From contig JAEBUN010000055.1 of NCBI GenBank assembly GCA_023014365.1, positions 124,001 to 188,000 on the forward strand: a DNA stretch of 64,000 nucleotides. The letters are read 5' to 3'. Positions 1 through 64,000 of the stretch are shown one piece after another. A program made the position numbers and the translations under genes. The DNA comes from Lepiota brunneoincarnata (taxonomy: Eukaryota; Basidiomycota; Agaricomycetes; Agaricales; Agaricaceae). The notes under the pieces are model-generated. The model saw only the letters and a program-made list of their open reading frames with translations. It did no database searches and was not told where the DNA came from. Position 1 is the stretch's first letter. Each line of letters opens with the position of its first letter.

Positions 1-356
1 GATCATGTGAGGTATATGTCTCCTATTTATACTTTGATATTGTCATGCATGTGATATCGTCTGATTACCGTAGTTTCAGTAGTCTGGTCTGTGCGCAGAC
101 CTTTTGTATATAAATATAGCTGCGAGTAGGGATTATGATCCCCACTCAAATATCATTTGGGTTTCCGGCCCATTTATTCCCCTAACAGGCAGTATGCTGA
201 GGTGCTGGGACCCACAAAGCACTTGTTAATTATAAAGTCTTTGATATTTTTAGGGCTTTGGGCATCAGATATTACCTTCCAAACATTGGACATTCTGTTC
301 TGTAGTCTGGTCATCATTAATGAACTTGTTATAGGTGTAATACACCTGTGACAGCT
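1..356 (+). repeat. Possible LTR (Ty3/gypsy type)
   Basis: A TATA-like stretch (TATATAAATATAG, about 108-121) is followed by a leader-like tract. The segment ends near 345-356 in TACACCTGTGACAG, which resembles the 3' end of many basidiomycete gypsy LTRs. The left end is outside the window and no second LTR copy was found, so this is a weak call. It is consistent with the gypsy pol remnant that follows. Confidence 0.25.
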
Positions 357-663
357 ACTAGTTACATTCTCTATGTTCAAATGCATCCAAGTTCATCAGA
401 AAATTGCTCATAAGGTCCCTTGATGTGACTGGAATATACTCAATAGGCTATGTAGGGTCCTGAATCCCTCTGGAGAGTATTCTGGTGGTTTGGTTTACTA
501 AGCTTAGTGATAATGAACTAGTTTGAACACTTCTGAGGCTTGAATATCCTCAATTCGGTTAAACTGACTACTACAGAATATAGTACCAATCCTTTATAGA
601 GTTCCTTAATGACATAGCCAATGATTCTATGTAGAGAATCATTCCAGAGTACAGAATTCATGT

Positions 664-996
664 ATGAGCATGAAATCAGTGTATCAGCACTATGCACAAA
701 AGCTTCAAGCTAATTGCATCCAAGCATACCAACTTGGCCCATTTCCCATCTTAGATGAAGAAGAGGATGGGGATAAGCCAACCCTCCCCACCTTGGAACC
801 AGAGGAGCCTTTAGAAGATGGGGATTGTATCTTCACAATAAGACTTCTCCCTCCAAAACCTACTCTGGAGGTGATTACTGCAGGTTTTACCACCCCTCAA
901 TGCCTGGCAGAAGCATTCCTCCAAAATTCCCAAAAGAATGACCCCCAGAATTCTAGTTTCTGAGTGCATGTTCCCCCATACCTTCAGGAATATATG
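664..996 (+). pseudogene. Ty3/gypsy pol remnant, interrupted by a Tc1 element
   Basis: The translated stretch contains PLEDGDCIFTIRLLPPK and TPQCLAEAFLQNS, followed after a stop codon (961-963) by VPPYLQEYMY. This resembles the linker before the reverse transcriptase in basidiomycete Ty3/gypsy polyproteins, where a 'GDxI...' stretch, an 'S/TQxLAEA' stretch and a 'VPxYLxEF' stretch occur in this order. The reading ends exactly at the TA target site of the Tc1 element (997-998). It may resume after the element at 2599 as FDHGIRR, matching the usual 'FD..DHAI' block. The gene is dead (stop codon, truncation, transposon insertion). The assignment rests on family memory, not a search. Confidence 0.4.
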
Positions 997-998
997 TA

Positions 999-1221
999 CA
1001 GTAAGGGACAAAACCCTTCCAATGATTTTTATACTTCAACAAATATGTTAATAACTGCCCACCTACTAAAGGTGAAACCTTCATATTTTAATTTGGAATA
1101 CCTATATGGCTCATGTATCATCCTGCCAAATATCATTACGTCATATGCCATTTTGGGAAGTCGGTGAATTAAACAATCATTTAAGGTCATTGGAAGGGTT
1201 TTGTCCATCTCTACTCTAATC
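999..1221 (+). repeat. Left terminal inverted repeat of Tc1-like element 1
   Basis: About 220 bp that reads as the reverse complement of 2376-2596 with scattered, mostly transition, differences. It contains an internal inverted pair of the motif ACAAAACCCTTCCAATGA near its two ends. Confidence 0.85.
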
Positions 1222-1348
1222 ACATGATTTTGTTTATTACAGCCAAATAAGTGCAAAGCAATGTCATGTGACTGGTTTGAATAATGTATAAATATAGCTG
1301 CTCACTCCCCTAGCTCACACCACCCCCCCAACTTCATTTTGCTAACAT

Positions 1349-2224
1349 GTGATCTCTCTCTATAACTCAATACAACTATATTCTCTTCCTTTGGACAAAG
1401 ACCACTCTGCTACCCATATTGCTTCTACCACTGGTCTTGGCCTCAGCACTATATCTCACCTTTACTCCAAACATTGTTCAACACTTTCAAAGTCACTTGG
1501 TGGCCACCCAACCAAGCTTTCTGTTGGCAATATCAAATAGACCACTCATCTTATCACACCCTGCAAGGCTGAAAATGCCTCCCAAATCACCAGAACCCTT
1601 TGTACTGTCATTGACCAACTTCTATCCTCCAAAACAGTTTGCAGAGCACTCAAAAAAGCTGGAATGAAGGCTGTAGTCAAGCAGAAAAGGTGTAAACTCT
1701 CTGTTATATATAAGAGGAAAAGACTAGAGTGGGCAGAGGCACATGCAGACTGGACTCTGGAAGACTGAAAGAGAGTGGTTTGGTCAGATGAGACCATAAT
1801 CAACTACTTAGGGTCAGATGGAAGGGTTTGGGTCTGGAAAAGAGCAGGGGAGAGGCTTAGTGACAGGCAGGTATAGGGAACCACAAAGTTTAGAGGAGGT
1901 TCTATCATGGTATGGAGCTGTATGCTGTGGGAGGGTCCAGGGTTGGCAGCCAAGATTAATGGTAAGATGGATGGTGATCTATTTGTCATCATTTTGGAGG
2001 ATAAACTCAAGGGGAGTCTGGAGTGGTATGACAAAGAAGTGGAGGATATTGTCTTTCAACAAGATAATGATCCCAAACATAGGTGCATCAAAGCTCAAAA
2101 ATGGTTCAAAGCAGCTGAAATAGAGGTTATGGTGTGGCCCCCACAATCTCCAGACCTCAATCCCATTGAACATCTATGGACTCACCTTAGAATCAAGTTG
2201 GGAGAGTATGATACTCCACCTTAG
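1349..2224 (+). pseudogene. Dead Tc1/mariner transposase (nonsense mutations only)
   Basis: One reading frame runs through the whole stretch and is broken only by in-frame stop codons (near 1539, 1768, 1876 and 2223); I see no frameshift. Transposase hallmarks remain: a helix-turn-helix-like N-terminal part, VVWSDET for the first catalytic Asp, VFQQDNDPKH for the second, and SPDLNPIEHLW for the Glu of the DD34E triad. At least one stop replaces a conserved Trp (LED-stop-KRVVW, TGG to TGA), as expected from C:G to T:A decay. The protein cannot be made, so the element is non-autonomous or dead. Confidence 0.85.
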
Positions 2225-2375
2225 GGGATAGAAGAATTATGGGGGAGGACACAGGGAATGGGATCAGATTCCAGCAGAAGTGTGTCAGAATCTGATAGAG
2301 TATGCTTGATAGGGTTCAGGCTGTTTTGGATACCAGAGAAGGTTATACAAAGTACTAAAAGTGTAATTATTGGTA

Positions 2376-2596
2376 AATTCTTAGAGATAGACAAAACTCT
2401 TTCAATGACCTTAAATGATTGTTTAATTCTCTGACTTCCCAAAATGGCATATGACATAATCATATTTGGCAGGGTGATATATGAGCCATATAGGTACTCC
2501 CAATTAAAATATGAAGGTTTCATCTTTAGTAGGTAGGCAGTTGTTAACATATTTGTTGAAGTATAAAAATCATTGGAAGGGTTTTATCCCTTACTG
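2376..2596 (-). repeat. Right terminal inverted repeat of Tc1-like element 1
   Basis: Inverted partner of 999-1221. Both arms translate to the same spurious peptide (PSYFNxEYLYGS), which shows the repeat directly. Confidence 0.85.
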
Positions 2597-3019
2597 TAAC
2601 TTTGACCATGGTATAAGGAGACAAGTGGTAAACTTGAGTGCACTCAACTTTGAATATTGTATGGGCTGATAAGTGGCAAATGCAAGCATACTTAACTTTG
2701 ACACTTGTTTACACATACAAGCAACAAAGCTAAGTTCTTAACTTGGGCATTTATTCATGCTCTTAGTTAGATATATTTGAGTACATTCCCCATATATACT
2801 GTTATCTTGCACTTAAATACATAAAATCTTGCAGATAGTTCAATATACTTAAGCTAATTCTCTATATATTCTACAGAAATGATATTTTGGTATATTTTCA
2901 ACTTTACTATATTTTTTAAAGTGAACCTAGCATTTTGAAAGCCTAAGCCTAATGTCTTGCACTAGAACCTAGTCAAATAGCAGTTAGCCAGCACCAGGAA
3001 GTCTTGTGGGTGCAGTGGG

Positions 3020-3440
3020 ACCTGTGTGCTCATATAAGCCTTCTCCATGAGAAGTCCAACTCATCCAGAGTTAGTTGCCCTGGTAAGTTCCTATGGTCAC
3101 ATGCTTTGCATGTAATGTGGTTATATATATTTTCCTTTGGTGAAAAATGTGAGTTATTTTTAGCTGATTATGTAAGCTGCTCCACAGATTGCATAGCCCC
3201 CTATCACAATCACATTAGATAAGCAAGGTAAGCTTTCCCATTGGATGGACAGTGCAAGTTTGCTCAGACAATCATGTGTCTGATGAGTCTTAAATAAAAT
3301 GAAATGGGTGGGATCATTTGTTCTAACAACCCCATTGCACCTGTCCATACTCACCATCATACATTTCCTCCTCCTCTGACCCCATTGCACCTATCTGTAC
3401 TCACCATTATATATTTTCTCCTTCCCTAAACCCCTAGGAA
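3020..3440 (+). mobile_element. Internal, CpG-depleted relic of the subtelomeric Penelope-like element (subfamily B)
   Basis: This + strand stretch aligns by eye, in order, with the minus strand of the subtelomeric units at 54.9-55.27 and 60.6-61.0 kb. Shared blocks include GGTGAAAAATGTGAGTTATT (3140-3159), the hammerhead core near 3280-3303, and a 3' tail ending in CTCCTTCCCTAAACCCCTA near 3420-3437, which is telomere-like in the CCCTAA sense. The tail block (CCATTGCACCT...) is duplicated in tandem at about 3330 and 3383. Nearly all differences from the subtelomeric copies are CpG to TpG or CpA, a methylation/RIP-like signature. Its orientation is opposite to the telomeric array. Confidence 0.75.
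3276..3340 (+). ncRNA. Decayed hammerhead ribozyme of the internal Penelope-like relic
   Basis: The core CTGATGA (3280-3286) and the GAA with stem III strand ATGGGT (3301-3308) are present, with a partner ending CCCAT and then TGCAC near 3331-3340. Stem I still pairs (GTGT with GCAC). Stem II (GTCTTAAATAAAAT) no longer closes, so activity is unlikely. Recognised by alignment to the intact copies at 54.5-62.1 kb. Confidence 0.7.
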
Positions 3441-3512
3441 GTTGATGAAGACCTCTACTAAGGGTTAAGTGGCTTCACATATGGGAATGGACTTGCAGCC
3501 TCAGCTTATGTA

Positions 3513-3540
3513 CAGTAGGGTAGCAAAAGTTTTGCGAAAA
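3513..3540 (+). repeat. Left terminal inverted repeat of Tc1-like element 2
   Basis: 28 bp starting at the CAGT terminus next to the TA target site; pairs with 4731-4758. Confidence 0.85.
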
Positions 3541-3606
3541 TCTGTCACATGACCTCGTTTAACAATAAACGAAAAATATTCCCACTGATCAACAACTCCA
3601 CCCTAC

Positions 3607-4659
3607 ATGCCAAAAATAGCTGGACAAAAGAATACTGTCCCTGAACTATGCTCCCTGATATGTGCAAGGCATCAGGAGGGTATTCCTGCTTGCGAAATTG
3701 CCAATTTCTTTGGAGTCCATATTTCCACTGTCTATCGGGTTATCCATAGGCACAAAGAGCAGGGTCATCATGAGGATGCTCCCAGGTCTGGGAGACCTTC
3801 CTTATTGGATGACAGGGCAATGCGACACATCAAAATTGTGCTGGAGAGAAATAGACGCCAAACTCTCCGCGAGATCACCCACACAATAAACACATTTCTC
3901 GACTCCCCTGCTCATCCCCACACTATCCGGCATGCCATTAGGTATCAATTGGGTCTTAGCCAACACATTTCTGCAAAGAAACCATTTCTTAAGCCTTCCC
4001 ATGTCAAAGCCAGGATGGTATGGGCAAGAGAATATCGGAGGTGGATGGAGGAGGACTGGAGACATGTGATTTGGACAGATGAGGCTTCTGTGGAGATTGG
4101 AAAGAGTTCAAAGGTGGTTTGGGTATGGAGGAGACCTGGTGAGAGGTACACAGAAAGGTGTTTAACCCCTACTTTCAAGTCTGGAAGACAGAGTCTTATG
4201 ATATGGGGGTGCATGGCACATGGAAAACTCGGTCCACTGGTTCGTATACCCAAGGGTGCAAGGACAGCTGCAGATTATATTAGCCTCATCCTTAGTGGAC
4301 CATTATGGGATTTTTATGGGAATTTATCAGAGGAGAGGGGGCAGGTAGCGGTGATGGAAGATGGAGCTCCAGTCCACCAGGCAAAGATCACCCGACAATT
4401 CCGCAAATCCCATCTCATCAATGAGCTTCCACACCCAGCTCAGTCACCAGACCTCAATCCCATCGAACATGTATGGAGATACCTCAAAGTCAGAATAAAT
4501 GACCAAGCAGAAATCCCCCAAAACCTTGACAAACTTTGGGAGGCAATTCAGGAGGAGTGGAGGATGATTGATATAAATTATATTAATGACCTGGTCAAGA
4601 GCATGCCCGATCGTGCTCAGGCAGTCTATGAGGCCAAGGGCCACCATACAAAATATTAA
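3607..4659 (+). CDS. Tc1/mariner-family transposase, full length
   Basis: A 350-residue single-exon protein, the usual length for Tc1-type transposases. The N-terminal about 120 residues form two helix-turn-helix DNA-binding units (IPACEIANFFGVHISTVYRV, then a GRP-like hook at APRSGRPS). The catalytic core shows the DDE triad: Asp in VIWTDEAS, Asp in VAVMEDGAPVHQ, and Glu in SPDLNPIEHVW, with 34-residue DD-to-E spacing typical of the Tc1 branch. The first ATG follows 94 bp after the left end of the element. The protein would cut at the terminal repeats and insert at TA. No frameshift or stop is seen, so it is potentially functional. Confidence 0.93.
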   Translation: MPKIAGQKNTVPELCSLICARHQEGIPACEIANFFGVHISTVYRVIHRHKEQGHHEDAPRSGRPSLLDDRAMRHIKIVLERNRRQTLREITHTINTFLDSPAHPHTIRHAIRYQLGLSQHISAKKPFLKPSHVKARMVWAREYRRWMEEDWRHVIWTDEASVEIGKSSKVVWVWRRPGERYTERCLTPTFKSGRQSLMIWGCMAHGKLGPLVRIPKGARTAADYISLILSGPLWDFYGNLSEERGQVAVMEDGAPVHQAKITRQFRKSHLINELPHPAQSPDLNPIEHVWRYLKVRINDQAEIPQNLDKLWEAIQEEWRMIDINYINDLVKSMPDRAQAVYEAKGHHTKY

Positions 4660-4730
4660 CATAATTTTAGATGCAGTTGTGGTAGTGTAGTGAATATTTT
4701 TAACGATTAATGCATTATTTGTCTTTGTTG

Positions 4731-4758
4731 TTTTCGCAAAACTTTTGTTACTGTACTG
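4731..4758 (-). repeat. Right terminal inverted repeat of Tc1-like element 2
   Basis: 28 bp, inverted partner of 3513-3540. The last bases are repeated (CTGTACTGTACTG), so the exact end could be placed one 5-bp step either way; the position flanked by TA that gives the best alignment is used. Confidence 0.8.
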
Positions 4759-4760
4759 TA

Positions 4761-5709
4761 CTGTGCCCTCCTTACTGTCCTAGTCTATGCTCTGGGAAGA
4801 GCAGAGCAGAGCCAAGTGGGGCTGAGTGGAAATGGCAAGATAGGAGATAGGGATAGAAATTCACTGTTCAAGTTGATTATCAGGTTGGAGTTACAAGTCA
4901 GGTATTCTACAGTATATATATTAACATCTTAATAGAATGTGACTAGTAATGACTATAGGTGGAGATAGGTGGGAACCAAATAGGATTACAAACAATAGTC
5001 TAGAGATGAAGACTGATATGGAAATAAACTAAATCTTACTGAGGAAATACAGAATAGAACAGGGTATAGACAGGGATGGCAGGATTCAGGTACAAGATTG
5101 CTAGAGGTCAGATAGCCATGGCATGTGGTCAGGGATAGTCTTGTGATGAGACAGTAGGGGTTGGAGCAGGGCTAAGTGGGTCCATGGTAGGGTAAGGGGT
5201 CAGAGTTTAAAGCCTAATTAGACTTTGGTTGACATGGATGTGACATGGGCAGGATGAATGACCTCTGATCCTAGTACTGAAATAATCTCTGACCTTGGCA
5301 CCAAAATAACCTCTGACCCTTGGTGCCAATCTATGGGAATGATGGCCAGTCTTGATAATAAATATTCAATTGTTATCCCACCTTGAGATATTTGTTAGAT
5401 ATTTTTTATTTTCATGCAATATTACAAAGGAGGAAATAATATTTCACTTGAGACAGGTGACAATATAAGGGCCCCACAGAGAGTGCCATAAACATTCCCA
5501 TACATTCAAAATGTGCTGACAAATGTACATGCCCCACAAATCTAGTCATACACCAGCAGTGAGAACCACAGAAATTGCTGAAGGCACTTGAAATACGATG
5601 AAAAAACAATTGACAGAGCAAATTTCCACTCTCACGAGTTTCATGGTTGCGTTCCACCGGCGACAGTCTCGTTACATTATTCATAAGTAAATACCAAATG
5701 GCACCATTT
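4761..5709. other. No gene recognised; repeat-derived spacer
   Basis: A purine-rich stretch (about 4790-5200) and short internal repeats of the type ATAACCTCTGACC near 5260-5330 suggest old transposon or LTR sequence. No convincing protein or RNA gene is visible. The stretch ends at the 3' end of the GH3 gene. Confidence 0.4.
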
Positions 5710-8700
5710 TTACGATACAGTCAATGTTGCCTGCTGGAAGCGTTGGTCACTGGTACCAACTTTGATCGTGAACGTGCCAGGCTCGACTATCCAGCTATTA
5801 TCACGAGACCACAAGCCAAGGTCTTGCAGATTAACATCAAGAGTTACTGTTGTGGACTGACCAGCACTGTTGTTTCTCATTCAGCAAGACGTACGAGATC
5901 GAAATTAAATAGGACGCACGGTATTTCAACTTTAGTAAAGCCAACTAGCTCCTGATTGGGCGTGACTACGGAGCTACGGTCATCCGTTGCGTACACTTGG
6001 ACGACTTCTTTGCCTGTCCGCGATCCCCGATTGCTGACAGTGACAGAAACCTTGAAGGATTTCGCGTTGCGACTGACAGTTGAGGGTGAGAGCCTCAGGC
6101 CTGAGCTGTCGCGTCGCTGAACACGCAAATTCATTCAGTATATATAAACTTACTAATTGAACGTGGTATAGCTCAGGCCGTGGCCAAAGCTCCAAAGGGG
6201 TTGAGGACTGTTGAGAACATACTAAACGGTGTCAACAAGGAACGCTAGAATGCGACCCAAAGACACCCCTACCTGGTTTCCAAACTTCAAGGTACCATCA
6301 TCAAGAACCGATCCAGGGTTCGAGGCGGGTCGCCCTCCCTTGAGATAGTTGTAGAAAGCTGGAGTAGTTCCGACATCTCGAGGAACAGAAACGGAGAGTT
6401 TTCCTGAAGGGTTGACGGTGCCAAAGATCACCTCCGCAAGGGCGCGGCCTAGACAATCTTGGCAACGGTGGAGTAACGGAGCTGGGCAGCGTACGTACCT
6501 CCGTATTCACCAGGATAGAATTGGTGAATAATAGCATTTGCGTCTATCATCCAAACGAGATGAGAATTCTAGTAACGGGGTTGAAGATCTGGGGACTCAC
6601 GATCCTTGACCCACGGTTCTGCAACTGGCTTACCAGTTACGTAGACAATAATAGTCGGCTTTCCGGTAGACCGAATGGCCTTGATAAGCTCAAGCTGAGC
6701 TCCAGCAAGACCAAGATCAGATTGATCCCGCATTTCTCCCGTCGTCGCATTGGTTCCTGGTGTCCAGAGCAAGGTTTGATCGAGGGACCACGTTCCGACC
6801 TATGTCATAATTTATCAAAGCTCTTGTCCGCATTCCCTCCCGATTAGACGTACCATGACGATAGCTGCGTCAGAATTGCGAGCGGTTTGGACGGCCTCCG
6901 GGAAGCCAGATTGGTCGTTCGACCAGAGCTGAGCCCCTTGGGCGAAGTTGATCTGAGCAGAGCTAGAAATGCTTGCGAGGTGTTGCTTGAAGCCTTCGAG
7001 AGGGCTGATAGCGTTATGAGTGGCATTGAAGAAGACATAGTCACCGAACTTCCGAAAGTCAGACCAATGGAGCACGATGGTGGCAGTTCGAACACGCACC
7101 GAAACTCGGTTAACTTGGGGTCCAATAAGGGCAATAGATCTGATGTTCGGGCTGAGCGGAAGAACGTTGTTCTTATTCTCCAGGAGCACGATGCTCTCGC
7201 GATCCGCTTGCTGGAGAACTGCTTGTCCGGCTGATGTGCGAAGGGTTGAGAGGTAATCCTCATAGGGATACGGGTCTGTAGGCGGTAAGCCAGGAAACAA
7301 TGCCAAGATTGATCCACATACTTTCAAAGAGACCCAATGAGAATTTGGTGCGCAAAAGATATCGGACGGTATCGTCAATAAACTTAACATTAATCTGGCC
7401 AGATTGTACTTGTCGCACGAGTGTTTCATAGGTGTATGTACCTGGCGATGAGGGTTAAGATCCCATGTCAGATTCCGAGTGTGATTCTACTTACCGCCAC
7501 CCATCTCACCACTCAGACCATTCTCTAGGGCAGCCTTCGCTGCACACTCTCGGGTATCGCAGGTTCCATGCATTGTAATTTGTAGATCGATCGAGCCAGC
7601 ATCGCAGGTAACCCAGTACTTATAGCCCCATTCATTGCGAAGCTAGGGGAGTTGACATTGAGTCATCGCATCATGATGGCGGATAGCCTTGGCTTTATAA
7701 ACTTACAATGTCAGTTAGGAGGTCTAGCGGAAATTATCAACTTCGGAAGAACAGGCACACGTAAATGAGGCGTACGGGAGTTAGCCACAGCAGGGATACC
7801 ATCGTAGCTAGCATAAGCAGTCATGATAGAAAGGGAATCCACACAGGCGCGATGGAAGGGGCGCAAGTATGCTGTTCGTAGCTCCCGTTCTCCTCCAGTG
7901 ACCTGGGCAAGGTTCCTATTTTCCAAGTGTTGAGCAAACTCTCGTCTGAAACTAGGGTATGGGGAGAGGGGCGGTACTCACAATCCACCCTGCGGAGATC
8001 CGAAAGCTGCAAAGTGCTTGCATGTGGCAGCGACACGAGCAATAGCAGTAGAGCTCGTATTTCTGCGTCTGCCATCCTGGAGACCATGGATGTACGCGCT
8101 CCCAAGCTCACCAGTGAGATAAGGGCATTCGCCGAAGCCCTCCTCTATGCGACCCCACCTCAACTCGCGTGCAAGGTCGAGAACGGGTGCGAAAATGTGG
8201 TTGATACCAAGGCCCTCGGCCTCTTGAGCGACGATGTTTGAAACGTTGTGGATCAGGTCTTTGTTAAACGATGCGGCAAGACCGATAGGCGAAGGGAAGA
8301 TGGTGCCATTATTGGTGAAGCCATGAAGACCTTGAAATGAAGCTTGGTTGAGCACAGCGGAGGGTGGCAGATATCCATGACGTACCCTCGGACTGGAAGA
8401 GAGCCGGAATGCCCAATGTCGTGTTTGCCACGAGATAACGTTGGCCAACCGTGACGGCATAAACAAACTTTTCCCAGGGCACTTGATATCCTCCCCAGAT
8501 ACTACCTGCCCTCGTACTCATCATATGTTCCTACCCCCCAAGTTCCTCCGGTTACATACACAAATACGCGGCAGAGATTGACACTCACCAGGCCCGTCTG
8601 ATTGTGTGCAAGTGTATTGTCCAAGGGGTCGCTCATATCCATCCACCCATTGATATCACCTTGAATTCTGAGTATCGTTAGCCACCACCGCACGATTCAG

Positions 8701-8957
8701 GACAACGCTCTGACGCCTGCCTACAATTGTGAAACCTTCTCCTCTAGTGTCATTCGTGGCAACAAATCATTGACTCTAGCTTCAATTGAAGCCTGGGGGT
8801 TCTTGTAAACCGGGATTGAACCATCCTTATTGGCCTGACGCGCTTGCAGGCTAAAATGTAGATCATTCCGAACACCAAATGGATCATGACCGATGGAAGG
8901 TCGAGACAGACATAAAATAAAGGCGGACAAGAGCAGGATATTTTTCAGGCCTGCCAT
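5710..8957 (-). CDS. Glycoside hydrolase family 3 beta-glucosidase, secreted (multi-exon)
   Basis: The start ATG (8957) opens a signal peptide (MAGLKNILLLSAFILCLS). The N-terminal TIM-barrel domain follows, with NTTLGIPALFQSEG, a GFGECPYLTGELG stretch and the CKHFAAFGS block. The nucleophile Asp is in WVTCDAGSID (about 7600). The second alpha/beta domain has RESIVLLENKNNVLPL (about 7200) and GAQLELIKAIRSTGKP (about 6680). The C-terminal fibronectin-III-like domain has GKEVVQVYATD and ELVGFTKVEI (about 5960-6000). The stop is TAA at 5710-5712. Introns of about 50-60 bp split it; for example exon 1 ends at 8725, and a later exon resumes in LEHMMSTRAGS. Family role: release of terminal beta-glucose from oligosaccharides outside the cell. 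All conserved blocks are present, so it is probably functional. The downstream exon borders are approximate. Confidence 0.88.
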
Positions 8958-9943
8958 AGCGGAGCGGAAAACTAGATCAGGAACGAGTCGTGGGGGATTA
9001 CACGCTGTTCTTCAGCTTTTAACGTGCTTCAGAAACAACGACACATGCTCTCAACCCCCTAGAGGAGCAAATGCGGTCCTTAATCGCTACAAATACAATT
9101 CTTCGCTTGATGCACTTTTGGCCGACCCATGCAAAGACCAGCTGACCACAGAAGGATGGAGGGTTTGTCTAACACGGTCCGCTATGTGTCCGCTATGTGT
9201 TCAAGGGTCTTTGCCCGAGATTTCTCCTAGCCAGTTCCCGGTCCCCTGGTAATAATAGATTAGAAACCGTGTACGCATTCTAGGCATCGCGTTCACAGGA
9301 AAAGAAGCCGCTAATTTTGCCACGGATGTATCGGGCTGAGTGAATTGTGATGGCTATGGCAATCAGAAAGGGTGCTTCGCCATTTGGCCTTTTCTCAGCG
9401 AGGCGATCGAACCTGCACTATTGAGTCATCAATACCGGAAAGACGGGAGTGGTCGATGAAATGGCAAAAAACACTGCCGTTTTGTCGCGATAATACTCCC
9501 CCCGTTCAATCTCAACGAGTGGGTATCTCGCATATCTTCGCAAAAAAAGCACTTCACGTCCATCATCGCTATTACCAGATGCCGAGCTCTTACTATTTCT
9601 ATGAGCCTGCTATAGGGAAAAGCACTGAGCGAACTTGAGCACATGACGTAAAAATGGCGAAACAGATCAGGCCCGGAGGCTGGAGAGAATAATGATATGC
9701 TCGTTTCACAATTTCTGGCGCATTACATCACATAATAATCAGTATTGAAACGTTAGTTTACGGGACGCTACAGTAAGGCTGGTTGGAATACTAATACTAC
9801 TAATGCGAGCCGACTATGAGGTATATAGGTTCATTAAATTACGCATGATGGTATCGTGCTACTTTCTCACCCACGGTGCCTACCGTCTCCTCGACCTCGA
9901 TCAATTGGTGCGAGATTGCCTGCCTTCGGACAGTCCGACAACT
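8958..9943. other. Intergenic region, GH3 upstream and peroxygenase-like downstream
   Basis: Both flanking genes are on the minus strand, so this holds the GH3 promoter (near 8960-9250) and the 3' region of the peroxygenase-like gene. The only open frames are short and unconvincing. No repeat was seen. Confidence 0.5.
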
Positions 9944-10840
9944 TCACGGCCCACGGGTGGGGGATGGAAGAGGTGTGACCTTCTCATTATCAAGTGAAGG
10001 CTGAGGTGCGGGATGAGCGTTAGCCTCGGCATTCCGAATGCTCTTCATTGCCCCTCGGATGGCTTTGGAACGCTTTACAGTATCCCGCAAGCCCTGTTTA
10101 TGGGTCGGTTTCCACCCATCGGGGAGTCGCTCTTGGCCAAACCATCGCCGCAGCCATTCAACTGGTACTCCAACATTCTCCTTTGCCTTCGTCTCCCAAA
10201 CTCCCAGAATGATTCCCATTTCTCCTCTTGCAATCTCCGCATGCACCGGATCCAGCGGCGGGGACTGCTTCTCTCGACGTACTCGAGCATGAGCAACGTC
10301 GGTGGCGTCCATCAGCGTTCTGTGCTCTCCGGCTCCGGCTCCTTCGCCTTTCTCGTTGCCGGTCCTCGCGTCGTCCATGAGGTCTGATACAAGCCTTTGA
10401 TCGATCTCAGTGGGGGCATATTTCTCGCCTGCTGGTGTATTGTGGTGAACGAGGCTGGCATCATGCTCAATTGCACCGTGTTTGCCTATCTCATATAGGC
10501 TAACGGGCCGCACGCGTCTGAGCAAGAAGAAACCACCGTAGGCCAGGAAGAGAGCGAGCGGTATAGTAAGACCATAACAAGCTCTCAATCCTCGAGCTAT
10601 ATGGAACGCAGATAGGTTCTTGCCGTCACGGTTACTACGAGTAGGTTGAGTCAGTGGTCAAAAAAAAAGCCGGAATGTTAGGACGCACATGTAGCCATGG
10701 TTGGCCATGACATTCAAAGCTGGACATGGTGAGCGACTGTCACCAGCCCGAGGAGGACAAAAGTTGTGTGCCTTTCCTGTCACAGGGCATGCTTTTCCTT
10801 TGTGTTCATGAACATTGGGGTGTGACTCAGGAGGGGTCAT
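9944..10840 (-). CDS. Heme-thiolate peroxidase/peroxygenase-like protein (chloroperoxidase superfamily)
   Basis: Two exons, 10840-10689 and 10634-9944, separated by a 54-bp GT-AG intron (10635-10688), give 280 residues. Exon 1 carries SPCPALNVMANHGY, the PCP motif whose Cys is the proximal heme ligand; joining the exons gives NHGYINRDGKN, as in the family. Exon 2 carries IEHDASLVHH, the EHD-type distal motif, and GEMGIILGVWETK. There is no signal peptide at this start, unlike classical secreted peroxygenases. A hydrophobic stretch (LTIPLALFLAYGGFFLL) follows the heme motif. Family reactions are H2O2-dependent oxygenation or halogenation; the substrate cannot be inferred here. Confidence 0.85.
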
Positions 10841-10910
10841 ATCGTAGGAAGATGGATGGGGAGGGTGACTCGGTGCTCTTTCGAGTATGCATGTGTATAC
10901 TGTACAGTAC

Positions 10911-10920
10911 TTATATAAAG
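10911..10920 (-). promoter_or_regulatory. TATA box of the peroxygenase-like gene
   Basis: CTTTATATAA on the minus strand, about 70-80 bp before the ATG at 10840, a suitable distance for a core promoter with a short leader. Confidence 0.4.
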
Positions 10921-11403
10921 TGCATGGAGCGGATGCGACCACGCCGGAGGCAATTTCACAGGATTGCTGTTTTGTCACCAGAACCTCATCCTAATATGGT
11001 GAGCTAGGGTTGGGGCGGTGTGCCTCAATATGGAGATGTCCCTTGACTGAATATCATTGATGAACGGAATAAATAGTCGGGACACAGAACAATGCGATGA
11101 TCGTGATGTAAATGCGGTTTCGGACGGCCAGCGGACGCTTGTTTCGCTGGGCATTCTCGGTGCCACACTGCCGCCGATGCAACGTTGTTGGCTTTACAGC
11201 GTGACTTATGTGGTCACGGAAAAAAAGCTCATACGCCGTTTATGTAACCATGACCCCTGGGGCCTGAGTTGCCCTGTTATGCAAACACATGTTGCGGAGC
11301 CGTCATTGGTAATAGCCCTCCAGGACGCCATTGCGTGCGTAGACAACACAAGGGTGCCAGGTCAACGATACTCTTACTATCATATTGTCACACACTACGT
11401 CCA
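10921..11403. other. Intergenic region between peroxygenase-like and GH92 genes
   Basis: Contains the upstream region of the peroxygenase-like gene and the 3' end of the first GH92 gene. No gene is visible. Confidence 0.4.
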
Positions 11404-14400
11404 TCACTGATTGTCGGCTGTTAAGGCCTTAAGGACGTCATCTTCGTTTCCCCATGACTCGACTTGATCGCTCATCTCGAAAATAATCTCGCCTCCATTG
11501 GCTACCTGCTCGTGAAAAAGGACGGGCCTATTGATCCGTTCCCCGTTGACGGTCAGCGACTTGATATACTGCTTACTCGTCGCTCCAGGCGATTTGATCG
11601 TAAGCAGCCTCGAAGACGTTCGAGGACTGTTGGAGGCCGCTGGTAGGTCAATGGTAATTTCGTCGAAAAAGGGCCTTCAAAGAGTTCAAGTTCACTCAGT
11701 GCTTCTGGGTATGGACAAATGAAGACACCCACGTTCCGACGACATATTCTCCAGAGGCGGGGTTCACCGGATAGAACCCCATTGCACTGAAAAGATACCA
11801 GGCACTCATCTGACCGCAGTCTTCATTCTGCACAGCGATGAGCATAAATCTATATTAAGAAACGAGGATTCCTACCCCTGTTAGCCCCTGCGGCGTGTTG
11901 TCATAGTTGCTGTGCGCAATAGTTCGCACTCTTTCCTGCGTTCGGACTGCAGCTCCAGCTAGCGAATACAAGTAGGGAATGTGGTGGGATGGCTTTTCCG
12001 AGTCAGTCTCATGGCACCGTTAGATCTTGGATGCAATACCTCGTTTGTGTGCTGGTTGTGGCCGCCATTGAAGTGATCCTCCAAGCTCTTCACGAAGCTG
12101 ACGTTTCCACCACGGTGCTCAACAAGTCCCGGGATATTCTGAACGACGTCAAACGTGTATATCCATTTGTCCCCTTCCCCGAACTGAGCGTGGATTTGTG
12201 TTTTTGGGAAATCACAACCCACCTTCTGTCCATCCCTGGTCAGGTCCTGCCCAGCTGCCATCGCTGTTACGGGCTTCCATAAAACCTGTCTCGTTATTAA
12301 ACAGAGTAAATGGCCCATTCTGAGAACGATTCAAGAGAAAGGAAGTAACGTTCTCAGGCTTTCCCAGCGCCTTGGCAACGACATAGACGGCGTAATCATC
12401 GTCTGCGGTTTCCATTTCAAGGATAGCCGTCAGTGATCGGCAGTGCACACATAGTAGTTCGAGTCTTACAAGCGTAATCCAGGGTTCGAGAGCCGCTCTC
12501 AGAGTGTATGTCATTTGCAACCCACCCTCTCTGGGGGTCTCCATAGGCAGAGGAAAGTCCTGCGCGAGCTTCAAAGTCCACGTTCTGGTCGGTGGTCAGC
12601 GCTCAGCTATCGCCGCAGTGCTACCCAGATATGGATTTACCTCTTGTCTATCACCGTATCTACATGCTTTGGGTCAATAAGGCTGCTATAAGGAACAATA
12701 CGCTTGCTTACACGGTATTGAGGTCGTTGACAGGTGGGACACTCGCGTCTTTCCAGACGGCTTCCCAGGCAAGTTCGCGATCAAATCCGATCACACCCTT
12801 TCGCACCGCTTCCCCGATCAATGAGTCCGCATGTGTTCCGACCTGATGGCATTCAAAACCATCTACCAGGACTCTTCATATATTATAAGAACCGACCATG
12901 ATATTGGTTTCAACAACGTTTTTCCACATCGGTAGCCATCCCCCCTGTATGCAATGTTGGTCTTGGGAAATTGCCCCGAAAGAAAGGAGGATGCTTACTT
13001 CTCGGAAATCGTTCAGCATGCTAGAGACCATACCCGGAAGTCGTTCGGGAGCGAAGAGTATGACCCACGCCCAGGCCGCTCGGTATGTATCCTGTGTTAG
13101 TACAGATGATCCAGTGTGCATCCACTTGGCTAAACATGTGATGCCTACCCAAATTGAATAACCAGTATATGATCCTCCACCACCGGTTATTTCATGGACT
13201 TTATTGTCGAAGGCTGAGTAGTATCGATTCTCTTCGTGCTGCTCACTGGGATACTGCAAGAAGTTGGCTAAGAGGGGCTGAATGCAGTTAAAAGTGTTCA
13301 TACCTGAAGTCCATGGACCACAGCTGTGTAGAATATTTCTTTATCCTTGTCAGTCGCACCCTTGATCTTAATCCTATCCAGCTTTTCTGCCCATTCGGAC
13401 CTTACGAGCGCCGCCGTTGCTTCTAGCGTTCCACGTGCGGGCTTCGAGTTGCCACCTCCAGCATTCTCAGCACGATTCGTGTCAATTAAAGCTTCCACAG
13501 CAATTGCTCACCAGGATTCCTCGGTGGATTGGGGATTTCCAGGTCAATATTTCGTCTCGCTTGATTCACTGAGATGAAGCTGGTTCCAATCCTCACATTC
13601 ACCACAAACTCTTTCGCATTGGCTTTGGCTCTCGGGAACAGGACATAAGCATTCAATAAGGCTCCTTCAGCCCCTGTCTTTCCCAGAGACACGGTCCGGT
13701 TCGCAATGATCCCAACATTTCCATTCCCATTTAATGGCACATCAAACCGCACACAGAAGAAACCCTTGAAATGCGACGCAGGCCCCTTAATAGAATTGGG
13801 AGCAATGATGGAATCCTGGCGTTCGTTGGAAGAACCACAGATTTCGTTCCGCGATCGGGAGATGGACACGGTACCGGTGGGGAATGTGATGTTCGCTGGG
13901 TCATGAGCTTGGATCGATTGGCGGACAGCATCGATGAGAATATAGGGTGTCGTCCTGTTGCTAGAGTTTGCCGCCAAGGTAAACGTGAAACGGAGATGGC
14001 CGACCCGCGAAGCTAAAGCGAGTAAATGTAGTGTTGTAATGGAGCAAGCAAGGGCGTACTTGAGCTCTGCTCAGCTAACACCTTACCCCCCATCCCATCT
14101 TCAAGCTGGACACTATAGTAACCCGGGCTAATCACTTCCCCACCCCTTTGCTGAAATCCGCCCACGAATCTCAATCCTCGTGCCTGGAAATCTGTCTTGA
14201 CCTCGGTCGGATCTCCGGTGGGAGCGATCCCTGGTACAACAGCAACACTTGCACTTTCGCCCATCCAAATCGCAGGCTGTCGCGTAGCCTGGAACCCGTG
14301 GATTGTGTCAGTTGCTTCAGTGATGTTGTACGGTGTACGAGAAACATAGTTGACACGCGTCTGGGCGATCCAGCGTGTCATGGCGAAGGGCGGCCCTGTG

Positions 14401-14656
14401 GAAGGGATCATACCACCTGTGAAGCTCGGTGCAATTCCACCATTTCCGATCAATCTGTGAAGAGAGGGGTCAGCTATGAGTAGGACACGGAGCGAGATGG
14501 ATGCTACAAATTGACATGATCCACTGCATCACTACCAGGGATTCTGAACTGTGGAGGAGGGAGAATACGTCCGGTGGGTGTACGGTCTTGTGCAGCGATT
14601 CGAGTAGCACTCAATATCGCCGCCAAATGCAGCAATATTATCCTGCGGAGTCGCAT
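11404..14656 (-). CDS. GH92 alpha-1,2-mannosidase-like protein, copy 1 (multi-exon)
   Basis: Signal peptide MRLRRIILLHLAAILSAT begins at ATG 14656 (an upstream in-frame ATG would bury it). The N-terminal beta-domain has NLLIGNGG (after splicing), PPFAMTRW and HGFQATRQPAIWMGES. The helical catalytic part has SYTGYSIW, DTYRAAWAW, GGWLPMWKN and HFNGGHNQHTNE, and QNEDCGQMSAWY holds the conserved acidic residues of the GH92 active site. The C-terminal exon includes VNGERINRPVLFHEQVANGG and ends at TGA 11404-11406. Several exons are joined by short introns, and the frame is restorable throughout. Family role: Ca2+-dependent exo-mannosidase acting on high-mannose N-glycans, here secreted. It is one of two tandem paralogues; copy 2 starts upstream on the same strand. 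Confidence 0.85.
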
Positions 14657-14933
14657 TGCTGGTGAGAGACGGCTCAGAAACGATCTCGCAATCCCAGGGG
14701 TGTCCGAACTCGAGCTTAATAACTGCCGCCGCTTACTCAAACGTTCGTGCGGGAAGCTTCTCAAGCACCCGGAAGGTACAAACAGACCCATTAGTGGTGC
14801 TTCTTTCAGGTCACCTGAAGCCGCTGCCCGTCTCACGACGCTGTTGACGTGAGACGCCTGCAGGGAGCCGAGATGCCTGGATTGTCATTGATCATATTTT
14901 GAGGTACGAAAGGTAAAGTACAAAGTCCCGACA

Positions 14934-17900
14934 TTAGAGTTCAGAGCGGTCATGAAGGTGTTCTTGGCCAGCTTTCTTGGGCTCTGCTGCCCTTTCTTCA
15001 GCTTTCTTCGTCGCCGCGGAAGATTTCGCTTCAGGCGTTGAAGTAAGCCCATGCGCCTGTTACTCAATTTGTCATTGCCATCGCCCCAAGGCAGGGGAAC
15101 CAAACCACTCACTAGCTGTCCTACATGCACCCCTAACGAACTGAGTACCTCAGGATCATTCCCCCACTCCTCAACTTTCTCACTCATATGGAACAGAATA
15201 GTACCACCATCAGCGATTTGTTCGTGTTTGATGATGGGCTTCTCGAGGTATAAGCCGTTAACCTGCACAGACCTGACGTAGGGGACCTTAGGTGCGCCAA
15301 GCGAGATGATAGTGAGCTTCTTAGATCCAGTCTCGCCATTGCGAGGCGGAAGCCTGATATCGATGCGGTTGAAGAGAGGACTAGGAGCATCAAGGATGAC
15401 TGAACAACGGCAGACGCGGAAGAGCTAAGGGAAGGGACATACGACCCCACTATATATTCCCCTGAGACAGGATTGACGGGGTAGAACCCGAGAGCAGCAA
15501 AGATGTACCAAGCGCTCATCTGCCCGCAGTCTTCGTTCTGCGCGATTTGGTTAGCCACGCAGTGATTCGGATTTGGTGAGACGTACGCCTGACAGACCAG
15601 TGGGCGTATTGTTGTAATTCGCGCGTGCAATTTCACGCACACGTTCTTGGGTTTTGAATGCTGCACCTGAGAGGGCATAGAGGTAAGGTATATGGTGGGA
15701 AGGCTGGCAAGAACATCGTGCGTTAGCAGAAAGACGATGGTACAGTGTCGGGGCCTTGCACGAACCTCGTTGCTGTGATCATTATGCCCTCCATTAAAAT
15801 GTTCCTCGAGACTCTTCACAAAGCCTGTCTTGCCTCCACGCTTTTCGATCAACTGAGGGATATCATGGATAACATCGAATGAATACGCCCATTTATCGCC
15901 TAGTCCCGGGGATATTAATGAACAGGATGAAGGTACTCGTGAGGGTACGGCGCACCTTCAGTCCACCCACGGTCCTCCCCAGCCCAGCCGCCATCTGCGT
16001 TCCGGGCTTCAAGGAACCCGGTTTGCTCATTCCAGAGGGTGAATGGTGCACGTTTGGAGCGTTCGAGAAGGAAGTCGGCTTCGGGCTTTCCAAGTTCCTT
16101 GGCGAGGACATAGGCAGCATAATCATCATCTGTGAATTATCAGGCATGAATACCCAACTCGCCGGGTCTTAAACAAGGAAACATACACGCATAATCCAAT
16201 GTACGCGATCCACTCTCGGAGTGGAGGTCGTCGGCGACCCAGCCTTTATCTCTGTAGACAGAGGAAAGTCCCGCGCGAACCTCGTAGTCGACATTCTGCA
16301 GAAACAGAGGTCAAAACCAAGGTGGAGATGATTTTAAAACATCACGTATACCTCCTGACGATCATCGTATTGAATGGTCTCATCATCCCTTGGGGCCACA
16401 CTAGCATCTTTCCAGACAGCCTCCCACCCAAGCTCGTAGTCGAAACCTGTGATCCCTTTTCGTACTGCTTCAGCAATGAGTGAATCAGCGTGGGTTCCGA
16501 CCATTATATTGGTCTCTACAATGTTTTTCCACATTGGTAGCCAGCCGCTCTGAGGACACCATCAGCGCAGCTCTGACGAAATATACATTACATGCACGTA
16601 CCTGTTTATAATCGGCCAGCATGCTATTAATGAAGCCAGGGATGCGCTCAGGGCAGAGCAGAATCTGCCATGCCCATGCAGCACGAAAAGTATCCCAGAT
16701 GGAGTAGCCTGTATATGATTCTCCTTTCTCCTCTAACTGACGGACTTGATTATCATAACCCGACCAATACTTCCCGTGTTCATGTTGCTCGCTTGGATAT
16801 TGGAGCGTATGAGCGATTGCAGTATACAAAATTTCCTTCTCTGCGTCCGTTGCCCCTTCCACACTGACGCGATCAAGCTTCTCCACCCACCGCCGCCGTA
16901 CCTTCGTAGCGGTATGTTCAAGCGTGCCGACCATTAACCCATTGACATCCGTGAGCTGAGGATGGACATCCGGAACCTCCAGTTCAATGTTCTTCCTCGC
17001 TTGTTCAATCGACACGAATGATGTGCCAACACGGACCGTGATCGCGACCAAGTTTGCTCCAGATGCGGGAGAGAAGAACGCATAGGCTCCAAGGCGTCCA
17101 CCATCGGCACTATTGACTCCACGAAGAACGGCCCCGCCCTTGATGACACCATACGAAGCGAAAGGGACGTCAAACCGGGCACAGAAGAATCCGTGGAAAG
17201 CGGAAGCATTTTCGCGGTTGGATATGGGTGTTATAATATCGTCTTGGCGCTCTGTAGAATATCCGCAGATCTCGTGCAGCCTGGAGGAGACGGTGACAAA
17301 GCCCAATGGGAAAGTTCGGTTGGCAGGATTGGAAGTCGTGATGGATGCGCGAGCGACATCAATGTAAACGTAGGGTGAGTGGAGTGATGAATTGAGCTCA
17401 AACCGCATCCGGAAGTGTCCGACACGCGAAGCTGGGTTGGATCAGCGTAACACCCAGCGACCAGCAGGAACAGTTGACATACTAGACGTTTGCTCCACTA
17501 GGATATGACCACCCTTGTTATCCGACAACTGGACAGCGTAGTATGAAGGGCTGATAATTTCCTGACCGCGAGGTGGGAACGAGGGGTCGAATGAGAGACC
17601 ACGCTTGTCGAATTCCGGTTGAATATCATCCGCGTTGCCTTCCGTCGCGACGCCAGGAACAAGGGCGATGCTACCACTTTCACCCATCCAGATAGCGGGC
17701 TGGCGGGTGGCCTGGAAACCATGAATGGTGGTGCCCGTCACGTTGTACGGTGTGGCCGAGACGTAATTTTCTTGTGTTTGGGCAACCCATCGCGTCATGG
17801 CGAAGGGGGGGCCAGTAGAAGGGATCATGCCGCCCGAGCCATTGGGAGTATCACCTCCATTTCCTATCAGACTTGCGGGGGAATCAGTGCAAGTTGGGTT

Positions 17901-18071
17901 CGGAGATACATAGAAAGCATACAGGTTGATATGGTCTGCGCCATCGCTGCCTGGGATTCGATGCTGAGGAAAGGGCAGTAGTCTGCCAGTACGCGTCCTG
18001 TCTGGCGCAAATCTGTAGGCTTCTGTGAGAGAGGTAAGCAGAGCACCGAGGAAGAGTGTGCTTGCTATCAT
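14934..18071 (-). CDS. GH92 alpha-1,2-mannosidase-like protein, copy 2 (multi-exon)
   Basis: Paralogue of the gene at 11404-14656, same strand, 277 bp away. ATG 18071 gives a clean signal peptide (MIASTLFLGALLTSLTEA); an in-frame ATG at 18122 would add 17 residues in front. The hallmarks match copy 1: HGFQATRQPAIWMGES, ESYTGYSIWDTFRAAWAWQ, SLEEHFNGGHNDHSNE, NEDCGQMSAWYIFAALGFYP. A 51-bp GT-AG intron (17872-17922) is stopless and in phase; removing it restores NLLIGNGG as in copy 1. Near the 3' end I infer an intron that converts a very basic tail into a Lys/Ala/Glu-rich tail ending at TAA 14934-14936; if unspliced, the frame runs to 14885. Family role as for copy 1. Confidence 0.85.
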
Positions 18072-18757
18072 GTCCGCATAACCATGAATGTGTGGAGGGT
18101 CAGAGGCTACAATCGCGGACAACCAAACATGACAAACCTTATATCTGAGGAATGGTGAATATTTAGGAATATTCTGACACGTCCAAAAACGATCTTTGTT
18201 GTATTTTTCCCACGCTTTCTAAGTTTCGGACGGAAATATTAGCGTGATACCAGGTGACAAGCGATCATGTGCTGAGGACTGATTGAAAATGAATGAAAAG
18301 CGTAGTGCGATCTGAGTGTACTTTTGCAAAAACTTCAATCGTGTGCTTGATTTGAGGAAACACTTGGTTAGCATCCCACCAGGGATCGCCATTTCACTCT
18401 GGATAAATAATCTTCCTTACACTGCTCCCATTCATCATGGTGGACCAAGCGGGATTCATAAAATCAGATACATGGGTCAAATGACCACGACCCTTCTTTT
18501 GCAAGATCGTTTCACCCTCCTTCACTCCCAAGTTAACGTCTTTAGTCCGTGAAACCTAATACCATATCAAATCATCTATGAGCTTGTGTAATCCTTAAAA
18601 TTTGGGATAATCTCGATTTCACCAGGTTTCAAGTTGGGTGGATTCGTCGTGTTTGTTTATCCGCAACTGTACACTTAGATACACACATGCGCGCTCGGTA
18701 GGGGTAAGAATGTGGCCCGGCTATACACTGGCCAGTTGTCGGAAACAGCTCGGATCC
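18072..18757. other. Intergenic region upstream of GH92 copy 2
   Basis: No gene seen. Holds the GH92 copy 2 promoter. The direct duplication of the DUF6987-like locus begins at its right edge. Confidence 0.4.
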
Positions 18758-20270
18758 ATCACATGACCCTTCGCATCCCCTGGTCTGTTCTGTGGTTCCC
18801 ACTCACAATGTGCTTGGTTGCATCTCATCGTGCCACGCCAGAGCCACGTCACCAACTACTTGGACAAATCGCACGCCAGTTTGGATCAATTTACATATGT
18901 CACTCCACTATTAAGACGGAAGGTCTTTATTCACTTAAATTATCATTTCACTTCCTTAAGTTCATTGATGCCTTTGTACGTATACGTCCAAACAACAACT
19001 AGACGGTCCCATGACTTGTATTTCATACATATATACATGTCAAATATTTCGCGTATGTGTCGCAGTATCCGCACGTGTCCGTCTCTAATTCTTGGTGTTA
19101 AGCAACTTATCGAGACCCAATCCTTTATATATCTTGTCGAGGCCCTGAGTAGTGTAATTCGATATGTGAGAATCCCATGACGCAGTAGTCAACAGGAAGA
19201 GAGCAGTACTTACGGTGGCTGCCACGATCCCCTTCAAAAGGCAATCTAAACCGAGACCGCTGAGCTACCGAGCGGGTAAGTTGAGTTGTAAATCAAGTCA
19301 GCAAGGTCCCTACTAATTTGCCAACCAAGTTGAGGACTCCAGTCAAAAGCAGAGCTACGCCGCCCACTATCTGTGTTAAAGGCTCTATCCGGGGGAATAA
19401 GCGCAATTCGATGTGTGGAAAGGGTATAGACATACGGCCCAGAGCATCAAGTAGCGGACCAAGATCCCGTTTTGCCTTCGGGTACGAATCAAGTTTATTC
19501 TTAGCCCATTCAATGGTCCCCTGGACTTCTTCGATCATCTGCCCGTGACGAGGGTTATCAGCGATGTTTATCATATTCAATCGGAAAGCACACTCACAGT
19601 CTTCAACGCCTCAGCGAGGCGCTGTTCCTCGGGAGTCGCAGTGTGATTCTGCTGGTTCCTCCTCGCCTTGTCCGTAAGGCGATGATCTTGATCAGCACCG
19701 TGAACGGCACCATTCGTCTCATGAAGAGTCTTCTCTGCTTGCTCAATGAGTGGCTTGACTTGCTTGACAAGCTCGGCTTCATCCCTGTCTTCTTCCTTCT
19801 GTGCCTCAAAATTCTCGATATGCTTCGGAGAGTCATGTCAATATCAACGAAGGATAAGACGAAGTGTTTCGCGCCTACCTTGCGAATCATCCTGCAGAGC
19901 GGGACCACCCGCCGGTTGGCATCTTCGATGAGCGCAGAGAGTCGTTCTGCGAGCTTATTGTCTTGTTGAATTTGCTCCTTCGAGCGAGGGTCGTTACCAC
20001 TTTCGGACATCGGAGCATTCTGACCATGGGTAGGGTTTCCGAAAGCAGGGGATTCGGGTAGACGAGAGGGCGATGGGAGGGACATACTTAGTGTATAAAG
20101 TTCAGTGAACCTGGCCTGCCTGTAGGATACGCTGACCATTATATACTCTTTGACAAAAGCCCAAAGGAGCTGCGATGTTGGGTGCTTGGCCACACATCCA
20201 CAATGTCGTCATATGTTGGCAGAGTCTCCTCAGTATCATGGACGAGGCGCCACATCCACAGACGTCTTTA
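18758..20270. repeat. Segmental direct duplication, unit A
   Basis: About 1.5 kb, including one DUF6987-like gene with its promoter and 3' flank, repeated at 20434-22070 in the same orientation (offset about 1.80 kb between the stop codons). Identity is high in exons and introns and lower in flanks. Shared flank blocks include ATGACCCTTC and GGTTGCATC. Confidence 0.85.
19085..20085 (-). CDS. DUF6987-like protein, copy A
   Basis: Six exons (20085-19879, 19822-19598, 19538-19436, 19384-19314, 19264-19214, and the last ending at 19085) join to 238 residues with no break. The first about 69 residues are Pro/Ser-rich then charged. The middle is a long charged helix region (HIENFEAQKEEDRDEAEL, then GTIEWAKNKLDSYPKAK). 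The end is Gly/Leu/Val-rich and amphipathic (PLTQIVGGVALLLTGVLN, then DKIYKGLGLDK). This pattern matches what I know of the fungal DUF6987 family, whose function is unknown. The 51-bp fourth-exon intron (19385-19435) is stopless and in phase. Paralogue of copy B; it lies in the amplified cluster with the small Arg/Ser-rich genes. Confidence 0.75.
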
Positions 20271-20433
20271 TTACAATGAAAGACAAGATTTTTGAGCATT
20301 TTCGGATGTTGATGACAACGGCCTGCTACCACTACCGGACAGGAGCTGCCATTATCTAGTATATCCGTAGATCAAGGGCATTGTGAAGTTGAGGCGATGA
20401 GGCGAGGGAAATCAGCACTAAACAGCGGCTCCA

Positions 20434-22070
20434 CAACATGACCCTTCACATCCCCTCGTCTGTTCGTTCTGGGCTGTGGAAAAAAACCCTACACCGTTTC
20501 TTACCGACCCCCTTTTTGACCGGTATACCCGGGTTCTAAACCAGTACAGGTAACATACCCAGTCACTTACCTCCGGTGGGTTTCTTACGCAGCCCTAATT
20601 CACTTTCACATTGTGTACTTGGTTGCATCCCATCGCGCCACGCCAGAGCCACGTCGCCAACTATTTGGACAAACCGCACCAATTTGGATCAATTTCCATA
20701 CACCACTTTACTATTAAGACAGAGAACCTTCATTCACTCGAAACATCGCTTCACTTCCTTAAGTCTATTGATGCCCTTGTATACATACGTCCATACCAAC
20801 ACTAGGCGGTCCTATGACTTGTTTTTCATATACTATATACATGTCAAATATTTCGCGTATGTGCCGCGGTATCCCCACGCGTCCGTCGCTAGTTCTTGGT
20901 GCCAAGCCACTTATCGAGACCCAATCCTTTATATATTTTGTCGAGGCCCTGAGTGATGTAATTTGATGTGAGAATCCCACAACACGGCTGTCAACATGAA
21001 GAGGGGAGCACTTACGGTGGCTGCCACGATCCCCTTCAAAAGACTATCTAGACCGAGACCGCTCAACTACCCAAGCGCGTCAGCTGAGTTGTAAAATAAG
21101 ATTGATGATGGTCCTTACTAATTTGCCAACCAAGTTGAGGACTCCAGTCAAAAGCAGAGCTACGCCGCCCACTATCTGTGTTAAAGGCTCTATCCGGGGG
21201 AATAAGCGCAATTCGATGTGTGGAAAGAGTATAGACATACGGCCCAGAGCTTCAAGTAGCGGACCAAGATCCCGTTTCGCCTTAGGGAACGCATCAAGTT
21301 TATTCTTAGCCCATTCAATGGTCCCCTGGACTTCTTCGATCATCTGCCCGTGACGAGGGTTATCAGCGATGTTCATCATATTCAATCGGAAAGCACACTC
21401 ACAGTCTTCAACGCCTCAGCGAGGCGCTGTTCCTCGGGAGTCGCTCTGTGATCTTGCTGGTTCCTCCTCGCCTTGTTCGTAAGGCGATTATCTGGGTCAG
21501 CACCGCGAACAGCACCATTCGTCTCATGAAGAGTCTTCTCTGCTTGCTCAATGAGTGGCTTGACTTGCTTGACAAGCTCGGCTTCATCCCTGTCTTCTTC
21601 CTTCTGTGCCTCAAAATTCTCGATATGCTGCAGAGAGTAATGTCAATGTCTACGAAGGATAAGACGGAGTGTTCCGCGCCCACCTTGCGAATCATCCTGC
21701 AGAGCGGGACCACCCGCCGGTTGGCATCTTCGATGAGCGCAGAGAGTCGTTCTGCGAGCTTATTGTCTTGTTGAATTTGCTCCTTCGAGCGAGGGTCGTC
21801 ACCGCTTTCGGACATCGGAGCATTCTGACCATGGGTAGGGTTTCCAAGAGCAGGGGATTCGGGTAGATGAGAGGGCGATTGGAGGGACATACTTAGTGTA
21901 TCAAGTTCAGTGAACCTGGCCTGCCTGCAGAATACGCTGGTCATTATATACCCTTCGACAAAACCCAAGGGGAGCTGCGATGTTTGGTGCTTGGCCATAC
22001 GCCGACAATGTCGTCATATGTTGGCAGAGTCTCCTCAGTATCACCGACGGGTCCATCCGCAGACGTCTTA
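20434..22070. repeat. Segmental direct duplication, unit B
   Basis: Second copy of the 18758-20270 unit. It carries an extra segment of about 90-120 bp near 20480-20600 that is absent from unit A. Confidence 0.85.
20889..21890 (-). CDS. DUF6987-like protein, copy B
   Basis: Near-identical in structure to copy A: ATG 21890, the same intron positions, and the same stopless 51-bp intron between DALG and QPLTQIVGG. The C-terminus reads GLDKWLGTKN, which matches the family ending better than copy A (GLDKLLNTKN). Stop TAG at 20889-20891. The start lies 920 bp from the divergently transcribed small Arg/Ser-rich gene 1, so the two arrays could share upstream control. Function unknown. Confidence 0.75.
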
Positions 22071-22809
22071 GAGTATCGTCGTGCGGAGCAGGTTTCATAA
22101 ATTTGGGAAGTTGACGCCATTGACGTTCGCATGAGAGCTCAAGCGGTCCCCTCCATACCCCTAGCCAATACTACGGTAGGAGCAAAACGCCACCAATTTT
22201 TCCCTGAGTCACCATTGTTATGTGGAGAGAGGCTGTCATAACAAGGCAGTGTTCTGACCTACTTTGTAGCACGTCGGCGGTAGTGTGTGCGAGAGGTATA
22301 TATATGTGAATTCCTTGGGCATGTTGGAGCAACCAAGAAGTGGCCTGGCGTTGGGTTAACAATCCCTTGCCTATGAGTGTGATTGTACTCGAGCTCCTTG
22401 ACAGACGGTTGCCGAAGGTTGAATTCCGTCGGAGGCAGCGAAATTGGTGGCTCGGCACTCATCCAGGAACGAACCCTGCGTGATTCCAATTCTAGTTCCG
22501 AACATACTGACGATGGTTCTGACGCTCGTGTGGGGCACAACACATATATTTTTATCAGGGTATTTTATTTTTATCCTCGCTGTATGTTGAACTGGAACTT
22601 TCCTGTGACATACGCCATATTGGAGCCTAGGTCGCTGCAACACGTCACTGGATCCAATGGATCACCGTGGCTGCGAGCGTGTGAGCTATAAAGTTCTCTG
22701 GCTTGGAAGGCTGGGGAGTCAACATAACTTACGGAAACTTTTGCAAAGTCACCAGACTAATTGTTTCCAGGAATTTCGTCTTTGACTCTGTGCCCACTGT
22801 CATATCATC
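21891..22809. promoter_or_regulatory. Divergent intergenic region between the DUF6987-like and Arg/Ser-rich arrays
   Basis: Transcription leaves in both directions. On the right side it carries the promoter boxes shared by all three Arg/Ser-rich genes. No other gene is seen. Confidence 0.45.
22612..22693 (+). promoter_or_regulatory. Conserved promoter boxes of Arg/Ser-rich gene 1
   Basis: Three boxes occur in the same order before all three paralogues: ACGCCATATTGGAG, then ACGTCACTGGATCC, then CTATAAAGTTC (TATA box, 22686-22696, about 120 bp before the ATG). Conservation beyond the coding region suggests functional promoter elements or recent duplication. Confidence 0.5.
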
Positions 22810-23244
22810 ATGTCGCAACCTGCGTCCCGTGCACAATCGCGCGCGCCCTCTCAAGATAGAGGTGGCGGTCCCAGCCCACAGCCCCAGCCTAGCCGTAGAA
22901 GGCGTAGTCGCAGTCGCCGCAGTCCCTCGGTTGCCAGCTCTGTTGGGGACAGCGGATCTGAGGAAGTATCGCAGACCCGTGGGCAGAGAAGGCGGAACAG
23001 AAGACGAGGAGGGGGGATGCCTGCCGTAGATGAGGTGGATGATACGGGCGGACCGGTAGCCAACACTGCTAGGAATGCCGTGAACACCGGTGGTAACACC
23101 GCAGGTGCTGTCGCCGGGGGCGGCGGTGATGATGACGAGAAAGGATCCGACAAGCCTCTGAAGTTGAGATTGGACTTGAATCTGGACGCAGACATCAGGT
23201 TGACAGCCAAGGTCCATGGAGATTTGACTCTTTGTCTACTGTAA
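22810..23244 (+). CDS. Small Arg/Ser-rich protein with conserved beta-like C-terminus, copy 1
   Basis: 144 residues. Begins MSQPASRAQSRAPSQDRGGG, then an RS-type basic stretch (RRRRSRSRRSPSVASS), a variable Asn/Gly/Ala spacer, and a strongly conserved end (KPLKLRLDLNLDADIRLTAK then VHGDLTLCLL) with alternating hydrophobic residues, suggesting beta-strands. I recognise the ending from unnamed basidiomycete proteins but know no function. First of three tandem paralogues spaced about 1.59 kb. The stop TAA (23242-23244) lies inside the sequence GTAAGT, a perfect 5' splice site; splicing to the AG at 23324-23325 would end the protein two residues later (LLMV). Confidence 0.8.
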   Translation: MSQPASRAQSRAPSQDRGGGPSPQPQPSRRRRSRSRRSPSVASSVGDSGSEEVSQTRGQRRRNRRRGGGMPAVDEVDDTGGPVANTARNAVNTGGNTAGAVAGGGGDDDEKGSDKPLKLRLDLNLDADIRLTAKVHGDLTLCLL

Positions 23245-24183
23245 GTGTCATATATTCTCTCCATGTTCTTTGGTGGGGGGGTACTTAACTACGAAAAGGC
23301 GCTAAACCAGTTCACTTACGAACAGTATGGTTTGAGCTTGTATCCCGCACTCGCCTTATCCTACCCGATTGGACTACTTGGGGGCAGATGAGCCTCTTTG
23401 CTGGGCTGCAAGCTCGCTCGGATGGTTGTCCATTGTATCAACAGAGGTTTCCGAAATTCGATGCCGATGGGCACATTTCATTGAGAATCCGTTTATATAC
23501 CTGAAATGGATGCTATTTTCTGTGTAGAATTTATGTTGGAAATCAAGTATTCATCTTAACTCTGAGTCTATATCTTCCGGAAAAACTACCTAGGGGCTAA
23601 GTGTGTCTTCACCGAGTCTAGGTGGGGAGACGGAGGAGATACAAGCATAGCGTTTATCCAGGACCTGTTCCGTACAGCTCTCCAACCCTGCGGCAGACCC
23701 TTTGCTGGTGGGGTCAGAACTGTTGGTCCCTATGCTGAATCATGGTTTTGGTAGGAGCACAACGTCATTGCACTAAACTTGTTAGGCCGCTATTATTGGA
23801 AGGGCACCACAGCGTTTAGGGCGGTGTTTTGTCCTATTGTGTGGCACATCGGCGGCAGAAAGGTGTCGCGGGTGTGGGGGAAATCGAGATCTACGAGCTT
23901 TCTGCAATGGTTGGTTGTAAGTGGAATAAGGCAGGACATCGTAGGAACGGGCAAGAATGCAACAACCAATACGGCGTACCCACGTCATCGGTTACCGAAA
24001 GGGATCGGTCTGCCATGGGCTAACCTCTGGTAGAGCGTATGGCTGATGACTTGGAAGTTGCCACTCACCTAGGAGCAAGCTCAATGCAATCCAAAAGCCT
24101 AAAATGTATTGACGATGGGACTCATTAGTTCATTTATTTGGCACAAACTACGCTTCTCGGGTGTCGTATTCTATTTTTATTCT
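23245..24183. other. Spacer between Arg/Ser-rich copies 1 and 2
   Basis: Starts with an intron-like segment containing GGCGCTAA, conserved after all three copies. Apart from the promoter boxes of the next copy, no gene is seen. Confidence 0.45.
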
Positions 24184-24212
24184 CACATCGTCCTTGACTC
24201 TCTTTGCGGTAT

Positions 24213-24287
24213 ATACGCCACTGTGGAGGATAGATACGTCACTGGACCTAAAGAGTCGTGCCTTGGAGTGCACGAGCCATAAAATTC
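24213..24287 (+). promoter_or_regulatory. Conserved promoter boxes of Arg/Ser-rich gene 2
   Basis: ACGCCACTGTGGAG, ACGTCACTGGACC and CCATAAAATTCC in the same order and at the same distance from the ATG as in copies 1 and 3. Confidence 0.45.
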
Positions 24288-24397
24288 CGTAGCTTGGAAT
24301 GTTGGAGAATCGCAACAACTTACGCAGCCATTCCAAGGGGCACTAGGTTCATCTTCTTCAAGGACCTCGCTAACGACTCTCACATTATTACAATATT

Positions 24398-24865
24398 ATG
24401 TCGCAGCCTGCGTCCAGGGCCCAATCGCGCGCGCCCTCTCAAGATAGAGGTGGCGGTCCCACCGAACAGCGCCAACCCAGCCGTAGACGGCGTAACCGCA
24501 GTCGTCGCAGTCCCTCGGTTGCTAGCACTGTTGGTGAAAGTGGGCCCGAGGAAACACCTCAAGCCGGGAGAAACAGGAGGCGGAACCAGGGGAACAGAAA
24601 GGGAGGAGGTGGTTTGCCTGCACTCGGTGAGGTAGGGGATACGGCTGGAAATGTGGTGAATACTGTTGGTGATACAGCTGGAAAGACTGTGGGAGGTGCT
24701 GTGGACGCTGTGGGCGGTGCTGCGGGCGCTGTGGGTAGTGCTGTGGGTGCAGTGGGTGGCGGAGGCAAAGATAAGCCGCTGAAGTTGAGATTGGACTTGA
24801 ATCTGTACGCAGATATCAGGTTAACCGCCAAGATTCATGGAGATGTGACGCTTACTCTACTGTAA
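24398..24865 (+). CDS. Small Arg/Ser-rich protein, copy 2 (expanded Ala/Gly/Val spacer)
   Basis: 155 residues, same N-terminus (MSQPASRAQSRAPSQDRGGG), RS-like stretch and C-terminal KPLKLRLDLNL block as copy 1. The spacer is expanded into short imperfect repeats of the form AVGGAAGAVGSAVGAVGG, which look like slippage products. The stop TAA again lies in GTAAGT (24862-24867). Two possible acceptors (24927 or 24959) would both still end the protein at ...LL. Function unknown. Confidence 0.8.
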   Translation: MSQPASRAQSRAPSQDRGGGPTEQRQPSRRRRNRSRRSPSVASTVGESGPEETPQAGRNRRRNQGNRKGGGGLPALGEVGDTAGNVVNTVGDTAGKTVGGAVDAVGGAAGAVGSAVGAVGGGGKDKPLKLRLDLNLYADIRLTAKIHGDVTLTLL

Positions 24866-25806
24866 GTACCACCTATTACTTTCGTCTTTGGCTTAGGGTA
24901 CCTAACTAAAATAAGGCGCTAATCCAGGTAACTCGATAACACCTTGCGTTGAGCTGCAGTTAGCTTGTGTCAACCATTCGCTTTGGATTGATTGGACTAG
25001 GTCGCAGCTGGGGCGCTTTGTTAGGCCGCAGGATTGGTCGTATGATTGGATTGCGTTACTGGACATTCTCTTGGTGCTTATGGGGGTATTTCGAAGTTGA
25101 TTAAATTGTATATCTAAGTGTAGACGGCATCTAATCCTATGTAGATTTTTAAAACAGGTGTTCGCCTTGCTGCTGTTCTCGTGCCCTCTGGAAGCGACTG
25201 CGCCAGCGGGATTTTTGAGGTATTGAGGTCAGATGTGTCGGATATGCCTTTACCGCTCGTCTATCTTCTTCACTGGATCGCTAGGTTGGGTATCAATACT
25301 TTAAACATAAGCCAGGCCGTATATGATTCACAGAGCTACAAGAGACAAAATACAGACATAACAGGACATATGTGAGTATTGAGCACGCATGGCCCTCTCA
25401 CAGCCATGGCCGCAAAGTAAGACGAATATGGCGCTTATCGGGGACTTTGCTCCAGAATCCACTAATGACGTGGTATCTCAACCGTGCGGAGCAAGCCTGT
25501 GCATCTGAGGGTCTAGTGCCATTCGCGTTTGCCTATATGGGTCCACGAGTACCCTCCCACGCCTAATCATGGTTGCGGTAGAAGTGAAATGTCGTTAACC
25601 TTGCTGCGCACTATTGTTGCGCGAGAAGGGATGATATTTATTGCGTTGCACATTTTAGTCTCTTGTGAAGTAGACAGGCTGATGGTTCGACGTGATACAA
25701 ATGCTCAAAATATAAGTGACTATAGCTTTGACACCGGTTGTGGGGCATATATATTACTAATGAGGTATGTTATTTTCTTTCTCACATATTGGATTTGATT
25801 TATGGT
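24866..25806. other. Spacer between Arg/Ser-rich copies 2 and 3
   Basis: No gene recognised. The right end carries the promoter boxes of copy 3. Confidence 0.4.
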
Positions 25807-25894
25807 ATACGCCATAGTGGAGAACAGAGGCGTTGTGAATCGTCACTGGAACCACAAAGTCATGTTATCTTGGGGTTCCTAAGGTATAAAGTTC
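25807..25894 (+). promoter_or_regulatory. Conserved promoter boxes of Arg/Ser-rich gene 3
   Basis: TACGCCATAGTGGAG, CGTCACTGGAACC and TATAAAGTTC, in the shared order, about 100-110 bp before the ATG. Confidence 0.45.
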
Positions 25895-25993
25895 GGTTGA
25901 TTGAGCGATCAATGTAAACATACCGAACCGTTTGCAAGGCCACTAGACTAATCCTCCTTATCTCGCCTTTAACTCTGCTACTATCGCGAAACC

Positions 25994-26410
25994 ATGTCTC
26001 AGCCCGCATCTGGTGCTCAATCTCGTGCAGCCTCTCAGGATAGAGGCGAAGGCCCCAACCCACAGCCTCGACCCAGCCAGCGAAGGCGTAGCCGCAGTCG
26101 TCGCAGTCCTTCTGTTGCCAGCACTATCAGCGACAGCGGACTCGAGGAAGTATCACAAGACAGGGGAGGTAGGAAGCGGCGCGGAAACAGAAGACGAGGG
26201 ATGCCTGCCCTCGAGGAGGTAGAAGATACAGGCAGACAGGTTTCCAACACTGGTGGAAATGCCGTCAATGCTGCTGGTGATAAAGGGGGGGGCGGTGACG
26301 ACGAGAAGGGATCCGACAAGCCGCTGAAGTTGAGGTTGGACTTGAACCTGGATGTAGATATCAGGTTGACGGCCAAGGTTCACGGAGATTTGACGCTTTC
26401 CCTACTGTAA
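25994..26410 (+). CDS. Small Arg/Ser-rich protein, copy 3
   Basis: 138 residues. Same architecture as copies 1 and 2: MSQPASGAQSRAASQDRGEG, an RS stretch (RRRSRSRRSPSVAST), a short Asn/Gly spacer, then the C-terminal KPLKLRLDLNLDVDIRL block ending LSLL. The stop TAA lies in GTAAGC (26407-26412). A consistent branch site (GCTAATCA) and acceptor (ATTACAG, ending 26480) follow, which would give the ending LLML. Third unit of the array; function unknown. Confidence 0.8.
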   Translation: MSQPASGAQSRAASQDRGEGPNPQPRPSQRRRSRSRRSPSVASTISDSGLEEVSQDRGGRKRRGNRRRGMPALEEVEDTGRQVSNTGGNAVNAAGDKGGGGDDEKGSDKPLKLRLDLNLDVDIRLTAKVHGDLTLSLL

Positions 26411-27056
26411 GCATCGCCTATTTCCTTCTTTTCCTTCGGCGGGGGGTACTTAACGGAAATAAGGCGCTAATCAATTACAGAATGTTGTGAGCTGTTTTCA
26501 GCTTTGTGTGGCGCGTTTAGCCTGTTCATTGATTGGATGGATTTGGTGCAGCTGAGCCAGGGATTAACTTGGCAGAAGAACAACCCGAGAACATCCCATG
26601 TGCATGTAAATGAACAACAGCTTTCATAAATCCAATATACATAGAGTAGATGTGTTGAACCTCTCCAAAAAACGCTGAAGCCATGGCTGTTATTTGAAGC
26701 AATCCGCTGAGGGGCGGGCTCTTGAGAGTCTTGGTCGAACGCGCCCGAATTTATCCCGTCACCCATCTGCTTCCCAAACTCTGTTTGGTGGAAAAATGGA
26801 TCACTAGTGCTATGGTCGCGAGGTCTGCAACACGAAATATAGATATTCATGAAAAAGGTCTCCATCAACATAGCGAGCAAGTGTTGATCATGGACTACGC
26901 TCGTACTTGTCCCACGTGTGAAAGCGTGAGAAATAAAATGAGGTGATGGTGCGCCGGAAAAGTGACTTGTTTCGCTAGCTTGTGAATTCTCTGCAGAATG
27001 ACGCCCATAAGTTGACCGTGGACCCTCACCTGCTTGCGACGCTGCGTCCCATAATC
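26411..27056. other. Spacer between Arg/Ser-rich copy 3 and the P450 gene
   Basis: Open frames here lack any family signature. Contains the likely 3' intron of copy 3 (26407-26480) and the P450 promoter. Confidence 0.4.
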
Positions 27057-29214
27057 ATGGGTATCCTGACTTCCTGGGAGCTTTATTCTACGCTCGGAAC
27101 TCTGGTTGTTGTTGGCTATATATACCACACTCGACACCCAAGCATCTATCCCCTCCCTCCTGGACCCAGGAAATTCCCATTGATCGGCAACTGGTGGGAT
27201 ATACCCTCATTGTACCCGTGGAAAACCTACGCAGAATGGAGCATGAAATATAGTAAGCTTCATTCATCAGGCCCGCGAGGCGTGTATTCTGAGAACTTTT
27301 AGAGGCTCCGATATTCCCCATTTCAGCGCGGCGGGGAAATCGATGGTCGTTGTGAATTCGTATGAGGCCGCCAAAGAGCTGTTTGACAAGAGGTCGGTCA
27401 CGTATTCCAGTCGGTGGGTCCTACCCATTTCCTTTTATAATCTACCTGATCATGTCCCCAAGGCCTCATTCCATCATGCTCCTAGAATTGTACGTGTGGT
27501 CGCTTTTCATGGGAAAGTTCCCTGATTTCGCCTTAGGTCTGGATTCAGCTTCCAGTTCGGGCTCATGCCATATGGAGCGCCTTGGCGCATTCGTCGCAAG
27601 ACATTCAAGAAATATTTGAGTCCTTCAAATGCACCCATCTATCAGATTCGAGAGGCCAAGTATATACCTAGGCTCTTGCACCAACTCTCGGAGCATCCGG
27701 AGAACTTCCAGGAATTAATCGAATAGTGCGTCTTATTCCCTCATCGTCCGAATACCTGCGTCCCGAATGATCATGCCTTTCAGCATGGTTGGATCCCTAG
27801 CACTCTCAATGACATATGGAGTGGATATCCTTCCTACCCGGGATCCGAACATCCAACTTGCCAAGCTCGCTTCCGGTGCCGTGATCGCGTCCGTCCTCGC
27901 AAGCGCACCAATTGTTGATATGGTCCCTGTCCTCCGGTATCTCCCTTCATGGTTCCCAGGGGCATCATTCCAGAAGGTAGCGGCAAGATCACGAGGCTAT
28001 GTGAAGTGGTTGAGGGAAGGGCTCTTTGAAGATTCATGCAAAACATCGGTGGGCACGACATTCATTATCACGATCTTCTCGCTCATTATAGACGGCTGTT
28101 CTAGTCCACCCATGCATCGCACAATCCATGCCTCGTGTCCCTATGTCTCGAGAACCGCGAGGACGAGAATGATGGGGAGCAAATGAATGTGTTCAAGGAT
28201 GTTGCGGGCAATGTCTACATGGGTATGACTTGATTATTTGATAATACCCTACTATGTTCATTCATCCTGGTGCAATCGACAGCTGCTTCTAGAACGACTG
28301 CGACTGTGCTGATGACATTCATTCTGGCTATGACATGTTTCCCTGATGCACAGAAGCGAGTGCAACAAGAGCTGGACCGTGTTCTGCAAGGGAACAGACT
28401 GCCAACTCACGCAGACGAGCCGCGACTTCCCTATCTCTCTGCAGTCCTGAAAGAAGTGCTCCGGTATGGTTCCTGGATCAATATCGCCAAAAAGTGGCCT
28501 TACTTAACTCTCATTAACTGCTCAGGTGGCGGGTTATCGCCCCCGCAGGTCTGTCTTATTTACCTTTTAAGATCCAGGTATTGACTTCTGGCTTATCCAG
28601 GTGTCGCCCACTTATCCACTGCACCTGACATCTATAAAGGCTACTATATCCCAGTAAATACCGTCATGATACCGAACGCTTGGTAAGTCTTGCTGGGCAA
28701 TACCCGGCTTGAACCCCTAACCTGTTGGCCAGGGCTATGCTCAATAACGAATCCGATTATCCTGAGCCGAAGGAGTTTCGTCCAGAAAGATTCCTTACCC
28801 CGGAAGGCCGACTTAGGACTGATGATGATGTGCGGAACCCTGCGGACATACTATTTGGCTTTGGGCGTAGGCATGTTGAAAATTGTCAATCTAGCGAAGG
28901 AATACTCAATTCTTGAGTAGGGCGTGTCCTGGTGCACATATCGCTTCTTCGATCATCTGGTTTGCCGCTGCATCCATTCTTACCGTCTTTGACATTGAGA
29001 AGGCCGTCGACGGCGACGGCCAACCGATCGAGCCTAACTGCGAATATAGTTCCGGCGGGGTATCGTGAGTGTTTTCATGGTCTGGTTCGAGCATCTCACA
29101 ACATGATCGGATAGAGTACCGCCTCCCTTCAAGTGTACAATCAAGCCTCGTTCCTCGGAAGCAATGCTGTTGATTCGGGAGATTAAGGAACTGAACGTCG
29201 ACAATGATGAATAG
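27057..29214 (+). CDS. Cytochrome P450 monooxygenase (multi-exon, GC-AG intron in heme motif)
   Basis: The N-terminal anchor (ELYSTLGTLVVVGYIYH) is followed by the Pro-rich hinge PLPPGPRKFPLIGNWWDIP. Later come LMPYGAPWRIRRKTFKKYL (C-helix), the I-helix AASRTTATVLMTF, the ExxR helix (LKEVLR) and PEPKEFRPERFL. The heme motif FGFGRRACPGAHIA reads through only if the 50-bp segment 28871-28920 is removed as an intron with a GC donor (CGTAG|GCATGT ... GAGTAG|GGCGTG). The end is PPPFKCTIKPRS, stop TAG 29212-29214. The introns I traced (about ten) are short and leave the frame intact, giving roughly 500 residues. It resembles basidiomycete P450s annotated as O-methylsterigmatocystin-oxidoreductase-like; the substrate is unknown. 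It would be an endoplasmic-reticulum membrane enzyme. Confidence 0.85.
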
Positions 29215-30585
29215 TCAGTGAGTCCAATCGTGATGTAGCTAAGAAGTTGGGTAGCGTTTCCATTGTATGTGACCTTCGACTCCCTCAACCCCGACTCTCG
29301 AGGGGTCTTCTATTCCAACAAATTCCCTTTACGCTTGGCACGCACCTCGTGTAGGCGATATGAGAACCGCCAAACCCAACGGGCCGGGAAAAACTTGCGA
29401 GGCACTATGTTACCTGGCAATGGTGCTCTGAAAACACGGAGGATGTTGCTTCCGTTCCATCAGCGTCTTGTAATTGATGCATGTCAATCATAATGACACT
29501 TCACATGTGTCCCTCAATTCATAGAACAAAATCCTTCCACGCCGGTTTCGGAAGAATTTCACGGTGTATTTATCATACTTAGACGAAAAATCGAGCATGG
29601 AGACCCAAATCTGACCACTCGATAACTCACTCCTACCTCGAAATGTGCAGCAGGAAATCACGCTGCGCCCATTTATGTGTGCCCCGATCGTGGTAACGCG
29701 TTTCTCGTCCTAATACCATATGGACGATATCCCGCTAGTATTTTCCCGTAGTCGCGAATCATAGCGCTATTCCTAAAATAGCTGGGTCGGTACTTTACAA
29801 GGTGATAATGGCCAAACTTGTCTCATGCCCAAGGCGAGGTATCCAGAATAATCCCGTGACCTCTTACCATCTTTGGACATATACGAAAGGTTATTTCCCA
29901 TACACCTCTGAGGAGTGTGCTAAGAGGTAGTCTTACCACACCACTAATCCAATGCACGGCAACATTCAACCCGGCTCGCTCGAAGGAGATGACAGCCACA
30001 ACTCAAGTAACCTGTGGACTTCAGACCTGCAGACTGCCCCATCCTCTAGCACATCTCCCAAGCACCCCCTGCTGGTCGAAGCAATAGTCTTGAGGGGTGC
30101 GAATTGTATTCCCAACATTACTTGCAGGGCCTGTCCTCACATCATGGCATAGACATTGTCATCAAGTGTTTATCGGAGGGTTCCGTACATTTCGCGTTGA
30201 ATGCATTGGAGCTTGTCATTGTTGGGTTGGCGGAGGTAAATACAGGGGTGACAGAGAGGGTTTCTCCGACGACATGGAGGTACGATCGGATGATACAACT
30301 GTGAGTAACGAGTGAGACCGTTCAACCGGGCAAACGGCGCATTGAGCATGAACATCGAAGTCATCCGGGCACTCACGAGCTTGAATTCATCGCGCGGTCA
30401 GAGACTACTGGGGAACTAGGTCGTATCATATTAAGAAAGGAAGAATTAGTGACGAAACTTATAGCAATGGATTGTGGTGCGCTCATTTTCTGCAGGTATT
30501 GTAATGAGTACGAATTAATACCATTATAGTAGACATTAGGATTGAGCGCAGCTTCGGGACAAAGGAAAAACAACTATCATTGAAA
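29215..30585. other. Region upstream of the TPR-CHAT gene; no confident gene
   Basis: A + strand frame at about 30104-30304 (GLSSHHGIDIVIKCLSEGSV, then NALELVIVGLAEVN) has helical, coding-like composition and could be an upstream exon of the TPR-CHAT gene or a small unknown gene. I could not find splice sites that join it cleanly. Confidence 0.3.
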
Positions 30586-33500
30586 ATGGTGTGCACTATT
30601 GGTATGTTCACTAGTCGTTATTCTGTGATTACAGGTATGTCATACGGCCTCATGATAGGCGCCATGATGGAAGGTACGAAAACGGGGCGAACGGTGATGG
30701 AAGACCCAAGTGCGGCCGGGCCCACATCTGTGAATGCTCCGAATGCAGAAGTTCTGAACCGTCGCGGTGACTTTTTCAGCGACCAGTTTGAGGAAACCAA
30801 CAGTGAAGATGATATCAATCAGGCGATCTCGGCATATGAATTAGCAGTCCAGCTGACACCCCCCGACCACGAGAATTATGGGCTCTACATATCGGATACT
30901 GGGGTAGCACTTCTGCGCCGCTTTGGAGTAAGCGGGAGGGTGCCCGACATTAACCGGGCAGTATCCATGTTGGAGGCTGCCATTAACGTCACCCCAGAGG
31001 GTAATGCTAGCCTGCCCCCACGACTCAGTAACCTCGGAATCTCGTTGCAGAGCCGCTTTGAGTGCACTAGAGACCCCGAAGACATCAAAAGAGCAATATC
31101 TTATCTCCAAAGGGCGGCTGAGCTCGTCCCCGAGGACCATGCCAATTTACCTGCATGGCTCGATAGCCTTGGAATCACATTTCAAAGCTATTTTGAAAGC
31201 ACTGGGGATCCCGCCAATATTGAAATGGCGATATCGAATCAACAAAGGGGCATTGAGCTCACGCCCGAAGGCCACGCCAGGTTGGCTTCACAGTTCAACA
31301 ACCTCGGAATCTCATTCCAGAAGCGCTTTGAATTCACCGGCGAGCTCGCGGACATCGAGAAGGCAATATATAATCAACAGAGTGCTATCGAGCTCACTCC
31401 AAAGGGTCATGCTGACCTACCTTCGTCGCTCAATAACCTTGGAATATCGTTTGGGAGGCGTTTTGAATGCACTGGAGATCTTGTAGATATTGAAAAGGCG
31501 ATTTATAACCAGCAGAGGGCTCTCGAGCTCGTTCCAGAAACCCATGCTTGCCTGCCTCCGTGGCTCAATAATCTCGGACTCCTGCTCGACAGACGTTTTG
31601 AACACGCTGGAGATCTTGCAGATATTGAAAAGGCAATATCCAACATCCAGAGGGCTATTGAACTCACCCCTGAAGGTGATGGTGGTCTACCTTCACGGCT
31701 CAATAGTCTCGGGATCGTATTCAGAAGCCGTTTCGAATTCACTGGAGATCTCGCAGATATCGAAAGAGCGATTTCAAATCAACAGAGAGCAGCTGATCTC
31801 ACTCCAGAGGACCATGCCGACCTGGCTTTGTGGCTCAATAGCCTCGGAAATTCGCTTCAAGACCGTTTTGAATGCAGCGGAGATCTTGTAGACATCGAAA
31901 GGGCAATATCTAATCAACAAAAGGCTGTCAGGCTCACGCCCGAGGGTCATGCAAGCCTGTTTTCGCAGCTTAACAATCTCGGAACTCTTTTCGTTCGACG
32001 TTTTCAGTGCATCGGGGAGCTTACAGACGTTGCGAGGGCAATATCTCATCAACAGAGGGCCATCGAACTCACCCCTGTTGGTCACGCCAGCCTGGCCACG
32101 CAGCTTAATAACCTTGGAATCTCATTCCAAAGCCGCTTTGAACGCACTGGAGATCTCGTGGACATCGAAAAAGCAATTTCGAATCAACAGAAGTCTATCC
32201 AGCTCACTCCAGCAGGCCATGCTGCCCTTCCTTCGAGGTTGAATAGCCTTGGATTGTCGTTTCAAGCCCGTTTCGAACGCACAGGTGACCTTGCAGACAT
32301 CGATGGAGCAGTGTTCAGCAATCAGAGGTCTGTCAAACTCACTCCAGAAGGTCATGTCGAACTGCCCTCACGGCTCAATAACCTTGGAGTCACACTCCAA
32401 ACACGTTTTGAAAGCACCGGAGAACTTGCAGACATTCAAAATGCGATATCCAATCTTGAGAAGGCCATTGAGCTCACTCCAGAGAGCTACCCAGACTTAC
32501 CCTCGTGGTTGAATAACCTGGGAACCTCATTCCAAAACCGATTTGAATGCACGAGGAATCTCACAGACATTGACAAGGCAATATCCAACCTTCAGAAAGC
32601 TATCAAGCTTACTTCAGAGGGTCATGCAGACCTACCGTCACGGCTCAATAACCTTGGAGTCTCATTTCAGAGGCGTTTTGAATGCACGAAAGATCTCGCA
32701 GATATCAAAATGGCAATATCGAATCTTCAGCGGGCTATCGAGCTTGCTCCAGAGGGTCATGCCTCTCTGGCTGCATGGGCTGGTAACCTTGGAAATTTGT
32801 GGCACAGCCACTTTGAACATACCAAAGACCCAGACGACATTGACCACGCCATCCACGCTTATTCCACATCAGCTTCTCAAACCTCTGGGCACCCACCCCA
32901 GCGTTTTTATGCTGCTAGGAGCTGGGCCAAGTTATCCCATCAATTTCATCACTCCCAAACCCTCAAAGCATTTGATGTCGCCATCAAGCTCCTCTCCGAG
33001 GTTGCTGGCCTGGAACAGACAATTCACAAACGACACACAAACCTTGTTGGAAGATCCGATTTAACGACTTCCGCAACAGCTGCCGCAATTGCTGGTGGAA
33101 AATTCACACATGCTCTAACTTGGCTCGAGCAAGGCCGTTGTCTTGTGTGGAACCAGACCCATAGGCTTCGGACTCCTGTTGACACTTTACGATCCTATAA
33201 TCCTCATCTCGCAGATCGCTTTTTGAATGTTGCACATGCCCTAGAGATGTCCAGTTCTCGTCAAGAGACATCTGACGCATTTTCTGAATCAAACGTGACA
33301 CAGATGGTTGTTGCACAAAGCGACAAGCAGCGACATGCCGAGAGCGCTAAGGAATGGGCCCAAATTCTTGAGGAGATTCGCATAATCCCTGGTTTTCATG
33401 ACTTTCTTCGACCGCCAAAAGCCTCGGACATTCTCTCTGGCTTGCCCCATGATGGTCCTGTCATCATCTTTAACATTGACATTGAACGATGCGATGCCAT

Positions 33501-34619
33501 CGCCCTGAATCGGGATGCGCCTGAACCACTTCACATCCCACTTAAAAGCTTTAGTAATCGACATGCGGTCGAACTACGCAGTAATCTCGGCACCTATCTG
33601 ACAAGGAACGGCATCCACGCGCGGGAAGTTTACCGCGCTGGTGGTATGTCTCGGCTCCCTGGGATGATACACAAGGTTCTTCGCGAACTTTGGGAGCATG
33701 TAGCTAAGCCAATATTAGATGCCCTTGGTTACTCTGTACGTCCTCTTTCCCCCTTATTGATCGTAATACTGATGACTCGATCCAGGTGCCAAATCCACGC
33801 AGACCTCGCATTTGGTGGTGTCCCACCGGCCCTCTTACATTTCTTCCCATCCACGCTGCGGGAATATACGCCCAGGAGAATGCTCGGGCCGGGCCTTGCG
33901 TGTCGGACTTTGTCGTTTCTTCGTACACTCCAACTGTCAGCACTCTTCTGGACAAGGTTAAATTAGGGCATGGAACGGACCAAGCACCCACCAGCTTGCT
34001 TCTGGTCAGCCAATCGTCCACTCCAGGTTTGCCCCACATCCCGGCCGCGGGGAAGGAAACACATATGCTGAGGGATATGATGGGGAGGGAACATATCGGC
34101 ACCTCGTTGCTGGCGGATGCTGCTGCCACTAGAACGCAAGTCATAGAAGAGATGCAGACGCATAACTGGGTGCATTTCTCTTGCCACGCGGTTCAGGATC
34201 AAGAAGAACCTCTCAGGAGCGGAGTACGCCTCCATGACGGCCGAGTGGATCTGATAGAGATGATGAAACAACGCATGTCAAGACCCGAACATGCCTTCTT
34301 GTCTGCGTGCCAGACAAGCACAGGTTACGAGAAACTCTCCGACGAGGCAGTTCATCTTGCCGCTGGGATGTTGGCTGCGGGATATCGAGGTGTTGTTGCA
34401 ACGATGTGGTCGATCAAGGATGAACACGGACCCGAGATCGCGAGAGATTTCTACCAGCATCTCCTCAAAGGGCCCTTGGGGGAATCAGGTTCAAGACGGC
34501 TTGATCATGTGCAAGCTGCTTATGCGCTTGACAAGAGCACTCGGATGATTCGAGAGAGGCTTGGAGATACGGAGTATGGGCTCCTGACATGGGTACCATA
34601 TGTTCACTTTGGATTCTGA
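30586..34619 (+). CDS. TPR-CHAT protein: kinesin-light-chain-type TPR array with caspase-like protease domain
   Basis: Two exons (to 33735 and from 33786; intron 33736-33785, GT-AG) join SVPNPRRPRIWWCPTGPLTF. ATG 30586 is the first ATG of the frame; upstream exons are possible. From about 30910 to 32850 there are about 14 repeats of 45 residues with consensus LADIEKAISNQQRAIELTPE then GHADLPSRLNNLGISFQ, a tetratricopeptide array. A helical linker follows, then a CHAT domain with the family His in VHFSCHAVQD (about 34185) and Cys in FLSACQTSTG (about 34310), the caspase-type dyad. It ends LLTWVPYVHFGF. Total about 1,330 residues. CHAT proteases are known in regulated cell death and defence in bacteria and fungi; the role here is inferred only. 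Confidence 0.88.
30910..32850 (+). repeat. In-gene tandem array of 135-bp TPR-coding units
   Basis: About 14 direct repeats of 135 bp. Recurring DNA blocks such as GACATCGAAAAGGC and CTCACTCCAGAGGGTCATGC show high similarity at nucleotide level, so recent expansion or gene conversion is likely. Confidence 0.85.
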
Positions 34620-37600
34620 ACGAACCTGCTGTCGATTTATATATCTCCTTTCTGACCCAGTCACGACGATGAAGTAGGCTTCTCCCCTGCTATTAGCCTC
34701 TACGACAGCTTTTACCATCTCAGTCATCTTCTGCGTTCTCAATTGGATCTATTCCAAAAGTATGTGACAGGTGGTGTCCGTCAGAAATTTCGGGAAGCCT
34801 GGAGTCTGTGGATATTCCTTATTCATGACATTAGATCAAGAAACAATGCCCGGTCTAGGCTAAAGCAATTATTTTTCAGTGCTAACGGCATCCTGGTAGG
34901 CATGCAAGATTCTTATCGTAATACAAGTGCGCTGGCGGCTACCCCCCGACAGCCACCATACGCAGCTCACCACGTTCTGATTCATTGATGCTAGCAAATG
35001 AGGCGCCCGGGGTGTCTACTTAAAAAAACACGGACACAAGCAGACTGGGACCGGACATACCTTTTCACTGATTAACCGCCTGTGAAAATCTATAAGGGGG
35101 CGTTCTAACTGGCAACAGGGTAGAGAAATGCTTAGCTTGTCATCGAGATCCGGACTCAATAAGCAGGTCATGATGCATCCACGAAGGAGCGGGGGTGCGG
35201 AAAAAATTATGCACATGAGCACGCAAGGCTGCAAACGTGGGTTTAGCGTGCGGACCACATAGGGTCCAGCGCAAGGAACTCTAGGGTATCAACGCTGTCC
35301 GACTGGTATCACCCGGGTCGAAGACCGCCGATAAACGGAAAACCCCACGTTGAAGTGGAGAGCGCCGTCCATGGACACTGGCACTCCAACAAGAGCCCAG
35401 CATCTCTAGTACACCTGGGAAGCCCAAGCCACTGTATTCTGACGGCCAGCGAGGAATCCAGGCGTCCCAATCAGATGGGCGCAACTCCCCAAGCGATAGC
35501 ACACAGTGGTAACAAAAGTCGAATCACCTCAGGTTCGGATCCAAACCCGAGATGGCCGAGTTGAGCTACAAAAGCACACCGTCGCAAGAGGTGTTGTTAA
35601 GAATCCTGCGATTTCCGCTGGCGGGGGAGGGTTGGTGTCATTCAGGACACAGCCTGGTGTCCTTAACCCCGGGTTGCCCCGCCAAAACGCTCCGTATGCC
35701 GGCCAGCACAACACTCTGGCGACGGATGCTATCACCCGCTTGGAGTAACCAATCAACGACAGATGATGTCTCTGGCAAACTCAAGTTTGCGCCAGAGTCT
35801 GTCAGAGGGCCCCACTATCGCTTTCCCGTATCTATGACTTCACCATTACCCCAAAACTGGTGAATATTTCATGGGCGGAGGAGCGAAAAGCGTGGACATA
35901 GAGATTTTGTGAGATGTGATGCATAGAATTATGCATTGGCATCGGTGGCGATTTGTGAGAGCGAACAAAGGACAAGCCTAACAAACACGTGAGAAGGACG
36001 CGGCCTATGCCGTAGGTTCTGAAGCACTGATGAGTCGATCGAACAATGAGGTAATAGAAAGATGGGAGAAAACCGACCTGGAGGTACGGAGGAACTAGGT
36101 GTAGAACGACGAGCATACCAAGATGTCACAGTAATCTGCATGTGGATCCAGTTGAGTATGAGGAGAGGTAGTTCAAAGCTTCTACCTTGCCCAGTGAGAT
36201 CGCCCAGCTCAAACACTGCGGCCAAACATGGAGCGATCGCAGGTTTCGATGCCGAAGGGTCAGAGATCCATCAGTGGTATGAGGTTCCGCTGGGGTTCCG
36301 TCATCCAGAAAGCCTGGGCAGTCATAAGAATGGGAAACATCATACGACACTGGTGTGATATGGAGTGAACTGCTTTCATACACCTGCTACCTGTCCTGGG
36401 TCTGCAAATGTTACGGTATGTCTCGATCCCCACTGCCACGAGTGAGCTCCGACATCGTGATGAGCGGGAGAGGGCATGAAGCGAACTAACCTGACATCCA
36501 CTCAGCAACAGCAAGAGGTGATGCCGATCATGATTTGAGGCCATCCTGACAAGAGGAGGAGGTGTGTGACAAGTCGTGGCAGCTGTGGATGTTCCGTACA
36601 CCGACCCAAGGCACGAGCCGCATGCCAGAAAAAAGTGGAGATAACGTAAGCAAGGTGAACCGGCCCTCAATCAATCGATCAGTGCCTCAGTTCCAGCATA
36701 GACGCCACTACAACAATAGACCACGCCCTGACGGGGTCAAGGTTAGGATCCATTATGGACCTTCGATTGCTGCGCAGACTTCATTGAACCGCAGGAAAAG
36801 GTGTCAGCTGTGGTGCTCAGGCTGGGGTTCACCTTCGGGTTCAGTAAAAGTCCACCAGCGCCTCTACACCGTCCGGGATACAATGCCGCTCATGTCCTAA
36901 ACAAGTAATGAAGGCAGTATCCCACCATGAGAAACCGCCCCGGAGTGATGTTGGTGCGAAAACAGGGCCTAAGGTTTGTGGAGAATAAAGCATGAAATCT
37001 GGACGGTCAGCTCGACCTAGTGCCAATGCTTTAGATGTTCACAAGTCTTTACAGACATCGGAACGCTTCAGGCGTTCCGTCCCATTTCATTTCATTTGGA
37101 TGTTTGGATACTCCGTTTCAATTTGCAACAATTTCTCTTTCGTTCATTACGGTCCTCGGAGCTTGAGGTGCTTTTCTCGATAACGCTCTGAAGGCTGATT
37201 CCGGCCTTGGGTAGAATATGACCCGCCACACCGTAACGCGCTGCGCATGGCGATAAGGCCCCCGGAGCCATGAATCTGGGTCGTAAGAACCTACCGCTCT
37301 TCTGTGCCGCTGCAGCGGTGAGTTCGAGTTCTTAACTAAACCTGTGGGGTCTCTGGTATGTCTACTCCGCAAGAAGCGGTTGTGGACCCTCGGGAGCCTT
37401 GGACAGCATCTTTACTCAGAAATAATGACGCCTCGTGGATGTCCTTGAAATGTAAAACTATACTTCGTCTGATCCCGGGGGCACTGCAATACATGGGAGC
37501 CAGGGATTGCCAAATTGGCGGATATCAAAGGATAAAGATGGTGTTGCCGCTCAAGAAATCGAGAAATTGGGGGCTTCTAAAGATGCGTATCAATGCCAAG

Positions 37601-38800
37601 GTGTCAAGTTGTACGGAGTTCATACTGCCTCTCGTTCTTGTAATTATAGGAAAGTTATACGCTGAAGCCTGAAGCCTGAGGCTATGTCCAAATCAATCAT
37701 AAGCTTCTTGTAGCTCTTCTATAATTTTACTATTCTGCACTTCGGGATAGAGGTGCGAAGAGCATTTTATCATGGCAGGCTGTGTCCAAAATTCAGGTGA
37801 TCGGAGCACGCTTTCTTCGTGCAGTATGTCGTAACTGGGTTCTAGCAATCTGTTCGTTGGGGAATGAGCTGGAGAAGCTAAAGGGAAAATACGTCTCATT
37901 CCCGCATTTGAGATGTTGAGACGGCATGTATTTGGGGTCTTTCTTTTGTGCTCCGCCCCCGGATCGAAGGCGAGTCATATCAGTGGCCAGGGATCTGCTA
38001 GTGCGTGCTTCGCGGCCGGTTGACACAATTACTGTTTCCCGCGACGATATATAACAGGATAGTGGCAGGCCCAGGATAAGGTTTGACGCTCGACACGCCT
38101 TCAGGGGTGAGGGAACCCCCTGGCATCCCGATGTCGCTCGCCACGCGTTCGCTTCGCTTCCACTGCTTTCCCCTGCCCTCCACAACAAGTATGTAAGTAT
38201 ATGAGGGGTTAAGTCCAAGTCCGCTGGTACGGGCCGATTACGGCAAGACCCGGGGGCGCGGGTACATAGAACGCCAACGCCACCTGGAAACGAATTGTCA
38301 TTTCGGTCCTTGAGAGTTCTAAGTAGGTTTATGTCGTGTGTCCTTGATGGGTTATATGAATGTCACACTTGACTCTTCCTCTTCGTTTTGTCTTTCCTTT
38401 CTACCCTGAGCAATTTTGGAATGACACCAATAATCAGGACAGCCAGTGGCAGGATACATAGTGAAGTGCAATGCGTGTAATTAAACCCAGGGGCTTGCCC
38501 TAGAACCATTGGGCGTTCTAAACCGCCATGTTCAGACAGGTAGGATCTACCATATCCCATATGCCCACTACCGAGTCCCTGGTCTTGTAAATGGGTCAGG
38601 ACATGCCGTAAAATCTGGTAGCGATGAAGTTAACGTACATGTTCGCAGTTGGGAGGAACTGGCAATGGTTTTCCATTGAACAAGTAAGTAGGGGGCGTGG
38701 TGGAGCACATTATTTGCCAGTCATCACCGTGGTTGAAGCGATCCAAGTGCGCCGTGATCCGCTAGGGTATGAAATACCTATGGTAAATATATGCGATGGT
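34620..38800. other. Gene-poor 4.2-kb stretch
   Basis: No gene recognised. A minus-strand frame at about 35830-36116 includes hydrophobic, membrane-like segments (QVGFLPSFYYLIVRSTHQCF and RVLLTCLLGLSFV) and, with neighbouring frames to 36670, may be a decayed membrane-protein gene. I cannot assign it. Confidence 0.3.
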
Positions 38801-38808
38801 GAGAAAAT

Positions 38809-39774
38809 CTAGTGCTTAGCCAACGCACGCGACGGCCAGCGGTTCCTTGACAGCCCTGGGCAAATCAACATGATGGTTTCTGTCACGAACAAGTGATCGG
38901 GTATTCGGCATACCTGATCCTGGAAATCAACCCAAGACGTCTCGCACTCTGGCTCATCAAAATCCACGACCCAGTGTCCCCATATTCCACTCCATTTCCC
39001 CTTCACTATTGTTAAAGCTGATGGGGTAGTAATACCGAAAGACATACCAAGTCTTCACAAAATGATGGCTTCAACTCAACATCGTGAATTTGAGCTGGTG
39101 ACCTTTTACACTCTTCCATCCCAGCCTGTCCATGATTCTCACCGGCCGATTTCGCTGTGTATTCTCTCGTTCTATACCGCAGACAGTGCTCCCCTCGCCT
39201 CAGTTGATCCCACCTTGACGACTCCCAGGACAATAAGCCTCGGCCTCGCGTCGCGAGAGCCAACTGCGGTGGATGGTAGGACCGACCTGGAATTAGGGTG
39301 TCCCTTACAGCCGCGTCACCTCCGTGGTTACTTCCAGACACAATAATCCCGATAGGTAGCAGCCACACGAACACGATGCACAAGATACCAATATACGTCC
39401 CCGAAGAACAGGGCTTCGTGCCCTCCTCAGCCTCGTACCTGTGTAGAGGTTCGTCGTTGGTATCGAGGTGAGCTGCTGATGAATGAAGGCGAGTAGTGGG
39501 CAGAAGAGGCTGGGTTTGATCATAGCAGATCGGGGGGGTCTGTTGCGGATCGTATTGGTGATGATGATGATCAACCGCCGGACTTTTGGCGCCATTCCGC
39601 AATCAGCTGGGTCTCTCGCGAGACCCCCTGTTCTCCCGTATCACAGAGTAAAACACACTCACCCTGCCTGAGGTTGGGCATTGCGGGAGGCTGTTTCGAC
39701 TCTATCGCATGCATTGTAGGCAGGGTAAGGCGAGAATTCACTGTCCGGAAAGATGTGTTCGTTCCCGATGTCAT
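38809..39774 (-). CDS. Hypothetical single-pass membrane protein, exon structure unresolved
   Basis: One minus-strand frame (39602-39300) is Pro/His/Gln-rich and then has a transmembrane segment (CIVFVWLLPIGIIVSG). The reading probably continues across introns to GKWSGIWGHWVVDFDEPECE near 38960. Upstream, MHAIESKQPPAMPNLRQG could be the first exon. A short Pro-rich cytoplasmic region followed by one membrane span suggests a type II or anchored protein. No family recognised. Ends and exon borders are uncertain. Confidence 0.3.
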
Positions 39775-39859
39775 TACTTGCCCTTGGGCAGTTATGGCAG
39801 AGGCAGGGGGTAGGGGCGGCGTATGCTTACCGGAATCGAGCCTCGGCAGCCGAACCTGA

Positions 39860-40939
39860 TGTGGCAGTTGCTCGGTGTATTGCCATTTCCTGACAGGAAG
39901 AGTCTCTCAGAGTTGGAGGAGACAGTGGAAGATGGGCAGATGGGCAGTGCTACGAGGAGAGGATGAGCAAGCTCGTTCACTAAGGCACTTTTCATGGGCT
40001 GGGGGAAGGCGTGGCGACGACAAGGGTATAATGAGTTGGAAGGTCCAAATTGGTTACCTCACGGCTACTGGCTGCCTAGAATAAGCTCATACGAGATGCT
40101 TTAATCGCACGACAGAGTGGTGGTGGCCATGAATCGCAAATAGGCAACTGGCGCACGTGTGTCCGTCGACCAATCTGGTCTCTGTATTCATAATGACTGG
40201 TAAATGTATAGGTTCTAGGCCTCTGGCAGCTGGATGTCGCATTGAATAGTGCAGGAAGTTATGATAGAAATGAAGGATGTGCTTGCTGTGCTCGCATCAA
40301 GGAGCAGTGCGTGAGAAGAAGAGAGGCATGCCCCACGTTCAGGATAGGGCGCGCCTGACGGGAGAAGAGCGGGATAATTTTCCCCGATAGTCACGCCGCC
40401 TATTCCTGAGATAACATTGTTTCTTCTTGGTCCCCCTCAGCATGGGCCAGGGAACGGCGGCAGATCAGCAGGCCAGGAAGTCTGACTGTGATTGGCACCT
40501 ATCTTCTTCTTTCACCATGTGCCTCCATAACAACTGACGACAGAAATACACCCGGTTATCATTATACCCCGGATCCGTAGGACTCGTTCTTGGAACGATA
40601 GAGCTCCTGGCAGTCTACATTGTGCAGTTGTAGCGGAACTTCTAAAGGGCGGAACGGGATTTCGGGGTCACTCATATGCTTGGGTTCAACGGATGGAGTA
40701 TAACCATGGATCTTAGCTCGAAAAATTGTTGGGACACAGTGGGAATAGTTTGTTCCTTACTTTAAACGCAATCAAACAATTGATTCTTTCAATTCAATCC
40801 ACCTCCATTCAGATCGCCAAGCTGACTAAATGACCACCCAACTTAATCCTTTAAATATCCATGATACGACCCATACCGTAGTCCTCTACATTCGCAGATA
40901 CACAAGGCGACTTTTCCTCCGTTCGCCAGAGAAAGCGCC
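39860..40939. other. Intergenic region upstream of the DUF6534-like gene
   Basis: No gene seen. The AT-rich stretch 40740-40940 is the probable promoter and leader of the membrane-protein gene. Confidence 0.4.
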
Positions 40940-42270
40940 ATGTCTCAAGACCCTACCGCTACCCTCCTAGGGTATTCCATGATGAGTTTTGGGGGGCTGG
41001 GAGTTCTGGAAATCGGCCTCTGCATCAGCTTTTTGTTATTCGGCGTGGTGATCTGCCAGAGCGTAATTTATTTCAAGACGTACTCGCGGGACGACCCCAA
41101 CCCTCTTAAGCTGCTGGTGTGTGCCTCGTTTGTTGATGACTTGGAAGAGTTTTATTCTCCTTCTCCGCAGGTCGGCGTCTTGTTGTAGGTGATAATTTCG
41201 AGGCACATGGATATTGTCCTGACTGGCCCCTGTTTTGACGAAAAGACTTCTGGAATTGGCACATTCGGCTTCTATTACGGCTATTGTTTATGTTATTTCT
41301 ATCACATTTAGTAACCGCGATCCGATCCCTCAGAACTCGTATGGCCTAGCCACGACGAATATTCTCGAGAATCTCATTGCGCTGATGGTACAGGTACGCA
41401 TTGCGTCCGAAAAGTGTCGGGATCTTGATTTCTGAATGTTTGGGCAAGTCATTCTTTTCGTACCGTGTCTATCGGCTCTCGAAGAGAGTGTCGCTTGGAC
41501 TGTTGTGTTTGCTCTTGGCGTTGCTGCGACTTGTTGCTGGTGCCGTTGTAGCCGTGGAGAGTTTTATAGATGTACCGAGGGTGCCGAATGGCCTTGTGTT
41601 GATCACGAGGTTTGGCTGGGCGATTACGACTGCATTTACGGTTGGTGCCGTGTCGGATGTGGTGATTGCGTCACTTCAGGTGTACTATCTACGGGATTGT
41701 GTTCGTGGGTTGCAGGATTATAGGTATGTTTGGTGTTTGGTTTTTGCTTTATATAGGATAGTTGACAAGGCGACTCCCTGATGTAGGACACTCGCGACTG
41801 TGGAAAATGTGATCAATTGGTGTTTGCGTAAGTGCAGCGTTGCTGATTTGTTCTGATTAGACTGACTTGGAATCGATTAGAGACCGGGTTATTAACGAGG
41901 TAAAAAATTGGTCCTTCTTTGTGTGATTATGGTATAGACTCGGTTCCTGTGTGACAGCATCACCTCGCTGCTGGTCATTATCTGCGTAAGTCGTAGTATG
42001 ACGAATACATGTTTTCTGGATGGTGCTGACCTAAATATAGTTCCAGATCATGAGGAACCGTGCGTTTTTATTGTCTTGTCATTCGATTTCGTCCTGACCA
42101 ACCCGCAAAGAGGTGTGGGTAGCGATCTACCTGGTTCTCGCAAAGTGTAAGTGCAGGCTTTTAATAGCATCTCGCTTCACTGTCCCCGTACTAATAGAGC
42201 TCTTGGCTTAGTATATACAAACTCGCTTCTGACTGCGTATGGTGTTATCGCCTTGTGTCTGATGGCCTGA
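40940..42270 (+). CDS. DUF6534-type multi-spanning membrane protein (multi-exon)
   Basis: ATG 40940 starts MSQDPTATLLGYSMMSFGGL. The first membrane segment leads into QSVIYFKTYSRDDPNPLKLL, matching the family's first loop. Later exons give SFFSYRVYRLSKR (after an intron near 41396-41450), GWAITTAFTVGAVSDVVIAS, YYLRDCVRGLQDYR, and, across several short introns, VENVINW and KLYTNSLLTA. The last is the C-terminal signature of the fungal DUF6534 group, here read as KVYTNSLLTA in the genomic frame. The stop is TGA 42268-42270. About seven membrane segments are expected. Exons between 41120 and 41240 could not be resolved, so a defect there is possible. Function unknown; expanded in Agaricomycetes. 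Confidence 0.6.
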
Positions 42271-44489
42271 GGATTTATTTGCGAGATAGGCTTCTCCTTC
42301 GGCCGGCTCGGCGAGAGGGAGTGAAAGTGATCGGGTGCTCCAATGGTGAGTCTGGAAGTGCTACCCACCACTCCAATCGTAGTCTCGGTGTGTTTTCTTT
42401 TTTTTGCGCTGAACCCAAGGGTTGGCTCAAGTTGATGCTTTAGAACGGAACGATACTAGCGCCGCGATCAAGCTTTGTCCTGTATGTCATTCTGGCGAAA
42501 GGTCAGTGGGTAGTACTGAAATGGGTAATCAGGTTCATCCTGCTATGAAAGCGTCATCGCCAACGAAAATAGGTTTTACTACTGCTGTATGAAGGAATCA
42601 GAACAATGAACTACAGTCGAGGTGACATCAGTCCGTGCAATCGGCAAAGTTGACCGATCAAGGTAAAGAGGGGAGGGGATGAGTGTCGGTGAGAAGTGGG
42701 CTATCTCGAAGGGCATAGTTATGCTGTGATATGTGATATTCGAGAACACGACCATCAGAGCAGTGGTACGGCGATGAGGCTTGAAAATCTCCGGCAGGGT
42801 CGGCGTATATTGTATTATTTTTGGGTCATTTGATGTATCGATGGGAGATGGGACAAACTTGATATCAGATGGGAGATCTGGGAAGAAGAAAGAAACGGTG
42901 GCAAGTCTTGCGTGTCTCAAAAATGGCGGGAGAGGGAGCGGCAGAATGGTGCTGGATGGGCTGGAATGAACGCGTTGAGATGGGTGAGTTTACTGGCAAG
43001 AATCAAGTTTAGGTGTGCAAGGGCTAGAATGTAATTCATATTGAAACTATTTATAGTATAATAAGGACTCCGAGTTGAGGTGAGAGAGGAGTTGGTACAC
43101 AAGACTATAGCCCTGAAAATCGTTCGGAATGAGTTGCTCCATTCGTGCACGAGGGATGAGTGACTATCTATCTCTGTGGTCTGGAGGGGACGGATGAAAA
43201 ACAACGTGGTGGTAGAGTGGCGGGGATTAAGTTTAGAATTGGGAGGCTATGTGGGGTGGGTGGGTGCATCGTGGCTTGTGGTCGGTAGTAGTTGTATTCA
43301 GTTTTACGGCGTGTGGAATGCGGATGAGTTTGTGTGGTGTGGTGCGGTGCGTCGAGTGAGGATTTCCCTCGGAGAACGCTCATAAAAGGAGGAGTTGCAA
43401 GTCCGCGAATACGGGGGAGTTACCGGGTACCCTGCGCCAGAGTCTTACCTTCTGCCTCGTGGCCTGCGCCCTCCTCTGTCGCAAAAAGGGTGTTACATAC
43501 TGTGACCGGGAGTCGGGTATTCTATGATCCCAGACGGAGAATTGGTGCCGCCATCCACGGCCGGTGGGGGGGGGGGGGGAGGGAGAAAAATGGGGTGCCC
43601 AGTGACTGGGGCCACTGGTGGTGATAGATGATTTGTGGGTGGATACGATGGGTGCTGTGAAGAAGGTGTATATGTGTGTTGTGGACGATCGGATGGAGGC
43701 TGTTGAAAGAAATCTGGAATCCACAGCCCAGGGAAGGGGAAGCAGGGATCTCGGGATCAGACAGGGCGCTTGGGGGAATTGAACTAGCCACTCAGGACAT
43801 TGTGTTTACGGCATCGGACGCGGGACGGGCGCCGTTGATGCTGGAAGATTGGGTAAGAAGGTGGGTGGGAGAGGTAGGCGGCACGTGTTCAAGGCGGAGG
43901 AGAAGGAAAAATACAATAATCCTTATTTGTGAAGCGGATACGGCGGGCGTAGAGAGATAGGCCGGAGCTTGAGGACGTAAGGACGGGATCGGTCTAGTTT
44001 CTGCGGGGACAGGCAAGCTAAGGAGGAAGCCAGGGTTGTTTTTGTACACACGAGAGGGCTTCTGGAGGGAAGAGGCCGAGGACTTTGTGGCGCAGCGTCT
44101 GGGAGGCGCAGGCGCAGACTCGGAGTTGGAAAAGGCGAGCCGTGTGAAGGCGGCTAAATAGACATCATATGATGCGGGGTGCGAGAAGAATATGCCTGAA
44201 AAGGAAGGTCGTCGTCGTTGCGAGCGGGGTAGAGCACTGTACGCGGTAAGGCAGATGGATGGCAGAGAGAGGAGCGGGTGGGCTGGGTAGGGAGCGTCGG
44301 GAGAGCGCCACTGAATAACCAGAAAAGGAAATATAAGGCGGCCATGAGGCGGGGGGGTGGCTGGGGTACGTGTGCGTGTGACGTGAAGAGCGGGCGGTGC
44401 CGAGATCTGGGTGTTACGGCTGTACGGTGGTGAGTGGAGTTTATCAAGGAAAAAGAAAAGAGGAGAGAATCAACAACCTGTTCCATCCT
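42271..44489. other. 2.2-kb stretch without a recognised gene
   Basis: GT- and GA-rich sequence. Contains a run of 14 G residues (43566-43579). The right end serves as the upstream region of the zinc-finger gene. Open frames on either strand lack family features. Confidence 0.4.
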
Positions 44490-46739
44490 ATGGACTCTTC
44501 CTCCACCCCGCTTGACTCTCAAGACTCAAATGCTCATCTCGCTTCTCTCCTCGCCGACTCGTACAAAGAGTCTGACGCTCTCCGCAGGGAACTCTCCACT
44601 CTTCGCAAACGCGCTGAAAATGCGGAGCGGCTCCTCCACTCCATCCAGTCCGTCCAGCACGCCCCAGACGGTTCCCAGAACGGCACTATCCATGAAACTT
44701 CCCGTCTTCTCATCGAGTTTGAAGACCGAGCCACCCGTGCAGAGCGGGCCAGGGACGAGGCAGAGTCCCGCAGACGCGCCCTCCACGAGAGCTGGCTCCA
44801 GCTTGACCGTTACCTAGCTCACATCGAGCTCAGGGCCGCAGACGCACGCCAGGCCTTTGTACGTGTCCTCACAGACCCCTCTGCCCCACCTCTCTCTCTC
44901 CCGACAACATCCACTCATGTCCCTCCATCGGTACGCTCCCTCCTCCCTCCCAAGTCCCATCACCCGTACTTACTCAGCCCTCGTCTCCAGTCCTCTGCCC
45001 ATGTCTTTCCTCCTCTTCCTCCTCCGCCGAACCCTAACCCATCCCGCCGTCCGCGCACCCCGAGCATGGATGCTTCCTTTGCTGCCCAGCCACCCCCCTC
45101 CAAGCGATCAAGAGGCAATAGCGATGATCGCTCGCGCCGGTATCCAGACCAGGTAGGGGTTTCCTTCTCGCTGTTCTCACCAATTGCGCCTTCTAATGTT
45201 ATTTATTTATTTATTTTTTTACAGCCCTACCCGCCCCCAAACTATGACGACTATCGTCTCCGTCGCGAACCCCGTATGATTCGTCCCCCAGGCCACCGTT
45301 CCCGCAGCCGTTCCTCTGAGAGATCTATCTCTTCCGTGGACGAGATGCTCCTCCAGGCAACAGCCGCCGAATCCAACGGCACTACCCCCAACGGCGCTAA
45401 TCCGTCTCAGATCCCCCGCTCCCGCACCGCTGGTACCACCACCACCACCACCGCCGTCGTCGCCGGCACCTCTGTCGACGACCGTCGTCCCGTTATACAC
45501 CCTCAAAATACCTACCCCTCACTCCAACGCTCTCACCCCGACTCGCCACCCTATCCGAATCGTCCCCGCGGGGACCATAACCACCCTGGACAGGTTCAGC
45601 CGTATCAGACCCATGTGTTTGCCCCTGTCGTCACTGGTGCCCCTCCAAAGAAGCAAAAGTACACCCCCGGCGTCACTCCCACAGCACCCAACATCGGTAT
45701 GTCACTCTACACAATACACGACCGTGCGACACGTCTAATCTGGTTTTTTTATTCTCTGCAGGCCCTATTGAAACGCCACCCGCCCCTGCGCCACCGGTTG
45801 CTGCATTTCCACCCACCAATGCAGAGGGCCAGCGAATATGCCGACAATGTGGCCTTCCGGGTCGGTACAAAGACGGAAAGTGTGTCGAGAAGTGGGGTCC
45901 CGGCCCGATGGGCCCCGGAACAGTCTGTGATAGGTTCGTGCTCCTTGCTACATGGTTGATTCTTCTTCTCCTCTAAACCCTTTGTGTGCAGATGCCGAAA
46001 AAAGATGAAGCGTGTCGAACGCCGCGGCACGCTTGAACAACAGCTTGCCAACACGAGTTCCCTTGGTTCTATTGCGAACATGCAGCAGCGTACCGCCCAA
46101 CAGGCTGAACGCCCTCTTCAGCGTTCGGACACGGTCCTCACAACGCATCAGTCTCAGGGCAACACCCAACTGAGTTTTTCGCGGGATAGGGCCGAGCCAA
46201 CAAGCTTCCGTTCCCTCATGAGCCCTGGGAAGTCGGCCCGTGCTATCAGCCCTCCCCCAGCCATTGCATCACTCAAGGACGAGGACGAGCCCAATGCGCC
46301 ACTAACAGCAGCAGCAGCAGTCGCAACAGCGGCATCAGTCGCACCCATCCCATCAGCAGCCAGCCGGTCAAGCTCAAGAAATGGTAGACCAAAGCACCTC
46401 GTCGTTCCAGCAACCAAACGGTCACCGCTGGCGTCTGGGTCCGTCTCGGGGGATACCAAGGACGCCTCACCAGGCGCCCGGCCAGAGATAGACGCAGAGA
46501 CAGATGCAGACGCAGAGGCGGAAGTAGATGCAGATGCCGAGGCAGAAGGAGAAAACGAGGAATATGAAATCGAAGACGATGATGACCCTCCCCCTCGCCG
46601 CAAGGCTGCCCGTGACATCATGAGCGTTCGTGAGGCAGTGCGAGAGGCAGACGAGGAACTCCTCGAGGCTGTTGATGCGGCCGAAGCTAACAGCAGCAGT
46701 TCTCACGTAGGTGGGCGAAGGTATCACGACGACGATTGA
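44490..46739 (+). CDS. Zinc-finger protein with CxxC...CxxC motif and coiled coil
   Basis: Four exons (44490-45152, 45225-45696, 45762-45933, 45992-46739) give exactly 684 residues. The N-terminal part is a coiled coil (SYKESDALRRELSTLRKRAE). Long Pro/Ser/Arg-rich disordered regions follow. A compact Cys motif spans the third intron: RICRQCGLPGRYKDGKCVEK, then GTVCDRCRKKMKRVERRG, giving a CxxC...C...CxxC zinc site followed by basic residues, GATA-finger-like in layout. A Ser/Ala-rich part and a very acidic repeat (alternating DA/EA pairs) end the protein. Probably nuclear and DNA- or chromatin-binding. The family is known to me only as a conserved basidiomycete protein. Confidence 0.8.
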
Positions 46740-47013
46740 CGACTTGGCTTTTTTTTGTTCTTGCATTTTCTCCGGTTATATACCCCAATGGCATTATTTC
46801 GATTGTTTGTAGTTGTACCGTCCAATATCACGTGATGTCCTTTTATGGAGTACTCGGCTCATCGACGACGCTCTCCACGGACGAAACCAACGAAACGATC
46901 TGCAACAACAACCAGAACACATTAATCACGACTGCAATTTGGTCTGGCATTCACTTGCTCTGACCTTGTAACGATTTACTCTCAGACTCTTTCTGACTCA
47001 CTTTATCTATTCT
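46740..47013. other. Short intergenic region
   Basis: 274 bp between two co-directional genes; holds the terminator of the zinc-finger gene and the promoter of the BCAS3-like gene. Confidence 0.4.
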
Positions 47014-50000
47014 ATGCCTCGTAATGCACGCAAGAACAGGCCCTTCCATGCGCACCTCATGTCCGATAACACTCCTTCACCCCCAGCCCACCTCCCCACT
47101 CCTCTACCAGAGCTCGCCACCCCTGTCCCCCTCTTAGCTCAGGAGCCCCTAGCCGCCAGTACCGTCCTTGACCATCTCATAGACTTTGACCAGCCCGAGG
47201 AGGAACAGAGACACGTACAATATATGTATCCCTTGGACTCTCAAGACGATGCTGACCTGGGTGTCTACTATCGCTCCCCTCCCTTTAGGGAGGCCCAGCT
47301 ACCCCCCATGGACGAGTACCGCCAGCCTCGCATAGAGACGCCGCCGCCCCTCCCCATTCCTCCTAGGATCCACCAGCAGTACTTTGAGGACACTGAGACT
47401 CTGGGTCATACCCGCACGCCTACTCTGCCTAGGTGAGTCATTTTCCCTCCTCCTTGTGGAGTTCCTTCTGAACCGAGCGTGGAACATCAGGTCCCCTACC
47501 AGACTTGAGTCTATCTCGCGTACCATCAAGACCTATGCCCCTCCTACCTCGGCATTCAAGTCGTCTGCATCGGCTGCCCTGCGCTTCTTCCGCTGGCGCC
47601 CTCCGTACCTATGTGCCTTCGTCTATCCACATCCCTGTCCCCTCTGCAGGCCCCTCTCCCCCTCTCGTCTCTCGTCCCGTCAGCTTCGGTCGCTTTTCTG
47701 TTGATCCGGAACTTTCCCGACAGGAGCAATGTCTCGATCATTCATTCGACTACCCTCAAGAAGCCTTCACTGATGGCGGTCTTGCACCGTATCCCCGCTC
47801 AGAGGATGCACTTGCTGATCCCATTGCATGGGCCTATTGGGATATGCTCTCACAACGGCGAGTTGCATTTTCTCTACTTCTCTGATTCTTTTTGCTCATA
47901 CTTTAATTTAGGCGTGTTCTGATCATCGGCTACACGTCAGGGATCCAAATTTGGGATTGTCATGACCTCGGTTCCGTGACAGAAATCCTCAACCTCCACC
48001 TCTCTTCTGAAGACTGGGTCCTCGACATTGCCGGTCGACCTGTTAACTTTTCGATATTTGCTCATGCTGGTGTTCTCCCTGCGCCGCCCCGCGCCCCTGG
48101 TGATATGCTAGCCATTCACCGTCCGCTCCTTGGAATCCTCATGACGGCTGCAAACGGCGGTCATTCTGCGTTTTTTGTATATTCTCTCAAGACCCATCAG
48201 CTTGTCCAACGGCTCGCGTTGGCGGGTGTTGCTTCTACTTTTGAATCTAATATGAATTTTATTGTAATTGTAGGTGTCTTGTTCATTATTTCCCTTCGTT
48301 GGCTGATGGCGTGCCCACAGAGTACAACTTTACCATCAGCTGTTCATATATTTTTTGCCACCACTTTCCAACTCTTGTGGACCATCGATTCGGCTTCTCT
48401 TGCTCCATTTTCACCATCATCAAGTTTATTATTGAATGTATCACTAGTGTCTTCGCCTATAGATCCAGCCCCCCCTCGTCCAGTCTTTGCCCTCTCCCAC
48501 CGCCTCCTCGCCTATGCCTCTCCGCGGCCCTACCAAGACCGTCGAGTCTCCCTGTCATCTACGACGGCGTCTGGTACCTCGAGCGTCTCATCATCCCCAT
48601 TTGGTTTTACCCAAAGTGACATCGGGAGCGCCGCCTTGAAAGTCGGAGGCACCGTCCTCAGCGGAATGAAGTTTTTGGGAGGGATAGCATACGAAGCGGC
48701 AAAGACTCGGATTGCCGACGCCGGCGGCCCAGGTGGTGGTGGTGGTGGTGGTGGTGCTGTTGGTGGTGGCCAGGGTATCGGGAACCGTTTCTTTTCTAGA
48801 AGTGCCCCCACGGACGAACGGCCATTTACTAGCACCGCTTCTTCTCCGGCTGACAAGGATAAGGACAAGATTGTTACTCCACACCCGAATCCTGTCGTCG
48901 AGTCGGGGCACTACGTCACTGTGCTCGATCTCGCTCCACTCGGGCATCACGATAGCATTGGAGGAGGGATGCCTGCCAAAATTGCAGAGTTTAGGGTTTC
49001 GCAGAGTCAACCTGTTGCTCGCCTGGCTTTCTCTCACGACGGATGTCAGTTGATTACTGTTCCTGAGACTGGACGGGTTATCAAGGTATTTGAGATTTTG
49101 CCTGCCGCGGGCGAGGTAGAGAAGGATGGGTTGGTTGGAGGGTCATCATTGCATATGTATGACTTGAAGCGAGGAAGGACGTCGGTGCTTGTGGAAGGTT
49201 TGGACTGTACGAGGGATGGGAGGTGGTTGGCAATTGGCACGCGAAACAGGACGTTGCATGTGTTTGCTATTAATCCGTATGGGGGCAAACCTGATATCGC
49301 GAGCCATTTTGAGGGTAGAGTGAAGAATGTAGATGAATTGGTGAGAGTTACTGCTCCTATTACTGTGACTCTGTCTCAATGCTACTTGTAGCAACCTTCC
49401 AGAGTCGAGGTGAATCCCGTCGTTCGACTCCGTCCAATGCATAGTCCGAAACCGGGGCAGCTCCGTGCCCCCCTTGCGTTTGTCTTCGTTCGTCCTGGCG
49501 ATGTTCATCTACCCTCGACCTTGTTGCCACCCATCGCACCCAAGTATAGCGATCCTACTGCTTCACCGCCTGTGTCCCCCCATCATACCCGTCGCGTTAG
49601 CAATATACAAGATATCTTGGTCTTTGATCCAACAGATGGCATACTTTCGCTACGTCGGGTTGTTGTTGATCAGCAGCGGCCCAAGGATCAGTTGGTGATG
49701 GGCCTCCAGACGGTCTCGAAATCAACTGCGATGGGCGCCGTTTCGAGGTCGTTGCCCGGAAGTGTTGGAAGTCCTGGGCGCGTCAGTGTCAGTGCATCGC
49801 CCGGTGCAATCAGTCGCACTTCGTCGACATCGACGGGCGGCGGCGGTGGCGGTGGTGGTGGTAGTGGTGGGTTGAGTCCAGGAGAAGTTGCGATGGAGCT
49901 TGCTGGACGGGGCCAGACTGTGGCGACATGGAGCTTGCAGAGGAAGAAGGATTGGGAACAGATCCGTAAGGTTGTGGTGGATTCGGCGGCTAATCTTGGA

Positions 50001-50996
50001 CAACCAAGGGAGGATCTTCGGTTCTGAGTGAGTATCTTGTATCTTACCTGGAGTCCGTGCAACTCATTTTTTCTAGTTGGCTCGCACAGGCCGAGCTGTC
50101 AACTTGTTCACACTCGCCACAGGTCCTCCCTCGCTCGCTATACCTCTCTCATCAATTCACATTTTGGGCTTTGGGTGAAGACTACCATGCGTTGCTGCGA
50201 CAATATCACTTTGACGTCCGAGGCGGCAAGATCCAGGTGCGGAGGGAAGTGCAAATCAGCGTCGGGGTTGGATTGAACAGCACCAGTGACCATTTCGTTG
50301 ACGATCTCGATGCGCACCGTGGAGATCCTCATTCGTCCTTTAATGAACCCCTCGCATCTGCACTCGCGGGAGACCTTGGTGAATATGCGAGCACTGTTCC
50401 AGCTATCTTGCCCATGTATCCTAACGGTGTATCCGGTACCCACTCGAGCTCGTTTATCAGAAACTCGATTCCCATCCGCAGGCTTGGAGATGGTATGTCC
50501 GAGGGTCTTGGTAGGATCCGGAGGGAGATATCGACTTCGTATCATCGCACGATGCGTTCGCCAAGCTTGGGACCCAGAAGAGGAGGGGGAGATGGTGATG
50601 TCATCAGTGTGCCGCTGGAGTTTGATGAAGAGGATGAAGATTTCCTGGGTGTTGTGGAGGGTGATAGGGCGGGTGGGAGTGGTGGGAGTGCTGAGTCTGG
50701 GGCGTTGATAGCAACACCCTGGCACGAGCTCTGGTACTGGTGTACATGATCGTGTTCCGCTAGCAGCAGTGCCACCTCCCCCATCTGGTAGTGATGACAT
50801 TTGGGCGGGGTGGGAGAGTCGTGAGGTTAAGCAGACCGTCGAAGAGATGGAGAAGTTTGATGATATTTCTGTAGTCGGATTTTTGGATGAGGAGCATCAG
50901 CAGGAGAGGGAGGTGAGGGGGAGGGTAGAGGGGCAGCAGCAGGAACGTGCGAAGAAGGGAAGGAGACGTAAGAAGTTAATGAGTCAGGGTATTTAA
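47014..50996 (+). CDS. BCAS3-like WD40 protein (autophagy/cytoskeleton family), possible frame defect
   Basis: ATG 47014 opens a Pro-rich N-terminus. WD40-like blades follow: SGIQIWDCHDLGSVTEIL, AIHRPLLGILMTAANGG, HIFFATTFQLLWTID, PVARLAFSHDGCQLITVPET, GLDCTRDGRWLAIGTRNRTL. The BCAS3 domain starts with WLAQAELSTCSHSP and has LSHQFTFWALGEDYH. The end is a basic tail (KKGRRRKKLMSQGI). Traced introns include 48270-48320 and 49341-49391 (both 51 bp) and 47858-47911, which fits only with a GC donor. Upstream of the BCAS3 domain the frame ends at TGA 50026-50028, while the +1 frame (RIFGSD, splicing to WLAQ) fits the family better, so a one-base indel or an error is suspected near 50000-50020. The last intron is also unclear. 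Confidence 0.75.
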
Positions 50997-51309
50997 CGGA
51001 TGTACGATAGCTCGTATGTTATGAAGCAGTGCAATTGTGGTGCCTGGTATCTGCTGGAAGATTTTGAATTGTGTGGTGTTGACCACATGCTTTCCAAACC
51101 CTTGGTGTGAGCCGACATTCCATAAACCCCTATCGACTGCAACTCCCTTGGTGGGCGTGGCGTGATTTAGCATGACAGAACAGTCCCCCACAGAGTCAGG
51201 GATCCTAGCTGGGTCCAAGACCCTCAATATTTTCAAGGGAAACCCACTTCTTGGCTTCATGTGCTCGAGTTCTGGTTATCAGGGGTGTAATAATGATACT
51301 TCTTAGTAT
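50997..51309. other. Intergenic region
   Basis: No gene; AT-rich towards the HNH-protein start. Confidence 0.35.
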
Positions 51310-52718
51310 ATGTCCTCTGAGCAAGCTCACGAGGAGTACCTAGATGAGCAGCAGGCTAAGCTTAGGGTTATGGAAGACCCGGCCTGTCTGGAAAACCATC
51401 ACCAGGTATCAAGCTTAATGTGAAAAGTACCCAGTTCAGACACAGGGCCAGGTGATATCTTGTAATGTTAGTTCCGTGTTTGGATATATTTATCTACAAT
51501 GTTGCTCTTCTTTCTTCCTAACTACACAACTCGTTCCCGGTTGCGCCACATAACATCGAAAATCAGCCAGAGCCGGAGCTTATCCAGGCTGAAACCTTAA
51601 AACATGTCTTTGCTGAGGTTGGTTGGTTGTTTACCCGTCTTCTTGCATTTATGGACACAGAATACCATCCTCGAAGCGAGGCTGTCACAGATGCTCAGAC
51701 AACCCCCTCTGCGCGACTTCGAGCCAACCAGCAAGTAGACGAAAAGACAAAAAATCGAGTCCGAGCCGTAGATCCATGTCACGGTCGCTGTCTCGTTGAA
51801 AACGTTCACCCAGAACGCGCTGTGGAGTTCGCTCATTGCGTTCCGAGAAGATTCAGAAACGACGAGAAGATGGTAATTATCGTATTCGTACTGCAATTAG
51901 TTATTACTAACACAGTTCCTAGCTCACCACTCTCGAGTGGTACTGGGCAATGGAGCATCTGACGCTAAGCCTAGACACGAGGTACAACATCTTCCCATGT
52001 AGGTTCATCTCATTTGTAGCTTTTGACTCTGAGGAAACTGAGCTGTAGCCCAGGTGGTGCGGCTCTGCACGCTATGCATGACAAGGACTTCTGGATGTTT
52101 ATACCAGAAGAACACATCATCCAGCGGTTCTATGAGTCCCTCAGTTTTGTTGATGACGAGATGGTGGCCATGCGTGAACACTTTCCCACTTTCCAGGTAT
52201 GCCTTGGTCTCAGTGAGCAACGCAGAAGTTGATAATCATTTATGTAGGAAACTACATTTCGATACCGCCTTTTCTCGATATCGCGCAAAATGGTTGATAT
52301 ACCTGTTTTCTACCAGCATACTGTTCCACGCCCAAGAACCACACCTTCATCCAGCAATTGCACTGCCCATGTCTACCCATATACAAATCTACCTTTGTTG
52401 ACGAGTCATCTCCATCCTAAATTCGTCATTTTCGAAGCCTGCCGCAAATTAGACCTGTTACCTTCCGCGGAGATTTTCGATCTTATTTTGGCGACGCCGA
52501 TTCTGCGGCAAATTGCGGTCATACATACTGCATGGACCAAACCTACCCCCGATGACGCTATGGATGATGAGAGGTTTAACCCGCCGCATGCTGGTGACGA
52601 CAGTTCTGACAGCGATTACCACGATGGGACACGTACAGCGAAGCGACGACGAAGGAGCAGTCCCAACCACGGTTCTCCTACTCCACGAAAAAGTCAACGC
52701 TTGCAGGGCAGTAGGTGA
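51310..52718 (+). CDS. HNH-type nuclease-like protein (Agaricomycete family)
   Basis: The model starts at ATG 51310 (MSSEQAHEEYLDEQQAKL). It runs through an exon with RVRAVDPCHGRCLVE and EFAHCVPRRF, then TTLEWYWAMEHLTLSLDTRY joined across an intron, then NIFPCSPGGAALHAMHDKD. The ordered C...C, AHCVPR, Asn and His positions match the HNH-nuclease-like domain of many uncharacterised Agaricomycete proteins. The C-terminus (RKMVDIPVFYQ, HPKFVIFEACRKLDL, then an acidic/basic tail with DDSSDSDYHDG and KRRRRSS) also fits that family. Splices at about 51872/51923, 52014/52050 and 52196/52249 keep the frame open. Catalytic activity is not established for the family. Confidence 0.65.
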
Positions 52719-53000
52719 TAACACCGCTCCAGCTGAAAAAGGCCAACATAGCGGTCATAAACGTCCTAGCCATTCGAGGTTGTCAGGAAGGACATTATAC
52801 GAGCATGCGCAAGTCGTGGGGAAGCAGAAGTGGACTGTGGACTCGATCAGGTCGTGGTCTGAGCAATGCGATCGTCCTGTTTACGCATGATACTTGATCT
52901 TGGACCTTGTAATATGTACCCCATATTCCGTGGGTCTGAGAAAATGTTATGCTTTTGACGAGAGGGAAAGGGCTTCGGGTGTTGGCACAACCCCACACGG

Positions 53001-53788
53001 GTTATCAGGGGGACTCAAGGGTTGGATTCGGGTTCATAGTCCAGGGTCTTGGGTTGCAGGCTGTGGAGGGAAGGATGTGGAGGGAGGGTCTTGGGTTGGG
53101 TTGCAGGCTGTGGAGGGAAGGGTGTAGAGGGAAGAGTGTGGACTCTGGAGACAAGGGTGTAGGGTGAGAGGATGGGGTGTGGGTGTGTGGATGTACAGCA
53201 GAGTACAGGATGAGAGTGGACAAAGAGGGAAGCACAAGGAAGCAGGGTGTCAGGTGTGCAGAAGATATTGTATGTATAAATACAAGTTGATCTGGACAAG
53301 GAAGCAAGACAGTGAGACAAGTGTGCAGAAGATACTGTATGTGTAAATGCAAGTTGATCTGGACAAGGAGACAAGACAGTGAGACAGGTGTAGGGTTATC
53401 AGGGGGACTCAAGGGTTGGATTTGGGTTCATAGTCCAGGGTCTTGGGTTGCAGACTGTGGAGGGAAGGATGTGGAGGGAGGGTCTTGGGTTGGGTTGCAG
53501 GCTGTGGGGGGAAGGGTGTAGAGGGAAGAGTGTGGACTCTGGAGACAAGGGTGTAGGGTGAGAGGATGGGGTGTGGGTGTGTGGATGTACAGCAGAGTAC
53601 AGGATGAGAGTGGACAAAGAGGGAAGCACAAGGAAGCAGGGTATCAGGTGTGCAGAAGATATTGTATGTATAAATACAAGTTGCTCTGGACAAGGAGGCA
53701 AGATAGTGAGACAAGTGTGCAGAAGATACTGTATGTGTAAGTGCAAGTTGATCTGGACAAGGAGACAAGACAGTGAGACAGGTGTATA
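53001..53788. repeat. 394-bp tandem direct duplication (two copies)
   Basis: The unit starting GTTATCAGGGGGACTCAAGG at 53001 recurs at 53395 with few changes. Inside each unit a 67-bp block (GTGTGCAGAAGATA...) is itself repeated in tandem (53254 and 53321), and a shorter GGGTCTTGGGTTG block is repeated. One strand is G-rich; open frames on the other strand are artefacts of composition. Confidence 0.9.
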
Positions 53789-53890
53789 ATGCAAGTAATT
53801 CAAATATAAATTCAGGGAATGCTCCAATTGTTATGGGAAAAGTTGTGTTGGACTTGTATATATGGGGTGGTTTGAATGGCACTAGACAGA

Positions 53891-54398
53891 ACCTGGCTCG
53901 TCGACGACGAGTAGTGCTGTGAATTTATGTGCAGAATAAATGATAATTCAATATCATATTCTGTGGTATTTCAATTGTCTTGGACAAGCTATCATTATGT
54001 TTGTCTCAGGAAGACGATTCCAACGGGTATGAACACAACCTGGCTCATCTACAATGAGTAGTGCTGTGAATTGCTGTATATAATAAATGATAAATCTATA
54101 TAATATTCTCTGTGGTACTTCATTCGTCGTGGACGAGCTGTCGATGCATTCATCTCAGTGAGACAATTCCAATGGACATGGACACAACCTGACTCGTCTA
54201 CGATGAGTAGTGCTAGGAATTATTGTGTGAAATAAATGATCAATCAATATAATATTCTGTGGTATTTCATTCGTCGTAGACGAGCTGTCGATACATTCAT
54301 CTTAGTGAGGCAATTCCACTGGGCATAGGCACAACCTGACTTGTCTATGACGAGTAGTGCTGTGAATTGTTGTGCAAAATAAATGATAAATTGATATA
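53891..54398. repeat. Satellite-like array of about 148 bp, about 3.5 copies
   Basis: The marker ACCTGRCT recurs at 53891, 54038, 54187 and 54334, giving periods of 147, 149 and 147 bp. Each unit carries a pair of inverted elements (CTCGTCTACGATGAG and TCGTCGTAGACGAG) about 85 bp apart, separated by AT-rich sequence. No coding capacity. Confidence 0.9.
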
Positions 54399-54521
54399 CA
54401 GTGACCCACAAAACCGTTCCAATGTTTTGTACTTTTGACTTAAAGTAGTAATAGCTCAGTAAATAAAATAGCTAAATTTGTGAATATATTTATAAATATA
54501 GCCAAATATGTCATATCTGAC
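54399..54521 (+). mobile_element. Truncated Tc1/mariner left end
   Basis: Begins CAGTGACCCACAAAACCGTT directly after TA, like the end of the Tc1 element at 999. It is cut off by the telomeric tract at 54522, with no transposase and no right end. The right-hand loss coincides with a former chromosome end. Confidence 0.55.
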
Positions 54522-54533
54522 TTAGGGTTAGGG
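54522..54533 (+). repeat. Telomeric tract TTAGGGTTAGGG at junction
   Basis: Two TTAGGG units separate centromere-proximal sequence from the first Penelope-like unit; read as a remnant telomere. Confidence 0.75.
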
Positions 54534-54897
54534 AAGGGGGGACTAAAACACGAGTCGCGACGGTGGGGCGCAACGGGTTGTTGGGGTTTCCAACTACCCA
54601 CCCGTTTCGTCTTATAAAGACTCATCAGGCGCACGATATCCGTCAGATACCTGCCATCCAATCGATTGTCGCCGATAGCGATCGATTGCGATTTTGATCG
54701 ATAGATCAAAATCCGCGGAACGTATTTATAATCCCCCCGTTAATAACAGGTGAAAATAGGATTAAAAACTTAACTTCGAGTTTCGAAACTTACCGCGCTG
54801 ACTTAGACGCGCGCTTGCGTCTGGGAAAAGTCACGTGATCGTGCGACCGGTCACGTGCCATCGGGCTATGTTACCCGACGACAGAACAATCCGGGCC
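54534..54897 (-). mobile_element. Penelope-like element unit A1 (5'-truncated)
   Basis: Subfamily A 3' region only: tail, hammerhead ribozyme and CACGTG-rich segment. It is truncated at its 5' side (right) where TTAGGG begins. Orientation is defined by the reverse transcriptase in unit A5, with the 3' end to the left. Confidence 0.8.
54568..54632 (-). ncRNA. Hammerhead ribozyme (unit A1)
   Basis: On the minus strand: stem I GCGC, core CTGATGA, stem II GTCTT-TAT-AAGAC, GAA, stem III ACGGGT closed by ACCCGT, then T before GCGC (cleavage expected after that T). Type-I-like layout with short stem I, as known for Penelope-like elements. Confidence 0.88.
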
Positions 54898-55270
54898 GGG
54901 GTTAGGGTAGAAGGAAATATACGACTGAGCCGGTGGACTTGGGCGCAACGGGGTTGTAAGTTAGCACGATCACCCACCCGTTTCGTCCTTATATCGGACT
55001 CATCAGGCGCACGATTAGTCCATCAGACTTACCATCCATCCAATCGGAAAGCGTTCCGGGCTTACCGATCGGGATTGCGACAATTGCTGTGCAATCCGTG
55101 GAACAGCTTACTTAACAAAGCCAAAAATAACTCACATTTTTCACCGAGGGAATATGCACGTGACCACGTGATCACGCTGAGAAAAATCACGTGACCGTGG
55201 GAACTTACACGGGCGACTAGCTCCGTGGAAGTCGGACTCCCCACGGGGTCGGGCTTACCTCAGCGCACAG
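54898..55270 (-). mobile_element. Penelope-like element unit B1 (5'-truncated), with flanking TTAGGG tract
   Basis: Subfamily B 3' region, starting at GGGTTAGGG (54898-54907) and ending at GGGTTAGGGG (55270-55279). Shares the tail and hammerhead position with A but differs in sequence. Contains three CACGTG palindromes near 55150-55195. Confidence 0.8.
54943..55010 (-). ncRNA. Hammerhead ribozyme (unit B1)
   Basis: Core CTGATGA, stem II GTCC...GGAC (a C-G pair where A copies have U-A), GAA, stem III ACGGG with CCCGT, then T and GCGC. The compensatory change in stem II supports selection for the fold. Confidence 0.88.
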
Positions 55271-55279
55271 GGTTAGGGG
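55270..55279 (+). repeat. Telomeric tract at junction
   Basis: GGGTTAGGGG between unit B1 and the 3.9-kb inserted segment. Confidence 0.6.
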
Positions 55280-55589
55280 TTATTAGAGGCTACTAGGGTC
55301 GGACTAGGGTCGGAAGCCCGACTATGGCAGGGTTGGTGGCAGGGTTGGTGGCAGGGTGTACTGGCACACCTCTGGCTTGATGAGGATGGGCCACATCAAG
55401 ATGAGTGCATGAACACTTGTCTTATCTCTCATAGGTTGAGTACTTGTATTAGCAGGCTCAGGTCATGGGTGTAAATTGATTTCATGGTAAATACATCATC
55501 TACAAATGTGATTACAAGATGGGCGAGACGAACGACTGCTTGGTGAAGGTACTGGCAAATAAAATGCCAGAGTTGAGAGAATACGTACG
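55280..55589. other. Non-coding 3' flank of the 843-residue gene
   Basis: Contains a small tandem GGCAGGGTTGGT repeat (near 55325-55355). No gene. Confidence 0.35.
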
Positions 55590-58227
55590 TCATGATGATT
55601 CAGCAGGTTCCTCCCACTGTGGAGTACGCTTGACAAGAATTCGTGGTGCTGCTCCCTTCGTTCCAGGTGGGAGTCTCGTGAATATGCTGAGACATGAAGT
55701 CGGCCATAACTTGTCTTGGCATGCGTGCGGAATCCAGGCCAGGGACCAGATCTTCTTCCATAGCTCGTTGTTGATTGCTTTTACGGTGGCAGGTTTGCCC
55801 GTTGCACAGATCTCCTTCCACTTGAGGTAGTATCGACACTGTGTGTAGCCTTGGACGTTTGCTGCTGTGAGGTGACCAAGGGGCGGGAATAGGTGGTTGA
55901 AAGACCGTTTCCAGTCATCCGAGGTCCCAACCTTGTATTGACATTCGCGCCATAGATCGGACAGCTTGATAGTCTTGTACACGTCCTCGGATACTGACAA
56001 CCTGTCGTCTCTTGAGATTTTGAAGTAAGAGGGTCGGGTAGCGCCAGAGGGATTAGGTGTCTTGACAGCAATGTCAATGAGGAACTGTCGCCATAGCTGA
56101 GTGACAACAGCGTCAATGTTTTCACCCGCCTCCTCATGTACTTCTGGGTCGTCGATATCGGAGCCATCGTCAATAGGTGGCGGGGGGAGTGCATGGCCTT
56201 TCTCTGCAAGATTGAACAGATTTTCATCGGGGGCATCGGTCGTATTGATGTAGGCAGGTGTATGTCGCGTCTTGTTGGTTACAACGCGTTGTCTGGCTAC
56301 AACGTTCCTTGGTACAATGCCAATTTTGTAGTACTTGAGTTTGATGTCCTCGAACGGTGCTCTGAAGATGTATTTGAATGCTGCTTGGGGGAGGGAAGGG
56401 CCGCCAACCCTCATCCGGGGCACGTCGACGTCAACTTTGATAGGACGTAGGAATATGACGCCATATGGGTTGTATGGCACTAACCGTTCCCCATCGTCGG
56501 AGCCGCTCTCCTCCTCCTCCTCCTGCTCCCTTCCGAAAGAAGGATGGCACGCAAATGTATCACTCGTGGTGTTGTCCGCCTCCGTCACTGGCAGCACAGC
56601 ATACATCAAGCTGCGGTACGCGGGGCCATCATCCGGTCGTGAGTGAAGGCCGTTGATGAGCCACTGACACGCGGCAGATAAGGAGAGGGCATCGGGGCGG
56701 ACGCGAAGTGCGGGTGCACCGCAAGCCTGCATAGACACGACTCGGCTGAAAGCCATCAATCGGTATGCTCTAAAGTTCCTTTTAGGAGGATCAGTAGGCC
56801 GATCAATTGTCAGTCCAATTCAGACGGCTCACCACCATTCCGAACGAGTGAACGACAGCAATGATTGGCAAATCGTTGTGCGACTCAACCGCGTGAGGAC
56901 TTGGCTTGCATGCTCGTAGGGGACTCGAACCTCCACTCGCGCGTTTGACACGTTCTTCGCGATCGCACTCGTGTACACGTTGAGCAAGCCCTCAACAAAT
57001 GCAGGAGGCTGGGTCGGGCCCATCACTTGATCCATGGTGACGGCTTTTCCATGGTGTCCACCCTCAGGATTATACGTAAGTGCTTTATCTGTCGTGTACA
57101 TCTGGAAGTAGGCGGCTTCGAACGGTCCTTGAGCACGAACGCCAGGCTCGATACGACACCCAGATACAGTAGTGAGGTGACTGCATAAATCGCGTGAATA
57201 CTTTGAGCTCCCGATGCTGGTGATTCGATTGGCTTGTTCATTCGAGATCTGGAGGACGTGCTCGACAATGAGGAAGTGAGAGGCCGTTGTCCATTGCAGG
57301 CAGTGACCACGGCTACTGTGGAACTCCACACCTACATCTACCCACCACTGGCCCTCTTCCGCGGCAGTGAGCGGTATTTTCGCATCAAGGAAGAACTCCT
57401 CAAGCGCGACTTCAGCGGAATCTGAATTCAAGGAGTGCTGTGTGCCGTGTTTAGTTCCACGGATGGTGTGTAAGAAAAAGAAGTCCTTGGCCCAGTCAAC
57501 GCCATTTTCGTCCACCTTTGATCGTAGGGTGGATACCAGAGCCAGTAGGACCCATTCGGGAACCAGCTTCGTCTGGTATGCGATGTGGCCCGACCGTTTC
57601 TTGGCGCGGAACATCTCCGCCTGATACGTGGCCGGCCAGTCACAAACATCGTGGGGAAGTATATCCTCGATTGTTTTCCAAAGGCACTTGTCGTAGAATT
57701 GTTCCATTTGTTTTACCGATAGTTTCGGGCCAGAGCTATTATCCTCCTTCCAGAGAGAGGGGAAAAATATATGGATCATGTGGCGTTGACCCCAATATCC
57801 AAATAGCAGGTTTGGGATTCGGTGAACAGGTACAGCGTGTGTCATCTGCGAACGGGCCATGAGCTGGGAGGGTGAGGGCCGGAAGGTTGCTACTTACATC
57901 GCCTCTCTGGATTGGACGGGCAATGTGGATACTCGTTGTCAAGGCGTCGGCAGGATTGGGTACAGGATGTACAGATACGGACGAATTAACAATGATGTCG
58001 TCGTGGAGGCAGATCATCGAGTCGTAATCACGACTGACCTCGATAGGATGATCGTCTGCGAGGATATTGCGCATGGCATCTAGGACAGCTTGACGGCGAC
58101 CGGCGACGTTGCCAGTAAGCGCAAACTGGAGGAAAGCGGAATTGTCTGTCGATTCTACTGATTTCAGGAATCGAACAAACTCGGCCAGCGTGTACGTAGT
58201 CAGCGGGAGCGATGAATAAAGATCCAT
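55590..58227 (-). CDS. Uncharacterised 843-residue protein, Agaricomycete family
   Basis: Three exons (58227-57898, 57845-56833, 56778-55590) joined by introns of 52 and 54 bp give 2,532 bp, exactly 843 codons plus stop, with no defect. Recognisable blocks: LTTYTLAEFVRFLKSVES near the N-terminus, RIPNLLFGYWGQRHMIHIFF after the first junction, DWPATYQAEMFRAKKRSG, WAKDFFFLHTIRGTKHGTQH, WWVDVGVEFHSSRGHCLQW, and an acidic stretch (EQEEEEESGSDDGE). I recall similar unnamed proteins in large numbers in some agarics but know no function. No membrane span or signal peptide is seen. It sits between two blocks of telomere-attached retroelements, so it is a subtelomeric gene and may be amplified elsewhere. 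Confidence 0.75.
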
Positions 58228-58917
58228 GAATTCAAGGGTGGAGGGGAGGGGAGGGTAAGTACAATCACAGTCAGGTGGAGATGCGTGTATATGACTAGTA
58301 AATTAATCTCGCAGTACAGCGTCCTCCAGATCACAAGGCATCGAAATGAGGAGGCAGTAGACTAGTGGGGAGCGAAATACATGGAAGTTCGAGCGCGCTC
58401 GTCCAGAATATGGTTCATATTGACGACGGATAGTTTTCAGGCCGGCCAGATGCACGTGGAAACAGATAGCGGGTTGCATAATACAGGATGAATGGAGGAT
58501 CCGAACGGGAAGAGAGGAGATGGTTCGTCTAGGCCATCGGAGCGCGAGGCGAGTGGCGAGTATGAACGGGAGAAGGAAATATTCGTCCACGACGGATGTT
58601 GAACAGAGGGAACGGTGGATCTGGATAGGAAGACGTGAGGCTCGTCCACAGCGGAGCCATAGAATAGCGAATAGGTGGGCACAGGAACGGATAGATAGAT
58701 CGGTCGGAAAGCAGCGTGCACAGAACCATGCAGGGAGTAAACTCCTTTACATGATGTGCCGAGACCGTTGAGATCGCGCGAGGAGTAAACTCCGTCACGC
58801 CATGTCAATGGGCGGATTGGTGAAGAAATCTAGAAGCTGATGTAAATCCAAGACGGCTGGGGGGGTACTCACCATGACTGATGTAGGGGTGTTGGCGGTG
58901 GGCACGCTAGCGATGGT
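58228..58917. other. Upstream region of the 843-residue gene
   Basis: Promoter-side flank. No gene recognised. Ends at the fold-back palindrome. Confidence 0.35.
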
Positions 58918-59161
58918 GAGCGGGGCAGGGGTGGATGGAAGTGATGATGGTCTCTGAGATCAAGGATGACGTCTTGGACGTCCGGATATTGTTTGTTTGT
59001 TTGCCTCTCTGCCGGCTGACCAAATAAGCAACAACAACATCCGAGCCGACATTATTTGGTCAGTCGGCAGAGAGGCAAACAAACAAACAATATCCGGACG
59101 TCCAAGACGTCATCCTTGATCTCAGAGACCATCATCACTTCCATCCACCCCTGCCCCGCTC
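58918..59161. repeat. Fold-back inverted repeat: 109-bp arms, 26-bp loop
   Basis: Arms 58918-59026 and 59053-59161 are reverse complements with one mismatch. The loop is 59027-59052. The right arm ends one base before GGGTTAGGG. Both arms carry an AAAC/GTTT-rich stretch and ATATTG next to CCGGACGTCC. Confidence 0.95.
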
Positions 59162-59441
59162 AGGGTTAGGGAAGGGGGGACTAAAACACGAGTCGCGACG
59201 GTGGGGCGCAACGGGTTGTTGGGGTTTCCAACTACCCACCCGTTTCGTCTTATAAAGACTCATCAGGCGCACGATATCCGTCAGATACCTGCCGTCCAAT
59301 CGATTGTCGCCGATAGCGATCGATTGCGATTTTGATCGATAGATCAAAATCCGCGGAACGTATTTATAATCCCCCCGTTAATAACAGGTGAAAATAGGAT
59401 TAAAAACTTAACTTCGAGTTTCAAAACTTACCGCGCTGACT
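59162..59441 (-). mobile_element. Penelope-like element unit A2 (5'-truncated)
   Basis: Subfamily A, preceded by a short TTAGGG tract (59162-59171) and truncated at CTGACTTAGG, where the next telomeric tract starts. Contains one hammerhead. Confidence 0.8.
59206..59270 (-). ncRNA. Hammerhead ribozyme (unit A2)
   Basis: Same fold and core as unit A1, with all pairing positions preserved. Confidence 0.88.
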
Positions 59442-59464
59442 TAGGGGTTAGGGTTAGGGTTAGG
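59441..59464 (+). repeat. Telomeric tract (about four TTAGGG units)
   Basis: TTAGGGG then three TTAGGG-type units between A2 and A3. Confidence 0.85.
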
Positions 59465-60275
59465 AAAAGGGGAGCTCAAATACACGAGTCGCGACGGAGG
59501 GCGCAACGGGTTGTTGGGGTTTCCAACTACCCACCCGTTTCGTCTTATAAAGACTCATCAGGCGCACGATATCCGTCAGATACCTGCCGTCCAATCGATT
59601 GTCGCCGATAGCGATCGACTGCGATCGGTTACTTGCGTAACGCGATCCGCGGAACGTGTACGTAATCCCCCCATCAAATGGGCGAAAATAGATTAAATAC
59701 TTATCGTCGAGTTTCAAAACCATCGCCGTGCTGACTTTGGCGCGCGCTTACGCCTGGGAAAAGTCACGTGATCGTGCGACCGGTCACGTGCCATCGGGCT
59801 ATGTTACCCGACGACGGAACAATCCGGGCCGGGGTAGGGCCGTCACGTGACAACGCAACAAGGTGCACTTTCGCACGGGGTCCAAGCGTGGGAGACTTGT
59901 GAAACCCGGCACCGGGGACATGAATACCCGGTGGCGGTGTACTTACCTTAGGTGGCTGTCCTTCCCACGGGTCTGCTAGAGTACGCCCCGCCCGACCGGG
60001 ACGGTTAGGTCCGGGTTAGGTCAGGGTTAGGGGTGAGCTTAGTATTAGTAAGCCGCACTCGTTGGGAAGGTAAGGTAGTACTTACCGCAAAGAACGTTCC
60101 GCACGGCATATAACCGGCGAAGAAGCGAGTTAACCGCCACCAGGGGGAGAACTTGCGTTGTTTACCGCTTGACGCGAGAGCTACTTTTCGAGAGACTTAG
60201 GAAGGAGGCATAACCGCCCCCCCAGACGTGGTTCCGGGTTACGCCGCACCATCACACCCAAACCGATAAAAGGCC
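59465..60275 (-). mobile_element. Penelope-like element unit A3 (5'-truncated, about 0.8 kb)
   Basis: Matches the first about 0.8 kb of unit A5 (61988-62807), including the hammerhead, CACGTG motifs, an internal degenerate telomere-like tract (60003-60033) and a segment ending ACCGATAAAAGGCC, where TTAGGG takes over. Confidence 0.85.
59501..59565 (-). ncRNA. Hammerhead ribozyme (unit A3)
   Basis: Core, stem II and stem III as in A1; intact. Confidence 0.88.
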
Positions 60276-60305
60276 AGGGTTAGGGTTAGGGTTATGGGGG
60301 TTAGG
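60276..60305 (+). repeat. Telomeric tract
   Basis: AGGGTTAGGGTTAGGGTTA followed by TGGGGGTTAGG; junction A3/A4. Confidence 0.85.
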
Positions 60306-60618
60306 AAAGGGGGCGTATAAACACGAGTCGCGACGGAGGGGCGCAACGGGTTGTTGGGGTTTCCAACTACCCACCCGTTTCGTCTTATAAAGACTCATCA
60401 GGCGCACGATATCCGTCAGATACCTGCCGTCCAATCGATTGTCGCCGATAGCGATCGATTGCGATTTTGATCGATAGATCAAAATCCGCGGAACGTATTT
60501 ATAATCCCCCCGTTAATAACAGGTGAAAATAGGATTAAAAACTTAACTTCGAGTTTCAAAACTTACCGCGCTGACTTAGACGCGCACTTGCGTCTGGGAA
60601 AAGTCACGTGATCGTGCG
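60306..60618 (-). mobile_element. Penelope-like element unit A4 (5'-truncated)
   Basis: Subfamily A, about 0.3 kb, ends after GTGATCGTGCGA at the next TTAGGG. Confidence 0.8.
60341..60405 (-). ncRNA. Hammerhead ribozyme (unit A4)
   Basis: Identical in core and stems to A1. Confidence 0.88.
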
Positions 60619-60661
60619 AGGGTTAGGGAAGGAGGAAATATACGACGGCGAGCGTGGACGG

Positions 60662-60726
60662 GCGCAACGGGGTCGTTAGTATTAAACGATCCCACCCGTT
60701 TCGTCTTATAAAGACTCGTCAGGCGC
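60662..60726 (-). ncRNA. Hammerhead ribozyme (unit B2, CUGACGA core)
   Basis: The core reads CTGACGA, allowed by the CUGANGA consensus. Stem II is GTCTT-TAT-AAGAC. Stem III (ACGGG/CCCGT) extends with ATCGTT/AACGA. Cleavage T precedes GCGC. Confidence 0.85.
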
Positions 60727-61744
60727 ACGATTAGTCCACAGACTCTTACCTGCCCGACCAATCGGAAGACTTACACTTATCTTACCGATCGGGAAGCACA
60801 GTGGCTGTGCATTCCGTGGAACACTTAATAATTAAAGTTATAACTCACTTATTTCACCGAGGGAAAAGTCACGTGCCCAAGAAATCACGTGGAGAAAATC
60901 ACGTGACCGTGGGAAGAAACATCGGGCGACTGACTCCGATGGAATCGGACTTCTCACGGGGTCGGACTTACCTCAGCACACAGGTCCGAGTGCCTCCCAA
61001 AAGACTTACAGATCCGCCCTAACCGGGGTTCTCACGCTACCGTAGGAAATCGCACATGACCCCGGGCCGACAGGTCCGGGTGAGTTATTAATAGGACATG
61101 ACGTACCTATTAGCGCACACATACCGAAGTGGTTGATCTTCGCACGGTCCTAAAGAGGAAGCCCCTTCCTACGCCACCCCGAGCGAGCGCAAAGTACGGG
61201 CTCGGTTAGGTTTCGGTTAGGGTTAGGGGGGTTCCCACGGTTAGTGTGGGTCCTCTCTGATGCGAAGGTAAGATATGTGCTTACCGCAAAAGTTCCGCGT
61301 CGGGCGGCGACCGTAAAAACGGCGCCCACCACAAGGTTTGAAGTTGGGGATCTACCCTGGACTTACGGTCGATTCTCGGCTTCTCAGTAAACGTACTTAG
61401 GGGGGACGGCCATCGGTAGGCGGGTCCCTTTCAATAGAGGTTCCTGCGGTCCGCTGCACCAGCGCTCCCTACCGATAAATGGCCACCACTTGAAATCCTG
61501 TTTTCGCGTGCCGGCTCTCGAAGTCCGGGTCGTGCAGAGCGAAGTCTTCAAACAACGCCCCCCAGGCAGGTTACCAAGATCAGTTTTTACGGGCCCCGCC
61601 GACGTCAGTCAATCACGACCAACGCCGGTCCGCAGCAATGGCTAGGTTTCCCATAACGCCAAAGGACTTAGCCGATTGTGGACGCGCAATGGCGTGCAGC
61701 CGTAAACGCGACAGACACAACCGGTACCTCTAAGCCATATCCGT

Positions 61745-61962
61745 CTACCTAGCAGCTTCGAATACATTCAGCCAGGTATCAAGCGTTCTCTGTCTCTGAT
61801 GAACTTCAAAGACGTCCTCAACCGCTTGTCGATCTCTTTGAGTAAGAACAACTTTCCGCCAAACGGCGGCGAGATCCATAATCTGCGTGGTTCGTTTCTT
61901 AGAAACTAACACGCGTCTGGGTAAAAGATCGAGTTTATCGAGCCTTAAAAAACGACCGCGAC
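61745..61962 (-). pseudogene. C-terminal fragment of Penelope-like reverse transcriptase (unit B2)
   Basis: Reads GRFLRLDKLDLLPRRVLVSK then KRTTQIMDLAAVWRKVVLTQ and RDRQAVEDVFEVHQRQ to a stop at 61745-61747. It begins abruptly at the telomeric tract, so it is a 5'-truncation product. It reveals the correct C-terminal frame of the family. Confidence 0.8.
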
Positions 61963-61991
61963 GGGGTTAGGGTTTAGGGTTAGGGGTTAGG
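61963..61991 (+). repeat. Telomeric tract
   Basis: GGGGTTAGGGTTTAGGGTTA then GGGGTTAGG; junction B2/A5. Confidence 0.85.
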
Positions 61992-62026
61992 AAAGGGGGC
62001 GTATAAACACGAGTCGCGACGGAGGG

Positions 62027-62091
62027 GCGCAACGGGTTGTTGGGGTTTCCAACTACCCACCCGTTTCGTCTTATAAAGACTCATCAGGCGC
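62027..62091 (-). ncRNA. Hammerhead ribozyme (unit A5)
   Basis: Core CTGATGA, GTCTT-TAT-AAGAC, GAA, ACGGGT/ACCCGT, T, GCGC; intact. Confidence 0.9.
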
Positions 62092-63062
62092 ACGATATCC
62101 GTCAGATACCTGCCGTCCAATCGATTGTCGCCGATAGCGATCGATTGCGATTTTGATCGATAGATCAAAATCCGCGGAACGTATTTATAATCCCCCCGTT
62201 AATAACAGGTGAAAATAGGATTAAAAACTTAACTTCGAGTTTCAAAACTTACCGCGCTGACTTAGACGCGCGCTTGCGTCTGGGAAAAGTCACGTGATCG
62301 TGCGACCGGTCACGTGCCATCGGGCTATGTTACCCGACGACGGAACAATCCGGGCCGGGGTAGGGCCGTCACGTGACAACGTAACAAGGTGCACTTTCGC
62401 ACGGGGTCCAAGCGTGAGAACTTGTGAAACCCGGCACCGGCGACATGATTTACCGGTGGCGGTGTACTTACCTTAGATGGCTATCCTTCCCACGGGTCTG
62501 CTAGAGGACGCCCCGCCCGACCGAGCCGGTTAGGTCCGGTTAGGTTCGGGTTCGGGTTAGGGGGTAACATAGTATTAGTATGCCGCCCTCGTCGGGAAGG
62601 TAAGGTAGTACTTACCGCAAAGAACGCTCCGCACGGCATATAACCGGCGTTTTAAAGCGAGTTAACCGCCATCAGGGGTCGAACTTACGTTGTTTACCGT
62701 TTACGCGAGAGTTACTATTCGAAAGACTTAGGAAGGGGGCATAACCGCCCCCCCAGACGTGGTTCCGGGTTACGCCGCACCATCACACCCAAACCGATAA
62801 AAGGCCACCTATTTAAAAACCTGTTTTCGCGTGCTGCGATCGAAGCGCAGGTCGTGCAACCCCGAAGTCTTCTAACAACGGGGTCCCAGGAAGGTTACTC
62901 AAGATCAGCAAATATGGGCCGGCCGACATACGGGAATCACCCCGCAGAGGTCGGTACCCGAACGCCCAGGGATTTCCCCATTTGGACGCCGACTTGGTAC
63001 CAGTCGCCGCAGCTAGGTTGTGCGGACAACTACGGCTGGCATGGTATACCACGTAAGCCATA

Positions 63063-64000
63063 TCAATCGAAGTTCGCAATCGCGATCCACGGATCAGGCG
63101 TCTTCTCACGGTGGTGTTCTACCGCCGGAGCGGAAGAAGAGGCCACGGGAGCTCGAGCTTCGGCGAAGAAGTCGGTAATTAACGCCTGGCGGTCGCGCCG
63201 CGCGAGAACAGAAGCACGCCAAATTGACGTAAGGTCCATTATCTGTCGGGTTCTTTTCTTCGAAACCAACAGACGGCGACCGAAAGAGACCGAGTCTATC
63301 TAGGCGTAAGAAAGGTCCTTGCCAACCCGAGTCTAAACACCAATCCTTTGCACACTCCGCCAAGTCAGCCTCGGCTTCAGCACGCGGGATCTTAGTAAAG
63401 AGACGCATCAACTCGGACGCCTTCTTAGGGATACCTAGTTTGGTCAGATCGTACGGAAGCGGTACGTTATTCCGCCCCCGGACGTCTGCACGGGCGAAGA
63501 CATTCATTGCCTGCGCCCACCCAGTCTTCATACTGTCCTCAAGTTCGTGAGCATTAAACATGTCCCAGGATATGTTGTATTCGCTTTTTAGCACAAGCAC
63601 GCCATTCGCTGGCGGTACGGACTCCCTTAGCCGTACATCCCAACGTGCTCGGTAGTTATCGCGAAGCCAAGCGGCGATCAACAACGGAGGGTAGCCACGC
63701 GCAATGTAGATATCCGAAGCTTCTCTACATGCCTTCACGTAATCGTCGAAACGCGAAGAAAGCGCGGCAAGCCTCGACAGCTCTGATACAAACGTCCCTT
63801 TCTTAACGTAAAGGGGATGAAAGCTGATCCAAGGAATGCGCTCAAAGTGGTTCATCGGTTTCCTATACGCCTTATGGTGGAGGCGACCGTTTGCCGTAAA
63901 CAGCATCATGTCTAGGAACACCATGTATTGATCCGAAGATGACCACGTAATGGTACAGTTATCGAACATTAAATTATCTCTGAGTAGCCGCAAGGCATCC
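63063..64000 (-). pseudogene. Reverse transcriptase of Penelope-like element, C-terminal part, frameshifted
   Basis: The upstream frame gives DQYMVFLDMMLF (end of the palm), then thumb-like sequence FERIPWISFHPLYVKKGTFV, ELSRLAALSSRFDDYVKACR and ARGYPP, which is characteristic of Penelope-like RTs. After WQGPFLRLDRLGL (about 63290) the open frame continues to 63106 but no longer matches B2. The matching sequence (VSKKRTRQIMDLTSIWRASV, then LARRDRQALITDFF) is in another frame ending at 63063. A one-base shift at about 63280-63300 therefore breaks this copy, unless it is a sequencing error. The catalytic YxDD lies outside the window. Confidence 0.8.

Follow-up and report, generated by a model that had tools for sequence, protein, structure and literature searches.

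The seven hammerhead motifs on the minus strand of the analysed Lepiota brunneoincarnata DNA (the window, 64,000 nucleotides of contig JAEBUN010000055.1) lie in the end repeats of retroelements ~4.7 kb long near contig ends, and the tails of these elements indicate that the RNA which was copied ran unbroken through the predicted ribozyme cut site. The fold with its covariation, the repeat anatomy, the orientation of the units and their telomere junctions, all read from the DNA, point to type I hammerheads within the pseudo-terminal repeats (pLTRs) of chromosome-end Penelope-like elements (PLEs). It is moderately probable that these elements use uncut RNA as a template, which is primed by the telomere internally at CCCUAA.

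All seven sites that the preliminary description had named as minus-strand hammerheads in retroelement units (54568, 54943, 59206, 59501, 60341, 60662, and 62027) contain the motif, each of them combining CUGANGA and GAAA with closed stems II and III and, as had been stated there, with a UH cleavage position, here U17 ahead of GCGC. The cut-site triplet GUU is permitted in hammerheads but not favoured. A strict type I descriptor applied to both strands of the 64 kb returns exactly these seven motifs and none in 100 dinucleotide-preserving shuffles. The consensus core of hammerheads reads CUGANGA...GAA...UH with N7 as the free position, and this core, with only N7 free, is found in all seven window copies and in a further family, D, from elsewhere in the genome. 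The covariance-model check proposed earlier gave a divided result. Rfam hammerhead models yield no match in the window at the gathering threshold, showing only subthreshold matches at all seven sites, which come from the type III model and have an incorrect topology (20.8 to 25.4 bits, cutoff of 48.5), and family D copies have no Rfam match even at an E value of up to 1. Type I shapes of this sort fall outside these models. A covariance model (CM) built from six hammerhead variants, with family D excluded, recovers all seven motifs and a decayed eighth at 3274 to 3342 on the plus strand and also matches family D (E = 1.8e-5). Rfam was therefore set aside as the deciding test in favour of this better-performing model. 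Matches to miRNA families at 58979 to 59100 were discarded, as they derive from an inverted repeat. The folds of the seven motifs appear to be those of true self-cleaving RNAs, with predicted cleavage.

The seven copies are all real but represent three lineages instead of seven independent cases, as five of them (54568, 59206, 59501, 60341, and 62027; lineage A) share one identical core. Lineage A comprises the A1 hammerheads at 54559 to 54644, including distal stem I (CM at 54566 to 54634; predicted cut at 54572/54571), and 59197 to 59282 (CM at 59204 to 59272), the A3 hammerhead at 59493 to 59577 (CM at 59499 to 59567), and the A2 hammerheads at 60332 to 60417 (CM at 60339 to 60407) and 62018 to 62103 (CM at 62025 to 62093), each scoring 92.7 bits. 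Lineage B (54943) is located at 54934 to 55022 (CM at 54941 to 55012; 79.9 bits), and lineage C (60662) is located at 60654 to 60739 (CM at 60660 to 60728; 88 bits). Both changes earlier ascribed to two subfamilies exist, but the stem II pair changes from U-A to C-G only in B, and CUGACGA, in which the changed base is N7, occurs only in C. The genome holds 185 A/B/C cores and 7 D cores. Over 300 nt, family D matches A in a single place and, at an E value below 0.3, matches C in a single place as well; each match is the ribozyme or the ribozyme with the telomere tail. Family D thereby gives the most help to the earlier reading, which is supported as to the hammerhead fold, the retroelement ends, the maintained pairing, and the telomere-complementary tail beside the ribozyme.

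The motifs form three helices with covariation, of which stem III is long and closed and stem I is open, as is typical of type I; an internal loop I and a loop II are present. Stem I is composed of a proximal GCGC/GCGC helix, the internal loop, and a distal helix. The distal helix was missing from the preliminary description. Its pairs are GACGG/CCGUC, UGGACU/AGUCCA, GUGGAC/GUCCAC, and, in family D, UAAGCAA/UUGCUUA. In a position-limited test with 50,000 shuffles, a helix of equal length arose 1,978 times for A, 404 times for B, 248 times for C, and 135 times for D. The distal helix is largely common to lineages B and C, and swapped strands still form 7 bp for C with B and 5 bp for A with C. 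This test replaced a search for the longest helix anywhere, in which 2,871 (A), 870 (B), 245 (C), and 331 (D) of 20,000 shuffles did as well and some swapped pairs equalled the own pairs. Not every measure of covariation is extreme: four pairs changed on both sides were equalled by 16 of 500 shuffles, and five further pair types were equalled by 101 of 500. ViennaRNA prefers an alternative fold over the hammerhead by 4.7 to 9.8 kcal/mol. Gaps of 4.7, 7.8, and 9.8 kcal/mol are reached by 2,157, 774, and 265 of 3,000 composition-matched synthetic hammerheads and by 2,754, 1,962, and 1,249 of 3,000 random ones; the gap of 9.8 kcal/mol, which is that of A2 to A4, lies at the high end of the composition-matched distribution. 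A conserved bistable switch, in which CGGGUGGG would compete with the hammerhead for the CCCG strand, was dropped because random and composition-matched hammerheads reach such gaps.

The elements show a tandem pLTR-ORF-pLTR organization, with 20 full-length units of 4.72 to 4.79 kb. Directly 3' of the ribozyme lies a tail complementary to TTAGGG, so that a hammerhead followed by reverse-complement telomere repeats forms the 3' end, an arrangement published for Penelope elements and Terminons. The reverse transcriptase (RT) is telomerase-like, as in PLEs: telomerase is the best match by fold comparison, and group II intron, LINE-1, and viral polymerases match at lower levels. Pfam sequence searches with the RT gave RVT_1 below the cutoff or nothing, and its profile found only weak, nonspecific matches among PDB sequences. 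The intact 1,289-amino-acid ORF has no Pfam match to GIY-YIG, the endonuclease of canonical PLEs, at an E value of up to 1, and a telomeric PLE subgroup lacking GIY-YIG is described in PMC6431247. The L012 copy has one long ORF, and no accessory ORF of at least 200 amino acids is listed for it; the giant size and accessory ORFs of Terminons are thus absent from this ~4.7-kb unit. Among the 100 listed places of the 185 A/B/C cores, all are on the sides facing contig ends. No relatives were found in viral contigs by RT peptides or the ribozyme pattern. In this agaric fungus the elements are probably compact, endonuclease-less PLEs, a chromosome-end retroelement of a known type.

All complete motifs of the window lie in minus-strand units. 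The 5'-truncated A1 unit at 54525 to 54907, composed of telomere tail, hammerhead, and partial 3' region (97.1% identity to the A2 pLTR), is followed by a 5'-truncated B unit at 54899 to 55271 (78.7% to the C pLTR). Further 5'-truncated units are an A1 unit at 59163 to 59444 (97.5% to the A2 pLTR), an A3 unit at 59441 to 60276 (88% to the A2 pLTR over 59441 to 60050), an A2 unit at 60277 to 60619 (98.8% to the A2 pLTR), and a C unit at 60619 to 61961 (97.5% to the C pLTR over 60619 to 61247) with a remnant of the RT C terminus at 61763 to 61960 (46.9% by tblastn). The segment of the A3 unit at 60051 to 60276 is assigned solely through the start of the neighbouring unit. A full-length A2 copy (unit of 4.73 kb) lies with its 3' part at 61962 to 64000 and extends beyond the window; the A2 hammerhead at 62018 to 62103 is its 3' ribozyme, and its 5' ribozyme is found at L009:2759-2827. 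The C-terminal part of its telomerase-like RT occupies 63066 to 63999, where the intact L012 ORF matches by tblastn at 63283 to 63999 and 63066 to 63284; the shift of frame near 63284 marks this RT copy as frameshifted. By sequence and motif position, internal telomere-like motifs lie on the minus strand at 62527 to 62565 in the A2 unit, ~530 to 560 nt from the element 3' end, and at 61203 to 61231 in the C unit. A decayed C-type element end on the plus strand (2983 to 3440) carries the eighth hammerhead (CM, 47.4 bits; E = 3.3e-8); its positions 2983 to 3382 are 68% identical to the C pLTR, with 31 CpG-type transitions at 66 CpG positions. A second partial tail at 3383 to 3440 was read by eye. 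This decayed copy (C53:127274) breaks the orientation rule for the nearer contig end.

The tails bear directly on the state of the copied RNA. Cutting at GUU|GCGC would separate the CCCUAA tail from the element RNA, yet all 120 tabulated tails are contiguous across the cleavage site and none ends there, which indicates that the copied RNAs were uncut or religated at this point. The earlier suggestion that tail-end processing is coupled to priming at telomeres is not supported in the form proposed. Upstream and downstream ribozyme-tails belong to the same subtype in 19 of 20 full-length copies, compared to 12 of 80 other neighbouring rows, which argues for a template spanning an intact or religated ribozyme; the one discordant copy (A2/A1) lies in C20. 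Inside each subfamily, the paired pLTRs of one copy are mostly no closer than those of unrelated copies, so that pLTR identity favours neither a linear nor a circular template. Unit boundaries fall preferentially at the internal telomere-like motif of A2 (13 of 78 rows), an enrichment that is partly post hoc because the counting intervals were set after the motif positions had been listed. Some of these 13 rows have a junction in common.

For the uncut-template mechanism, the following course is proposed. The element RNA would cover pLTR-ORF-pLTR, and immediately 3' of each ribozyme would come a short tail that ends in CCUAACCC, with the 5' untranslated region (UTR) and the RT ORF next in the RNA. 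At the chromosome end, the G-rich 3' overhang would pair with the CCUAAC stretch of the tail and prime the telomerase-like RT, which would copy the tail, the ribozyme, the 3' region, and the ORF, usually stopping early. The truncated end would be healed by TTAGGG repeats or serve directly as the next primer, with the next priming preferentially at the internal telomere-like motif. The template would thus be linear, uncut RNA. The ribozyme presumably cuts, in which case cutting may act on another RNA pool, for example by freeing a unit-length messenger, or only after copying.

Under classical 5'-end processing, the template would be the cut linear RNA beginning with a 5'-OH GCGC. Processing is commonly proposed for retroelement ribozymes (PMC7761336), and the upstream ribozyme would indeed place the 5' end just ahead of the tail and the ORF. 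The absence of tails ending at the cut speaks against it, as do nine placed boundaries within the ribozyme, none of them at the cut; the nearest junction, one event shared by C46 244049 and C53 202261, is some 9 nt away. A cut linear template is strongly disfavoured and very improbable. A circular template, as proposed for retrozymes, would arise when two cuts free the ~4.7-kb coding unit; its ends would be religated, and the telomere overhang would prime reverse transcription of the resulting RNA circle. This would account for continuity across the cut site despite the kept catalytic core, for the constant junction of tail and 5' UTR, and for the matching end subtypes, and the identical pLTRs of one A4 copy, against at least 5 differences in other A4 copies, fit it as well. 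Against these points stand the discordant copy, the lack of two full units back to back in the tabulated rows, and the ends in C45 246588 and C20 772138, which differ from each other as much as from other copies or more; circles are considered unlikely.

The fold might instead be kept as a structure that binds the RT or presents the tail, with weak or no cleavage, which is somewhat unlikely. The template continuity agrees with such a role, as does the ribozyme of an anole element, which shows no activity in the absence of protein and is not required for in vitro insertion (PMC11167929). The whole core, with N7 alone free, is nevertheless retained in 110 of 120 tails collected without requiring it, and family D keeps the catalytic nucleotides although its stems differ; this argument is partly built in, as family D was first spotted by a core-requiring scan. 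If DNA recombination between different chromosome ends were the main source of the arrays, with the ribozyme as a passenger, this would explain why some segments with the same boundaries are common to different contigs; such shared boundaries suggest that duplicated blocks of chromosome ends contribute to the arrays as well. With 94 of 100 boundary strings distinct and the tail subtype changing in 68 of 80 neighbouring rows outside full-length pairs, recombination as the main source is quite improbable.

The uncut-template reading can be set beside known systems. Telomere-associated PLEs of basidiomycetes, called Coprina, were reportedly described by Gladyshev and Arkhipova in 2007. The abstract of Cervera and de la Pena from 2014 is said to report hammerheads in fungal PLEs already. 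Basidiomycete telomeric PLEs share with the present elements the host group, the chromosome-end site, and the lack of a GIY-YIG match, and the RT kinship amounts to 57% identity with an Agaricus bisporus protein. PLEs are placed at A. bisporus chromosome ends in PMC7473861, which has no occurrence of the word hammerhead. The literature search found no description of the present elements with ribozymes, which does not imply their absence from print. According to a review, hammerheads were present in every PLE sequence available at the time (PMC6155905). Terminons/Athena of bdelloid rotifers, as presented in PMC6431247, likewise combine an endonuclease-less, telomerase-like RT with a hammerhead directly followed by reverse-complement telomere repeats and form 5'-truncated, head-to-tail arrays at chromosome ends with genes trapped between units; the same source already contains the idea of a ribozyme fold exposing a telomere-pairing tail. 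Terminons reach up to 40 kb there, in contrast to ~4.7 kb for the fungal element, whose listed copy lacks their accessory ORFs and whose host telomere is TTAGGG. The long, closed stem III also differs from the Terminon/PLE ribozymes, called minimal in PMC7761336 and PMC6155905. The anole element Poseidon PAc shows the same pLTR-ORF-pLTR organization with a hammerhead near the ORF start, initiates reverse transcription internally, 3' of the ribozyme, and uses uncut RNA as the main template in vitro, as proposed here, but carries an endonuclease and targets AT-rich, nontelomeric sites (PMC11167929). Retrozymes likewise have type I or III hammerheads in tandem copies; they are small and noncoding with demonstrated circles (PMC7761336), in contrast to the coding fungal element.

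The hammerhead role in PLEs is described as unknown in PMC7761336. The genome provides a footprint test of whether the copied RNAs were ribozyme-cut, and the answer appears to be that they were not, or that the cut was resealed, which agrees with one study of a distant element in vitro. The Rfam models used overlook type I hammerheads of such shape. Should the circular reading be true, retrozyme biology and telomere extension would be linked.

A strict type I descriptor (stem I of at least 4 bp, CUGANGA, stem II, GAA, stem III of at least 5 bp and UH) finds exactly seven motifs when both strands of the 64-kb window are scanned. All seven lie on the minus strand, and 100 dinucleotide shuffles, likewise scanned on both strands, yield none. 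These motifs, at 54568, 54943, 59206, 59501, 60341, 60662 and 62027, were listed in the preliminary description, can all be read directly in the sequence and are predicted to be type I hammerheads. From the 5′ end, they contain a distal stem I strand, a 6- to 9-nt loop, GCGC, CUGA(U/C)GA, stem II and GAA, followed by stem III (A-CGGG.../...CCCG-U), U17, GCGC, a 0- to 4-nt loop and the other distal stem I strand. The Rfam check suggested for them came out negative at the gathering threshold. With an open threshold, the type III model matches all seven sites at 20.8 to 25.4 bits, below the cut-off of 48.5, with the flanks mispaired as the closing helix. A covariance model trained on six distinct variants (A1, A4, A5, B, B2 and C, with A, B and C denoting ribozyme lineages of these Penelope-like telomere retroelements) scores the seven sites at 79.9 to 92.7 bits (E = 3.9e-18 to 2.5e-15). 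It also picks up an eighth, decayed hammerhead on the plus strand (3274-3342; 47.4 bits). Hammerheads in fungal Penelope-like elements were reportedly described in 2014.

Five window copies have one identical core, leaving three lineages in the window (A, B and C). The stem II change from U-A to C-G and the CUGACGA core, previously ascribed to the same subfamily difference, are both present but in separate lineages, B (54943) and C (60662), respectively. Across the six variants, 94 of 100 cells are paired, and the covariation score of 0.141 (shuffled mean, 0.056) is reached by none of 500 shuffles. Both-sided changes affect 4 of 17 pairs, including three of inner stem III (four are reached by 16 of 500 shuffles), and five further pair types occur in this alignment, a number matched in 101 of 500 shuffles. 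Proximal stem I and outer stem III are uninformative on covariation because they are invariant throughout. The distal stem I helix measures 5 bp in A, 6 bp in B, 6 bp in C and 7 bp in the further element family D, lengths matched by 1978, 404, 248 and 135 of 50,000 position-limited shuffles, respectively; that of B and C is largely common and therefore not independent, and the 5′ strand of A also forms 5 bp with the 3′ strand of C. ViennaRNA favours a non-hammerhead fold by 4.7 to 9.8 kcal/mol. Composition-matched synthetic hammerheads show a median gap of 6.0, with at least 4.7 in 2157 of 3000, but only 265 of the 3000 reach the 9.8 of A2-A4. Four window copies have folding energies 1.4 to 3.0 standard deviations lower than those of shuffles.

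The best evidence that the fold is maintained, as the preliminary description had proposed, and not merely copied is taken to be family D, which retains the core but has rebuilt distal stem I and stem III from other bases. D was first detected through a scan requiring the core, with stems and telomere tail not among its criteria. Absent from the training set of the covariance model, which was run on 11 loci, D is matched in 4 of 4 D-bearing loci (E = 1.8e-5 to 1.4e-4); two of these hold one same copy, so that three of seven genomic D places are represented. Over 300 nt, D and A share a single match (E = 4e-8) that runs from the ribozyme through the tail into the telomere repeats, and D and C share the ribozyme (E = 1e-4) plus weak pieces of 10 to 22 nt (best E = 0.33). 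The D motif directly precedes telomere repeats in all five 3′ ends examined.

Predicted cleavage at GUU|GCGC puts the telomere-complementary CCUAACCC tail on the 3′ product, separated from the element body. The window occupies positions 124001-188000 of contig C53 in the source genome (55.6 Mb, 95 contigs), which holds 149 exact A-type tail motifs; 120 tail units were tabulated from the examined loci only (A1, 20; A2, 36; A3, 19; A4, 14; A5, 11; B, 3; C, 17), the scope that also applies to all counts of B, C and D tails. In all 120 tails the ribozyme strand runs unbroken through the cut site (point variants: one CCCAGTT and one CCTGTT), giving no sign that tail processing, proposed earlier to be coupled with priming, comes before it and pointing to the reverse. 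The strict core pattern is whole in 110 tails, partial in nine (in two of them, C43 and C62 114015, the copy is whole and has a point change in stem III) and missing in the CCCAGTT tail. The subfamily copies are young with common segments, which makes these counts partly non-independent; 94 of 100 boundary strings are distinct. All 20 full-length units, defined by tail, CCTAACCCTA, 5′UTR and start codon, carry an identical short telomeric run, and in 19 of them the tail at the upstream end has the same subtype as the one at the downstream end (exception: C20 766038/761305, A2/A1). Agreement is 16 of 17 without three junction-sharing units (C37 354899, C53 202261 and C53 209025), with the pair C20 779687 and 786450, which has a common upstream junction, retained; label permutation gives a mean of 4.7 and reaches 16 in none of 100,000 trials. 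Among the remaining consecutive table rows less than 8 kb apart, subtypes agree in 12 of 80, although rows on either side of a stretch outside the examined loci may not be true neighbours. The agreement within full-length units indicates that the upstream ribozyme-tail is part of the copied RNA. Element anatomy, orientation, junctions and template continuity are shown at the sequence level, with a template that ran unbroken through the ribozyme, either uncut or religated.

The downstream junction could be placed on the element body in 78 of 100 units other than full-length 5′ ends. In 13 of the 78, the junction coincides with an internal telomere-like motif (window size, 46 nt for A and 36 nt for C; body, ∼4.7 kb), a partly post hoc count with windows drawn from already listed motif positions and some rows having a common junction. 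There, the incoming unit contributes a CCTAACC that overlaps the CCTAACCG of the copy already in place. Nine junctions lie inside the ribozyme without any coinciding with the cut site. Another, common to C46 244049 and C53 202261, is about 9 nt away from the cut. At the chromosome tip on C16, a C-type end is broken just beyond the internal telomere-like motif and capped by telomere repeats.

Most likely, unprocessed RNA spanning the pseudo-terminal repeats (pLTRs) would serve as template and be primed internally by the telomere overhang at CCUAAC. This proposed priming 3′ of the ribozyme on uncut RNA parallels the anole Penelope element PAc, in which initiation takes place internally, on the 3′ side of the ribozyme, and insertion in vitro is unaffected by mutating the ribozyme (PMC11167929). 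Less probably, the template may instead be a circular RNA, with which the pLTR comparison is compatible: the two pLTRs of a single copy do not consistently resemble each other more than they resemble those of other copies. We infer a linear rather than circular template, as well as ribozyme activity and the purpose of cutting.

Several further features were noted. A decayed C-type element end with a ribozyme lies in the interior at 2983-3440 (+), with a second partial tail seen by eye; 31 CpG-type transitions at the 66 CpG positions of 2983-3382 (+) suggest methylation-linked or RIP-like decay. Twelve 135-bp tandem repeat units at 31148-32762 (67% matches) are perhaps a protein repeat array. 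Tandem repeats at 52999-53786 (2 × 394 bp) and 53885-54398 (3.5 × 147 bp) lie proximal to the first telomeric unit. Two units are separated by a ∼3.6-kb non-element gene block (55272-58916) with minus-strand ORFs at 55593-56819, 56832-57893 and 57742-58302, in which a Pfam search found nothing above the cut-off; there are 158 homologues of the middle ORF, and among the 120 listed those bearing names are "hypothetical," three being from the fungi Hysterangium and Dendrothele. Next to it lies an inverted repeat with 111-nt arms (58917-59027 and 59052-59162) that are 99% complementary and separated by a 24-nt spacer. Its right arm stops where telomere repeat and an A1 unit start, and the structure resembles a chromosome end that folded back and was later capped. 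The reverse transcriptase (RT) match in the full-length A2 copy shifts frame at 63284, so this copy is probably inactive. At L012, a locus with an intact RT ORF, an upstream ribozyme copy is in frame with that ORF (5210-9076, minus strand), the open frame of 1289 aa beginning upstream of the likely start codon of the element.

The best named matches of the RT proteins are from Agaricus bisporus (57%) and Leucoagaricus (53%), and on this basis the host is probably an agaric fungus. Earlier work on Terminons, as summarised in PMC6431247, had reported a hammerhead and, after it, reverse-complement telomere repeats that pair with the overhang. The interpretation first drawn from the window is thus supported in part, for the hammerhead folds and the telomere attachment. 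Judged by their sequences, the elements are a fungal representative of the Penelope/Terminon kind that is well preserved and whose copies form an unusually informative record.
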